NCBI GenBank assembly: GCA_902628835.1
Contig: CACOPD010000001.1
Coordinates: 62,001-126,000 of the forward strand
From: an uncultured Alphaproteobacteria bacterium
Lineage (GTDB): Bacteria; Pseudomonadota; Alphaproteobacteria; HIMB59; GCA-002718135
Direction: 5' to 3'
Length of the DNA stretch: 64,000 nt
This document shows, one piece after another, positions 1 to 64,000 of this stretch; within the stretch, counting starts at the first letter, position 1; the number at the start of each line of letters is the position of its first letter. The translations under genes and the position numbers were made by a program. The notes beneath the pieces are model-generated. The model made no database searches, was not told the origin of the DNA, and worked only from the letters and a program-made list of their open reading frames with translations.

Positions 1-1374
1 CATTACTGCAAGTTGTAGTGGATTAGTTAAAACAAAACCTTGGCCAATTGCTGAAATTAAAGTCTCTCCAGGATACCAACTTTCATCATATTTTTTCTTT
101 TTCCAATCACGTGAAGGAATAATTCCTTTTTTTTGATTTGGTAAAGGAACATCATAGATTTTGCCTAAACCAAAATCTTCTGCAACTTCAGCAATTTTAT
201 CTATCCCAATTTTTTTTGAGATTTCATAAAAAAATACATCACATGATTCTTTAATTGCATCACTTACATTCATTGATCCATGACCATTATTTTTCCAACA
301 ATGATAAAGTCTATCGCCTAAACCAATTTTTCCACTGCAAAAATGTTTTGTATCTGTGCCTATTACACCATGGACTATGCCTGCTATCGCAACAACCATT
401 TTAAAAGTTGAGCCTGGAGCATATAAACCTTGAATACATCTGTAAGTTAGTGGTGAGAGTTCATTATCTAAAATTGTATCCCAATATTCCTTATTCGGTT
501 TTTGTATAATTTTATTAGGATTATAAGATGGAGTGGAGGCCATACACAAGATGTTACCATTGTTAACATCAATGAGTACCGCAGACCCTGCTTTATGTTC
601 TTTTAGTAAATTTAAAGCATATTGTTGAATTCTCAGATCAATAGTAATATGAACATCATTCCCTTTTTGACTATCTTTACGAGATATTTCACGAATTACT
701 CTTCCATAAGAGTTTACTTCAATCTCTCTTTGTCCTGATTTACCAATTAAATTAGGATTGAAACTTTTTTCAATACCAACTTTTCCTATTTCTAGATTGG
801 GCATATTGGCAATAAAAGGTAATTCAACTTCTTCTCGATTAGGCTTATTAGTATAACCAATTAAATGTGAAACAGTATTATTATGCTGGTAAGTTCTCAT
901 ATAATCTTGAGAGATAAATATTCCTTCAATATTTAGTTTATTTGATTCAATTTTTTCGAGCTCTGACCAATTAATGTTTTCTAACACTTTTATTTTTTCA
1001 AATTTTTTAACTATTTTTGACAATTCTATTATTTTTCTTCTATCACTAAAATCTATTTTTATAATTTGATTTAATTCGTTGAGAGATTTGTTTATATTTT
1101 TTGTATTTTCAGGAATTATGTATACATCGAATACTTTAATATTAGATGCTAGAACCTTGTTATTAGTATCATAAATCTTTCCTCTAAGAGGGTATATAAT
1201 TTCTACATCGATTTGATTATTTTTTGAAAGAGTTTTATATTTTTTTGAATCTTTTATTTGAATATCGTATAATCTCCATCCTACAATGCTAAAGAAAGAT
1301 ATTTTTAGTAAATATAAGAAAAAAGTTCTTCTATTAAGAACTGAATATTGTTTTTTATCATCTGAATAAAACAT
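1..1374 (-). CDS. mrdA: Penicillin-binding protein 2 (peptidoglycan transpeptidase), 3' end cut by window
   Basis: High-molecular-weight class B PBP that cross-links peptidoglycan during cell elongation, working in the inner membrane with the MreBCD complex. The 458 visible residues show an N-terminal membrane segment (about residues 16-35), the PBP dimerisation domain and the transpeptidase domain with the active-site serine in APGSTFKM (Ser322). The KTG box lies beyond the window edge, so the gene is partial by position and not broken. The ATG lies one base after the mreD stop, so it is the last visible gene of the mreB-mreC-mreD-mrdA run. PBP2 rather than FtsI is supported by this context; ftsI is separately present in the dcw cluster. 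Confidence 0.95.
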   Translation of the reverse strand, partial: MFYSDDKKQYSVLNRRTFFLYLLKISFFSIVGWRLYDIQIKDSKKYKTLSKNNQIDVEIIYPLRGKIYDTNNKVLASNIKVFDVYIIPENTKNINKSLNELNQIIKIDFSDRRKIIELSKIVKKFEKIKVLENINWSELEKIESNKLNIEGIFISQDYMRTYQHNNTVSHLIGYTNKPNREEVELPFIANMPNLEIGKVGIEKSFNPNLIGKSGQREIEVNSYGRVIREISRKDSQKGNDVHITIDLRIQQYALNLLKEHKAGSAVLIDVNNGNILCMASTPSYNPNKIIQKPNKEYWDTILDNELSPLTYRCIQGLYAPGSTFKMVVAIAGIVHGVIGTDTKHFCSGKIGLGDRLYHCWKNNGHGSMNVSDAIKESCDVFFYEISKKIGIDKIAEVAEDFGLGKIYDVPLPNQKKGIIPSRDWKKKKYDESWYPGETLISAIGQGFVLTNPLQLAVM

Positions 1375-1375
1375 T

Positions 1376-1861
1376 TTACTTATCTAATTTGGTAAATAAA
1401 AATACAGTAGGAATAAAAATAATTAAAGAAATTAAAAAAAAATTTAACAAAGAATATATATTAAATTTAAAGTTATTTAAAAGATTTGCTAAAAAATGCT
1501 CAAATATAAATAAAATTATTAAAGTTAGAAAATAAAAAGAAATTATTTGGTAAGAAGATAGTCTAATTAGAAATTTTCTTAGTAAAAAATACAATATTAA
1601 AAGAGATAAAAAAGAAATTAAATGTGTTCCTATATTGTTGAACAATATTATATCAAATAAAATACCATAAACAAAAGCAACAACATAAAGATAATAATGA
1701 TAGTGGTAAAAAATTAAATAAATAAAAGTTAAATGAAAAAGTACATAGAATGCATTATTAATGTTAGGAAATAAAATAAAAGAATTCACTGAAATTGAGA
1801 AACTTATAATTAAAATAATATTCAGTTTAATGGAGGAGTTAAGAAATTTGGAAAACTCCAT
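1376..1861 (-). CDS. mreD: Rod shape-determining protein MreD
   Basis: Small, very hydrophobic inner-membrane protein of 161 residues with about five predicted membrane segments and almost no soluble part, as expected for MreD, which links MreC and the elongation machinery. Sequence conservation in this family is low, so the call rests on hydropathy, length and the position between mreC and mrdA. Its ATG overlaps the mreC stop by one base (TAATG), implying translational coupling. Confidence 0.88.
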   Translation of the reverse strand: MEFSKFLNSSIKLNIILIISFSISVNSFILFPNINNAFYVLFHLTFIYLIFYHYHYYLYVVAFVYGILFDIILFNNIGTHLISFLSLLILYFLLRKFLIRLSSYQIISFYFLTLIILFIFEHFLANLLNNFKFNIYSLLNFFLISLIIFIPTVFLFTKLDK

Positions 1862-2682
1862 TATTTTGCAGTAACTATTTGCAAATAATCAATATTTTTA
1901 AAATCAACAAAAGGTAAAACAAAAAATCTATTTTTATCAACTTTAGCTACTTTACCAACTAATAAATCTACAGGAAATATTTGAGCAGTGCCACTTGTAA
2001 CTACGATATCACCTAATCTTGGCATTTTATTTTCTTTTACAAAAGAACTAACTAGATATTTTCCATCTCCATTACCAGTTAACAATGAAAAAATACCGTC
2101 AGATATAGATTTTACAGAAATAGATAAATTAGGATCAGTTAAAAGTATTACTCTAGAATTTTTAGCGGTTGTATCAATAACCTTTCCTACTAATCCTCTT
2201 TCATTAATAACTGACATATTTTTTTTAATTTTATCTTCAAACCCTGCATTTAAGTTTATTAACTTACTGTATATAGTATCATTTCTATTAATTAGAGACG
2301 CTGTCTTTATCAAAGTTAAATTATTATCAGTTGCATTTAATAATTTCTTTAAAACTTTATTTTCTCTTGAATTTTGTATCGCTAAAGTTTGCCATTTTTT
2401 TAAACGTACTATTTCTTCTTGAAGAATTTTATTTTCAAACTTTAAACTTCTAAATTGATTATATTCATCAACAAAATTTGAGAATGCATTTACTGGTGCT
2501 GAAATAAACCGCGTAATAGGAATAACAATAGAACTAGATAGATTTTTTATCCCATAAATAACATAATAATCAGTTTTTGAAAAAAAGATTAAAAGAAATG
2601 AAAGAATAACAACGGAAAAGATTGTAAAGTTTTTTACAAATTTTGATAATTGAAATACTTTTATTTGGAACTTAGTCGCCAT
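1861..2682 (-). CDS. mreC: Rod shape-determining protein MreC
   Basis: Elongasome scaffold of 273 residues: a short cytoplasmic N-terminus, one membrane helix (about residues 17-38), a coiled-coil stretch (about 70-115) and a periplasmic beta-rich domain containing family-typical segments such as NERGLVGKV and LGDIVVTSG. MreC bridges MreB filaments to PBP2 in the periplasm. It starts eight bases after the mreB stop and its own stop overlaps the mreD start. Confidence 0.95.
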   Translation of the reverse strand: MATKFQIKVFQLSKFVKNFTIFSVVILSFLLIFFSKTDYYVIYGIKNLSSSIVIPITRFISAPVNAFSNFVDEYNQFRSLKFENKILQEEIVRLKKWQTLAIQNSRENKVLKKLLNATDNNLTLIKTASLINRNDTIYSKLINLNAGFEDKIKKNMSVINERGLVGKVIDTTAKNSRVILLTDPNLSISVKSISDGIFSLLTGNGDGKYLVSSFVKENKMPRLGDIVVTSGTAQIFPVDLLVGKVAKVDKNRFFVLPFVDFKNIDYLQIVTAK

Positions 2683-2690
2683 TATAATTA

Positions 2691-5287
<2,597 letters not shown>

Positions 5288-5328
5288 TTTTTAATTATAC
5301 ACTAATCAAGATTTTATTAAACTTTCAT

Positions 5329-6889
<1,561 letters not shown>

Positions 6890-6890
<1 letters not shown>

Positions 6891-8656
6891 TAAACTAAAA
6901 TTTTCCCTTTTTCGGCTGATTTTTTATCTTGTTTTTGATCTTTACTTAACATCATTTCATTGTGCGCAGAACCACTTTGAATCATTGGAAAACAATTCTC
7001 TTCTTTAGTGACCCAAATATCAGCAATAACTGTATTTTTTGTTTCAATCATTTGATTTATAACATCATCAAGTTCATCAGTTGTCTTTGCTCTCAGACCA
7101 ACAGCTCTATAACTTTCAGCTAACTTTACAAAATCAGGTAAGCTATCAGTATAGCTCTCTGAATATCTTCCTCCATGTAAAAGTTCCTGCCATTGCCGTA
7201 CCATTCCCATGTATTCATTATTTAAAATAAATATTTTTACAGGTAGTCTATATTGAACAGCTGTGCTCATTTCTTGAATGTTCATGAGTATTGATGCATC
7301 CCCTGCTATATCGATTACTAAAGCATCTGGGTGCCCAACTTGAGCTCCGATTGCAGCAGGAAATCCGTATCCCATAGTTCCCAAACCACCTGATGTAAGC
7401 CATCTGTTTGGTTCCTCAAATTTATAAAATTGAGCAGCCCACATTTGGTGCTGACCTACTTCAGTTGTAATAAATGTTTTAGTATTTTTTGTTAATTCAT
7501 AGAGTCTCTGAACAGCATATTGAGGCTTAATCTGGTTACCTTCATTATTATAATTTAGGCAATCTACTTCCTTCCATTTATTAATTTTATCCCACCATAA
7601 TTTTAATGACTGAGAGTCTATTTTATATTTTTTTTCGTTCCAGACTGAAATCATTTTTTCAACAACTTGCTTAACATCTCCTATTATTGGAACATCAACA
7701 TTTATTGTTTTATTTATATTACTTTCATCTATATCAACATGAATCTTTTTTGAATTGGGAGAGAAAGCATCAAGTCTTCCTGTAACTCTGTCATCAAATC
7801 TTGCTCCAATATTAATCATTACATCACATTCATGCATTGCCATATTAGCTTCATACATTCCGTGCATACCAAGCATACCTAGTGAATTTTTATCTGATGA
7901 ACCTACTACACCTAGACCCATTAATGTCATAGTTACGGGTGCTCCAACTATATCTATAAACTCTCTAACTAATTTTGAGGCTTTTGGTCCAGAATTAATA
8001 CATCCACCACCAATATAAAATATTGGTTTTTTAGCTTTTGAAATTAATTCTACTGCTTCTTCAATTTTATTTTTTTCAAAATCAGGACTTGGCTCAAATA
8101 ATCTATGAGAAGGAATAACAATTTTATTTTTTTCTTCATAAGTTCCAGAAGCAAATTGAACATCTTTTGGTATATCAATCAATACGGGCCCCGGTCTTCC
8201 ATTTTGAGCAATTGTAAATGCTTCATGAAATACAGAAGATAATTTATTAACATCCTTAACTAAATAATTATGTTTAGTACAAGGTCTAGTTATACCTGTT
8301 GTATCACATTCTTGAAAAGCATCACTACCAATTAAGTGTTGTGGTACTTGTCCAGTAATACATACAATAGGAACACTATCCATCATTGCATCGGTTAATC
8401 CAGTTACAACATTTGTTGCTCCAGGTCCTGATGTTACAAGAACTACCCCAGTCTTACCTGTTGACCTTGCATAACCTTCAGCAGCATGTATTGCACCACC
8501 CTCTTGTCTTACTAAAACGTGTTTAATTGAATTCTGTTTAAATAATGTATCATAAATTGGTAATACTGCACCACCAGGGTATCCAAATACTACCTCAACG
8601 CCCTGATCAGCCAAGCTTTTTAAGACTATTTCTGCACCTGTAATTTCATTATTCAT
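6890..8656 (-). CDS. ilvB: Acetolactate synthase, large (catalytic) subunit
   Basis: Thiamine-diphosphate enzyme of 588 residues that starts isoleucine/valine synthesis by condensing pyruvate with pyruvate or 2-oxobutyrate. The FGYPGGAVLPIYD segment with the following catalytic Glu in the RQEGGAIHAAEGYAR region and the C-terminal ThDP-binding motif GDASILMNIQEM (about residues 449-460) are seen, with the central FAD domain between. It heads the ilvB-ilvN-ilvC-leuA set. No leader peptide or attenuator is seen in the 47 bp before it. Confidence 0.97.
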
Positions 8657-8703
8657 TGATTTTAGCTCATAGGCTGTGGATAAAATAAAATCAATAAATT
8701 AGT

Positions 8704-9627
8704 TCAATTTTGCTCTAAATTAATGGATTTTAAGTCAATTTCATCTGGAAATTGATCAAATTTTTTAAAAATATCAAGATTTGAAGATCTCCACCATGTG
8801 TGTTGTCTTTTTACATAGTTTCTTGTGACCTGCTGAATTTTAGAAATACATTCTTCAATTGATAATTCGTTATTAAGATAAGATTGAATTTCAGGAACAC
8901 CATGAGCTTTCATAATTGGTAAACTATTATTATAATTTAATTTAAGCAAGTTTTTGACTTCCTCTATTGCACCATCTTCGATCATTATATGAGTTCTATC
9001 ATCTACTCTTTTATAATTTTCATTTCTTTCAGGAAGAAATAATAAAATTTTATAATCTTCTAAATTAATTAACTTTTTATTTTTATTATTTCTCCATTCA
9101 CTAAATTTTTTCTTAGTAAAAAAATTCACTTCCCAAATTCTTCTAATTCTTTGAATGTCATTGGGTGAAATATTTTTCATTGCATCACTATCAATTTCTT
9201 TAACTAAATTGAAGAAATTTTCCTTACCAATTTTTGAAATCATGTTGACTGATTCTATTTTTACTTCTTCTGGTATAAACGGAATTGAAACTATTCCTTT
9301 AATTAGAGATTCTATGTAAAGACCTGTACCTCCAACTAAAATAGGGGTTATATTTTTATTAATTAAATAATTAATTTTTTTTGATGCTTCCTCGCACCAT
9401 TTTTGAACATTAAATCTAACATCACCTTTTACAAAACCATAAAGATGATGATTTATTTTTTTTTGATCATTTAAACTTGGCCTAGCAGTTAAGATACTTA
9501 ACTCACGATAAATCTGCATACTATCAGCATTTATAATCTCACCATTTAGATTTTTAGCTAAACTTAAAGCAAATTGTGATTTTCCTGATGCAGTGGGCCC
9601 TAATACAAAATAGATTTGAGTTTTCAA
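8704..9627 (-). CDS. miaA: tRNA dimethylallyltransferase (TTG start)
   Basis: Transfers a dimethylallyl group to A37 of tRNAs that read codons starting with U. The 307-residue protein begins with the P-loop GPTASGKS (about residues 9-16) and DSMQIYR, followed by VGGTGLYIESL and the C-terminal R-N-Y-x-K-R-Q-H-T-W tail. The start must be the TTG at 9627, because the P-loop lies only a few residues in and no ATG precedes it. That TTG overlaps the TGA of the upstream protease gene as TTGA, so initiation is probably by coupling. Confidence 0.94.
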   Translation of the reverse strand: MKTQIYFVLGPTASGKSQFALSLAKNLNGEIINADSMQIYRELSILTARPSLNDQKKINHHLYGFVKGDVRFNVQKWCEEASKKINYLINKNITPILVGGTGLYIESLIKGIVSIPFIPEEVKIESVNMISKIGKENFFNLVKEIDSDAMKNISPNDIQRIRRIWEVNFFTKKKFSEWRNNKNKKLINLEDYKILLFLPERNENYKRVDDRTHIMIEDGAIEEVKNLLKLNYNNSLPIMKAHGVPEIQSYLNNELSIEECISKIQQVTRNYVKRQHTWWRSSNLDIFKKFDQFPDEIDLKSINLEQN

Positions 9628-10997
9628 TTATTCTTAAATTTAATTGTTACCCAATTTTGTTCATCATCTCTAATTATTTTCAGTAACAATGAGGATCTAC
9701 CTGTTTTCTCTAAGGAATTTACTAATTCTTGAAATGAATTCATATTGTTAATAATCTCTCTATTAACTTCTGTGATTATATCTCCATTTTGTAAACTACT
9801 ATCAACATCTTCAATTGATATAACCTTAACTCCATCATCATGATCTTCAATAGTAATTCCTAAAGACTCTATTTTTAAATTTTTTTCAACATTTGAATTT
9901 ATTTTTCTTTCTGTAACTACCTCTCCAGGTAATTCTCCTAATATTACCTCAATTTTAATCTTTTTATTTTTTCTCCAAACTTCTAAGATCGCAGTAGAGC
10001 CTACATCTGATTCAGCTACAACTCTTGGTAAATCAGGCATCTTTTTAATTTCTATATTGTTAAATTTTAAAATTACGTCGCCTGGTTCTAGTCCGGCAGT
10101 TTTTGAAGGTCCATTAGGATTTACATTTGATATAAATGCACCTTTTTGATCAGGCAATCCAAGACTTTCTGCAAAATCTTTTGTAACAGGTTGAATTTGT
10201 ACACCTAGCCAACCTCTCTTAGTTTTTCCAAAATCTTTTAATTGTTGTACTATTTTTTTTGCACTATTCGCAGGTATTGCAAATCCTAAACCAATACTGC
10301 CTCCAGTTTGCGAAACAATTGCCGTATTAATTCCTATTACCTTTCCATCTAAATTAAATAATGGTCCACCGGAATTACCACGATTAATAGATGCATCTGT
10401 TTGTAAAAATTTAACATATGGGCCACTACCTAAATCTCTTGAGATTGCTGATATAATTCCTGCTGTAACAGTTCCTCCTAAACCAAGAGGGTTTCCAATT
10501 GCAATTGACCAATCTCCAACTCTCATCTTATCTGAGTCCCCCCAACCAACATATGTAAGTTTTTTGTTTTTAGGATCGATTTTCAACACAGCTATGTCTG
10601 CCTTGGGATCTCTACCAAGTAATTCAGCTGTAAACTCTGTTTCATCATTTAGAATAACAGTTATTTCATCAGCTCCTTCAATTACATGATTATTTGTAAC
10701 AACTATACCATCTTCACTGATTATAAAACCTGAACCAAGTCCTGTCATTGGTCTTTGAGATCGTCTTTGATCACGATCAAAATATTCTTTAAAAAATTCG
10801 TCAAACGGAGACCCTTCTGGAAATTGTGGTATTTGATTTTGGTTATTATTTTCAACAATAGTAGTTGAAGCAATACTAACTACTGCAGGAGATAATTGTT
10901 CTACTAAATCAGCAAAACTCTCAGGTACAGCTAGTAATGGTTTTGAAAATAAAATAGAAATTAGGAATAAAAATTTAACTCTCATATTAATTGTCAT
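9624..10997 (-). CDS. degP: Periplasmic serine protease of the Do/DegP (HtrA) family
   Basis: Periplasmic quality-control protease and chaperone. Counting from the first ATG, the catalytic triad is His104 (TNNHVIEGAD), Asp134 (KADIAVLK) and Ser209 (GNSGGPLF). An N-terminal signal peptide runs to about residue 23, the first PDZ domain begins near GWLGVQIQPV, and a shorter second PDZ closes the protein (457 residues). An alternative ATG at 10985 lies one base after the stop of the preceding gene and gives a cleaner signal peptide (MRVKFLFL); it may be the true start. Position after hflK-hflC-DUF2065 matches many alphaproteobacteria. The paralogue label (DegP or DegQ) is not resolvable. Confidence 0.93.
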   Translation of the reverse strand: MTINMRVKFLFLISILFSKPLLAVPESFADLVEQLSPAVVSIASTTIVENNNQNQIPQFPEGSPFDEFFKEYFDRDQRRSQRPMTGLGSGFIISEDGIVVTNNHVIEGADEITVILNDETEFTAELLGRDPKADIAVLKIDPKNKKLTYVGWGDSDKMRVGDWSIAIGNPLGLGGTVTAGIISAISRDLGSGPYVKFLQTDASINRGNSGGPLFNLDGKVIGINTAIVSQTGGSIGLGFAIPANSAKKIVQQLKDFGKTKRGWLGVQIQPVTKDFAESLGLPDQKGAFISNVNPNGPSKTAGLEPGDVILKFNNIEIKKMPDLPRVVAESDVGSTAILEVWRKNKKIKIEVILGELPGEVVTERKINSNVEKNLKIESLGITIEDHDDGVKVISIEDVDSSLQNGDIITEVNREIINNMNSFQELVNSLEKTGRSSLLLKIIRDDEQNWVTIKFKNN

Positions 10998-11187
10998 AGT
11001 ATTTGAACGTGAAATAAATAAGGCATAGTCCTAGGAGAGCAAAAAATAAACTAATATTTTTTACAGTTTGTGGATTAATAAGAGAAAGCATATCGAGATA
11101 TTTCTTTAAATTGTTAGCTAAGAAAAAATAGAGAATGCCCTCAATGATCAGCACTAGACCTATGCTTATTAGTAATATTTCAAACAT
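10987..11187 (-). CDS. DUF2065 (YjeT-like) small membrane protein
   Basis: A 66-residue protein with two membrane helices (about residues 4-23 and 44-62) separated by a short basic loop, matching the DUF2065/YjeT family by size, topology and the GLVLIIEGILYF opening. Function is unknown. It lies between hflC and the Deg protease, a position the family often occupies, so a link with inner-membrane proteolysis control is plausible. Its ATG overlaps the hflC stop by one base. Confidence 0.8.
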   Translation of the reverse strand: MFEILLISIGLVLIIEGILYFFLANNLKKYLDMLSLINPQTVKNISLFFALLGLCLIYFTFKYYDN

Positions 11188-12062
11188 TAATTTTGGATAT
11201 CTATTTCACCAAAAAATTTTTCACAAACCTCTCCCGGAGCAATAACCATTGACATCTCTGTATCTCCAAAAGTATCTTTACAAGCTTGCATTGTTCTTAA
11301 GAAATCAAAAAATTCTTCATCAAGACTATAAGCATCACCAAGTATTCTATTTTTTGCAGCATCTCCTTCACCTCTTAGTATTGATGAAGTTCTTTCGGCT
11401 TCGGCTAGAATTACTGTTTGTTGTCTATCTGCTGATGCAACAATTTCTTTAGAAAGTTCTTCACCTTCTGCTCTTAATAGATTTGCTTCTTTTTCACGTT
11501 CAGATCTCATTCTTTGATAAACGTTATTAGAAACTTGTTCAGTTAAATCTGTTCTTCCAATTCTAATATCTACAATTTTAACACCAAAAGAATTCTCATT
11601 AACCTTAATTTGTTTTTCAATTTCATTCATAATATTAATACGTTCATCACTAAGAAGTGATGTTAAAGAGTATTGTGCAATTACACCTCTAACTGCAGCA
11701 TTTATAATTCTTCCAAATCTATCTGAAAAAGTAGTTTCATTTCTAACTGTCTGATAAAACTTTAGAGGATCAACAATGTTATATCTGGCAAATGAATCAA
11801 CAATAATCCTTTTTTGATCTGAAAGTATCATTTCTTCAGGCTGAGGATCAAGATTAAGTAACCTTGAATCTAAAAAAACGGCATCTTGAATAAATGGAAT
11901 TTTAAATTGAAGGCCAGGTTTTGTAACAACTTTTCTTGGATCACCAAACTGAAGTACCAAAGCTTGCTTAGTTTCATTTACAATAAAAAAAGCTCCTGTA
12001 AAAGTAAGGAAAAGAATAAACAGAATTAAAACTATAAGTAAATTTCTTGCACTAAATCTCAT
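11187..12062 (-). CDS. hflC: Protease modulator HflC (SPFH domain)
   Basis: Inner-membrane protein with the bulk in the periplasm; forms the large HflKC cage that encloses and modulates FtsH. The 291 residues contain one N-terminal membrane helix (about 8-28), the SPFH/band-7 domain beginning VNETKQALVLQFGDP, and the long helical segment QRMRSEREKEANLLRAEGEE. Starts one base after the hflK stop, as expected for the obligate HflK partner. Confidence 0.96.
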   Translation of the reverse strand: MRFSARNLLIVLILFILFLTFTGAFFIVNETKQALVLQFGDPRKVVTKPGLQFKIPFIQDAVFLDSRLLNLDPQPEEMILSDQKRIIVDSFARYNIVDPLKFYQTVRNETTFSDRFGRIINAAVRGVIAQYSLTSLLSDERINIMNEIEKQIKVNENSFGVKIVDIRIGRTDLTEQVSNNVYQRMRSEREKEANLLRAEGEELSKEIVASADRQQTVILAEAERTSSILRGEGDAAKNRILGDAYSLDEEFFDFLRTMQACKDTFGDTEMSMVIAPGEVCEKFFGEIDIQN

Positions 12063-12063
12063 C

Positions 12064-13170
12064 TTAATTATTTCCTGACTTTTTTAGTTCATTTAATGGT
12101 AGATAAGGAACTACACCTTGTCCATTTCCGGTATCATCTAAAATTATTTTGTTCTTACCTTCTAAAACTTCTCTTAAAGTTTCTAGGTAAATTCTTCTTT
12201 TGGTTACTTCTTTAGCACCTTTATAACTGTTATAAACATCAATAAAGTTTTGCGCTACACCTTCAGCTTGTTTAACTACTTGTTCTTTATATGCGGTAGC
12301 TGCTTCAACAAGCTTAGCTGCTTCACCTCGAGCATTTGGAACTATTCTGTTTAAATATGTGTTTGCTTCGTTTACTAATCTTTCTTTATCTTGTCTTGCT
12401 CTTTGAACTTCATCAAATGCATCAATAACTTGATCCGGTGGATCAACACTTTGAAGTTGAACTGATTGAATTAGAACACCACTTTCATAAGAATCTAAAA
12501 CTATTTGTAATTCATTCCTTACAACTTGCTCGACCTCTTGACGACCTTCTGTAAGTAAGAATTGAAGATCTCTTTGACCAACTACCTCACGAACAACACT
12601 TTCGGACATATCTTTTACTGTAAGTTCAGGGTTTCTGAGTTTAAATAAAAAATTACCTGCGTCTTTGATCTTAAAAAGAACTGTAAAAGCAACGTCTGCG
12701 ATATTTTGATCGCCAGTAAGCATTAAACTTTCTTCTATAACTTTTCTTTCAGCACTTGAATTTGAACCAAAACCTAAGTCGCTTGCACTTCTAAATCCTA
12801 CGTTAATTTTTCTTATTACTTCAACTTTTGGGGTGACTGTTTTTCCAATAGGTGTTGGAAAAAAATAGTGTAATCCAGGTTCAGTTGTTTGACCATTCCA
12901 CTTACCAAATAAAAGTTCCACACCCTGCTCATCTGGCTCAACTCTGTAAAAACCGGTAGCTAGCCATAGCAATAACGCAACTATGATAAAAATAGATAGG
13001 TTACGCTTTCCACCAAACTTAAATCTCCCAAAGCTATCTTTTGCTTTTTTTATGGAGTCTTCAAAATCTCTTCTATTAGGACCATCTCCTGACCCTCCTG
13101 AGCCCCAAGGATTATTATTTCCACCCGAACCCCAGGGATTATTGTCATTGTTATTTTTATTCCAGTTCAT
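12064..13170 (-). CDS. hflK: Protease modulator HflK (SPFH domain)
   Basis: Partner of HflC in the FtsH-regulating membrane complex. The 368-residue protein starts with a Gly/Asn-rich cytoplasmic tail carrying two near-identical NNNPWGSGG units, then one membrane helix (about residues 59-76), the SPFH domain (YRVEPDEQGVELLFGKW onward), and a long helical part. The Gly/Asn-rich tail is typical of HflK. First gene of the hflK-hflC-DUF2065-Deg-miaA run; the divergent mrp gene starts 86 bp away, so a promoter should lie in that gap. Confidence 0.96.
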   Translation of the reverse strand: MNWNKNNNDNNPWGSGGNNNPWGSGGSGDGPNRRDFEDSIKKAKDSFGRFKFGGKRNLSIFIIVALLLWLATGFYRVEPDEQGVELLFGKWNGQTTEPGLHYFFPTPIGKTVTPKVEVIRKINVGFRSASDLGFGSNSSAERKVIEESLMLTGDQNIADVAFTVLFKIKDAGNFLFKLRNPELTVKDMSESVVREVVGQRDLQFLLTEGRQEVEQVVRNELQIVLDSYESGVLIQSVQLQSVDPPDQVIDAFDEVQRARQDKERLVNEANTYLNRIVPNARGEAAKLVEAATAYKEQVVKQAEGVAQNFIDVYNSYKGAKEVTKRRIYLETLREVLEGKNKIILDDTGNGQGVVPYLPLNELKKSGNN

Positions 13171-13256
13171 ATATTGTTGATAATATTGGCTCTATCTACT
13201 AACACTTATTATATTAATTAATAACTAATATTTGAGTAAATCTGGAAAAATCAAGT

Positions 13257-14300
13257 ATGTCTGATGAAATTTTATCTTTAATTTATACTTTTTCTAAAAA
13301 ATTTAATGATCCTGAAACAAATCAAAGCTTTGATCCTAAAAATCAAAATATTTCAGCTATTATAAAAAATGGTAATGTTAATATTTCTTTACTTGTAAAA
13401 GGTCAAAAAGAGGATTTATATTCAAATATTGCAAGACTTTTAAAACAAAATATCGAACAAATTTCTGGTGTACAATCTGTAAATGTAATTATTAACTCTG
13501 ATATAGGAAGTAATAAAACAGATAATCTTAATGATAAAAGATTTAAAATTGATGCAAAAAACATTGTGGCAATTGCTAGCGGTAAGGGCGGAGTTGGCAA
13601 ATCGACATTTTCAGTAAATCTTGCTACAGCCTTGAGCTCACTTGATCTTAAAATTGGTTTACTTGATGCAGATATTTATGGCCCTAGCATTCCTAGGATG
13701 ATGGGTATTTCAAAAAAACCTATAATTAATGAAAACAAAAAACTTATACCTTTAGAAAATTATGGAATAAAACTAATGTCAATTGGCTTTATTTTAGACT
13801 CTGAGGCTCCAACAATTTGGAGAGGGCCTATGGTTATGAAAGCTTTAGAGCAAATGTTTAATGGTGTTGAATGGGGTGAATTAGATTACCTTATTATAGA
13901 TTTACCACCTGGTACTGGAGACGCTCAACTTACTTTGGCTCAAAGATCAAAACTTTCTGGATCTATTGTAATTTCTACACCTCAAGATGTAGCTCTTACT
14001 GATGCTAGAAAGGGAATAAATATGTTTAAAAAAGTAAATGTTGATATTCTTGGTATTGTTGAAAATATGAGTTATTTCATATGTGATAATTGTAATCAAA
14101 AACATTATATATTCTCAAAAGATGGTGTGAAAAAAGAAGCTGAAGAATCTAAAATACCTTATTTAGGAGAAATTCCTATTGATACAAATTTAAGAATTCA
14201 ATCAGACAATGGAATACCTGCTTTGATAGATAATCCAGATAATGAAATTTCAAAAAAATTTATATCAATTGCTAAAAACTTAAAAAAATCTCTGGATTAA
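13257..14300 (+). CDS. mrp: Mrp/ApbC iron-sulfur cluster carrier ATPase
   Basis: P-loop ATPase that holds and transfers Fe-S clusters to apoproteins in the cytoplasm. N-terminal MIP18-like domain (about residues 1-85), then the deviant Walker A GKGGVGKST (about 109-117), LLDADIYGPSIPRM, and the cluster-binding C-x-x-C in YFICDNCNQKH. Length of 347 is usual. Transcribed alone, diverging from hflK and converging on thyA; its TAA overlaps the thyA stop in a shared TTAA. Confidence 0.95.
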   Translation: MSDEILSLIYTFSKKFNDPETNQSFDPKNQNISAIIKNGNVNISLLVKGQKEDLYSNIARLLKQNIEQISGVQSVNVIINSDIGSNKTDNLNDKRFKIDAKNIVAIASGKGGVGKSTFSVNLATALSSLDLKIGLLDADIYGPSIPRMMGISKKPIINENKKLIPLENYGIKLMSIGFILDSEAPTIWRGPMVMKALEQMFNGVEWGELDYLIIDLPPGTGDAQLTLAQRSKLSGSIVISTPQDVALTDARKGINMFKKVNVDILGIVENMSYFICDNCNQKHYIFSKDGVKKEAEESKIPYLGEIPIDTNLRIQSDNGIPALIDNPDNEISKKFISIAKNLKKSLD

Positions 14301-15127
14301 ACATTCATTAGAGCATCAATTTTTTCATGATGCTGATAGTTTATTAATTTAAAATCATTTACGTTATATTTAAAAAAATCTTTTGTTTCGAATTGAAGCT
14401 CAGGTAATTTTTTAGGCACTCTTTCTAATTGGATTTTAACCTGCTCAAAATGTTCTTTATAAATGTGAAAATCTCCTAAAGAATGAATAAATGTTCCAAC
14501 TTCTAATTTACACTCTCTAGCCACCATATGAGTTAAAAGACTATAACTAGCTATATTAAATGGAACTCCCAAAAACATGTCACATGACCTTTGATATAAT
14601 TGGCAGCTTAATTTATTATTAGAAATAAAAAATTGTGAAAATGCATGACATGCTGGCAATGACATATTTTTAATCTCCGGAGGGTTCCAAGCAGAAATTA
14701 TATGACGCCTTCCATTTGGATCTTCTTTTAATCCTTTAATTAGATTTAAGACTTGATCTTCTCCATTAAAATTTCTCCATTGAACTCCATAAATTTTACC
14801 AACATCTCCTTCAAACCGAGCTTGTGATTTCCAGTAATCAGCTTGAGCATTTTGAGTCCAAATAGTTTTTTTATCTTTTAAATTTTCTCTTGAATCATTG
14901 TATAAAATTTCAGCAAGTCTTCTCTCATCGTCTGAACCTTCGATGAACCACAATAACTCAGAAACTACAGATTTCCATGCTAGTTTTTTAGTCGTCATCG
15001 CAGGAAAACCTTTTGATAAATCATAATTCATTTGATAACCAAAAGACTTTCTAACACTGCCCGCTCTACTTTCAACATCAGAGCCATTATCATAACAATA
15101 TCTCAAAGCATCTAGGTATTGTTTCAT
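14297..15127 (-). CDS. thyA: Thymidylate synthase
   Basis: Makes dTMP from dUMP using methylene-tetrahydrofolate. The 276-residue protein has the catalytic cysteine in LPACHAFSQF, the dUMP-binding RSCDMFLGVPFNIASY, and the C-terminal tail. I chose the ATG at 15127 (MKQYLDAL), which overlaps the folA TGA as ATGA; an upstream TTG adding three residues is less likely. The classical, folate-oxidising enzyme next to dihydrofolate reductase makes metabolic sense, since the reaction yields dihydrofolate. Confidence 0.97.
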   Translation of the reverse strand: MKQYLDALRYCYDNGSDVESRAGSVRKSFGYQMNYDLSKGFPAMTTKKLAWKSVVSELLWFIEGSDDERRLAEILYNDSRENLKDKKTIWTQNAQADYWKSQARFEGDVGKIYGVQWRNFNGEDQVLNLIKGLKEDPNGRRHIISAWNPPEIKNMSLPACHAFSQFFISNNKLSCQLYQRSCDMFLGVPFNIASYSLLTHMVARECKLEVGTFIHSLGDFHIYKEHFEQVKIQLERVPKKLPELQFETKDFFKYNVNDFKLINYQHHEKIDALMNV

Positions 15128-15612
15128 CTTTCCCAAATCTCAAAATGGCAAGTTGAGTCCCCATTTATTTTTTCAATCATTTTCATATTATTTTCAATAG
15201 AAGTCACATCTATAAATTTTTCACAATTGTAATTACCGTAGATTCTAGTGAGATAAAATTGTTCTATGGATTTAAAAGTTAAATTTATTATTTCTGAACC
15301 TCCAATTATAAAAATATCCATATCTTTATATTCTGATTGAAGATTTTGAATTTGATCATTTATGTTTCCACTAAAGTAATAATCTGCCCCTTCTATTAAT
15401 TCTTTATCTTTGCTTGTAATTAGAACATTTATTCTTGATTTTAGAGGTGTAGGCATAAAAGGATCTTCCCAAGTCTTCCTTCCCATTACAACGACATTAT
15501 TTAGAGTGTTTTCTTTGAACCATTTTAAGTCAATTGAATTTTTGGGCCAGGGCATACTTTGGCCTTTACTTATCCCACCTTTTTCATCTACTGCCATTAT
15601 TGCTTTGATCAT
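15124..15612 (-). CDS. folA: Dihydrofolate reductase
   Basis: NADPH-dependent reduction of dihydrofolate, regenerating the cofactor used by ThyA just downstream. The 162 residues show the N-terminal AVDEKGGISKGQSMPWP (active-site region, with Trp), the VVMGRKTWED motif and FIIGGSEI for NADPH binding. Normal chromosomal length. Overlaps thyA by four bases (ATGA), so the two form a coupled pair. Confidence 0.96.
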   Translation of the reverse strand: MIKAIMAVDEKGGISKGQSMPWPKNSIDLKWFKENTLNNVVVMGRKTWEDPFMPTPLKSRINVLITSKDKELIEGADYYFSGNINDQIQNLQSEYKDMDIFIIGGSEIINLTFKSIEQFYLTRIYGNYNCEKFIDVTSIENNMKMIEKINGDSTCHFEIWER

Positions 15613-15679
15613 ATTATTTTATTTTATGTCTTGATTAGTAACAATTTTTTTTTTTAATTGCTAGGTTTCAAGACAAAAC

Positions 15680-15708
15680 TTTCAAGTATAATTAGTTTAA
15701 GGTATAAT
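15680..15708 (+). promoter_or_regulatory. Promoter for the tmRNA gene
   Basis: A perfect -10 box TATAAT at 15703-15708 with a weak -35-like TTTCAA at 15680-15685 (17-bp spacing). The predicted start near 15715 falls just upstream of the acceptor piece of the tmRNA. The -10 match is seen directly; use as a promoter is inferred. Confidence 0.65.
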
Positions 15709-15714
15709 GAAATG

Positions 15715-15957
15715 TTGCATTGCAACTAAGATAATAAATGCTTTGTGCAATAAGTTATTCGGACCCGGGGGCGGTACCCGGCGTCTCCACCATTATGGGG
15801 ACGAAATAGGTTTGACGGTAATTCAAAGACAAAGACTTTATCCGGTATTGTACCACCGTTATCGGGCTATTTTATAAACGCTAACGATAATAGATTAGCA
15901 CTTGCTGCCTAGATTCTAGGTAAGCGCGGTCCGGGGCACCGAGCAACAGAACGCCCC
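15715..15957 (+). ncRNA. ssrA: Transfer-messenger RNA, circularly permuted two-piece form
   Basis: Rescues stalled ribosomes and tags the unfinished protein for ClpXP. The acceptor piece comes first: T-arm CCGGG/CCCGG, acceptor strand CGTCTCC and encoded ACCA ending at 15792. After only four bases (15793-15796) the coding piece begins with GGGGACG at 15797, which pairs with the acceptor strand (one G-U). The tag frame at 15880-15912 reads ANDNRLALAA then TAG; the stop sits in a CCTAG/CTAGG hairpin. The 3' part folds as an H-type pseudoknot (CGGT/ACCG with GGGGC pairing GCCCC at 15953-15957). This permuted layout is known from Alphaproteobacteria and a few other groups. The outer ends are estimated from the promoter and the pseudoknot. 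Confidence 0.93.
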
Positions 15958-15966
15958 ATATTAAAT

Positions 15967-16434
15967 ATGGATTTAACAAAATTTAATGATGATGAAGTAA
16001 TATCTCTTTATCCAAAAATTTTAAAAGAATTAAAAAAAAGAGATATTATTAGAACCAATAACCTAGTTGGAGATTTAGGAGAATATTGGACTAGAAGAAA
16101 ATATAATGAAACTCCAAATTTGCCAAAACTACAAGATGCTCCTAAAAGTACAAAAAATATAGATGCAATAAGTGTAAAAGGTGAAAGATATGCCATTAAA
16201 TCAACTTCTGGATCTGGAACTGGAGTTTTTGCAAGTCTGCCAATTGAAAAAGACGATAAAGTTTATTTTGAATATTTGGTTATCGTTATATTTGATAAGG
16301 AATACATACTTAAAGAAATTTATGAATTGTCTTGGAATCAATTTGAGAAATATAGAAGAATGAAACCGCCTGAAAATAAATGGAATGTTCCAATAACAAA
16401 AGAATTAAAATACGATGCAAAAAAAATATTCTGA
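15967..16434 (+). CDS. Small restriction-endonuclease-like protein of unknown function
   Basis: A 155-residue soluble protein I cannot name. The core GDLGEYW (Glu39), KNIDAIS (Asp66) and RYAIKST (Lys78) has the spacing of a PD-(D/E)xK nuclease-like fold, as in several short DUF families carrying a G-E-Y and a Y-x-I-K-S motif (DUF6998 is one to compare). The acid normally two residues before the Lys is Ala76, so catalysis is doubtful. It starts nine bases after the tmRNA pseudoknot, with no ribosome-binding site and its ATG inside a CCATAT/ATATGG inverted repeat. Possible roles are nucleic-acid cleavage or simple binding; neither is shown. Confidence 0.7.
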   Translation: MDLTKFNDDEVISLYPKILKELKKRDIIRTNNLVGDLGEYWTRRKYNETPNLPKLQDAPKSTKNIDAISVKGERYAIKSTSGSGTGVFASLPIEKDDKVYFEYLVIVIFDKEYILKEIYELSWNQFEKYRRMKPPENKWNVPITKELKYDAKKIF

Positions 16435-16469
16435 ATTAATTTATAAAGAAAAAGCATGCCAATTTTGAA

Positions 16470-16877
16470 ATGGTAATGAAATTATTTATTTTTATTTTTT
16501 TATTTTTATTTTCGTCTTCATCTATAGCTTTTACAAAAAACAATCTTTCGAATAATCAACTTTTGTGTCCTACATTACTATGGGGATTTGAATTTATTTC
16601 ATCGAATAAAGTCAAAGTAATAAATACAGACCTTAATAATATAACATCAATTAATGAATATTATTATGATGTAGATTTAGAATTATCTTACATTAATATT
16701 TTCTCGAGTGAAAATAGTATAAGAGATAGAGTTTATTCTATTGAACTTAATTCATTAAGAGTTGACGTTTGGACAATGACTGGTGGTGGATTTACAACTA
16801 GAGAAATGTTTCCGATTGGTTTGTGTAAGTTTGTAGAAATTAATAATTTTTTATCTTACATAGAAAGTTTAAAATGA
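16470..16877 (+). CDS. Secreted protein of unknown function
   Basis: A 135-residue protein with a clear signal peptide (about residues 1-22, hydrophobic core IFIFLFLFSSSSIAF) followed by a beta-rich, Tyr/Asn-rich domain with two cysteines (CPTLLWGFEF and GLCKFVE). No family recognised. Likely periplasmic, possibly with one disulfide. A second ATG six bases in (MKLF) is an equally good start. It overlaps the sspB start by four bases (ATGA), so it is co-translated with the ClpXP adaptor, which is odd for an exported protein. Confidence 0.72.
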   Translation: MVMKLFIFIFLFLFSSSSIAFTKNNLSNNQLLCPTLLWGFEFISSNKVKVINTDLNNITSINEYYYDVDLELSYINIFSSENSIRDRVYSIELNSLRVDVWTMTGGGFTTREMFPIGLCKFVEINNFLSYIESLK

Positions 16878-17305
16878 TTGAATATCAAAATATATTAGAT
16901 AAAAATATGTTAAACGTATTTAAAGATATTCTTATTAATATTAGAGAAAAAGGATTGTCAAATAATAATCACCTCTATGTTACATTTGCTACTAATCATC
17001 AAAATGTTGAATTACCAAATTGGTTAAGACAAAAATATCCAGAAGAAATGACAATAGTAATTCAATACGAATATTATGATCTTGAAATAAATAAAAATAA
17101 TTTTTCTATTTCACTTTCATTTAATGATATTAAAACATATTTAAAAATTGACTATAATTCTATTATATCTTTTGCGGATCCTTCAGCAAATTTTGGATTA
17201 ATTTTACAAAAAAATAAAATTCAAAAGAAAAATAATAAAAAAATTGAAAAGAAAAAATCAAACAAAAATAATGTAATTAATTTTTCAAACTTTAAAAAAA
17301 ATTAA
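16874..17305 (+). CDS. sspB: SspB, ClpXP adaptor for ssrA-tagged proteins (alpha type)
   Basis: Binds the ssrA degradation tag and delivers tagged proteins to ClpXP. The 143 residues match alphaproteobacterial SspB: HLYVTFATNHQNVELP, LRQKYPEEMTIVIQYEYYDLEI (given in part; about residues 54-78), SISLSFNDI and FADPSANFGL, followed by a Lys/Asn-rich tail. The tail ends VINFSNFKKN, a candidate ClpX-docking segment by position. It lies about 900 bp downstream of the tmRNA gene whose tag it should recognise, on the same strand. Converges on gpmA with a shared TTAA stop site. Confidence 0.9.
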   Translation: MIEYQNILDKNMLNVFKDILINIREKGLSNNNHLYVTFATNHQNVELPNWLRQKYPEEMTIVIQYEYYDLEINKNNFSISLSFNDIKTYLKIDYNSIISFADPSANFGLILQKNKIQKKNNKKIEKKKSNKNNVINFSNFKKN

Positions 17306-17931
17306 TCTAAATAATAATGTTTTTTTAGTTCACCGTTATTATAGTCCAGACACAATGGACTTCCAGTGGGGAGTTCTATTGAAGATATTTCTTCAGGTTT
17401 ATACATACCGACTTTAATCATAATTGCTCTTAACGAATTACCATGTGCTGCAATTAAAACATTTTTTTTATTTAAAATATATGGTTCAATTGTTTCAGTG
17501 AAGTATGGAGAAACTCGATTTACTACATCCTTAAGACTCTCACCATTTGGAGGTGGTGTATCATAAGATCTTCTCCATATGTGTACTTGCTCTTTCCCAA
17601 ATTTATTTGCAGTTTCAGCCTTATTTAAACCAACCAAATCTCCATAATCTCTCTCATTCAGTCTTTGATCCTTTTCATAAATAAGAGTTCCATTTTTATG
17701 CAAATTTTCAATCTCTGATGCTTTAATTGCAATTTCAGCTGTTTTATTTGCTCTTTCTAAAACACTACTAAAAATTTTATCAATTTTTATATTATTTTTT
17801 TTTAATAAGAGACCTGCATTATTTGCTTCATTAGCTCCCTTTTCAGTTAATGGGACATCCTTCCATCCAGTAAATCTATTTTCTAAATTCCACTGGCTTT
17901 GACCGTGTCTAAGCAAAACAAGTTTGTTCAT
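17302..17931 (-). CDS. gpmA: 2,3-bisphosphoglycerate-dependent phosphoglycerate mutase
   Basis: Glycolytic/gluconeogenic interconversion of 3- and 2-phosphoglycerate through a phospho-histidine. The motif LVLLRHGQSQWN places the catalytic His about ten residues from the chosen ATG at 17931; the second His is in AAHGNSLRA and the acid in LNERDYGDL. The open frame extends further upstream but has no homology there and would run into the divergent fumC gene; an ATG at 17940 is also possible. About 210 residues, the short form usual in Alphaproteobacteria. Confidence 0.94.
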   Translation of the reverse strand: MNKLVLLRHGQSQWNLENRFTGWKDVPLTEKGANEANNAGLLLKKNNIKIDKIFSSVLERANKTAEIAIKASEIENLHKNGTLIYEKDQRLNERDYGDLVGLNKAETANKFGKEQVHIWRRSYDTPPPNGESLKDVVNRVSPYFTETIEPYILNKKNVLIAAHGNSLRAIMIKVGMYKPEEISSIELPTGSPLCLDYNNGELKKHYYLD

Positions 17932-17972
17932 AAGTTTCATATAATATGTTATAAAATTATTGCTAATAAATA

Positions 17973-19358
17973 ATGAATAATAAAAAGAGAATAGAATTTG
18001 ATAGCTTAGGTTCAAAAAAAATTGATAAAAATAAGCTTTGGGGAGCACAAACTCAAAGATCTTTGGAGAATTTTAAAATTGGCAGTGAAAAGATGCCAGT
18101 TGAATTAATAGTAGCATTAGGTCAACAAAAAAAAGCAGCAGCAGCAGCTAATATTGAACTTGGTGTTTTAAATAAAAAATTAGGAACATTAATATTAAAA
18201 GCTTGCGATGATATAATTAATTTAAAACTTGTTGATGAGTTTCCTTTGTTAGTATGGCAAACTGGATCAGGAACCCAAACTAATATGAACGCAAACGAAG
18301 TTATTAGTAATTATATTATTAAAAAATTAAAAGGAAAAATTGGAAATAAAAAACCTATTCATCCTAATGATCATGTGAATTTATCTCAATCATCAAATGA
18401 TACCTTTCCAACAATTATGCATGTAGCAATAAATGAATTATCAATTAAGAATTTAATTCCAAATCTTAAAGACTTAATTAAAGAGCTTAAAAGAAAGAAA
18501 AAGATATTTAAAAAAATAATAAAAATAGGTAGAACTCATACTCAAGATGCAACACCAATTACTTTAGGTGATGAATTCTCTGCATTTTGCGCTCAAGTAG
18601 AAAATTGTTTGAAAAGAATAGAGATTTCTAAATTAGAATTGAGATATCTTGCTCAAGGTGGAACTGCTGTAGGTTCAGGTATTAATGCACCAAAAAAATT
18701 TGATAAAGTATTTTGTAAACATTTAAATAGACTAACTATAGATAATTATAAACCATCTCCAAATAAATTTGAGTCTTTATCTTCTCATGATTCGCTTATT
18801 AATTTTTCAAACTCTTTAAAAACATTATCAGTTTCTTTATTGAAGATTATAAATGATATTAGATTTTTAGCATCAGGACCTAGATCAGGTTTAGGAGAGT
18901 TAGTGTTACCCGCTAATGAGCCTGGGTCGTCAATAATGCCTGGAAAAGTGAATCCAACTCAAATTGAAGCATTAAGTATGGTATGCGTTCAAGTAATTGG
19001 GAATAGTACTACTATAGACCTTGCTGGTGCAAATGGTCATTTTCAACTAAATGCCTATAAACCCGTAATTGCCTTCAATATTATTCAATCCGTAAATCTT
19101 CTCAGTGATGGAATAAAAAGTTTTAATAATAATTGTTTAAAAGGACTGAAAGCAAATAAAATAACAATTGATAATCATTTAAATAATTCATTAATGCTTG
19201 TTACAGCTTTAAATAAAAGTATTGGATATGATAACGCAGCAAAAATAGCTAAAAAAGCATTCGATGAAAATTTGACACTTAGGCAAGCTGCTTTAAAGTT
19301 ACAATTAATTTCAGAAAGAGAATTTGATAATATAGTTAATCCAAAGAAAATGATTTGA
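17973..19358 (+). CDS. fumC: Fumarate hydratase, class II
   Basis: Iron-independent fumarase of the TCA cycle (fumarate to L-malate). The 461 residues include WQTGSGTQTNMNANEV, the TH pair in GRTHTQDATP and the signature GSSIMPGKVNPTQ (about residues 318-330) containing the catalytic serine loop. Diverges from gpmA by 41 bp. The TGA is directly followed by the lpxC stop on the opposite strand, with no bases between them for a terminator. Confidence 0.97.
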   Translation: MNNKKRIEFDSLGSKKIDKNKLWGAQTQRSLENFKIGSEKMPVELIVALGQQKKAAAAANIELGVLNKKLGTLILKACDDIINLKLVDEFPLLVWQTGSGTQTNMNANEVISNYIIKKLKGKIGNKKPIHPNDHVNLSQSSNDTFPTIMHVAINELSIKNLIPNLKDLIKELKRKKKIFKKIIKIGRTHTQDATPITLGDEFSAFCAQVENCLKRIEISKLELRYLAQGGTAVGSGINAPKKFDKVFCKHLNRLTIDNYKPSPNKFESLSSHDSLINFSNSLKTLSVSLLKIINDIRFLASGPRSGLGELVLPANEPGSSIMPGKVNPTQIEALSMVCVQVIGNSTTIDLAGANGHFQLNAYKPVIAFNIIQSVNLLSDGIKSFNNNCLKGLKANKITIDNHLNNSLMLVTALNKSIGYDNAAKIAKKAFDENLTLRQAALKLQLISEREFDNIVNPKKMI

Positions 19359-20231
19359 TTAAATATACTCGTAATTATCTTGATCTGTAAATAACTCCCT
19401 TAATAACAAGTTATTCAAATGATGACCTGATTTGTTACCTAAGAAATAACCTTGAATTGGTGCTCCTGCCAAATACAAATCTCCAATGGAATCAAGTATT
19501 TTATGTCTTACAAACTCATCCTTAAAACGCAAACCGTCTGTATTAAGTATTTTGTTTTCTCCAACAACAACGGCATTTTCTAGAGAACCGCCAAGTGCTA
19601 AACCATTTGATCTTAACATTTCAACATCTCTTTCAAATCCAAAAGTACGTGCAGAAGCTATATCAGTTTTATAATTTCCATTTATTAATTGTAATTGACA
19701 GCTTTGTTTACTAACTAATTTACTAGGAAAATCAATTTCAAAATCTATTGAAAACTGATTGTTGGGTTTTAATTCTACAGATGAATCATTATTTTTTACT
19801 TTAATATTTTTTTTAACTTTTAAAATTTTTCTTTTTTTATTTAAAGTTTTAGTAGAAGTTTGATCAATAAGATCAACAAACTTTATTGAACTACCATCCA
19901 TTATTGGTACTTCTGGTCCATCAATCTCAATTTTAATATTATCTATATGTAATCCTGACAAGGCACTCATTAAATGCTCAATTGTTGAAACACTTGCACC
20001 ATTTTTATTACTTATAGTTGTGCTTAATTTTGTATTAGTTACATTTGACCATAGGGCCTTAATGATATTATTCTTAGTAAGATCTTTTCGTATAAACTTT
20101 ATCCCATAATTAGCTTCAGCAGGATGTAATTTCATCGATACATTTAATCCTGTATGTAGTCCTATTCCGCTTATAGATAATGGTCTAGAAATTGTTACCT
20201 GATTATTAGAGTTTTTTAATAAATCTATCAT
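19359..20231 (-). CDS. lpxC: UDP-3-O-acyl-N-acetylglucosamine deacetylase
   Basis: Zinc enzyme, first committed step of lipid A synthesis in the cytoplasm. The 290 residues show ISGIGLHTG near the N-terminus, the zinc ligand His86 in TIEHLMSALSG, the second zinc region FVRHKILDSIGDLYL and the catalytic GHHLNN. It is the last gene of the dcw run. The start is unusual: a terminator-like hairpin with a U-run ends a few bases before the ATG, leaving no room for a ribosome-binding site. No other in-frame ATG would keep the N-terminal strand. Confidence 0.97.
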   Translation of the reverse strand: MIDLLKNSNNQVTISRPLSISGIGLHTGLNVSMKLHPAEANYGIKFIRKDLTKNNIIKALWSNVTNTKLSTTISNKNGASVSTIEHLMSALSGLHIDNIKIEIDGPEVPIMDGSSIKFVDLIDQTSTKTLNKKRKILKVKKNIKVKNNDSSVELKPNNQFSIDFEIDFPSKLVSKQSCQLQLINGNYKTDIASARTFGFERDVEMLRSNGLALGGSLENAVVVGENKILNTDGLRFKDEFVRHKILDSIGDLYLAGAPIQGYFLGNKSGHHLNNLLLRELFTDQDNYEYI

Positions 20232-20235
20232 CTTA

Positions 20236-20263
20236 AAAAAAGTGCTGAAATCAGCACTTTTTT
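20236..20263. terminator. Terminator-like hairpin directly before lpxC
   Basis: Inverted repeat GTGCTGA-AA-TCAGCAC flanked by an A-run on one side and a T-run on the other, so it can fold on either strand. In the ftsZ-to-lpxC direction it is a GC-rich stem followed by seven U, ending three bases before the lpxC ATG. It is the clearest intrinsic terminator in the window. It probably ends or attenuates transcripts coming from ftsZ and may control lpxC. Confidence 0.8.
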
Positions 20264-20332
20264 AATATATTTTTTTGGCGATCTTAACAACTAACCTAAT
20301 ATTTCAAAATATTGCAAATAATGCTCTATTTA

Positions 20333-21967
20333 CTAGTTAGCTTGTCTTCTAAGGAAGGTTGGTATATCCAGAAGTTCTTCCTCTGTTTCCTGATTAAACT
20401 CATCATCTAATTCAGAGGATTCAGTCTCATCAGCTACAAACTCCTCTTTTTCATTGATGGTTAAATTACTATCTTCAGCAACAATTTCTTCAACTTTTTC
20501 TTCGGAAGAGCCAATGACGGGCTCGGTCTTTTCTATAGCCTCATTTTCTGATGTGGTATCATCAAGTTTATTTTCAGATGAAAGAGTGTCAAATAAACTC
20601 AATCTTCTTACACTTGATTCATTTTGTTTTTCAATAGTATGTGATGAGATTGTTACTTTCTCAGGAGTATTATCATTTACAATTTGATCTTCAGTTTCTG
20701 AAACTTTACTTTGTTCAAATACTCTATCATCAATATTTTCTTCTAAACTTGATGCCTCTATTTGGTCTATCTTTGTTTGCTCATCTAAATCAACACTATC
20801 TGAATTTTCACTGTTAAAAATTCTATCATTTGATATCCCATTTATCTCTTGATCTGAAATATTTTCATCTTGTAAATTATTTTCATGCAATATGGTACTT
20901 TGAGACAATGACTCAGACTTTTCTGTGTCTTGTTTGTAAATATCATTATTGATATTTATTGGTGCAAAGTTTTCTATCGGTTTAGCAGATATCTTATTAT
21001 TTGCTTCAATACCTGTGGCTACGATGCTAACTCTAACAACGCCTTCGAGTCTATCATCACAGGTTGTTCCGTATATGATATTAGCGTCTTCATCGACTTC
21101 TTGTTTAATTCTATTTGCTGCCTCATCAACTTCATACAAAGTAATATCTTTACCACCGGTAATATTAATTATTAAACCTTTTGCACCCTTAAGAGAAACA
21201 TCATCAATTAATGGGTTTGCAATAGCTGCTTCGGCAGCTGCAATTGCTCTACCTTCACCTTGAGCTTCACCTGTGCCCATCATAGCTTTACCCATTTCGG
21301 ACATTACGGTTTTGATATCTGAAAAGTCTAGATTTATCATTCCAGGCTGAACCATGAGATCAGTTACGCCTCTAACACCTGCATACAAAACATCATCTGC
21401 CATCTTAAAAGAATCGGAGAAAGTAGTTTTTTCATTAGCTATTCTAAACAAATTCTGATTTGGTATTGTTAGTAGCGTATCAACATACTGCTGGAGCTCT
21501 TCAATTCCTTTCTCAGCTAACTTCATCCTTTGAGATCCTTCAAAATGAAAAGGTTTAGTTACTACACCAACAGTTAATATTCCTTTTTCTCTTGCTAATT
21601 TAGCAATTACTGGTGCAGCACCTGTGCCAGTACCACCACCCATTCCAGCGGCTATAAAAAGCATATGACTGCCTTCAAACTTTTCACTTAGGTCTTGGAT
21701 TGCTTCTTCTGCAGCTTGTCTTCCAATGTCAGGTCTCATTCCAGCACCTAAACCTTTAGTGCTATTTAGTCCTAATTGAATTTTATTTGGACAACTTGAA
21801 ATTTGTAATGCTTGTGCATCTGTGTTAGCTATTAAAAAATCTACACCTTCTAAGTTAGAATTAATCATGTTGTTTACTGCATTTCCACCAGATCCACCTA
21901 CTCCCAAAACTGTTATTTTAGGATGTAAATTTTGTGCTACATCTTGTATTGAAATATTGATAGTCAT
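20333..21967 (-). CDS. ftsZ: Cell division GTPase FtsZ
   Basis: Tubulin-like protein that forms the division ring. The 544 residues have the tubulin signature [12 protein letters not shown] (about residues 108-119), the T7 loop with MINLDFSDI, then a roughly 200-residue acidic linker from about residue 335 and the conserved C-terminal peptide DIPTFLRRQ that binds FtsA and others. The long linker makes it longer than E. coli FtsZ (383) but is common in Alphaproteobacteria. A GGAG site six bases before the ATG and an 80-bp spacer with two inverted repeats precede it. Confidence 0.98.
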
Positions 21968-21997
21968 TGTAATCTCCGCCGTTTTAAATAGTTTTTA

Positions 21998-22018
21998 ACG
22001 ATTTATCTTCGAAATCGT
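21998..22018. repeat. Inverted repeat in the ftsA-ftsZ spacer
   Basis: ACGATTT and AAATCGT arms of seven bases separated by seven bases, about 30 bp before the ftsZ start. It could be an operator or a leader hairpin. No known binding consensus is matched with confidence. Confidence 0.45.
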
Positions 22019-22028
22019 CAATATATTT

Positions 22029-22042
22029 TACTATATATAGTA
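22029..22042. repeat. AT-only palindrome after ftsA
   Basis: The 14-bp perfect palindrome TACTATATATAGTA starts within the spacer near the ftsA stop. Perfect symmetry is less surprising in such AT-rich DNA; a role as a regulator site or part of an ftsZ promoter is possible only. Confidence 0.35.
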
Positions 22043-22046
22043 TAAT

Positions 22047-23267
22047 CTAAATATACTGATCCAGCCAAGAAAAAAAGCTTGAAATTCCTCGTTTTTTTGA
22101 AGATTTAGACTGATTTGCCAAAAAATTAATTTTGAACACATCTTGGCTATACAATATTGATCCAATAACATCGCAAAAATTTGGTTTTTTGAAGTTATTC
22201 TCCAAATTTAATTGATCTAATGGATTAGATACTCTTACACCACTCGCAAAAATTGTTTCAACATACTTTGCAATATTATCCATCATTGCCCCACCACCGG
22301 TTAGAACTACATTGGTTAATTTTTTATTTCTTAAATTATTATCTCTTATTTTTTGCCATATCATCTCTAAAGTTTCTTCAACTCGTGGTCTAATAATAGC
22401 GTTTAAGCTTGATCTAGTTATTTGCTTAAATGTATTTTTATCACCTGAAACAATTGGAATTTCTATTATTTCATGATCGTCGTTGGGCGATGAAACTAAA
22501 GAGCCATATAAAGTTTTTAATCTTTCAGCACTGGAAATATTAGTTGATAAACCTCTTGCTATATCTAATGTAATATTATTACTACCAACACCTATTGCGT
22601 CTCCATACACAAATTTATTATTTTCAAATACTGATATAGAGGATGTTGAATGGCCTAAATCAATACAAATAGTTCCAAGTTCTTTTTCATCTTTTGTTAG
22701 TGATGATAAAGAGGAAGATAATGGAGAAGGAATATAATTATCAATGTTAAGTTTCAATTTTTTAATAACACTCGAAATATTATCTGAATATTTTTTTTGT
22801 ATATTTATTTTATAAAAATTAATTTTGATATTATCTGAATAATTTCCTATTGGTGCATTAAAATATAAGTTATTGTCAATATCATATGAGGTTATATTAT
22901 TAAAAACTTCGAATTTTTCATCTTGATTATTAAAATATTCTGATTGATTAATAATTTTTTTTAAATGTAATTCAGAAATTCTCTCATTTTTTAATTCTAT
23001 TTCTGAGTTGTAGTAATGAGAATTAGAATTCAATAAGGATAAATTTAGATTAATAGAGTTTAATTTGGTTTGAGATTGTTTTTCAGCCTCGTTAACTAAA
23101 GATTTTATTTGATCATGTAAATTTTCAAAATTTAAAATAATATTTTTTTTAATATTATTACTAGGAACACTAACGATAGATAGGATATTAATATTTTCGG
23201 CGTTGTTATAATCAGCAATTACACATGATATTTTTGAATTACCAATATCTAGACCAGCTTTAATCAT
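22047..23267 (-). CDS. ftsA: Cell division protein FtsA (actin-like)
   Basis: Actin-family ATPase that tethers FtsZ filaments to the membrane and activates septal synthesis. The 406 residues contain the phosphate-1 motif GLDIGNSKISCVI (about residues 5-17), the SHS2/1C domain, phosphate-2 TICIDLGHSTSSI and adenosine motif VVLTGGGAMMDNI. The C-terminal GISSFFSWLDQYI looks like the amphipathic membrane-targeting helix. The start overlaps ftsQ by eight bases. Confidence 0.96.
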   Translation of the reverse strand: MIKAGLDIGNSKISCVIADYNNAENINILSIVSVPSNNIKKNIILNFENLHDQIKSLVNEAEKQSQTKLNSINLNLSLLNSNSHYYNSEIELKNERISELHLKKIINQSEYFNNQDEKFEVFNNITSYDIDNNLYFNAPIGNYSDNIKINFYKINIQKKYSDNISSVIKKLKLNIDNYIPSPLSSSLSSLTKDEKELGTICIDLGHSTSSISVFENNKFVYGDAIGVGSNNITLDIARGLSTNISSAERLKTLYGSLVSSPNDDHEIIEIPIVSGDKNTFKQITRSSLNAIIRPRVEETLEMIWQKIRDNNLRNKKLTNVVLTGGGAMMDNIAKYVETIFASGVRVSNPLDQLNLENNFKKPNFCDVIGSILYSQDVFKINFLANQSKSSKKRGISSFFSWLDQYI

Positions 23268-24033
23268 TTAAATTAATCAAGATTGTTTTTTTAGCATCTC
23301 TTAAATCATAGGTTTTTACATTATTAGTTTCCGTTTTGCTAAGTTTATTTTGTATCATAATAAAATTTTGAATAGATTTATTTGGATCTTCTTCTGAAAG
23401 CATTAATTTGACATCGTTATATAAATTTATGTTCCATCTTCTTTTATTGACAAATTCCAAACTCTCAATTTCATATTTTTTTTCAAAATCATTATTTTTT
23501 AAAATATTAATTATTGAATTAGCTTTTAAGTTTGAAGAATTTCCCTTAAAAATTATTAATGAATTATCAAAGAAATCTGTAATGTAAATTTGATCTATAA
23601 TTTTTCCATTTTCATCAAAAAGAAAGTATTTCTCATTAAAAAAATAAATTCCTATTGGTTTATATTCTTCAATCCTAATAAATAGAGTGTTTTTATAATT
23701 TGTATTTAAATATATTTCTTTAACCCAATTATTTTCTTTTATTGAATCATTAATTTGTTCCAATGGTAACAAAAAGATTGAAGACTCCATATATTTTTGT
23801 ACTTTGTTTTCTATAAATTTAGATTCAATTTTCTCTAAGCCTGAAATATTCAATGTTGTAAGTTGATATTGAAAGTTTTCTGAAAAACTTTGAATTATAT
23901 TTTTAGAAATCTCAAATAAATTATTTTTATGAAAATATAATAAAAAAGAAAAAATAATTAAAAATAAGAAAATACAAAAATAAATGAATGATCTGAAATT
24001 TAAAAAATATCTTCTTCTATTAATATTTTTCAT
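23260..24033 (-). CDS. ftsQ: Cell division protein FtsQ
   Basis: Divisome protein of the FtsQLB module. The 257 residues show a short basic cytoplasmic tail, one membrane helix (about residues 12-28), then a POTRA domain (LTTLNISGLEKIESKFIE) and the FtsQ beta domain (WVKEIYLNTNYKNTLFIRIEEYKPIG, given by its key start at about residue 98). Low overall conservation is normal; position between ddl and ftsA settles the call. Confidence 0.93.
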   Translation of the reverse strand: MKNINRRRYFLNFRSFIYFCIFLFLIIFSFLLYFHKNNLFEISKNIIQSFSENFQYQLTTLNISGLEKIESKFIENKVQKYMESSIFLLPLEQINDSIKENNWVKEIYLNTNYKNTLFIRIEEYKPIGIYFFNEKYFLFDENGKIIDQIYITDFFDNSLIIFKGNSSNLKANSIINILKNNDFEKKYEIESLEFVNKRRWNINLYNDVKLMLSEEDPNKSIQNFIMIQNKLSKTETNNVKTYDLRDAKKTILINLND

Positions 24034-24034
24034 A

Positions 24035-24985
24035 CTAATAATTCAAATTTTTGATCAAAATAAAAATAATTTCTGAAAAAGATAAACCTTTATAATTAGC
24101 TTGTTCGGGTAACAGAGATATAGGAGTAAGTCCAGGCTGAGTATTTGTTTCTAAAAAGAAAATTTTATTTTTTTTTGTATCAAAAATAAAATCAGTTCTT
24201 GCAAGTGAATTACAACCTAAGAGTTTATGAGCTTTAGTAGCAAAATTAAGACATTTAGCATAATTTATTTTATTTAACTTAGCTGGCAAAATATGTTTAG
24301 CGTAACCTTTGGAATATTTAGCTTTATAATCAAAGAAATTATTTTTTGATTTTATCTCTGTAACAGCAAGTGCATGAATTTTTTTATCCAATTTAATAGT
24401 TGAAACTGTAAGCTCCCTTCCAGATATATACTCTTCTATTAAAATTTCTTTGTGATTTGTTAGTTTTCTCTTAAATTCTTTTAAATTAGAAATTAGAATA
24501 TCAAATTCTTTTTGATTTTTAATTATTTTTATACCAAAACTTGAACCACTTCTATTAGGCTTAATAACAAATTTTTTTAACTTACTTTTAATAGTAATTA
24601 ACTTCTTCTCATTTAAATCATTTATATTTAAAAGATAATATTTTGGAGACATTAATTTATTTTTAATAATTTGTTTCTTAGATGCAGATTTATTAAAACA
24701 TAGATTAGATGATTTAATATTAGAATGAGAAAAAGGAATTTTATTTTTTTTTAAAATTTTTTGAATTTGTCCATCTTCACCAAAAGGTCCATGTAAAGCA
24801 TTGATACAAATAAAATTTTTATAATTAATTATTTTTTTATGAAAGTTTTTTGGATTAACTCTTAATGTCTTAAACTTTAATTTATTTTGATTAAGAATTT
24901 TTTGAATTTCTCTAGATGTTAATAAAGATACATCATGCTCTTCATTATTACCACCTTCTAAAATTAAAATTTTTTTATTACTCAC
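24035..24985 (-). CDS. ddl: D-alanine--D-alanine ligase
   Basis: ATP-grasp enzyme making the D-Ala-D-Ala dipeptide for peptidoglycan. The 316 residues contain EGGNNEEHDVSLLTSREI, the HGPFGEDG segment, the ATP-grasp VIKPNRSGSSFG and the metal-binding FLETNTQPGLTP. Lies between murB (8-bp overlap) and ftsQ (1-bp gap), as in the classical dcw order. Confidence 0.96.
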   Translation of the reverse strand: MSNKKILILEGGNNEEHDVSLLTSREIQKILNQNKLKFKTLRVNPKNFHKKIINYKNFICINALHGPFGEDGQIQKILKKNKIPFSHSNIKSSNLCFNKSASKKQIIKNKLMSPKYYLLNINDLNEKKLITIKSKLKKFVIKPNRSGSSFGIKIIKNQKEFDILISNLKEFKRKLTNHKEILIEEYISGRELTVSTIKLDKKIHALAVTEIKSKNNFFDYKAKYSKGYAKHILPAKLNKINYAKCLNFATKAHKLLGCNSLARTDFIFDTKKNKIFFLETNTQPGLTPISLLPEQANYKGLSFSEIIFILIKNLNY

Positions 24986-25871
24986 CTATTATTTTTACCT
25001 CCCATTCCAATTTTACATTGAATTTAGCATATACTTTCTCAACAATACTTTTACCTAGATTTTCTATATCAGTTGCTGAAGCACTTCCCCTATTAATTAA
25101 AAAATTTGCATGCTTATCACTCACATATGCATCTCCAAAATTGTTACCTTTACATCCTGCTTCCTCAATTAGTTTTGCCGCATAAAGATTTTCAGGATTT
25201 TTAAAAGTACTACCAGAAGTTTTATTTTTAATTGGTTGAGATTCTAAACGTTTATTCTTTATTTCATTAATCTTATCTTTAATTAAATTTTGATCTCCAT
25301 AATTAAAATTAAATATAGCTTTTGTAACTATATCTGTATTATTTATTTTTGAAGATCGATATTTTAGATTTAGTTTATCTTTTGTAATTATTTTTCTTTG
25401 ACCAAAATTATCACATATTTCTATACTATTTATAACATCTACAGTTTCCGAACCATAACAGCCAGCATTCATTTTAACTGCTCCACCTATTGATCCTGGG
25501 ATACCACTATAAAATTCAAAACCCTGTATATTTTGTCTCAATGCATAATTTGATAAATTAATATCTAAAATACTAGCACCAACTTCAAGTTTGTTATCAT
25601 TAATATTAATAGTATTAAAACCTTTACCTAATTTTATAAGAGTTCCACTATAACCATTATCTCTTATTAAAAGATTTGAACCTGAACCAATAATGTAAAA
25701 ATTTTCATTATTTATTTCATTTAGTATAATTTCTAACTCTAAATTATCTTCAACTATAGCAAAAATTTTTGCATTACCTCCAGTTCTGAACCAAGTATGT
25801 TTTGCAGCATTATAATCCAAGTAAATTTTACTTTTGAGTTTATCAGCTAGTTCTAGAATTTTTTTAGACAT
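24978..25871 (-). CDS. murB: UDP-N-acetylenolpyruvylglucosamine reductase
   Basis: FAD- and NADPH-dependent reduction producing UDP-MurNAc. The 297-residue protein has the FAD-binding HTWFRTGGNA and YIIGSGSNLLI, GSIGGAVKMNAGCYG, and the catalytic SGSTFKNP, where the serine protonates the product. This is the short type II form. The start overlaps the murC stop by one base. Confidence 0.96.
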   Translation of the reverse strand: MSKKILELADKLKSKIYLDYNAAKHTWFRTGGNAKIFAIVEDNLELEIILNEINNENFYIIGSGSNLLIRDNGYSGTLIKLGKGFNTININDNKLEVGASILDINLSNYALRQNIQGFEFYSGIPGSIGGAVKMNAGCYGSETVDVINSIEICDNFGQRKIITKDKLNLKYRSSKINNTDIVTKAIFNFNYGDQNLIKDKINEIKNKRLESQPIKNKTSGSTFKNPENLYAAKLIEEAGCKGNNFGDAYVSDKHANFLINRGSASATDIENLGKSIVEKVYAKFNVKLEWEVKIIGE

Positions 25872-27241
25872 TAGCTATTTAAATAATTTTTTGCAATATT
25901 TGATATTGAGCCCGCACCCATAAAAACAATGGTATTTTGATTGATTGTATAAGGCTTTATTAATTTATTTAAATCACCTATATTTTTTAAATATATGGTA
26001 TTTTTATTTTTTTTTAATATTTTAGAAAATAAATCTTTTGAAGTTGCGCCTTTGATAATCTTTTCTCCAGCTGAATACGTATCTAATAAAAATAAATAAT
26101 CACACTTAGATAAAACTTTTATAAACTCTTTAATAAGTATTTTAGTTCTAGTATATCTGTGTGGTTGAAAAACAACTATTACTTTATTTTTTAAACTTTT
26201 AGCTGCGCTTAATGTAGCTGCAATTTCTGTTGGATGATGTGCATAATCATCATACACAAAGGACTTATTTTTTTTTCCAATAAATGAGAACCTTCTTTTT
26301 ACACCTACATAATTAATCAACGCGTTATTAATATCTTTATTTTTAATTCCATTCAGTTTGGCTGCAACAATACTTGCTGTTGCATTTAAAATATTGTGAC
26401 TGCCGATTGCATTTATTGTAAATTTATAATTAGAAGAATGAGTAATTTTATTTTTAATTTTTAATTTAAAGGATGTTTTTAGTTTGTTTTGTATAATATC
26501 AAAGATTAATACGTCTGCCTTTTTATTTTTTATTGAATAAGTTAAAATATTTCTAGTTTTTATTTTGTTAATTAATAGTTTTAGATTCTTATCATCGTAA
26601 CACATTATTGTAGTTCCATAAAACGGAAGAAGATTTATAAATTTTTCAAAGGCATTAATTAAATTTTTCTTTGATTTATAAAAATCCATGTGTTCAATAT
26701 CTAAATTAGTAATTATTGATATTTGATGTGGGAGTTTTAAAAAGCTGCCATCACTTTCGTCAGCTTCAACAATCATCCACTCCCCTTTTCCATAGCGATT
26801 ATTGTTAGAAAAAGAATTTATAATACCACCATTAACAATAGTAGGATCTAAACCTGCTTCATTAAAAATATTTCCTACCAAACTAGTAGTAGTAGTTTTT
26901 CCGTGAGATCCAGCTATGGCAATAGATTTTTTATTTTTCATTAATTCTGCAAGCATATCAGCTCGAGAAAGAACAGGGATTTTTTTGATATATGCCTCTT
27001 TTATTTCAGGATTATTTTTTTTAATAGCTGATGAATAAACAATGGCATGAGCATTTTTAATATTTTTTTTATTATGTCCTAAAAAAAATTTTATACCTTT
27101 TTTCTTTAATCTTTTTGTATTATCGTTTATTGATATATCACTACCCTGGATCGAATATCCTTTATCTAACATTAATTCTGCAATACCAGACATCCCTATT
27201 CCTGAAATACCTATAAAATGAATTTTAGTATTAATTTTCAT
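25871..27241 (-). CDS. murC: UDP-N-acetylmuramate--L-alanine ligase
   Basis: Mur ligase adding L-Ala to UDP-MurNAc. The 456 residues start with the Rossmann segment HFIGISGIGMSGIAELM, followed by the ATP-binding AGSHGKTTTTSLVG (about residues 111-124), EADESDGSFL, and YDDYAHHPTEI in the C-terminal half, the standard Mur ligase order. Overlaps murG by 11 bp. Confidence 0.97.
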   Translation of the reverse strand: MKINTKIHFIGISGIGMSGIAELMLDKGYSIQGSDISINDNTKRLKKKGIKFFLGHNKKNIKNAHAIVYSSAIKKNNPEIKEAYIKKIPVLSRADMLAELMKNKKSIAIAGSHGKTTTTSLVGNIFNEAGLDPTIVNGGIINSFSNNNRYGKGEWMIVEADESDGSFLKLPHQISIITNLDIEHMDFYKSKKNLINAFEKFINLLPFYGTTIMCYDDKNLKLLINKIKTRNILTYSIKNKKADVLIFDIIQNKLKTSFKLKIKNKITHSSNYKFTINAIGSHNILNATASIVAAKLNGIKNKDINNALINYVGVKRRFSFIGKKNKSFVYDDYAHHPTEIAATLSAAKSLKNKVIVVFQPHRYTRTKILIKEFIKVLSKCDYLFLLDTYSAGEKIIKGATSKDLFSKILKKNKNTIYLKNIGDLNKLIKPYTINQNTIVFMGAGSISNIAKNYLNS

Positions 27242-28316
27242 TTAGTATTAATTTATAAATTAAAGTGTTACAGTTTTTAACTTTAATCATATCAAATTTT
27301 TTATTCATTGATTCTAATTTTTTTGGATTACTATATGTTTCATAAATATATTTTTTTGCTTTGTCTAAATCATCATTATTTTGATCAAAAATTATGGCTA
27401 AGTCATGTTTAGCTAATATTTCAGCATTAAAAAATTGATGTTTATCTTTTGAAGAAGGTAAAGGAATTAATATCGAGGGAAGTTTAAAGTGAATTAAATC
27501 AACAATTGTTCCTGCTCCAGCTCTGCATATTGCTAAATTAGCATTAGCTAGTATTTCATCTACATTAATAAAAAAATCTTTCAAAATTATTGGTGATTTA
27601 ATATTTTGTAATTCTGCTTCATATTTTTTTATCAAATGTTTAGAACACTGAAATATAAATTTAGCTTTTATAATTTTTTCGTCATCTATAATTTTAATTA
27701 GATTTGTTGCAAAATTTGATACAAATTCTGATCCTTGACTGCCGCCAGAAATAAAAATTGTAAAGTTACTCTCAGAATTTTTATTGCTTATATTATTATT
27801 TTTTTGAAAATTTTTTTCTGGAGAACCAACTACAAATATTTTATCTTTAAACTTTGAATTGATTTTAGATTTAATATCAAAATTTAAAAATAATTTATTT
27901 GAAAATTTCAAAAAAAATTTATTCGTTCTTCCTATTATTGAATTTTGTTCATGTATATAAAGTTTAACTTTATAAATTGGTTTAAATAACATACATGATA
28001 ACATTGGAGAAAACGAAGCATAACTTCCAAAGGAAATAGAATGGGATGGTTTTAATAAAAATATAATAATGAATGATTGAATTAATCCTAATAAAATTTG
28101 AAATATGCCAAAGATTTTAAATATTAGGTTTCCATTCAAATTTGACGAGCTAATTATATAAATTTTTCCATTATAATTTTCAAAATATTTATAACCTCTT
28201 TTGTCAGTTATAATTGAGCAATTTATATTTTTAACGGACAAATAATTGGCAAAATTTTTTGCTGGTATAACATGTCCCCCTGTTCCTCCTGTAATTAGTA
28301 AAAAATTTTCTTTCAT
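27231..28316 (-). CDS. murG: UDP-GlcNAc:lipid I GlcNAc-transferase
   Basis: GT-B glycosyltransferase on the inner face of the inner membrane that converts lipid I to lipid II. The 361 residues include the glycine-rich N-terminal loop ITGGTGGHVIPA (about residues 8-19), FISGGSQGSEFV at the second domain and ICRAGAGTIVDLIHFKLPSILIP, in which the donor UDP-GlcNAc binds. Overlaps ftsW by four bases. Confidence 0.96.
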   Translation of the reverse strand: MKENFLLITGGTGGHVIPAKNFANYLSVKNINCSIITDKRGYKYFENYNGKIYIISSSNLNGNLIFKIFGIFQILLGLIQSFIIIFLLKPSHSISFGSYASFSPMLSCMLFKPIYKVKLYIHEQNSIIGRTNKFFLKFSNKLFLNFDIKSKINSKFKDKIFVVGSPEKNFQKNNNISNKNSESNFTIFISGGSQGSEFVSNFATNLIKIIDDEKIIKAKFIFQCSKHLIKKYEAELQNIKSPIILKDFFINVDEILANANLAICRAGAGTIVDLIHFKLPSILIPLPSSKDKHQFFNAEILAKHDLAIIFDQNNDDLDKAKKYIYETYSNPKKLESMNKKFDMIKVKNCNTLIYKLILNEN

Positions 28317-29374
28317 AATTCTTCATTTTTTTTGTTTGTAAGAGATAATAAAAAACCAAATAAAATTGCTATTGATATCATGGAAGAACCTCCATAACTT
28401 ACAAATGGCAGTGTCATACCCTTTGTTGGTATAAGGCCAAGCGAGCTAAAGATATTAATTAAGCATTGTAATCCAAATGAGCAAATTAAACCGCTAATTG
28501 CTATAATTTTATATGGATCTTCAAGCTGTAGAACTTTTAATAAGCTTCTTATTATAATAGATAGAATTATAAAAATAATTATTAAACAAAAAATAAATCC
28601 TAATTCTTCTCCAGCAACAGCAAAAATAAAATCAGTGTTAGCATCAGGAATTTTTTCTTTTAAAATACCTTGCCCTGGACCCTTTCCAAGTAGCCCGCCA
28701 TTTTTGAAAGCTTGAATACTTAAATCTATTTGGTATGTATCAGTCCCACCTAATCCACCAAGAAATGAATTAATTCTTGATTGAACATGATCAAAAATAA
28801 AATAAGAAAAAATTGAAATTCCTAATATAAATAAAAATGCAACTATAACTAAAAAAATTGATAAACCAGCAACGAATAACTGGCAAAAAAAAGTTGCTGA
28901 CAGTAAAACTGTCATTCCCAAATCTGGCTGCATAAGTATTAAAGACAAAAGCAAGAAGAAAAAAACAAACAGTAAAGGTAAATAAAATTTTTTATCTTCT
29001 ATAGATTTACTTATACACCATGCAGTCAATATAACAAAAATAGGCTTAATTATCTCTGAAGGTTGAAGTGTAAAGTTAAATATTTGAAACCATCTCTTAG
29101 CGCCTTTAACTTCATAATCTAAAAAAAGTATTAGCAGTATTATTATTAATAAAATAATAAATGAAAATAATGAAATTCTTCTTATATTTTTACTATCTAA
29201 GTCTGATAACGCAATAAGTAAGAAAACTGAAAAAAGAAAAAAAATAGAGTGTCTATTTATGGATAAATTTTCATCCATGGAAAATGAAAGTATTAATCCC
29301 GTAAAACCCAATGAAAATATTAATATAATGTTAATTCTATCAATTGAATTCCACCAATTCTTTAAATATTCCAT
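28313..29374 (-). CDS. ftsW: Septal peptidoglycan glycosyltransferase FtsW (SEDS family)
   Basis: Polymerises lipid II at the septum together with FtsI. The 353 residues form about ten membrane helices. SEDS hallmarks are seen: LQPSEIIKP (conserved near the catalytic pocket), MQPDLGMTV, LLGKGPGQG, and the C-terminal IPTKGMTLPFVSYGGSSM. It is FtsW rather than RodA because it sits in the dcw cluster between murD and murG. Confidence 0.95.
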   Translation of the reverse strand: MEYLKNWWNSIDRINIILIFSLGFTGLILSFSMDENLSINRHSIFFLFSVFLLIALSDLDSKNIRRISLFSFIILLIIILLILFLDYEVKGAKRWFQIFNFTLQPSEIIKPIFVILTAWCISKSIEDKKFYLPLLFVFFFLLLSLILMQPDLGMTVLLSATFFCQLFVAGLSIFLVIVAFLFILGISIFSYFIFDHVQSRINSFLGGLGGTDTYQIDLSIQAFKNGGLLGKGPGQGILKEKIPDANTDFIFAVAGEELGFIFCLIIIFIILSIIIRSLLKVLQLEDPYKIIAISGLICSFGLQCLINIFSSLGLIPTKGMTLPFVSYGGSSMISIAILFGFLLSLTNKKNEEL

Positions 29375-29376
29375 GA

Positions 29377-30693
29377 TTAATTTATATAATTTTTAATTAA
29401 TTTATTAAAATGTATGCCTCTTTCTTCAAAATTTTTGTATTGATCATAAGAGGCACATGCAGGAGCGAACAATATAGTTGATTGATTTGAATTTTTTTTA
29501 ATATCCTTGAAGGTTTCTTTGATAACTGATTTTAAATTTGCCAATTTTTTAACAACTAATTCTTTTTTTAATTTTTTTTCAATGAAATTTCCTGATTTTC
29601 CGTAAGTATATACACAGCTAATTTTATTTTTATATTTTAGAAGAATTTCAAAATTTTTTTCTTTAGCTATGCCTCCTAAGATTAGGTAAATATTATTATA
29701 ATTTACAACTGAATTTATTGTTGAATTTAAATTAGTAGATTTACTATTATTTACTATTTTTAATTTATTATTTGTAAAAATTGTAGATGATCTAAATGGC
29801 AGACCCTTAAATGTTTTAATAACCTTAAGAAAATTAGATTCTGGAATTTTTAATATTTTGCTACATATGTATGCTATTAAAATATTTTGAATATTAAAAT
29901 TACCTTCTAAATCTTTTGAGATATTTTTTATAAATAATTTTTTGTTTTTTTTGAAGTAATTATCTAGAATATAATCATTGTTAGCGAAACAATCAGCTGA
30001 TTTATCGACTAAAGAAAAACTAATTTTATTTTTAATTTTTTTTTGATTAAATATCTTTCTTGAATAAATATCATCAATTGATAACAAATTAATTCCATTT
30101 TTAGTAATAATATTTTTCTTCTGACTAACATAATCACTAATACCTTTGTACCTATCTAAATGATCACCAGATAAATTTGTTATTACTGATATTCTACTAT
30201 CAAGTGACTTAACTGTTTCTAATTGAAAAGAACTTAATTCGATAACATGAACTTTATATTTTTTTTTAAGAAGAAAAGCATTGCATAATGATTCTCCAAT
30301 ATTGCCCCCAACAAATGTTTTAATATTATTTTTTTTTAAAATGTCTCCTATTAATTTGGTTGTTGTTGATTTCCCATTTGTGCCAGTAATAGCTACAATC
30401 TTTTGATTTGTTAAATTCGAAATATATAAATTTAAATCTCTATTTACTTTTTTAGATATATTTTTTCTTTTAAATTTTTTTTGTCTTAAAGATATTCCTG
30501 GGCTAACAAAAATTTTTTTAAAATCATTCAAATTATCTTTTTTTATATTAAAAAAATAATCTTTATTGTAATTTTTTTTTATAGCCTTTCTTACTATTGG
30601 ATTATCATCCCACATCTTAAATTTTATTTTTTTATTTTCAAAATAATTTACTATAGAAAGTCCTGATTTTTGAATTCCATAAATTAAATACAT
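29377..30693 (-). CDS. murD: UDP-N-acetylmuramoyl-L-alanine--D-glutamate ligase
   Basis: Mur ligase adding D-Glu. From the ATG at 30693 (MYLIYGIQKSG) the protein has 438 residues, the usual length, with the ATP loop AITGTNGKSTTTKLIGD, SSFQLETV and ITNLSGDHLDRY. An in-frame extension upstream lies inside mraY and has no homology; the chosen ATG overlaps the mraY stop (TAATG), a junction type common here. Confidence 0.94.
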   Translation of the reverse strand: MYLIYGIQKSGLSIVNYFENKKIKFKMWDDNPIVRKAIKKNYNKDYFFNIKKDNLNDFKKIFVSPGISLRQKKFKRKNISKKVNRDLNLYISNLTNQKIVAITGTNGKSTTTKLIGDILKKNNIKTFVGGNIGESLCNAFLLKKKYKVHVIELSSFQLETVKSLDSRISVITNLSGDHLDRYKGISDYVSQKKNIITKNGINLLSIDDIYSRKIFNQKKIKNKISFSLVDKSADCFANNDYILDNYFKKNKKLFIKNISKDLEGNFNIQNILIAYICSKILKIPESNFLKVIKTFKGLPFRSSTIFTNNKLKIVNNSKSTNLNSTINSVVNYNNIYLILGGIAKEKNFEILLKYKNKISCVYTYGKSGNFIEKKLKKELVVKKLANLKSVIKETFKDIKKNSNQSTILFAPACASYDQYKNFEERGIHFNKLIKNYIN

Positions 30694-31781
30694 TATCTTA
30701 TTCTTAAAGTTGCAAGACCTATCAAAGCTAATACAATAGTAATTATCCAAAAACGAATAACTATTGTTGACTCAGGCCATCCCTTTTTTTCAAAATGATG
30801 ATGCAGTGGAGCCATTAAAAAAACCCTTTTTCCTGTCATTTTAAAAATGAATACTTGGATTACTACAGACAAGGTTTCTAGAACAAATAAACCTCCTATT
30901 ATTGCAAGAAGAATTTCATGTTTGCATATTATTGCTACTGAGCCTAAAGAGCCGCCTAATGCTAAAGATCCTGTATCACCCATAAAAACTTTAGCAGGTG
31001 GTGCGTTAAACCAAAGAAAACCTAAAGCGGCTCCAATTAAAGAACCACAAAAAACTGCTAATTCACCGGTTCCAGGAATATATTGGATAAGTAAATAATT
31101 AGAAAAAACTATATTACCTGAAACATACGCTATGAAAGCAAAAGACATAGCAACTATCATTACAGGGACAATTGCTAAACCATCAAGTCCATCAGTTAGA
31201 TTTACTGCATTAGCTGATCCAATAATTATAAATATAGAAATTAGAAAATAAAATATTCCAAAATCTATAATTAAATTTTTAAAGAAAGGAAATGTCATAG
31301 ATTTGCTTATACTTGGATCTAAATTGATAAGAATTAAATATGTAATGAAAAAAGAAAAAATGATTTGAAATATAATTCTTATTTTTGATGAAATACCCTT
31401 ACTTGTATTTGATTTGATTTTACTGTAGTCATCTGCAAAACCAATAGATCCAAAAATTAAAATAGTTAAAAGTAAAATCCATATAAAAATATTTTGTAAA
31501 TCAGCCCAAATAATTGTTGAAACAAAAACACTTAGAATAATCAACAGGCCACCCATTGTAGGAGTACCTTTTTTTGCAATTATATGTGACTCTGGACCAT
31601 CATCTCTTATTGGCTGGCCAGTTGGCTGAACATTTGATAATTTGTTAATAACATAATTTCCAAATATGAGAGAAAAAAATAATCCAGTAAGAATAGAGGC
31701 GCCAGTTCTAAATGTAATATAACTAAAAATATTTAGAAAACTAAATAAAGATTGGTATTCAAAGGCCAAATATTTAATCAA
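30693..31781 (-). CDS. mraY: Phospho-N-acetylmuramoyl-pentapeptide transferase
   Basis: Integral membrane enzyme that makes lipid I from UDP-MurNAc-pentapeptide and undecaprenyl phosphate. The 362 residues form about ten helices and carry the cytoplasmic-loop signatures GTPTMGGL, FADDYSKI, NLTDGLDGLA, FMGDTGSLALG and APLHHHFEKKGWPE. Overlaps murF by four bases. Confidence 0.97.
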   Translation of the reverse strand: MIKYLAFEYQSLFSFLNIFSYITFRTGASILTGLFFSLIFGNYVINKLSNVQPTGQPIRDDGPESHIIAKKGTPTMGGLLIILSVFVSTIIWADLQNIFIWILLLTILIFGSIGFADDYSKIKSNTSKGISSKIRIIFQIIFSFFITYLILINLDPSISKSMTFPFFKNLIIDFGIFYFLISIFIIIGSANAVNLTDGLDGLAIVPVMIVAMSFAFIAYVSGNIVFSNYLLIQYIPGTGELAVFCGSLIGAALGFLWFNAPPAKVFMGDTGSLALGGSLGSVAIICKHEILLAIIGGLFVLETLSVVIQVFIFKMTGKRVFLMAPLHHHFEKKGWPESTIVIRFWIITIVLALIGLATLRIR

Positions 31782-33142
31782 ATCGATACCTGTTTTAATA
31801 ATATTTTTGCAAACTTATTTATTTTTGTCGAATTAGAACATTTAATTAAAATAATGTCATTATTATGCACTTTCTCTTTTAAAAATTGCATAATTTTATT
31901 TGTATTTTTAAAATGGATAAATTCATTATTTGGATTTAAATTTTTTACAGATAATTCAAAGAATTCGCCACATAAAATTACAAATTTAAAAATAGTGGTA
32001 TCTAATTTTTGTAGTAATTTATAATGAATTTTATAAGAATTATTTCCTAATTCATTCATTGTCCCTAGAATTATTATTTTTTTATTATTTTTTACTTTGA
32101 TATTTTCTAAGTTTTTTATGCTTTGCAACATTGTATCAGGATTAGCATTATAAGATTCATCAATAATATTTATTTTTTTTTTATTTAAAGAAATTTTATG
32201 GACTAATCCCCTACCTTCCACTGGTTTTAAAAACTTGAAACTATTTAGGACTGATTTAATGTTCAGAGAATTTTCATTATAAAATGCAAGACAAAATAAT
32301 AAGTTATTTAATCTATGCATTACTATTGAATCAGTAACAATGTTAACCTTTTTTTTATTAATTGATAAAGTTACTTTATGCAATTTTTTATAGGGAGATA
32401 TTTTTTTAATAAAATATTTTTTTGAAGAATTATCAATACGAATTATTTTAAGATTTTTTTCTTTATTTGCTTTTGTGATTAAAATATTTTCAGATTTAGA
32501 AGAAACATTGAGATATAGCTTTTTCCTATTATTATTATATTTAGAAATAAATATATCAGCTTTTTCTCTGGCAATATTATTTTTAGTTTGAAAATTTTCA
32601 AGGTGAGTAGATTGTATATTTGTAATAAATACCTCTGATGGTTTGACTAAATTACTAAGAAATTTTATCTCACCAAAATTATTTGTTCCAATTTCAAAAA
32701 TTGCATAATTTGATTTTAAATTTAAATTTAGTAAAGAAATTAATACACCTAACTGATTATTATAACTTTTCTTTGAGTAAGAAATGGTATGATCTTTTTT
32801 TAAGAAAAATGCTAAAGTTTCTTTTAAAGTAGTTTTACCAGCACTGCCAGTAATGCCTATTACTTTACCTTTGTATAAATCTCGTTTCGTTTTTGCTATT
32901 TTTGAAAGATATTTATAAATATTATTTACATATAAAATTTTTTTATTTTTTTTGAAATTTTTATTATCAGTTACACAAAACTTTGCACCTTTATCTATTG
33001 CTTCATTTAAAAACTTGTTTCCATGAAACCTTTTACCTTTTAAAGCAAGAAATATATCACCACTTTTAATATCTTTACTTGATATTTGAATTTTATCTTT
33101 TCTAGATATTATATATTTCTCTAATTGATTTAATTCGATCAT
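31778..33142 (-). CDS. murF: UDP-MurNAc-tripeptide--D-alanyl-D-alanine ligase
   Basis: Adds the D-Ala-D-Ala dipeptide made by Ddl. The 454 residues include the N-terminal tripeptide-binding region (SSKDIKSGDIFLALKG), the ATP loop GITGSAGKTTLKETLA (about residues 95-110) and the DESYNANPDTM segment typical of MurF. Overlaps murE by four bases. Confidence 0.95.
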   Translation of the reverse strand: MIELNQLEKYIISRKDKIQISSKDIKSGDIFLALKGKRFHGNKFLNEAIDKGAKFCVTDNKNFKKNKKILYVNNIYKYLSKIAKTKRDLYKGKVIGITGSAGKTTLKETLAFFLKKDHTISYSKKSYNNQLGVLISLLNLNLKSNYAIFEIGTNNFGEIKFLSNLVKPSEVFITNIQSTHLENFQTKNNIAREKADIFISKYNNNRKKLYLNVSSKSENILITKANKEKNLKIIRIDNSSKKYFIKKISPYKKLHKVTLSINKKKVNIVTDSIVMHRLNNLLFCLAFYNENSLNIKSVLNSFKFLKPVEGRGLVHKISLNKKKINIIDESYNANPDTMLQSIKNLENIKVKNNKKIIILGTMNELGNNSYKIHYKLLQKLDTTIFKFVILCGEFFELSVKNLNPNNEFIHFKNTNKIMQFLKEKVHNNDIILIKCSNSTKINKFAKILLKQVSI

Positions 33143-34560
33143 TTATTTAATAATTGTTTAACAACTGTAAAATCATCAAACTTAATTGTTTTATTTTTTA
33201 AAACTTGAAATTTTTCGTGCCCTTTACCTGCTACTATTAAAATTTCATTCATTTTTAATTCTTTAATAGCTAATTTAATTGCTTTTCTTCTATCAGATAC
33301 TTCCATAGCTCTAGAACAATAATTTAGAATATTTTTCCTTATTTTAGATGGATTTTCATTTCTAGGATTGTCATCCGTTATATAAATTTTATCAGCATAT
33401 TTATTTGCAATTAATGCCATGGATTTCCGCTTACTTTTATCTCTATCACCGCCACAACCAAATAAAATTGATGGTTTCATTTTTTTGATTTTATAAGCAA
33501 GTAGAATTTTTTTCAAAGCATCTGGTGTATGTGCATAATCAATAATAATTTTTGATTTTTTTTTCTTATACTCAATTGTTTGCAAACGACCTGATGGATT
33601 TGTAACTTTTGATAATACTCTTATAATTTTACTTTGACTAATATTAAGTGCTAAGCAACAAGTAATTGCACATTCTAAATTTTCTAATTCTATATTTGTT
33701 TTAAGTTTTAGATTTTCTAGTTTATGTTTTATATTGTTAATATTCAAATATACAATATCATTGATTTTTATTAATTTTATATTTTTATTTCCGAAATATT
33801 TAAATTTTACGTTTTTTTTTATCAATGTTTTTTTTAATTCAGATAAGATGTTTAATCTTGAATTAATTATAGCAAATCCAGAATTTACTAAATGATTAGA
33901 GAAAAGTTTAATTTTAGATTTTTTATAATTTGAGAATGTTTTATGGTAATCAAGATGATCTTTTGAAATGTTTGTAATAGCTGCAATATTTATAGGATAA
34001 TTTCTTAACCTGTTTTGTTCTAGAGCGTGACTTGAGGCTTCAAAAATGAAAATATTTTTTTCTTTTTTATTCGAAGATCCATATCTAAATAATTCTTCAT
34101 AGGCAGGTGTTGTTAAATTTATATCATTTATTTTTTTTCCGTTTACAAAATGTCCTAAAGTACCAACCACTGTATTATTATATTTTAGTGAATTAAGAAT
34201 TTTTGAAATATACCAAACAACTGATGTCTTTCCATTGGTACCTGTAACTGCTAGTGTTTTAAAGGGAAGATTACTATGAAGCTTAGTTAATAAATAATAT
34301 ATCTCAAAATTAATATTAGATACAATAAATTGAGGAATTTTTAAATTTTTAATATATTTATTTGAAATTATAGCAGGAGTTTTATTCTTAAGCACTTCAT
34401 CTAAATAAATCTTTTTTATCTTTTTATTTTTGTCATAAACAAACAAGGTTTTGTTATTAGTAAATTTTGAGTTAGAGGTAATTGCAGAGAAATATTTATT
34501 TTTATTAAAGTTGTAAGTTTTATTTACTCTTATAACTTTTGATAAATTAGACAGTAGCAT
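33139..34560 (-). CDS. murE: UDP-MurNAc-L-Ala-D-Glu--meso-diaminopimelate ligase
   Basis: Adds the third amino acid of the stem peptide. The 473 residues show AVTGTNGKTSVVWY for ATP, VVGTLGHFVNG, and the specificity motif in TDDNPRNENP. D-N-P-R indicates meso-diaminopimelate rather than lysine, as expected in a Gram-negative cell. Overlaps ftsI by 14 bp. Confidence 0.95.
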   Translation of the reverse strand: MLLSNLSKVIRVNKTYNFNKNKYFSAITSNSKFTNNKTLFVYDKNKKIKKIYLDEVLKNKTPAIISNKYIKNLKIPQFIVSNINFEIYYLLTKLHSNLPFKTLAVTGTNGKTSVVWYISKILNSLKYNNTVVGTLGHFVNGKKINDINLTTPAYEELFRYGSSNKKEKNIFIFEASSHALEQNRLRNYPINIAAITNISKDHLDYHKTFSNYKKSKIKLFSNHLVNSGFAIINSRLNILSELKKTLIKKNVKFKYFGNKNIKLIKINDIVYLNINNIKHKLENLKLKTNIELENLECAITCCLALNISQSKIIRVLSKVTNPSGRLQTIEYKKKKSKIIIDYAHTPDALKKILLAYKIKKMKPSILFGCGGDRDKSKRKSMALIANKYADKIYITDDNPRNENPSKIRKNILNYCSRAMEVSDRRKAIKLAIKELKMNEILIVAGKGHEKFQVLKNKTIKFDDFTVVKQLLNK

Positions 34561-36196
34561 TTAATTTTCTATATAAAAAATTTGTGTCTACTTTTAGAAG
34601 ATCATCATTTTTATCTTTTGAAATATTAAAGAGGCTTATAATATTAATAATAATATCTTTTACTAAGGGTGCATTTACTCTTGCTCCAGTCATTCTTTGT
34701 TTAGTGCCTGTTTCCTTTTTTGGATACTCAATAGCAGTGTAAACTACATATTTTGGATTATTTGTTGGGAATATTCCAATAAAGGACGTTAAGTTTCTAT
34801 CCTTATAATATCCACCATTTGGATTTAGTAACTCTGATGTTCCAGTTTTACCTCCTACAGAATAACCATCTACTTTTACTCTAGGACCAGTGTATTCGGT
34901 CTTGAGAACAACAGAATTTAATAAATTGATAAAGAATTTAGATGATTCTTTATTATTAAAAATTTGATTTTGTTCAAATTGTTTGTTTAATTGAAGTGTA
35001 GGAAAAACCTCATTCCCATTATTCGCTAATGAAGCATAAGCTTTAACTAAATGAAGAGGTGTAATTGCAAATCCATGACCAAATCCTATCGTTGCTGTTT
35101 CTAGCTTACCCCAATTATATTTATTTCCTAAAGGAGCTGAGCTTTCTTTATTTTCTATATTTATTTTTTTATTGAAACCTATTTTTTCAAAAAATTCTAT
35201 TTGGTTTTTTTTTCCAATCAAAGTAGCAATCTGAGCTGTACCAATATTGGATGATTCAACAATTATTTTTTCAACATCATAAATACCATTATCTTTGTAT
35301 TTATCATGATCACTTATATTTAAATATTTTTTTGTAACATCAAAAGTCATTTGAGGATCTATAATATCTAAATCAAATCCAATAGTGGCAGTTATTGGTT
35401 TGAAAGTTGATCCCATTTCATAATTAGACTGAAAAACTCTATTAATTAAATTATTGTTATTATATGAGGATTTGTCCTCAGGATTATAATCAGGTAAGCT
35501 TACTGATGATAAGATTTGACCGTTAGTAATATCCATAACTATAGCTAAACCGGACTCAGCTTTATAATTATTTATGGTTTTTAAGAGATTTTCTCTAACC
35601 AACTGCTGTAAATTAGTGTCAATACTAATAATTATATCTTGTGATTTTGCGAGATCATTTTCAAAATACCTCTCGATTCCACTCTGACCAATTTGATCAA
35701 TATCTACATATCCAAGAATATGTGACAAAGTATTCTTATAGGGATATATTCTTTTAGACTCTTTATGAGCTTTGATATTTATTTCACCAAGATTAATTAT
35801 TTCTTGATATTCAACTGGAGATATATTTCTTTTTATCCAAATAAATTTACTTGTTGATAATAATTTTTTTTCTATTTTTTTTATATCTAAATCAAGGATT
35901 AATCCCAATTTGCTAGCAAGTTTTTTTTTATTTTTTATCTTATTAGGGTTAATTGATAAAGAGATACTTTCAATAGAGGTAGCAACTATATTTCCATTCC
36001 TATCATAAATACTGCCTCTAATATCTTTTTTTATATAATTAGTGTTATCATCAATAAGATCAGGAAAAAGCATAATTGACGAGATTCTATAAATAGAAAT
36101 AAAATAGACAAAAATAAAAATTGTAATTGAAAAAAAAACTCTTCTATGAAGTAATTTTAAAGAATCACTATCAAATAATTTTAGTTTACTTAACAT
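34547..36196 (-). CDS. ftsI: Penicillin-binding protein 3 (FtsI), septal transpeptidase
   Basis: Class B PBP that cross-links septal peptidoglycan with FtsW. The 549 residues comprise a membrane helix (about 21-38), the pedestal domain (RGSIYDRNGNIVA), and the transpeptidase with Ser263 in GSTFKPIT, the VESSNIGTA motif (about residues 313-321) and GGKTGTSE (about 448-455). The three boxes are intact. The dcw position and ftsL just upstream fix it as FtsI. Confidence 0.97.
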   Translation of the reverse strand: MLSKLKLFDSDSLKLLHRRVFFSITIFIFVYFISIYRISSIMLFPDLIDDNTNYIKKDIRGSIYDRNGNIVATSIESISLSINPNKIKNKKKLASKLGLILDLDIKKIEKKLLSTSKFIWIKRNISPVEYQEIINLGEINIKAHKESKRIYPYKNTLSHILGYVDIDQIGQSGIERYFENDLAKSQDIIISIDTNLQQLVRENLLKTINNYKAESGLAIVMDITNGQILSSVSLPDYNPEDKSSYNNNNLINRVFQSNYEMGSTFKPITATIGFDLDIIDPQMTFDVTKKYLNISDHDKYKDNGIYDVEKIIVESSNIGTAQIATLIGKKNQIEFFEKIGFNKKINIENKESSAPLGNKYNWGKLETATIGFGHGFAITPLHLVKAYASLANNGNEVFPTLQLNKQFEQNQIFNNKESSKFFINLLNSVVLKTEYTGPRVKVDGYSVGGKTGTSELLNPNGGYYKDRNLTSFIGIFPTNNPKYVVYTAIEYPKKETGTKQRMTGARVNAPLVKDIIINIISLFNISKDKNDDLLKVDTNFLYRKLNATV

Positions 36197-36199
36197 TAA

Positions 36200-36514
36200 T
36201 TAATTATTTGAACTAACAAGCTTAATATTTCTATCTTGATTTGAAAGTTCTTTCATTTTTACAATAAGAGGGACATTATTTTTTTGAGTTTCATTAAAAT
36301 ACAATTCATATAGTGTTTTTAAATATGAGCTATTTTGATGAGCAGCTAATTCTATCTTATTAATTTTTAAATTTTCTGAAATTTTAGATATTTTCATTTT
36401 CAAATTTTGATTATTTTTTTCGATTTCTCTTGTATTGTTGGCAATAAAAATCATTAAAAAAACTAGTATTAAATTAAGAATTAAAAAGAATATAATTGAT
36501 TTAGTATACTTCAT
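36200..36514 (-). CDS. ftsL: Cell division protein FtsL
   Basis: Small bitopic protein of 104 residues: N-terminal membrane helix (about 8-26) followed by a predicted periplasmic coiled coil (about 30-70). FtsL proteins share little sequence; the call rests on topology, size and the invariable place between rsmH and ftsI. Partners would be FtsQ and FtsB; ftsB is not in this window. Confidence 0.85.
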   Translation of the reverse strand: MKYTKSIIFFLILNLILVFLMIFIANNTREIEKNNQNLKMKISKISENLKINKIELAAHQNSSYLKTLYELYFNETQKNNVPLIVKMKELSNQDRNIKLVSSNN

Positions 36515-36516
36515 TA

Positions 36517-37455
36517 TTAAATTTTCTGAGCTACCCGAAGTTTTGCTGATCTAGATCTGGGATTTTCTAAAATCTCAGAAGCTGATGGCAATATTGGTTT
36601 TTTGGTGATTATTTTAAGTTGAGTTGCCAGTTTATCAGGTAACTCCGGGTAGTGGCGGGAGGAACGCCATCGTTTACCACTATTGTGGTTAAAAAAATCT
36701 TTCACAATTCTATCTTCTAGACTTTGGAAAGAAACTACTAAAATTAAACCATCCTTATTTAAAATTTTCAAAGTTTTTTCTAGACTCGTCTTTAGTTCAC
36801 TTAACTCATCGTTTACATAAATTCTAATTGCCTGAAATGTTTTTGTAGCTGGATGAATCTTGTTATTTAATTGTTTCTTTTTTGGTAAACATTTTTTAAT
36901 AATGTTTGATAATTCTATCGTATCACTTATAAATTTTATATTTCTGCTTTTTACTATTTCTTTTGCTATAACTCTTGAATAATGTTCTTCTCCATATTGA
37001 AAAATTATATTAGCTAAATTTTTTTCTTCATACTTATTAATAATATCATAAGCATTTTTATCTGAAGAACCCATTCGCATATCAAGTGGCCCAGATTTGT
37101 TGAATGAAAAACCTCTTTGTGCATTATCTATTTGATTTGAGCTTGTACCTATATCGAAAAGTATTATGTCAAATTTTTTATCTTTAAAGTTTGTATTATT
37201 TACTATTTCTTCAATTTTACTAAATTTATCATTTATTAAAGAAAAATTTGAAAATTTAGACTCTATTTCTTTTGCAAATATTTTTGAAATTGGATCCCTA
37301 TCTATTGCTAACAATTGATTTACATTAAATTTTTCAAGGATAGTTTTTGAATAGCCACCGCCACCAAAAGTTGCATCTATTACATTTATTGATTTTGTTA
37401 GAGGTAGAAAGGATAATATTTCATTAATCATTACTGACTTATGTAAATTTTCCAT
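36517..37455 (-). CDS. rsmH: 16S rRNA (cytosine-1402-N4)-methyltransferase
   Basis: SAM-dependent methylation of C1402 in the ribosomal P site (also called MraW). The 312 residues begin with HKSVMINEILSFL and the SAM-binding DATFGGGGYSKTIL (about residues 26-39), then DRDPISK, LFDIGTSSNQIDNAQRGFSF and the C-terminal SFQSLEDRIVKDFF. Second gene of the dcw cluster, one base after mraZ. Confidence 0.97.
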   Translation of the reverse strand: MENLHKSVMINEILSFLPLTKSINVIDATFGGGGYSKTILEKFNVNQLLAIDRDPISKIFAKEIESKFSNFSLINDKFSKIEEIVNNTNFKDKKFDIILFDIGTSSNQIDNAQRGFSFNKSGPLDMRMGSSDKNAYDIINKYEEKNLANIIFQYGEEHYSRVIAKEIVKSRNIKFISDTIELSNIIKKCLPKKKQLNNKIHPATKTFQAIRIYVNDELSELKTSLEKTLKILNKDGLILVVSFQSLEDRIVKDFFNHNSGKRWRSSRHYPELPDKLATQLKIITKKPILPSASEILENPRSRSAKLRVAQKI

Positions 37456-37456
37456 A

Positions 37457-37918
37457 TTATTTTTGTTGCGTTAACATCATTCGTAATGATTTTTTTTCTT
37501 TTAAAAGACGCCTTCTTGAGTCTTCAGTATTTTTTAGACCTTTATTTGGCTCCCAGATTTGAAAATAATGGCCTTGACCAAAAAAAGCAGCTTCAGTTTT
37601 AATGCCAGCGTATAATTTTAATTCTTCAGGAATTAAAAATCTTCCTTCTTTATCAATATTAGTTGTAATTATTTCTGAAAATATTGATGTTGAAAAATCA
37701 TCATAATCCTCAGAAAAAAAATCTAAATTATTAATTCTTTTTGCGATTTCTTCTAATCTGCCTATACCACAGCCCTCAATAGAAGGTGTTTTTATAGATT
37801 TGTATAAAATAATTTCATTTCTATTAGCTTTTGGAAGTACATTTCTAAAGCTAGAAGGCAGAGAAACTCTTCCCTTCTTATCTATTTTATTAATATACTT
37901 AGATACAAATAAATCCAT
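37457..37918 (-). CDS. mraZ: Transcriptional regulator MraZ
   Basis: Double AbrB-like DNA-binding protein that regulates its own dcw operon. The 153 residues contain both D-x-x-x-R motifs: DKKGRVSLPSSFR (about residues 14-26) and DKEGRFLIPEEL (about 91-102). First gene of the cluster, with a good promoter and four ATGGG repeats directly in front. Upstream of the ATG there is only about 14 bases of leader and no clear ribosome-binding site. Confidence 0.96.
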   Translation of the reverse strand: MDLFVSKYINKIDKKGRVSLPSSFRNVLPKANRNEIILYKSIKTPSIEGCGIGRLEEIAKRINNLDFFSEDYDDFSTSIFSEIITTNIDKEGRFLIPEELKLYAGIKTEAAFFGQGHYFQIWEPNKGLKNTEDSRRRLLKEKKSLRMMLTQQK

Positions 37919-37924
37919 TAAAAA

Positions 37925-37958
37925 TGGGTTATCATGGGATTATATGGGCGTCAATGGG
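37925..37958. promoter_or_regulatory. Probable MraZ operator: four ATGGG repeats at 10-bp period
   Basis: TGGG occurs at 37925, 37935, 37945 and 37955 on the plus strand, each preceded by A, at exactly one helical turn. MraZ is known to bind direct repeats of TGGGN with 5-bp spacers upstream of mraZ. The repeats span from inside the -35/-10 spacer to the start of the leader, so binding would block RNA polymerase. The repeats read CCCAT on the mraZ coding strand, so they point opposite to the gene. Confidence 0.8.
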
Positions 37959-37966
37959 TATATCAA
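37939..37966 (-). promoter_or_regulatory. Promoter of the dcw cluster (mraZ)
   Basis: TTGATA (37961-37966) and perfect TATAAT (37939-37944) separated by 16 bp, reading towards mraZ. Predicted start near 37932, about 14 bases before the ATG. The boxes are seen; activity is inferred. Confidence 0.75.
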
Positions 37967-38005
37967 TTAATTATAAATGTTCTTTGTATGTTCTATATAA
38001 ATATA

Positions 38006-38339
38006 GATGGTGCATAAGCCGGGTTCTGTAATTTAATAAAAAATCGATGATCATTAATCTAGAACAAATGTTGCCATTTGTTTCAAGCAGTCTACCCGAA
38101 TAACTCAGCTGGATCTGATTGCTATTCCTATTTGACCTTGCTCCAAAAAGGGTTTGCAATGCCTTTTTTGTTACCAAAAAAGCGGTAAGCTCTTACCCCA
38201 CCATTTCACCCTTACCTTTGCAGGCGGTATATTTTCTGTTGCACTTTCCCTAAGCTTTCACTTGCCAGGTGTTACCTGGTTTTTTTTCCAGTGGAGCCCG
38301 GACTTTCCTCTTGATTTCTCAAGCGATCATCGCACCATC
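38006..38339 (-). ncRNA. rnpB: RNase P RNA, type A
   Basis: Catalytic RNA of RNase P, which trims tRNA 5' leaders. On the minus strand the universal segment GAGGAAAGTCCGGGCTCC lies near the 5' end (about 38294-38311) and ACAGAACCCGGCTTAT near the 3' end, with GGTAAGGGTGAAATGG between. P1 is formed by GATGGTGC and GCACCATC, which fix the ends at 38339 and 38006. Length about 334 nt. A promoter precedes it at 38347-38374, partly inside the amidase gene. Confidence 0.95.
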
Positions 38340-38346
38340 AAATGGC

Positions 38347-38374
38347 GTAATAAATCTATTTAATTTTTCGTCAA
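38347..38374 (-). promoter_or_regulatory. Promoter for RNase P RNA
   Basis: TTGACG (38369-38374) and TATTAC (38347-38352) with 16-bp spacing on the minus strand, seven bases before the P1 helix. The -35 box lies within the last codons of the upstream amidase gene. Confidence 0.65.
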
Positions 38375-39106
38375 TAAATTTTTAAATAAATGCTTAATTA
38401 TATTAGTATATACAGTTTCTTTACTTGCATAAGTTAATTCACTTAAATATCTACTTTTATAAGCAGAAATTAACCTATTATAATGTTTTAAATTTTTATA
38501 AACTTGGCGAGTATCATACCCAATTAGTGAGAGAGCAAAAATTATTATTCTTTTTTTAGACGTAATATTATATTTGTTAAACCAATCTTCAATTATTTTT
38601 GTGTCATTTTTTGTTATATTTTGAAATTTAAAAATAATTTTTTCATTTTCTAATAATTTCCAAGGAAAATACTTACCTGGATCTTTTTTTCTTAATGGTG
38701 CTATATCAGAATGAGCTAAAATTTTTTTTTTATTAATCTTATATTTATCTTTTATTTTAATAATTAATTTTTTTAATGAAGATATCATTTTAGAAGAAAA
38801 TTTATTATTTTTTCCAATTGGGCTATAATCTAGTTCAATTCCTATTGAAAAAGAATTAATATCAATAATATCTTGCCAAAATGATTGTCCTGCGTGCCAA
38901 GCTCTGAATTTTTCATTAACTAAATTATAAATTACACCGTCTTGAGATATTAAATAATGTGCACTTACTTTTTTTTCTTTTGAGCATAAATATGAAATTG
39001 CTTCTTTAGTATTCCTTAGTGCGGTATAATGAATAATTATAAGCTGTATTTTAGATTTATTTCTTGAATTGTAATTAGGAGATTTGTATTTAGTTATATA
39101 TTTCAT
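38360..39106 (-). CDS. N-acetylmuramoyl-L-alanine amidase, AmpD/Amidase_2 family
   Basis: Zinc amidase that removes stem peptides from muramyl sugars. The 248 residues carry the zinc ligand His26 in IIHYTA, AWHAGQSFW, GIELDYSP and HSDIAPLRKKDPGKYFPW, where the second His, the Asp and the Lys are ligands or catalytic. The remaining C-terminus (from about residue 170) resembles a peptidoglycan-binding helical domain. No signal peptide is seen, which favours cytoplasmic recycling (AmpD-like) over secretion. It diverges from bamD with only 33 bp between. Confidence 0.88.
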   Translation of the reverse strand: MKYITKYKSPNYNSRNKSKIQLIIIHYTALRNTKEAISYLCSKEKKVSAHYLISQDGVIYNLVNEKFRAWHAGQSFWQDIIDINSFSIGIELDYSPIGKNNKFSSKMISSLKKLIIKIKDKYKINKKKILAHSDIAPLRKKDPGKYFPWKLLENEKIIFKFQNITKNDTKIIEDWFNKYNITSKKRIIIFALSLIGYDTRQVYKNLKHYNRLISAYKSRYLSELTYASKETVYTNIIKHLFKNLLTKN

Positions 39107-39139
39107 TCAAATTTTAAAATTAAAATATATAAATAAATT

Positions 39140-44169
<5,030 letters not shown>

Positions 44170-44248
44170 TTTTTTGCTATATTAGAGATATATATAATGT
44201 AATTTATAAACTATATTAAATAATAGTTTAGTTATTAGTGGTTAGTCT

Positions 44249-45034
44249 ATGAGTAAAAAAATTGTAATTCTACTTTTTCTATTTTTCAGTTTACAATCCT
44301 ATAACGTAATTGCCAGCGATGCTGATCAGGTAAATACTGATTCAGAAGATTTTGAAACAACCACAATAGAAGATGAAATTTATGATCCTTTTGAACCAGT
44401 AAATAGAGCCATATTTAGTTTTAATAATGTAGCTGATAGAATTGTTTTGGAGCCAATTGCAAAAGGTTACAAAAAATTACCTTCTCCAATACAAAGTGGA
44501 ATAAATAATTTTTTAAGCAATTTAAGAGCGCCATTAGTAGTTGTAAATCAATTATTACAGGGTCAAAGTGACAATGCCGTTCAATCTACAGGAAGATTTA
44601 TTGTAAATAGCACTGTAGGTGTTTTTGGTCTAATTGATGTTGCTGAAAAAATAGGACTTGAGGAAAAAGAAGAAGATTATGGACAAACTCTTGCTTCATG
44701 GGGGGTTGGAGATGGTTTTTATATAGTACTCCCATTGTTTGGACCTTCAAATCTAAGAGACACATCAGGAATGGTATTAACAATGTTGACAGATCCAATT
44801 AATGCATATGCAGTAAGTGAGGGTGAGGCTTGGTTAGTACCAATGAGAACAGCAGTTAATGCAGTTGATACGAGATCACAAATAATTGATGAAGTTAATG
44901 CATTAAGAGATAATTCAGTAGATTATTATGCAGCAGTAAGAAGTTCTTATTATCAAAACCGAAAAGCAGCAATAAACAATGTGGATGATTCAGAATTAAC
45001 ACCCCTACCTCTTATTAGCATCGAATTCGAATAA
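44249..45034 (+). CDS. mlaA: MlaA (VacJ) outer-membrane lipid asymmetry protein
   Basis: Removes misplaced phospholipids from the outer leaflet of the outer membrane. A signal peptide (to about residue 22) precedes the family signature DPFEPVNRAIFSFNN (about residues 45-59), then LRAPLVVVNQLLQG, RFIVNSTVGVFGLIDVA and YGQTLASWGVGDGFYIVLPLFGPS (about 139-162). No lipobox cysteine is evident, so unlike E. coli VacJ it may not be lipidated; alphaproteobacterial forms vary. Stop overlaps the mlaC start (TAATG). Confidence 0.92.
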   Translation: MSKKIVILLFLFFSLQSYNVIASDADQVNTDSEDFETTTIEDEIYDPFEPVNRAIFSFNNVADRIVLEPIAKGYKKLPSPIQSGINNFLSNLRAPLVVVNQLLQGQSDNAVQSTGRFIVNSTVGVFGLIDVAEKIGLEEKEEDYGQTLASWGVGDGFYIVLPLFGPSNLRDTSGMVLTMLTDPINAYAVSEGEAWLVPMRTAVNAVDTRSQIIDEVNALRDNSVDYYAAVRSSYYQNRKAAINNVDDSELTPLPLISIEFE

Positions 45035-45636
45035 TGAAGTCTAAGTTAATTGTAATTTTTTTTATAATCTTTATTTCAAACAATTTATATTCTGGTGAAA
45101 CTTCAGAATGGCTTAAAAGAGAAATAGATATTATTCTTGAAGCTTATAAAAATCAAAATCTCTCGAATGAAAACAGATTTCTTCTAGTTGAAAAAACAAT
45201 AAATAATAATTTTGCAGGTACAGGTATTGCTAAATTTGTTGCAGGAGAAGCTTGGAAAAAATCAGATAAAAATACAAAAATGATCTACATCGATAATTTT
45301 AAAAGACATTTAGCTTTAAATATAGCTTCAATGATGCAAGGATATTCAGACCAAACCTATGAATTAACAAAATCAAAATATGATAAAAAAAATCAAGTTA
45401 CTCTAATTGATATGGAGATCTTTTCAGATACTGGTTCAGTTATTGTAACATGGCGAGTAAAAGAATCTAAAGATAGATTTTTTGTTATAGATTTAATTGT
45501 TGCAGATATTTCATTAGTGGTAACAAAAAGATCAGAGTTTAACTCAATGTTAAAAAAAGTTGATAATGATCTTTCAAAATTTAATGAAGTTTTATTTAAT
45601 CAAAATCAAGAAAGTTATCTAAAAATTACTAAATAA
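45034..45636 (+). CDS. mlaC: MlaC periplasmic phospholipid carrier
   Basis: Shuttles phospholipids between MlaA in the outer membrane and the MlaFEDB transporter in the inner membrane. The 200 residues begin with a signal peptide (to about residue 20) and follow the Ttg2D/MlaC fold, with FKRHLALNIASMMQGY and ..VTWRVKESKDRFFVIDLIVADISLV.. as recognisable parts (about residues 88-104 and 136-160). The inner-membrane partners are not in this window. Confidence 0.88.
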   Translation: MKSKLIVIFFIIFISNNLYSGETSEWLKREIDIILEAYKNQNLSNENRFLLVEKTINNNFAGTGIAKFVAGEAWKKSDKNTKMIYIDNFKRHLALNIASMMQGYSDQTYELTKSKYDKKNQVTLIDMEIFSDTGSVIVTWRVKESKDRFFVIDLIVADISLVVTKRSEFNSMLKKVDNDLSKFNEVLFNQNQESYLKITK

Positions 45637-45655
45637 CAACATATAAAATTCTTAA

Positions 45656-46780
45656 TTATAGTTTTAAATTTTTTATTTCTTCTTCAGTTAATATTTCAGG
45701 TTGGTCGGTAGTAGTAGATAGTTGATATGATTTATTTTCGTCAGCCGATTTTATAATTCCATCCATAATCTCGAGAACATGAAGAGATAATTCAAGAGAA
45801 CATCTTGCTTTTCGATTATGAGATATAGAATCAATCATTTCTGAAAGACCTATTCCCCTATAATTTGCTTTTTTATCACCATGCCCATCATTTTTATTGG
45901 GAATACCTAACAACATACTATCATTATTTATAGTTTCCCAATCACTATCTTTTTTGGAAATTAATAAATCACCACTAAAAAAATTTGGATCCGGAACTAT
46001 CATTGAGCCATCAAGTCCATAGAGTTCAATTGTAGAGTGATTATTTTTCCAAACATCCCAAGTACAAAAAAACTGAATCTTTGCTTTGTTTTGAAACTCT
46101 AAAGAACCCATCAGAGTTGTTGGTGTTTCAACTTTAATTTTATCACCGTATCTTGGTTGACTAGTTATTGTTCTTTCATTTATGGCAGTGCCACTAATTG
46201 CATTTATTTGTTTAACTGGTCCAATTAGATTTACTAATTGAGTAATATAATAAACACCAAGATCAAATACAGGTCCAGCTCCGGGTTTAAAGAAAAAATC
46301 TGGATTGGGATGCCAATGCTCCATCCCATGAGACATTATATTAAAGGTTCCCAGAACAATTTTACCTATCTTATTATCTTCAATTAATTTTCTAGCTTTT
46401 TGTCCTGCTGCTCCTAGAAATGTATCTGGAGCACAACCTACATATAAACCCTTTTCATTAGCTAATTTTTGTATATCTAAACCTTCTTGAAAATTCATTG
46501 CCAATGGTTTTTCACTAAAACAATGTTTTCCATTATGAAGTGACTTTATTATAATTTCTTTATGAGCTGCAGGAATTGTTAAGTTAATAATTAAATCAAT
46601 TTCATTGTTTTCTAATATTTCATCAACTGATAACGCTTTAACATTATATTTAGATGCAGCATTAGATGCAGCTTCTTTATTTATATCTGCGCAAGCTATT
46701 ATTTTAAAATTATTAAATATATTTTGACACTCAAAATAAGTCTCAGAAATATTACCACAACCAACAATTCCAATATTCAT
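45656..46780 (-). CDS. Gfo/Idh/MocA family oxidoreductase (first copy)
   Basis: NAD(P)-dependent sugar or cyclitol dehydrogenase. The 374 residues show the Rossmann start IGIVGCGNISETY, the catalytic-Lys motif CFSEKPLAMNF (about residues 91-101) and the C-terminal alpha/beta domain with DLGVYYITQLVNL, whose Asp belongs to the usual active site (a following His is absent). Its start overlaps the isomerase gene before it (TAATG). Probable substrate is a sugar or keto-sugar from the ABC importer upstream; the family alone does not tell which. Confidence 0.88.
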   Translation of the reverse strand: MNIGIVGCGNISETYFECQNIFNNFKIIACADINKEAASNAASKYNVKALSVDEILENNEIDLIINLTIPAAHKEIIIKSLHNGKHCFSEKPLAMNFQEGLDIQKLANEKGLYVGCAPDTFLGAAGQKARKLIEDNKIGKIVLGTFNIMSHGMEHWHPNPDFFFKPGAGPVFDLGVYYITQLVNLIGPVKQINAISGTAINERTITSQPRYGDKIKVETPTTLMGSLEFQNKAKIQFFCTWDVWKNNHSTIELYGLDGSMIVPDPNFFSGDLLISKKDSDWETINNDSMLLGIPNKNDGHGDKKANYRGIGLSEMIDSISHNRKARCSLELSLHVLEIMDGIIKSADENKSYQLSTTTDQPEILTEEEIKNLKL

Positions 46781-47553
46781 TATATATTTTCTAAATTTAC
46801 CAATGATTTAGTTGTGAATTCTTTATAATCTTTAGGATCATCATGCTCTAAAACAAATACTTCGCAAGGTGTTTTCTTGACTTCAGTAATTAGTGTTTGC
46901 CAATCAATAAATCCATCTCCAACTGCAGATTGTTCTTCATGTTCTAATAAATTTTTACTTTGATCGTAAAAATCTTTTAAGTGACATCCAATAATTTTAT
47001 TTGAATATTTATTTATCCAAGGGATTGGGTCAGCACCACCTGCAATCGTCCAACCTAAGTCAATTTCAAATTTCAAGTTTTCATTATGATTCATCATACA
47101 CTCTATAGGTAGCTTTCCACTTGGTAGTGGCTTAAATTCATAAGAATGATTGTGATAACCAAGTGTTAATCCAGCATCTTCAAAAACATTTACATAAGAA
47201 GATAATTTTTTTCCAAATTCCATCCATTCCTCCTCATTCATATTAAATGTATTTTTAAACTCAGTATCTTTTCTTGCTGGAGGAGCAGGTACGATAACAT
47301 GTTTGATATTCATTTTATTTGCCCGATTTATGATATCACTTGGATCTATTAAAGATTCATAACTAATATGAGTAGACTTTGATGTAATATTTGATTTATC
47401 CATAATTGATTTAAATTCGTCTATATTCATTGACTCTAACCCAAAAAGTTCAATATTAACGATACCTGAATCTGATAAAAATTTTAGTATAGTGTCATAA
47501 GGTTGAAAGTGTCTTGTAGTATAGAGTTGCATTGATATTTCTTTTTTTTTCAT
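46780..47553 (-). CDS. Sugar phosphate isomerase/epimerase family TIM-barrel protein
   Basis: AP_endonuc_2 (xylose isomerase-like) barrel of 257 residues. Probable metal ligands lie in the motifs FEIDLGWTIAGG, IGCHLKDF and FVLEHDDP, with YHNHSYEF typical of the family. Such proteins pair with Gfo/Idh/MocA enzymes to epimerise, isomerise or hydrate/dehydrate keto-sugars, including 3-keto-glycoside pathways. The exact reaction is unknown. Coupled by TAATG to the downstream dehydrogenase. Confidence 0.87.
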   Translation of the reverse strand: MKKKEISMQLYTTRHFQPYDTILKFLSDSGIVNIELFGLESMNIDEFKSIMDKSNITSKSTHISYESLIDPSDIINRANKMNIKHVIVPAPPARKDTEFKNTFNMNEEEWMEFGKKLSSYVNVFEDAGLTLGYHNHSYEFKPLPSGKLPIECMMNHNENLKFEIDLGWTIAGGADPIPWINKYSNKIIGCHLKDFYDQSKNLLEHEEQSAVGDGFIDWQTLITEVKKTPCEVFVLEHDDPKDYKEFTTKSLVNLENI

Positions 47554-47568
47554 TTTAAATTTTCTCCA

Positions 47569-48528
47569 TTAATTTAAATTTAACCAGTTTATCTCGTCTT
47601 TATTTAAATCTATATCTAAACAAGGAAGAGTAGTATCCAACTCACTAATTGATCTTGGGCCTATTAAAGCAAAGGATGGAAAAGATTGGCTTAATGTCCA
47701 ACTTGTTGCAATATTATTTGCAGAGCATCCTTTTTTTTCTGCTAATTCTCTAGCTCTTTTTTTTCTTTCCTTGTTATCGTTACTATCATAACAACTTATA
47801 GGTCCACTTGAATTTTCACCTGGTTTTCTCCAGGATGACTCAGCCTCTGTAATTTTTTTTTCTATTTCTTTTGTAATATTATCATCTAAAAAATAACCTC
47901 TTGCTTGGCTTGACCATGACATATGGGATTTTTGAGTATTGTTAAGATAATCTAATATTTCATTATCATTTGATGATAAACATCCATTCCAAAGTGGATT
48001 GATCATTTTAGCAAGAGCTAAATTGTTATTTAATATAGACATTTCTTGTTTATTATTTTTTTGTGCCCATTCATTTCCCTTTTTAAATCTTTCAATAGTC
48101 CAATTAGAACCTCCAAATATTTTAATTCTCCCTTTTTCTTTTTCTTCATTCAAAACATCAATAAACTCATCAACTGGATAATCATTATTATCTCGATGCA
48201 TAATATAAATGTCCACATAATCTGTTTTCATTCTTTCAAGAGAAATAGTTAACTGTTTTGAGATAGATTCAGGGTTGCAATCAGGTGTGTGAGCACCTTT
48301 ACCCAAAATTAGAACATCATCTCTATTATTATTATTTGTCAGCCATTGTCCTAAAACCTTTTCATGGTTACCACCGCCATAAATAAATGCTGTATCAAAC
48401 ATATTTCCACCAACTTCAATCCAATGATCCCATAACTTTGAAGCTTCATTGATATCGTCTTGGTTATCACATCCCATAACAAGTTTAGAAATGTCCTTAT
48501 CTATTCCTTCAATTCTATCGTATTTCAT
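47569..48528 (-). CDS. Aldo/keto reductase
   Basis: NADPH-linked carbonyl reductase barrel of 319 residues. The catalytic tetrad can be placed: Asp and Tyr in FDTAFIYGGGNHE, Lys in LILGKGAHT, His in YIMHRDNN. GGSNWTIERF and LIGPRSISELD are cofactor-side segments. Position between two Gfo/Idh/MocA dehydrogenases suggests reduction or oxidation of a sugar intermediate. Overlaps the downstream half of the operon by four bases at its start. Confidence 0.9.
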   Translation of the reverse strand: MKYDRIEGIDKDISKLVMGCDNQDDINEASKLWDHWIEVGGNMFDTAFIYGGGNHEKVLGQWLTNNNNRDDVLILGKGAHTPDCNPESISKQLTISLERMKTDYVDIYIMHRDNNDYPVDEFIDVLNEEKEKGRIKIFGGSNWTIERFKKGNEWAQKNNKQEMSILNNNLALAKMINPLWNGCLSSNDNEILDYLNNTQKSHMSWSSQARGYFLDDNITKEIEKKITEAESSWRKPGENSSGPISCYDSNDNKERKKRARELAEKKGCSANNIATSWTLSQSFPSFALIGPRSISELDTTLPCLDIDLNKDEINWLNLN

Positions 48529-49568
48529 TTTTCATCCTGTGGTAGTTTATAATTTACTTTCTGTCTCCAATTATCAAGAGCTTTAAGATTTCCTAATGTA
48601 TCTTCCCAAGTCATTGCTGGATGAGGAGGTTCAGTTTTTTCTTTTGCAATACATTGACTAGCAAGTTCTCCCTCAAAGAAAAAAAGGTGTTCAGGTCCTT
48701 TGACATCGACTGTTTCTTGATTTTCATTTTTATTTATAATAATTTTTGCTTGGTATGGACCGCCATCTCTACCTGGCATCCAGGGATCTGGTAATTCAAT
48801 TTTACCCTCTGAACCAATAATAATTGCATTATTTTTCATTGTTTCTCTAATGGCTGTAGATACTTTAGCTTTTATACCATTTTTAAATTCTAAATTTGCA
48901 TGAGCAATTTCATCAACGCCTGTTTCTCCCATTTTTGCTTCAGCATCTAAGAATTTTGGTTCTGAAAATTTATCTCCTATTGCTACTCCTGCTATTAGTC
49001 TAGAAAACGAAATTGGATAGAGCCCAACATCAAGTATACCACCACCTGCTAAATTTTTATTAAATAACCTATGATCAGGTATAGTCTTACCCATATCAAA
49101 ACCAAAAGAGGTTTCAATAGATATTACATCTCCTATCATTTTGTTTTTAATTATCTCTACTAGTTTTGGAATTTGTGGATGACAACGATACATAAAGCCC
49201 TCCATGTAAAAAACGCCAGCTTCTCTTACCGCATTAATAATTTTCTTTCCTTCATTAAAATTTATAGCTCCAGGTTTCTCACAAAGAATGTGTTTTCCTT
49301 TACCAGCTGCTTTTATTGTCCATTCAGCATGTAAGGTATGGGGTGTAGAAATATAAATTGCATCTATATGCTCTGAATTTATAATATCTTCATATGTATC
49401 AAATCTAAAGTCAGGATGAATATCATATTTATCACCAAAAGTTTTTCTACGATCTTCACTTTTACTTGCTATACTCACTAATTGCCCTGAGTAAGAACCT
49501 TTTAATCCATCAGCAAAATTGTTTGCTATATTTCCAGGGCCAATGATACCCCATTTAATTTTTTCCAT
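48525..49568 (-). CDS. Gfo/Idh/MocA family oxidoreductase (second copy)
   Basis: Second dehydrogenase of this family, 347 residues, clearly different from the first copy. Rossmann motif IIGPGNIANNFADGL, IYISTPHTLHAEW, catalytic CEKPGAIN (about residues 95-102) and DVGLYPISFSRL. The pattern is closest to the glucose-fructose oxidoreductase/dihydrodiol dehydrogenase-like branch. Two distinct members in one operon suggest successive oxidation and reduction steps. Confidence 0.88.
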   Translation of the reverse strand: MEKIKWGIIGPGNIANNFADGLKGSYSGQLVSIASKSEDRRKTFGDKYDIHPDFRFDTYEDIINSEHIDAIYISTPHTLHAEWTIKAAGKGKHILCEKPGAINFNEGKKIINAVREAGVFYMEGFMYRCHPQIPKLVEIIKNKMIGDVISIETSFGFDMGKTIPDHRLFNKNLAGGGILDVGLYPISFSRLIAGVAIGDKFSEPKFLDAEAKMGETGVDEIAHANLEFKNGIKAKVSTAIRETMKNNAIIIGSEGKIELPDPWMPGRDGGPYQAKIIINKNENQETVDVKGPEHLFFFEGELASQCIAKEKTEPPHPAMTWEDTLGNLKALDNWRQKVNYKLPQDEK

Positions 49569-49569
49569 T

Positions 49570-50403
49570 TTATTTATTATTAGGTGTTAACACATTTTGA
49601 TGAGGCATAACTATTTTTTTCTGAAATTTTGATAATCTTGATAGAAGGTCTTTAGATGGTCTGTATGGATGTCTAAAGAAACCCCAAGAAGGTCCATATC
49701 TATAAACAACTATTCTTCTTTCACCTTTGTTTATTCTTTTTGCTGATCCATGACAAAGTGAATCAACAAATAAAAGAGCATCTCCAGCTTTCATATAAAC
49801 TTCTTTAGCTCCTGTCATCCCTTCAGCTGAAGATACTTTGCCTCCTTTTAACATTTTATTATCTTTAAATTCAGGATGGACAATATTTGATTTATGTGAA
49901 GATGGAATTACAACAGTACCACCATCACCTGGACCAATATTTGTTAGCGCAAGAAGAATATTTACTTGTGAACAATGAAATTTTCCATTTTGATACCTAT
50001 AATGATTTCTTTGCAAACCCTCAGGATTACCTGAGTGAATACCAATAGCTTCACCAGGTCCGCGAATATTGGCAAAGTTTTCATCAATAAAAAGAGGTCC
50101 ATGAAGGTGATCAAAGGTACCCTTTCCTCCGACAAAATGTAACATATGATTTATCCATGATGGATGATCTATTAATTTTTCAAATGGTTTTCCAGCTTCA
50201 TAAATTTGCTGGAGATTTAAACCCTCTTTTCCACCATAATTATGACCATGAACATGGCCTATCCATTCATCATTTTTAATATTTTTTAATTTATCAAGAA
50301 TATTATTAAGATCTTTTAGTTCTTTTTTATTTAATGCATTTCTTATAATTAAGTATCCATTTAAATCAAAAAGATATTCATCAAGTTTAGTAATTTTTTT
50401 CAC
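49570..50403 (-). CDS. Phytanoyl-CoA dioxygenase (PhyH) family protein
   Basis: Family of Fe(II)/2-oxoglutarate oxygenases, cupin fold, 277 residues. Recognisable are GPGEAIGIHSGN (about residues 116-126), ALTNIGPGDGGTVVIPSSHKSN (in part, about 152-173) and the distal CHGSAKR (His218) with Arg229-Arg230 as possible 2-oxoglutarate anchors. The usual H-x-D iron motif appears as His123-Ser-Gly, so the carboxylate ligand is missing or supplied elsewhere. It sits in a sugar operon one base before a dehydrogenase gene. Substrate unknown. Confidence 0.85.
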   Translation of the reverse strand: MKKITKLDEYLFDLNGYLIIRNALNKKELKDLNNILDKLKNIKNDEWIGHVHGHNYGGKEGLNLQQIYEAGKPFEKLIDHPSWINHMLHFVGGKGTFDHLHGPLFIDENFANIRGPGEAIGIHSGNPEGLQRNHYRYQNGKFHCSQVNILLALTNIGPGDGGTVVIPSSHKSNIVHPEFKDNKMLKGGKVSSAEGMTGAKEVYMKAGDALLFVDSLCHGSAKRINKGERRIVVYRYGPSWGFFRHPYRPSKDLLSRLSKFQKKIVMPHQNVLTPNNK

Positions 50404-50448
50404 TAAAGTATTGTGAAATAAAAAATTTATTTTTTCAATAAAAAAAAT

Positions 50449-51513
50449 TTAATTTATGACTGCTTTAAATTCTCCAGATTTATATTTTGTAGCCATTGCG
50501 CCCAGAGAAATTGAATTAATAGAAGAAGCATTTCCTGCAGTTCCAAATTCTTGTAATCTACTTTTAACAACTTCTTTCATGGCATCTTTAGAAAGTAATA
50601 AATACTTACGAGGATCAAATTGTGAAGGGTTCTCATGGAAGTATTTTCTTACTGCAGCAGTAGCAGCTAATCTTAAATCAGTATCAACGTTAACTTTTCT
50701 TACACCATGTTTTATACCCTCTTGAATTTCAGAAACTGGTACACCGTATGTTTCTTTTATCTTTCCACCATATTCATTAATAATTTTTATTAAATCTTGC
50801 GGAACTGAAGATGAGCCATGCATAACTAAATGTGTATTGGGAAGTCTTGCATGTATTTCTTTTATTCTATCTATTGCCAAAATATCTCCAGTTGGAGGTC
50901 TGGAAAATTTATAAGCACCGTGGCTTGTGCCAATAGCAATAGCTAATGCATCAACATTTGTAGCTTTAACGAAATCTGAAGCTTCATTAGGATCAGTTAA
51001 TAGCTGATCATGATCAAGTTTACCTTCAGCACCAACACCATCTTCTTTTTCGCCTGTTCCAGTCTCTAAAGAGCCTAAACAACCTATCTCTCCTTCAACT
51101 GAAACTCCTAATGCATGAGCCATATCAGTTGTTTCTTTAGTAACTCTTACATTATATTCAAAATCAGAAGGTGTTTTTTGATCATCTAATAATGAACCAT
51201 CCATCATCACAGATGTAAAACCAAGCTCTATACAGTTTTTACAGTCTTTTGGAGAGCCGCCATGGTCTTGGTGCAAAACTGTTGGAATTTCTGAAAATTC
51301 ATCCATTGCTGCTTCAACTAGTTTTTTGACAAAGATTGGACCAGCATATTTCCTTGCAGCACCTGAAGCTTGAAGTATTACCGGACTATTCAATTCCTTA
51401 GCTCCTTCCATTATAGCTCTAATTGCTTCTAAATTATTTACATTGAATGCAGGTACACCATAATTATTTTCTGCTGCGTGATCTAAAAGTTGTCTAAGAG
51501 AAATTAAAGACAT
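50449..51513 (-). CDS. fba: Fructose-bisphosphate aldolase, class II
   Basis: Zinc-dependent aldolase, 354 residues. Motifs are [13 protein letters not shown] (zinc and catalytic region), [35 protein letters not shown] and [11 protein letters not shown], in the usual order. It can serve glycolysis/gluconeogenesis; placed between a sugar ABC importer and sugar-converting enzymes it may also cleave a pathway-specific ketose phosphate. No other aldolase lies in this window. Confidence 0.93.
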
Positions 51514-51551
51514 TGAGTACTTTTATATTTTAAGAATTTAATTGCAACTAA

Positions 51552-52403
51552 TTATCCTTTTACTGCTCCAAATGTTAATCCTTGGATAAATTGTCTTTGC
51601 AAAATAAAGAACATGATTACAGGAGGTAATGCCGCCACAACAGATCCAGCTGATACTAAATTCCAAGCTGTGGTCCATTGACCTCTCAATACATCTAAAC
51701 CAACAGTTATAGGTTTAACAGTATCTCCCTGTGTTAAAATTAATGCCCAAAAATAATCATTCCAAATAAAAGTAAATTCTAAAACACCTAGTGCTGCAAG
51801 TGCAGGTATTGTTAAAGGAATAATTATTTTTCTATAAATGGTCCACTCAGTAGCTCCATCCGCTCTAGCGGCTTCAATAAGCTCAAATGGTAGTTCTTTA
51901 ATAAAATTTCTTAGAAAAAAAGTACAAAAACCAGTTTGAAAAGCAATATGAAAAATAATTAAACCCAAATGACTATTATACATACCTAATTCGATAGATA
52001 TGTTCCGAACAGGTATCATTAATATTTGATACGGAACAAAATTTCCTGCTATAAACATTGCAAATACCAATAAATTTAATTTGAATCTATGCATTGCTAG
52101 AGAATAACCTGCTAGAGAACTTAAAAATAATGTTCCTATTACAGTTGGTATTGTAATAATAAGACTATTAAGAAAAAAACCAGCCATTTTTCCATCTGCA
52201 AATACTTCAGCATAATTAGATACTAATGCTGTTTCTTTAGGAAAGGTCCAATAATTACCTGCAAGAACATCATCAAATGTTCTTATTGATGTAAGCATTA
52301 CTGCAATAAGTGGTAACAACCAGACTATAAGAGTAAAAACAAGTAAAACTCTATATCCAATATTTATTTTTAAAGAATAATTTTGAATAGGGGTTGGAAA
52401 CAT
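51552..52403 (-). CDS. Carbohydrate ABC transporter permease, MalG type
   Basis: Inner-membrane permease of the CUT1 sugar family, 283 residues with about six membrane helices. The EAA loop for ATPase docking is ELIEAARADGATEWTIYRKIIIPL (begins about residue 180). Ends with LQRQFIQGLTFGAVKG, typical for MalG-like subunits. Start overlaps the stop of the partner permease by one base. No ATPase gene accompanies it. Confidence 0.93.
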   Translation of the reverse strand: MFPTPIQNYSLKINIGYRVLLVFTLIVWLLPLIAVMLTSIRTFDDVLAGNYWTFPKETALVSNYAEVFADGKMAGFFLNSLIITIPTVIGTLFLSSLAGYSLAMHRFKLNLLVFAMFIAGNFVPYQILMIPVRNISIELGMYNSHLGLIIFHIAFQTGFCTFFLRNFIKELPFELIEAARADGATEWTIYRKIIIPLTIPALAALGVLEFTFIWNDYFWALILTQGDTVKPITVGLDVLRGQWTTAWNLVSAGSVVAALPPVIMFFILQRQFIQGLTFGAVKG

Positions 52404-53317
52404 TATTTTTCAGACCTTTCGTTTTTAAATAAACGATATAAAAACCAAGCAATATAAATATCCATAATTAAAAAAAGAATGGTTGCAATAGCAGCTCCAT
52501 AGCCCATCCTAAAATTGAACAACGCCTCTTGATACATTTTGTATGCTAAAACTTCTGAACTTCCCCAAGGGCCTCCTGCTGTCATTACAGCAATTAAGTC
52601 AAATGCTCTAAGTGCGCCAACTAATGTTACAACAATAGCGATAAGAGTTGCAGGTCTTAATTGAGGCAAAACAACATGCCATAACATTGTAAATCCTGAA
52701 GCACCATCTATCCTTCCAGCTTCAATCATTTCCCGACTTACACCTGTCAATCCAGTAATATACAATATCATTGTGTAAGCTATACCTGGAAAAAATGATG
52801 CTATAATAATTCCATATGTAGCTAAATTTTCATCTGCTAACATAGGTATAGGATCTAAACCAAAAAAACCTAGCACAAGAGTTAAGGCCCCATATTTAGG
52901 ATTATAAAACCAAGTAAATATTACTCCTATAACAACAGCATTTATTACAAAGGGAAAATAAAATAATGATTTTATATATCTTATACCTAAAATTCGTTGA
53001 TTAACAAAAAGAGCTAAAGCTAATCCAATTGGAACAGCTAGTAAACTGAATATTAACCATCTAATATTATTAAAAAGTGAAACATAAAATTCTTCATCGT
53101 CTGTAAATAGAGTGATATAGTTTTTAAATCCTACAAACTCCCAATTTGGTTTCCCGTTACCTCTAACACCACTTTTATCCATTCCATTCCATTCATGGAA
53201 GCTAACCCAAATTGAATCAAAAATAGGATAAATTACATAGATTAGAAAAATAAGTATAGCTGGTGCAAGAAAAAGAAATGGAGCTAATTTTAACTGGTTA
53301 CGTTCCCAAAAAGTCAT
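52403..53317 (-). CDS. Sugar ABC transporter permease, MalF/UgpA type
   Basis: Second CUT1 permease, 304 residues, about six helices. The N-terminal LAPFLFLAPAILIFLIYVIYPIF (starts about residue 11) and the EAA loop EMIEAGRIDGASGFTMLWHVVLPQ (about 196-219) are typical. Forms the membrane channel with the MalG-type protein. A hairpin separates it from the binding-protein gene upstream. Confidence 0.93.
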   Translation of the reverse strand: MTFWERNQLKLAPFLFLAPAILIFLIYVIYPIFDSIWVSFHEWNGMDKSGVRGNGKPNWEFVGFKNYITLFTDDEEFYVSLFNNIRWLIFSLLAVPIGLALALFVNQRILGIRYIKSLFYFPFVINAVVIGVIFTWFYNPKYGALTLVLGFFGLDPIPMLADENLATYGIIIASFFPGIAYTMILYITGLTGVSREMIEAGRIDGASGFTMLWHVVLPQLRPATLIAIVVTLVGALRAFDLIAVMTAGGPWGSSEVLAYKMYQEALFNFRMGYGAAIATILFLIMDIYIAWFLYRLFKNERSEK

Positions 53318-53370
53318 TTATAATATTTCTTTCTTATAAATTTTATAATTTTAATTTAAATAATTGAAAA

Positions 53371-53394
53371 TAGAGGTGTAGATTTACACCTCTA
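53371..53394. terminator. Intercistronic hairpin after the sugar-binding protein gene
   Basis: Perfect 10-bp stem TAGAGGTGTA/TACACCTCTA with a four-base loop, between the binding-protein stop and the permease start. A short T-run follows in the transcript direction. Such hairpins often reduce permease expression or protect the binding-protein mRNA, giving an excess of binding protein. Confidence 0.7.
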
Positions 53395-53408
53395 TATAAA
53401 AATTTAAT

Positions 53409-54629
53409 TTATAATGCTCCGTGAATTCTAGCTCTCTCTTTTTCAAGACGAGCTCTAATTTTGTCTTCACGGTCAGGTTTAACCATAAATTCTTGGAAAC
53501 CTTCCATTGCTGCACCAGCCATATCCGGATTAGCATCCCTATCCCAGAATTGTGCAATGTCATCTGCAGCTGCGAGCATCTTAGCTCCCATTATTGAGAA
53601 TCTATTTGTTGGTTTATCAGCATATTTATTTGGACTTAACATACCACCCATTTTAGCCCAATTAGTAGCAGCTTCTTTGTTTGACATAAATGCTAAGAAT
53701 TTCTTCGCATCTTCAACATTTTTAGCTCCACTTGGAATATGCATTGTATCAGTTGGAGCATCTTCAGCAACGCCTACACCTTCATAGATTGTAGGGAATT
53801 GGAAGAAGTCCATTTGATCACCAATACCTGCTGCTTCAAAAGTAGGTACATAAAAGTTACCAATTAAGTACATAGCTGCTTCACCATTGATTTGAGGAGC
53901 TTGCGCATCCTGCCATGAGAAAGAGGCATGATCTTCAAGGAAATATCCTGGGTCAATTAATTCTCTCCAATGATCAAACACTGCATCAAGTCTTGGATCT
54001 TCATAGCTTACTTTACCAGCAGTTAAATCCATGTGGAATTGATAACCATTAATTCTAAGGTTTAGATAGTCAAACCATCCACCAGCAGTCCATAGATATT
54101 TAGTACCAATAGTGATTGGAGTGATTCCATTTTTTTTGAGCATAGCACAAACCCATTTAAATTCATCCCAGTCACGTGGAACATTTAAACCAAGTTGGTC
54201 AAATAAATCTTTTCTGTAATATACACCCCATTGATAATAACCCCATGGAACACCATATTGTTTGCCATCAACTGTAAGAGATCCTTTGGTAGAGGCCATT
54301 GAGTCGTTAAGACCAGCATCTGCCCATACATCACTTACATCTTGAAATAAGTTTTGATCAACAAAAAATTTCATTCTATTTCCAGCAAACCAAACTGCAA
54401 CGTCTGGTGCTTCTGCAGTTAAAAAGTTTCTAATTGCAGTTTTATATGCTTCGTGTTCAAATTCATTTACAACAACTGTTACTTCTGGATGAGCAGCGCT
54501 AAATGCAGCTACATATGCATCAAAAGCAGATTTAGAAGGTTCTCCAGATTGGTTTGAGTTAACAACCAGTGTACCTGCAGAAGCTATAGTTGAGGTAAAT
54601 AAAATTACTAAAGTTAATAATTTTTTCAT
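53409..54629 (-). CDS. Extracellular sugar-binding protein of an ABC importer
   Basis: Periplasmic solute-binding protein (SBP family 1, CUT1). From the ATG at 54629 it has 406 residues with a signal peptide (MKKLLTLVILFTSTIASAG, cleavage about residue 18) followed by LVVNSNQSGEPSKSAFDAY, YYRKDLFDQLGLNVPRDWDEF and the aromatic-rich GYYQWGVYYR region. The longer open frame is rejected because GGAGG (54634-54638) lies five bases before this ATG. Probably the most highly expressed gene of the operon. The ligand is unknown, perhaps an oligosaccharide or glycoside. Confidence 0.93.
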   Translation of the reverse strand: MKKLLTLVILFTSTIASAGTLVVNSNQSGEPSKSAFDAYVAAFSAAHPEVTVVVNEFEHEAYKTAIRNFLTAEAPDVAVWFAGNRMKFFVDQNLFQDVSDVWADAGLNDSMASTKGSLTVDGKQYGVPWGYYQWGVYYRKDLFDQLGLNVPRDWDEFKWVCAMLKKNGITPITIGTKYLWTAGGWFDYLNLRINGYQFHMDLTAGKVSYEDPRLDAVFDHWRELIDPGYFLEDHASFSWQDAQAPQINGEAAMYLIGNFYVPTFEAAGIGDQMDFFQFPTIYEGVGVAEDAPTDTMHIPSGAKNVEDAKKFLAFMSNKEAATNWAKMGGMLSPNKYADKPTNRFSIMGAKMLAAADDIAQFWDRDANPDMAGAAMEGFQEFMVKPDREDKIRARLEKERARIHGAL

Positions 54630-54708
54630 TTTTCCTCCAAAATTAATAAGTTTTAGTAACATATCGAGGTATTTTTAAAATACTTAATTTATACTAATGA
54701 TGGAAATT

Positions 54709-54785
54709 TGGTGGGCCCTCAGGGACTTGAACCCCGGACCACCCCGTTATGAGCGGGGCGCTCTAACCAACTGAGCTAAGAGCCC
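54709..54785 (-). tRNA. tRNA with CAT anticodon (elongator Met or Ile2)
   Basis: A 77-nt cloverleaf on the minus strand: acceptor GGGCTCT/AGGGCCC, D-arm GCTCAGTTGGTTAGAGC, anticodon arm CCCCG-CTCATAA-CGGGG, T-arm CGGGG-TTCAAGT-CCCTG, and encoded ACCA. It lacks initiator features such as the unpaired first position and the GGG/CCC anticodon-stem run. CAT with a CTCATAA loop fits elongator Met or the lysidine-modified Ile2 tRNA; sequence alone does not decide. The binding-protein gene starts 79 bp downstream on the same strand. Confidence 0.93.
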
Positions 54786-54848
54786 TAAAAAGCCTTATAT
54801 ACAAAAAAAAATTTAGTAATATGGTTTTTTTTATTATACATAAATTTA

Positions 54849-56213
54849 ATGACTAAGCTAACTATTATTGGTGCAGGTAGTGCTGTATTTACAAAAAATA
54901 TAGTAACTGACATTTTATCAATTAATAATTTTAAGAAAATAGAGATTGCTCTCCATGATATAGATCCTGTTCGACTAAAAGCATCACATGAATTACTTAA
55001 TATAATTTCAAAAAAACTAGAAGCTTCTCCAATAATTACATCTCATACTAATAGAAAAGAGTCTTTAAAAGGATCAGATTTTGTTCAAACTACAATTCAA
55101 GTTGGTGGCTATGATCCATCTACTATTATTGATTTTAAAATTCCAAATGAATTTGGTTTAAAACAAACCATAGCAGACACTCTCGGTATTGGTGGAATAA
55201 TGAGAGGTTTGAGAACAATTCCTGTACTACTTGATATTGCAAAAGACATAATGGAAATTTGTCCAAAAGCTATATGGTTGCAATACGTTAACCCTATGTG
55301 TTCAAATATGATTGCAATAAATAAAGCTTTTCCAGAACTTAAAGTAATGGGTTTATGTCATTCAGTTCAAGGAACTGCTGAAATGTTAGCAAAAGATTTA
55401 AACGAAGATATTAACAACATTGAATATTCGTGTGCTGGAATAAATCATATGGCTTTCTATAAAAAATTTGAAAAAAAAATAGAAGGAAAACCTAATGAGG
55501 ATTTATATCCAAAATTAAAATTATTAGCTGATAAGATTGTTAGTAATAAAGAGGAATCTTCAAGAAGTAATAAAGTTAATAACGAGTCAAACAAAATTCT
55601 ATATGAAAAAGTACGATATGAAATTTTAAAAAGATTTGGATATTTTGTTACAGAATCAAGTGAACACTTTGCTGAATATGTACCGTGGTTTATCAAAAAA
55701 AATAGAAATGATGTGATTGAAAAATATAAAATTCCTATTGAAGAATACATAGATAGATGTGAGAATAATATTAAATTATGGAATGATTTAGAAAAAGATA
55801 TGTCTCCAATTTATAATCAACCACTTAGCAGAAGTAATGAATACGCATCCTATATTGTTGATGGAATTGTAAATGGTAATGAAATTACAATAAATGCGAA
55901 CATAATGAATGAAGGATATATAGATAATCTCCCATCAAATTGTTGCGTAGAAGTTCCTTGCACTATTGATTCTAATGGATTTAGACCCCAAAAAATAGGA
56001 AAATTACCAGAGCAATTAGCTGCTTTAATGAGAACAAATATAAATGTTCAAATACTTACTGCGGAAGCTGCGCTTACTAAAAAAAGAGAACATATTTATC
56101 ATGCAGCTATGCTTGATCCCTTAACAGGTGCAAATTTAACAATAGATGAAATATATGATATGACTGATAAAATGATTGAAGCACATGGGAACTACTTACC
56201 TAAATATTATTAA
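54849..56213 (+). CDS. GH4 family glycosidase (alpha-galactosidase/alpha-glucosidase type)
   Basis: NAD- and Mn-dependent glycoside hydrolase that works by oxidation at C3 and elimination. The 454 residues begin with the NAD motif IIGAGSAVFTKN (about residues 6-17); the metal site is Cys170 (GLCHSVQGT) and His200 (AGINHMAFY), with VNPM at 147-150. The CHSVQGT motif is that of MelA-like enzymes, not the 6-phospho-glucosidases, which fits uptake by an ABC importer rather than PTS. Substrate (alpha-galactoside, alpha-glucoside or uronide) is not resolved. Coupled by TAATG to the PanB-like gene. Confidence 0.92.
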   Translation: MTKLTIIGAGSAVFTKNIVTDILSINNFKKIEIALHDIDPVRLKASHELLNIISKKLEASPIITSHTNRKESLKGSDFVQTTIQVGGYDPSTIIDFKIPNEFGLKQTIADTLGIGGIMRGLRTIPVLLDIAKDIMEICPKAIWLQYVNPMCSNMIAINKAFPELKVMGLCHSVQGTAEMLAKDLNEDINNIEYSCAGINHMAFYKKFEKKIEGKPNEDLYPKLKLLADKIVSNKEESSRSNKVNNESNKILYEKVRYEILKRFGYFVTESSEHFAEYVPWFIKKNRNDVIEKYKIPIEEYIDRCENNIKLWNDLEKDMSPIYNQPLSRSNEYASYIVDGIVNGNEITINANIMNEGYIDNLPSNCCVEVPCTIDSNGFRPQKIGKLPEQLAALMRTNINVQILTAEAALTKKREHIYHAAMLDPLTGANLTIDEIYDMTDKMIEAHGNYLPKYY

Positions 56214-57040
56214 TGGCCAAACTAACTGTTAAAGATTTATTTGAGAAAAAAGGGAAAGTTAAGTTAACCGAATTATATGTAACAAATGCTCTTGAAGCTT
56301 TTGCAGCTGAGAAAGCTGGTATAGATATCCAAATTGTATCTTTTAAAAAAGAAACTCTTAGAACCGGAGTTCCAACAAATAGATGGTTTAGAGATGCGCA
56401 TATAAAAGATATTAGAGAAGCTGCTCCAAATACTTTTATGATATATGGGCTTGGTCAACTGTCATCACCTGAAAGAGCTATAGATGCTGCACTAATAGCA
56501 AGAGACAATGGGGCAGATGCTGTTTACTGTGGAAATAGTCCAAAATATGTAGAGGCGCTTCGGAATGAAGGTTTACCAGCAGTCAGTCATATTGGGCTCA
56601 TACCATATAAGAGTACATGGACTGGTGGTTTTAAAGCTGTTGGTAAAGATGCTGAGTCTGCATTCAAAGTTTATCAAGATGCTATTTCTTATGACAATGC
56701 CGGTGCAATTGGTCTTGAAGTGGAATGTGTCCCAGACCGAGTAGCTGAAATAATTACTAATAAAGTTAATTTACTTACATTATCAATGGGAAGTGGACCA
56801 AAATGTGATGTAGAATTTTTATTTATTCAGGATGTTATTGGTACCAACACAGAAAGAGTGCCTCGCCATGCTAAAATTTTTAAAGATACAAATAAATCAT
56901 ATGAAAAACTTTTAGATGATACAATTGAGGGAATTAGAAGTTATGTCAAAGACGTTAATACAAAAAAATTCCCAACAAAATCAAATATTGTCGAAATTAA
57001 AGACGAAGAATTTGATAAATTTTTGAATAAGGTTGGCTAA
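56213..57040 (+). CDS. PanB-like (ketopantoate hydroxymethyltransferase family) protein with altered active site
   Basis: TIM-barrel protein of the PanB family, 275 residues. The fold is recognisable from GADAVYCGNS, SHIGLIPYKSTWTGGFKAVGK (in part, residues 125-145), GLEVECVP, SMGSGPKCDVEFLFIQDVIG (parts, 191-210). Compared by eye with E. coli PanB, the three magnesium ligands Asp45, Asp84 and Glu114 align with Phe44, Gly79 and Gly107, and Lys112 with Tyr105. Glu171 (PanB Glu181) and His126 are kept. It is therefore unlikely to make ketopantoate; the coupled GH4 gene suggests work on a sugar-derived keto acid, or a non-catalytic role. Confidence 0.85.
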   Translation: MAKLTVKDLFEKKGKVKLTELYVTNALEAFAAEKAGIDIQIVSFKKETLRTGVPTNRWFRDAHIKDIREAAPNTFMIYGLGQLSSPERAIDAALIARDNGADAVYCGNSPKYVEALRNEGLPAVSHIGLIPYKSTWTGGFKAVGKDAESAFKVYQDAISYDNAGAIGLEVECVPDRVAEIITNKVNLLTLSMGSGPKCDVEFLFIQDVIGTNTERVPRHAKIFKDTNKSYEKLLDDTIEGIRSYVKDVNTKKFPTKSNIVEIKDEEFDKFLNKVG

Positions 57041-57864
57041 ATATTTATTTTCAACAAATCTTTCCCAATAACTGGATCTTTGCCAAAATCTTTTCTGACT
57101 ATTTTTTTTAATCTTGGAATATTAAATCTTGTTGGCACAAAATGAGTTAAGATCAATTTTTTACTTTGAGTAATATATGCAACTTTCCCAACTTGAGATG
57201 AAGATGTATGATATTTTTTAACATTATGTAGTGTTTTTTTTGTTCTCATTTTATTAATTTCGTTAATTTCACCCTCAACAAAAACTTCGTGAAGTAACAC
57301 ATCTGATTTATAAGCGTATTTCATTAAATTTTCACAAGGTCTTGTATCTCCACTAATGGTAAGTTTTTTTGAATTATTAAAGAATGAAAATCCATATGCA
57401 TATTTTACGGGTTTATGATCAACTTCAAAATATTTTACTCTTAAATCTTTGAATGAATAACTGCCATTAGAATTAAATTCGGTTACTTGGATATCAAAGG
57501 CTTTTATTGAAGATCTTGATTCATAAGATATTCTTAACTTCCTTTCATCTTGAAAAGCATCCATAATTTTTTTTACAAATTTCTTTGTACCTTTTGGTCC
57601 ATATATTTTCCAAGGCTTTGTTCTATAAGAATGCCAAGAAGATATAATTAATTGATAAAGATCAACTACATGATCAGAGTGTAGATGAGTCAAAAATAAT
57701 GCATCAATATTAGCTGAAGATATATTTGCTTCATTTAGTCGTTGGGTAACACCTGATCCACAATCAACTAGTATTTTTACATACCTTGTGCTTACAATGT
57801 TTGCTGAACCACATCTTTTATAATCAACACTTGGACACCCAGTCCCAAGTAATATCAATTCCAT
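57037..57864 (-). CDS. MBL-fold hydrolase, ribonuclease Z-like
   Basis: Metallo-beta-lactamase fold enzyme of 275 residues. Metal motif THLHSDH (His60, His62, Asp64, His65), ISGDTRPCENL with the bridging Asp, LLHEVF, KYHTSSSQVG and a C-terminal LTHF. The order is that of the RNase Z/arylsulfatase-like group; a separate exosite arm of true RNase Z is not evident, so a tRNA 3'-processing role is only one option. Its start overlaps the rpoD stop (TAATG), so it is expressed with the primary sigma factor. Confidence 0.85.
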   Translation of the reverse strand: MELILLGTGCPSVDYKRCGSANIVSTRYVKILVDCGSGVTQRLNEANISSANIDALFLTHLHSDHVVDLYQLIISSWHSYRTKPWKIYGPKGTKKFVKKIMDAFQDERKLRISYESRSSIKAFDIQVTEFNSNGSYSFKDLRVKYFEVDHKPVKYAYGFSFFNNSKKLTISGDTRPCENLMKYAYKSDVLLHEVFVEGEINEINKMRTKKTLHNVKKYHTSSSQVGKVAYITQSKKLILTHFVPTRFNIPRLKKIVRKDFGKDPVIGKDLLKINI

Positions 57865-60029
57865 TATTCGTCTAAGAAAGTTTTGAGTTTTCTTGCTCTA
57901 GTAGGGTGCTTTAACTTTCTTAAAGCTTTGGCTTCAATTTGCCTTATTCTTTCTCTTGTCACACTAAATTGTTGTCCAACTTCCTCAAGAGTATGATCGC
58001 TATTCATGCCAATCCCAAAACGCATTCTCAAAACTCTTTCCTCTCTTGGTGTCAAGGAAGAAAGAATTCTTGTTGTTGTATCGCGCAAAGAACTTTTTAC
58101 AGCTGCTTCAATAGGAATAAGAGCATTTTTATCCTCGATAAAATCACCTAAAGAGCTATCTTCTTCATCACCAACTGGGGTTTCTAAACTTATTGGCTCT
58201 TTAGCAATTTTTAGAACTTTTTTAACTTTGTCTAATGGCATGTGGAGTCTATCTGCTAACTCATTTGGTGTTGGTTCTCTTCCAATTTCAGACATAATTT
58301 GTCGTGTAGTCCTGACTATTTTATTTATAGTTTCTATCATATGTACAGGAATTCTAATAGTTCTAGCCTGATCTGCGATTGATCTTGTAATTGCTTGTCT
58401 AATCCACCAAGTTGCATAAGTTGAAAACTTGTAACCTCTTCTGTATTCAAATTTATCTACGGCTTTCATTAAACCTATATTACCTTCTTGAATTAGATCT
58501 AGAAATTGAAGACCTCTATTTGTATACTTTTTTGCTATAGAAATAACTAATCTAAGATTTGATTCTATCATTTCTTTTTTTGCTCTATTTGCGGATCTCT
58601 CACCTTGTTGAACAGTTCCAACTATTCTTCTAAACTCAGATAAAGGCAGTTCTGAAGCATCTTGTATTTCTTTGATTTCCTCAATATTTTTATTAATTTC
58701 TATGTGATTTCTATTTATAAATTTTTCCCAGTTTTTATCTTTTGTAGCTAATAAACTTTGAATCCAATTTTTTTCAAAGTTAAAATTTAGATACTGTGAA
58801 ACAAAATCTTCTCTTTTAACACCTGCACTAGTTGCCATACGAAGCATTTTTCCCTCTCGTAGAAGAAGCTTTTTATTTAATTCATACAAAGCTTCCATTA
58901 ATGCTTCAATTGTTGTTGAATTAAAATGAACAGCTTTCATGGCTGCAACCATTTCTTTTTTAATCTTTATGTATTTTTTTTCTAAAGAAATAAAATTTTT
59001 CTCATTTTTTTTATCTGCATTAATGAATTCTTGGCTGTGCTTTTGGAGTTTTTTGAAAAGTTTGGTTATATCGTTAAAATCATTTAGTACTTTTGGTTTT
59101 AGTTTTTCTTCCATAGCGGCAAGAGAAACATTTAAACTATCATCATCTTCATCTTCTTCTTGATTTTGACTTTCATCGTTATTTTCATCAGTATTATTTT
59201 CATTATCATTCTTTTTCTTATTATTATCTGCTTTTTCATTTCCACCACTTTCAATTAACTTTAAAGTGTCTTCAAGTTTTGACTCTGAAATATCTGACAT
59301 ATCATACGTAGCTTCTAAATCTACAATATCTCTTAAAAGCATAGTTCCATCTTTAATTGCATCTTTCCAGTTAATTATTGATCTGATTGTCATTGGGCTT
59401 TCACAAATTGCACCAATCATCTTTTCTCTTCCAGCTTCAATTCTCTTTGCAATAGCTATTTCTCCCTCTCTACTGAGTAGCTCCACTGCGCCCATGTCTC
59501 TCAAGTATAATCTTACTGGATCATCAGTTTTTCCAGTTTGTTTTTTTTCTTGTTCCTCTGTTCCTTCTTCAGTTTTAGAATTTTGTTCTTTAGCTAGAGA
59601 GATTAATTCTTTTGCCTCCTCTTCAGTGTAAATTTTAATATTATTAGAAGTAATAAGATCTTGAAATTTTTTTATATTTTCTTCAAGTCTAAATTTTTTT
59701 GGTATAGCCTTTTCAATTATTTTTTGTGTATATATTCCATCAACCTTATGTTTATTTATAAGTTTAGCAAAGATTTCTTTTATCTTATTATTGAAGTCTG
59801 AAATTGCTTTTGGAATTTTTTTTGGCTTATCTTCTGATTGATATTTAACTAAAGGTTTTTTAGAAACTTTTTTTATTTGGGTTTTTTTTGGTTTTTTTAA
59901 AGTTTTAGATTTAGAATTTTTTGGAAGCTTTGAAACTGATTTTTTCTTAATTATTTTTTTTTTAATAGAAGTTTTCTTTTTAGGTGAAAGTATTTTTTTC
60001 TTAACAGTTTTTTTCTTTTTTTTTGCCAT
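57864..60029 (-). CDS. rpoD: Primary sigma factor RpoD (sigma-70)
   Basis: Housekeeping sigma factor, 721 residues. Regions 1.2 to 4.2 are intact: [11 protein letters not shown] (1.2), [22 protein letters not shown] (in part) and [18 protein letters not shown] (2), [12 protein letters not shown] (3) and [16 protein letters not shown] with [17 protein letters not shown] (4). Two odd parts: the first 60 residues hold 29 lysines and no acidic residue, and an Asn/Asp/Glu-rich stretch (about 265-305) lies in the non-conserved insert. Order yqeY-dnaG-rpoD is a variant of the macromolecular-synthesis operon. Confidence 0.97.
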
Positions 60030-60033
60030 GACT

Positions 60034-61782
60034 TTATTCTAATAATTCTTCATTGTTATGAAGATTAAAAGTGATATTTTTTAACTCATCCCATGTCAAT
60101 GATGATGAATTAAGTTCTATATCATTTAGGCTTTTATTTATTTTTTTCAAATTTGAAAGTCTTGTCTTCAAATTATTTATGGATTCTTTAATTTCTTTTA
60201 TTACTTCCTCAGATTCATAATTTGAGCTAACATAAGGGAATAATTGAAATATACTACTATCTTGAGTATTTTCGTAAATTTTAGATATATTATTAGGAAA
60301 TTTGCCTGTATCAAAGCTATCTATACTCGCCTCCAAAAACTCTGATTTGTGAATGAAATTTAAGAACTCAGTCTGATTATCATTTAATAATTCAGAATCT
60401 ATCAACTCTGAATAAATATCTTGTCTTAATTTGATATGATTCATATAAGCTGAAAGAAAAGAGTATATTTGTTTCTCTTTTAATGAAATCTTTTTAGGAT
60501 TAATCTTTATAGATTGTTTTTTACTAGAAAATGATTTTAATTTTTGAAAAAATAAAGATTTAAACTCATTTTTATAAAAATATTTTATTTTACTATCTTT
60601 TATATTGCTAACTAATTCGTCAATATAGTTATCGAAAATAACTTTATTGTCAGATTTTTGTAAATCAATTGATTTTGATGACTCCTGAAAAATAAAATCT
60701 ACAATTGAAAGCGGATTTTTTAAATATGTTGCAAATTTATTTAAAGAATATTCATTTATATAGGTATCAGGATCATATTCATTTGGAAGAACAATAAATT
60801 GTAATAATTTAGAAGGAGTTAAATAAGGTAAAGACATTATAGCACTTTTGAAAGAAGCTTTTAAACCTGATGTATCTCCATCAAACATCAATGTTGGTTT
60901 ATTTACATACTTCCATGATAAAAAGAGATGAGATTCAGTTAAAGAGGTTCCAAGTGGAGCTACAGCCGTTTTAATATTTTTATCATATAAACTTATTACA
61001 TCCATATAGCCTTCGCAGATCAACATATTTTTTTTTGACCTTATGCTTTGTTTAGCGTTGTAGAGATTATATAAAATATTTCTTTTTTTAAAAAAATCAC
61101 TCTCGGGTGAATTAATATATTTTGGATTTGATTTATCTAAAACTCTGCCTCCAAATCCAACAATTTTTCCAAATTCATTTGTAATTGGAAACATTAACCT
61201 TTTGTAGAAAAAATCACGAACCTTATTATTATTATCTAATTTTACAACATTACTTTCTATTATCTCTTTATCATTATAACCTTGTTCTTTCAGAAATTCA
61301 TAAAGAGTTTTTTTTGGATTAGAAGAAAATCCTAATTTAAAATATTTAATAGTTTCATCTGTTAAATTTCTTTTATTTAAATACTCTTTACAAAGATTGC
61401 TTTTATCAAGATTTTCTTGAAACCATCTTGCTGATATTTCTAAAATCTTAAAAATTTTTTCATTTTTTTTATTTATACTTGAATCAAAGTTGTCGACTAT
61501 TCTAATTCCAGCTCTCTTAGCTAGTTCTTTTACAGCCTCAGGGAATGAAAAATTATAGAGTTCTGTATATATTGTAAATATATCTCCTTTAGCACCACAA
61601 CCAAAACAATAATAGGAACCTAAATCATCATTTATTTTACAAGATGGAGTTTTTTCATCATGAAAAGGACAACAACACCAACTATCGTTTCCTTTTTTAA
61701 TAACTTTTGTTTTTTTTTCAATTTCTTGTGAAAGGAGAATTTTTGATTTTATTAATTCAAGATCATCTTTTGAAAATGACAT
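60034..61782 (-). CDS. dnaG: DNA primase
   Basis: Synthesises RNA primers for replication. The 582 residues include the CHC2 zinc finger ([11 protein letters not shown] and [11 protein letters not shown], about residues 38-64), the catalytic core [19 protein letters not shown], and the TOPRIM domain with [11 protein letters not shown] and [13 protein letters not shown]. The C-terminal helicase-binding part is divergent, as usual. Start overlaps the yqeY stop (TAATG); rpoD follows four bases after. Confidence 0.96.
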
Positions 61783-62237
61783 TAATTACCAAGCAAAGAT
61801 TTAGCTATTTTGCCAACTAAACCCATATCTATTTTTCCAGTATATTTTTCTTTAACTATTTTCATAAGCTCACCCATTTCTTTAATGGATGTAAAATTAT
61901 TCTCTTGAATTATATTCTTTATGATCAATGTTGTTTCATTCTCATCCATTTGCTTGGGTAAAAACATTTCTATGACTTTAATTTCATTGAGTTCATTTTC
62001 AATAAGATCATTCCGATTCGCTTTTTCAAAAGCTTCTATAGAATCTTTTCTTTGTTTTACTAAACTTTGAAGTAAACTTAAAATATCAGAATCGGTCAAA
62101 ACGTCTTGCTTGCCTCTAAGAGAAATTTCCTTATCTTTAATAGCACTCTTTATTAATCTTAAAGTATTGATGGAATTACTATCTTTTTCTTTGATAGAAT
62201 TGTTATAATCACTTTCAATTTTATCCTTTAAGCTCAT
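61782..62237 (-). CDS. yqeY: YqeY/GatB-like domain protein
   Basis: A 151-residue helical protein of the YqeY family, related to the tRNA-binding tail of GatB and GlnRS. Signatures: NTLRLIKSAIKDKEI, LVKQRKDSIEAFEKANR, FLPKQMDENE and GELMKIVKEKYTGKIDMGLVGKIAKSLLG (about residues 121-149). The cellular role is unsettled; a link to amidotransferase or tRNA is inferred from the domain. Its genes commonly precede dnaG-rpoD in Alphaproteobacteria. Confidence 0.92.
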   Translation of the reverse strand: MSLKDKIESDYNNSIKEKDSNSINTLRLIKSAIKDKEISLRGKQDVLTDSDILSLLQSLVKQRKDSIEAFEKANRNDLIENELNEIKVIEMFLPKQMDENETTLIIKNIIQENNFTSIKEMGELMKIVKEKYTGKIDMGLVGKIAKSLLGN

Positions 62238-62302
62238 ATTTTTTCACTTTCTAATAAATTTAATTTAATAATATAATTCTTGTTTTTAATTTCAACTAAT
62301 CC

Positions 62303-62331
62303 TTGACTACATTGTTATAAATGCCTACTAA
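62303..62331 (+). promoter_or_regulatory. Promoter of carA
   Basis: TTGACT (62303-62308) and TACTAA (62326-62331) with 17-bp spacing; the predicted start near 62338 leaves about 20 bases of leader before the ATG at 62358. Moderate matches, inferred activity. Confidence 0.55.
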
Positions 62332-62357
62332 CTATCATTTTGCTTCATCAAAATATA

Positions 62358-63527
62358 ATGGAAGTTTTAAAAAAAGAACCACATATACACAATAAAACTG
62401 CAGCTCTTGTGTTAGAAAATGGCGAAATCTTATGGGGTTATGGACTAGGAGAAAAAAAGGCTGCCGTAGGTGAGCTTTGCTTTAATACCTCTCAAACAGG
62501 CTATCAAGAAGCATTATCTGATCCCTCATATACAAAACAAATTATTACATTTACTTTTCCACATATTGGAATTGTAGGTACAAATCAAGAAGATCAAGAG
62601 TCAAAAAAAATCTACGCAGATGGTTGTGTAATAAATCAGCCACTATCACAATATTCAAATTGGAGAGCAGAAAATAACTTAAATTCATATTTTTTAAATA
62701 ACAAAATTCCATGTATTTTTGGAGTTGACACTAGATACTTAACTAAGAAATTATCTGTTGAGGGGGCTAAGAAGGCAGCAATTATTCACTTTGGAGAAGG
62801 TGAAAACAAAATTAAAAAACTTAAAACTCAAATAAATGATTGGAAAGGTCTTCAAAATTTAGATTTGGCTGAGATAGTATCGACAGAGCAAAACTATAAT
62901 TGGAAAAAAGGAATATGGAAAAGTGATAAATTAATTGAAAGTCAATTTAAATATAATGTCACTTGTTTAGACTTTGGAATCAAAAATAATATTTTAAGAA
63001 ATCTAAATGAATTTAATCTTAACCCAACTGTATTAAACTTATTTTCTAGCTACGAAGAAATAAAAGAAACTAATCCCTCAGGAATTTTTTTATCAAACGG
63101 TCCTGGCGATCCTTATGCCACAGGCAGTAAAATAGTTGATGTGATTAAAAAATTAATTGATGATAATATTCCAATATTTGGGATATGTTTAGGTCATCAA
63201 ATCTTAGGATTAGCGTTAAATGCAAAGACTAAAAAAATGTTTCAGGGTCACAGAGGTTCAAACCATCCCGTCAAAAATCTTACAACAGGCATTGTTGAAA
63301 TTACTTCACAAAATCATGGTTTTGAAGTTGATAGAGATAGTTTTAGCAAAGATATAATTGAAACTCATATTTCACTTTTTGATGGGACAAATGAAGGTTT
63401 AAAACATAAGCATTTACCAGTATTTAGTGTTCAATATCATCCAGAGGCATCACCTGGTCCACATGATAGCCATTATTTGTTTGAAGAATTTTATAAACTT
63501 ATTGAGAAAAATGCCAAAAAGAACTGA
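62358..63527 (+). CDS. carA: Carbamoyl-phosphate synthase, small (glutaminase) subunit
   Basis: Hydrolyses glutamine and feeds ammonia to CarB, for arginine and pyrimidine synthesis. From the ATG at 62358 it has 389 residues: N-terminal CarA domain ([17 protein letters not shown]) and class I glutamine amidotransferase with the nucleophile Cys in [10 protein letters not shown] and the His-Glu pair in [14 protein letters not shown] at 62340 could extend the frame by six residues, but would put the start almost on the predicted transcription start. Confidence 0.97.
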
Positions 63528-64000
63528 CATAAATAAAATATTAATAGTAGGTGCAGGCCCTATAGTTATTGGTCAAGCTTGTGAATTTGATTACTCGGGT
63601 GCTCAGGCATGTAAATCTCTCAAAGATGAAGGTTACAAAATTGTATTAATTAATTCAAATCCAGCAACAATAATGACTGATCCAGAATTAGCTGATCAAA
63701 CTTATATTGAGCCTATAACTAAAGAATTTATAGAAAAAATAATTGAAATTGAAAAACCAGATGCACTTCTCCCAACTATGGGAGGGCAAACCGCATTAAA
63801 CGTTTCAATGGAACTTTTTAATAATCGTATACTTGAAAAACATGGAGTAAAAATGATTGGAGCAAATCCAACAGCAATCGAATTAGCTGAGGATAGACAA
63901 AAGTTTAAAGATGCTATGAAAGAAATTGGTCTGAGCTGTCCTAAAAGTTATGTGGTTAACACTATTGAAGAGTCAAAAAGGGTAAAAAATGAATTAAATT
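63511..64000 (+). CDS. carB: Carbamoyl-phosphate synthase, large subunit, 5' part
   Basis: Catalytic partner of CarA, cut by the window end after 163 residues. The N-terminal [37 protein letters not shown] and [12 protein letters not shown] (about residues 82-93) are unmistakable for CarB. It begins inside the last codons of carA with a 17-bp overlap in another frame, so its translation likely depends on that of carA. Confidence 0.97.

Follow-up and report, generated by a model that had tools for sequence, protein, structure and literature searches.

Across a large part of the bacteria, the dcw cluster is headed by MraZ, a protein of poorly understood role whose operator has so far been characterised in only a few species. 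The E. coli MraZ box at Pmra consists of phased GTGGG/TGGG units with a 10-bp period directly upstream of mraZ and the dcw cluster, with TGGG reading in the direction of the gene and lying downstream of the -10 element; the DNA before mraZ of E. coli K-12 (L034) reads AGTGGGAAATTGTGGGGCAAAGTGGGAATAAGGGG in the gene sense. MraZ of Burkholderia cenocepacia shifts a fragment of the dcw promoter, PmraBc, which carries four 7-nt repeats with 3-nt spacing upstream of mraZ, downstream of the -10 element and overlapping the start site (PMC7761207). In Mollicutes, the MraZ-bound site is (AAAGTGKN3)3, likewise a set of direct repeats with a 10-bp period at the dcw promoter, although with other half-site letters and in wall-less organisms with a reduced cluster (PMC5282649). 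MraZ of E. coli and of M. genitalium represses dcw, and MraZ overexpression in M. gallisepticum was accompanied by more FtsZ (PMC8475190). Among Alphaproteobacteria, a CtrA motif at mraZ of S. meliloti (PMC3616915), an NtrX input at mraZ of R. sphaeroides (PMC7240162) and secondary start sites of mraZ in agrobacteria (PMC10469942) have been reported. In the gut metagenome, MraZ was described as a new SOS member, with a LexA site upstream of the mraZ homologue that is bound in vitro by B. subtilis LexA (PMC3998124). Here, we describe the DNA upstream of mraZ in a window, i.e., the whole analysed stretch of 64,000 nucleotides, from an uncultured alphaproteobacterium.

Phased CCCA repeats upstream of the dcw cluster

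The first-pass annotation had placed 17 genes under the control of the operator candidate. The order of the ORFs and their translations confirmed this number of genes: mraZ, rsmH, ftsL, ftsI, murE, murF, mraY, murD, ftsW, murG, murC, murB, ddl, ftsQ, ftsA, ftsZ and lpxC, all on the - strand (Table 1). The first five, and the N-acetylmuramoyl-L-alanine amidase gene that lies beyond rnpB, were named by family search, the rest by sequence and order, and ftsL by position. The MraZ protein has both expected MraZ/AbrB-like halves, with the basic D-x-x-G-R motifs DKKGR and DKEGR and with PF02381 on the second half; residues D12, R16, D88, G91 and R92 were invariant in A1. A search of solved structures with the single MraZ protein gave no match; a profile search found MraZ entries including 9qlr, 9qlg and 9sx6, for which no paper was found.

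Table 1. Features of the region upstream of mraZ and of the adjoining genes (positions in the window)
Feature	Position	Strand	Evidence or remark
dcw cluster, mraZ to lpxC, 17 genes	19359..37918	-	ORF order, translations, family search
mraZ, first dcw gene	37457..37918	-	NCBIfam MraZ 1e-43, below curated cut-offs; Pfam PF02381 over cut-off
MraZ operator candidate, four CCCA in gene sense	37925..37958	-	phasing, congeners, class motif
R4	37925..37928	-	CCCA repeat
R3	37935..37938	-	CCCA repeat
R2	37945..37948	-	CCCA repeat
R1	37955..37958	-	CCCA repeat
Class-conserved -10 candidate TAACCC, overlaps R4	37926..37931	-	TGATAA in 34/35 congeners; TGnTAT in class profile
First-pass -10 candidate TATAAT, R2-R3 spacer	37939..37944	-	TATAAT in 20/35, TAnnnT in 34/35 congeners
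Class-conserved -35 candidate TTGACG, R1-R2 spacer	37949..37954	-	35/35 congeners; TTGAC class-wide
First-pass -35 candidate TTGATA	37961..37966	-	11/12 pair with TATAAT; 1/35 distinct congeners
LexA-type (SOS) box candidate	37979..37993	-	gene sense GAACATACAAAGAAC; + strand GTTCTTTGTATGTTC; congeners, class survey
rnpB, RNase P RNA class A, co-directional, upstream	37999..38342	-	Rfam RF00010, 304 bits

The four ATGGG repeats at an exact 10-bp period that had been noted in the first pass were confirmed in position: the + strand carries TGGG at R4, R3, R2 and R1, with an A directly 5' of each of the four copies. This strand is opposite to the gene, and the array reads TACCCATTGACGCCCATATAATCCCATGATAACCCATTTTTAATG in the mraZ sense. 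When the window was searched for four TGGG at a 10-bp period with up to 3 mismatches, the array was the sole site, with 0 mismatches, and a shuffled window gave a mean of 0.03 four-copy sites even at 3 mismatches. Throughout the genome of 1,476,895 bases, three exact phased TGGG copies were found only here, both matches being overlapping parts of the array. A chance repeat was ruled out by this uniqueness together with the shuffles.

The genus set comprised 39 mraZ upstream sequences, 35 of them distinct. The repeats, whose absence from close relatives would have counted against the operator according to the first-pass annotation, were present in 35 of 35 distinct congeners: no variation was seen in any of the four CCCA copies or in the R1-R2 spacer TTGACG, and the R3-R4 spacer was TGATAA in 34. 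The R2-R3 spacer was more variable (TATAAT in 20, TATATT in 9, and neither of these in 6). The mean modal-base fraction was 1.0 for the repeats and the first spacer, 0.995 for the third spacer and 0.90 for the second, as compared to the flanks, where the DNA has drifted (0.77 upstream and 0.64 just downstream).

As expected of an MraZ box, which should hold at least three direct repeats of the TGGG/GTGG type with a 10-bp period at the mraZ/dcw promoter and be kept beside mraZ in relatives, the array has four perfect copies and stops 6 nt before the mraZ start. Since it adjoins mraZ, is unique in the genome, is invariant in the genus and is present class-wide (112 of 117 class loci; see below), there is, judged by sequence, a very high probability that this array is the operator through which MraZ acts on the dcw cluster, in agreement with its earlier designation as a strong operator candidate. 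It seems very improbable that MraZ plays no part here and that the repeats serve another protein or are kept simply as promoter sequence. Other regulators are indeed associated with alphaproteobacterial mraZ, namely NtrX (PMC7240162) and, by its motif, CtrA (PMC3616915), but the half-site and the 10-bp period match the characterised MraZ sites of E. coli and B. cenocepacia, and the motif lies beside mraZ in all 75 alphaproteobacterial families while being unique in this genome.

Repeat direction and the core promoter in Alphaproteobacteria

We surveyed the mraZ upstream DNA of 118 alphaproteobacterial loci and 64 loci from other Pseudomonadota. Four phased tetramers matching in at least 14 of 16 letters occurred as CCCA at 89 alphaproteobacterial loci and as TGGG at none, whereas the same scoring in the other Pseudomonadota gave 20 loci with TGGG and none with CCCA. 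The gamma-/beta-type genomes carried forward GTGGG repeats with a 10-bp unit, the reverse of the alphaproteobacterial direction. A register-locked motif, CCCA-TTGACn-CCCA-tnnnat-CCCA-TGnTAT-CCCA, was present in 112 of 117 alphaproteobacterial upstreams, as scored by a profile against the best shuffled score; shuffles were used as the control because the profile was built from the same loci. At least one locus in each of the 75 families scored above the shuffled controls. In the profile, the R1-R2 spacer TTGAC was moderately conserved (first T, 97%), the R3-R4 spacer TGnTAT was conserved at 86-98% per letter, and the middle spacer was mainly A/T-rich.

Reversed repeats that overlap the core promoter are the norm in Alphaproteobacteria. 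The first-pass annotation had pointed out both traits as departures from the usual description, and both are true of this locus, but neither is special to it, a peculiarity of this genome being ruled out by the class survey. In E. coli and B. cenocepacia, the repeats read in the gene direction 3' of the -10 element, whereas the array described here extends from -35 to -10 as CCCA; we regard direction and placement as particular to these known cases and not as defining the MraZ-box family. The half-site and the period thus appear to be those of the MraZ family, with orientation and place differing in Alphaproteobacteria.

Two family-level observations are added here. A sister family, f2 (L030-L033 and L198), has two or three CCCA repeats around TATAAT and no LexA box, and its operator has apparently decayed or been rewired. 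In family f23, presumably the Rhodobacter family, the motif sits 258-318 nt before mraZ, a position compatible with the mapped start of R. sphaeroides, 268 nt upstream of mraZ (PMC5089854).

As for the promoter, the pair TTGATA-16-TATAAT proposed in the first pass is present on the - strand (37966-37939) and scores 11/12 against the sigma-70 consensus. However, TTGATA was found in 1 of the 35 distinct congeners, with TTCATA in 17, and TTGACG is the hexamer conserved instead. The pair conserved in the genus would be TTGACG-17-TAACCC, with TGn directly before TAACCC, matching a class-wide TTGAC-17-TAT(CCC); TATCCC is found in most Alphaproteobacteria. Because both informative spacers sit at 17-bp promoter spacing, the class promoter is probably TTGACn-17-TATCCC, threaded throughout by the operator. 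This -10 element (TAACCC/TATCCC) is poor by E. coli rules, and TATAAT may still act as a -10.

It is possible, though the less probable reading, that MraZ binds the array while the promoter in use is TATAAT with a weak and variable -35, in which case TTGACG would owe its conservation solely to being a spacer within the MraZ site. This would fit the high consensus score, the retention of TAnnnT in 34 of 35 congeners, and the f2 loci L030-L032, which lack TTGAC, have TTTACA/T-17-TATAAT flanked by CCCA, and seem to use TATAAT in this way. On the other hand, TTGACG and TGATAA are better conserved in the genus than the TATAAT spacer, and the spacers conserved across the class are TTGAC and TGnTAT, not the middle one. 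Under either candidate pair, the array covers the core promoter and the mraZ leader is very short at most.

The class promoter gives a predicted transcription start on or beside the mraZ ATG. Since mraZ starts 6 nt past the array, we predict for it an mRNA with no leader or almost none. The same 6-nt distance between R4 and the start codon, without a Shine-Dalgarno sequence, was found in 29 of the 35 distinct congeners, suggesting that the dcw mRNA of this genus as a whole may be of this kind. One congener (L013) has a GTG start, which is awkward for a leaderless mRNA. In S. meliloti, also an alphaproteobacterium, 171 leaderless mRNAs have been reported (PMC3616915).

A LexA-type box beside the array

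The first-pass annotation was sound in its operator call, but it missed a conserved LexA-type box just upstream. Between rnpB and the array, five bases from the rnpB end and 20 bp upstream of R1, the DNA reads GAAC-ATACAAA-GAAC in the gene sense and ATGTTC-TTTGTA-TGTTC on the + strand. This matches, in spacing and in extended consensus, the alphaproteobacterial LexA box GTTC-N7-GTTC and its extended form (A/T)TGTTC-N6-TGTTC, given for Caulobacter as (T/A)TGTTC-N6-TGTTC (PMC12700426, PMC13384398). Of the 35 distinct congeners, 31 had exact GAAC-N7-GAAC. Across the class, the survey found 51 boxes upstream of the array in 33 of the 75 alphaproteobacterial families (e.g., at loci L145, L157, L167 and L195), as compared to about 1 expected from shuffling, and 41 of the 51 carried TGTTC-N6-TGTTC. 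The spacer of 7 was specific, since other spacers from 3 to 13 gave 0-5 boxes, and GAAC-N7-GAAC occurred in none of the 64 non-alphaproteobacterial mraZ upstreams. A chance origin was ruled out by these three results. Three loci carry GAACATAACAAGAAC, the reverse complement of GTTCttgttatGTTC, which is the box of two Caulobacter SOS genes (PMC12700426). The other 42 families showed no box within the stretch read.

A cognate LexA exists in the lineage, with the box at SOS genes. Matches to lexA were found in 31 of 36 congeners (30 of them strong). The same box form precedes lexA in congeners; this genome has it before recA, an S24-peptidase (umuD-like) gene and nrdA. The box before nrdA, the ribonucleotide reductase large-subunit gene, is GAACAAAATAAGAAC (L041:1501-1515; G000:C1:372340-372354) and suggests that nrdA may be under SOS control in this lineage. 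No lexA match was found in the assembly of this genome, which is 84% complete. Because the short plain pattern GAAC-N7-GAAC is not enriched genome-wide (19 matches versus 19 in the reversed control), our argument rests on its conservation at mraZ. On this basis, we regard binding of LexA to the box as likely, and the box as probably a second, DNA-damage-linked (SOS) input to dcw.

Many of the checked loci share the order amidase-rnpB-box-array-mraZ, and most have no gene between the box and mraZ. Service to a divergent gene is not the usual case, as rnpB is co-directional and adjacent in most of them; the exceptions are L299, with rnpB reversed, and L263 and L271, with another ORF in between. 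In 19 families, the box lies 131-138 bp from R1 and the intervening DNA is not conserved. When the DNA from box to array was aligned, the one element that stood out as conserved was a TTTTACT-like block beside the array. In many alphaproteobacterial loci this short block precedes R1 by about 9-14 bp; it is possibly an upstream promoter element. A phase test of the box-to-array distance gave R 0.46 at 10.5 bp, only a hint of helical phasing, with families that are non-independent and an array register that may slip by 10 bp. Because the box is about 135 bp away in other families, plain occlusion of the same promoter is ill-suited as its mode of action; it may run a separate upstream promoter, act from afar, or activate.

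A reading in which the box serves another nearby promoter or is a relic, and has no function as a LexA site of dcw, seems rather unlikely to us. Such a reading could draw on the lack of a detectable lexA in this genome's own assembly, the usual distance to the array, which is ill-suited to direct occlusion, the families without a box in the stretch read, and the equal counts of the plain pattern in the genome and its reversed control. Against it stand a frequency far above chance, the specificity of the spacer, the conservation in the genus, and the absence of any other gene start between the box and mraZ in most of the checked loci.

The gut meta-regulon likewise has a LexA site upstream of an mraZ homologue, but it concerns B. 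subtilis-type LexA and metagenome sites. Since the alphaproteobacterial box is a different motif, any link between the two would be separate. No report of LexA at alphaproteobacterial mraZ was found in the openly accessible literature searched; an earlier description of the operator feature or of the LexA box may exist in subscription literature.

Proposed control of the dcw cluster

From the sequence and by analogy, we consider it highly likely that MraZ represses its own promoter, and hence the 17-gene dcw cluster, by covering the promoter. We infer MraZ binding from the identity of the site, and repression from the work on E. coli and M. genitalium (PMC8475190). The four CCCA/TGGG half-sites, spaced by one helical turn and so facing the same side of the DNA, would be read by an MraZ oligomer. 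In the arrangement proposed for this genome and for Alphaproteobacteria in general, the half-sites are interleaved with the promoter, with R1 abutting the -35 element, R2 and R3 filling the spacer and R4 overlapping the -10 element, so that bound MraZ should directly block RNA polymerase. Being direct repeats that share a face of the helix, the half-sites could accept the oligomer lying either way, and the reversed orientation would change where it sits relative to RNA polymerase. The LexA-type box just upstream would then supply its probable second input, linked to DNA damage, to the cluster.

MraZ could also bind the array and mainly activate, or tune in both directions, as might be argued from the increased FtsZ on MraZ overexpression in M. 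gallisepticum (PMC8475190). This seems improbable to us, as the array spans the region from -35 to -10, so that an oligomer bound there should keep RNA polymerase out, and as MraZ of E. coli and M. genitalium represses (PMC8475190, PMC7761207). Beyond repression by MraZ, we tentatively put forward, as a possibility somewhat short of probable, an old two-regulator control of dcw in Alphaproteobacteria, in which a reversed, promoter-woven MraZ operator is combined with a LexA box and DNA damage directly tunes transcription of the whole cluster. In many families the box would be held at close to 13 helical turns upstream, and in this genus at about 2, and LexA and MraZ would perhaps interact functionally.

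A whole class that uses the same half-site reversed and inside the promoter leads to a sharply defined prediction of the mode of repression, and makes it possible to compare the logic of the operator between classes. The LexA box beside the operator hints at an additional input from DNA damage to the division genes. The one link between mraZ and the SOS response suggested so far comes from gut metagenome sites and B. subtilis LexA; if the box is a true LexA site, dcw would be a direct SOS target in many Alphaproteobacteria, and damage-linked control of division in the class, including abundant marine bacteria, would have to be rethought.
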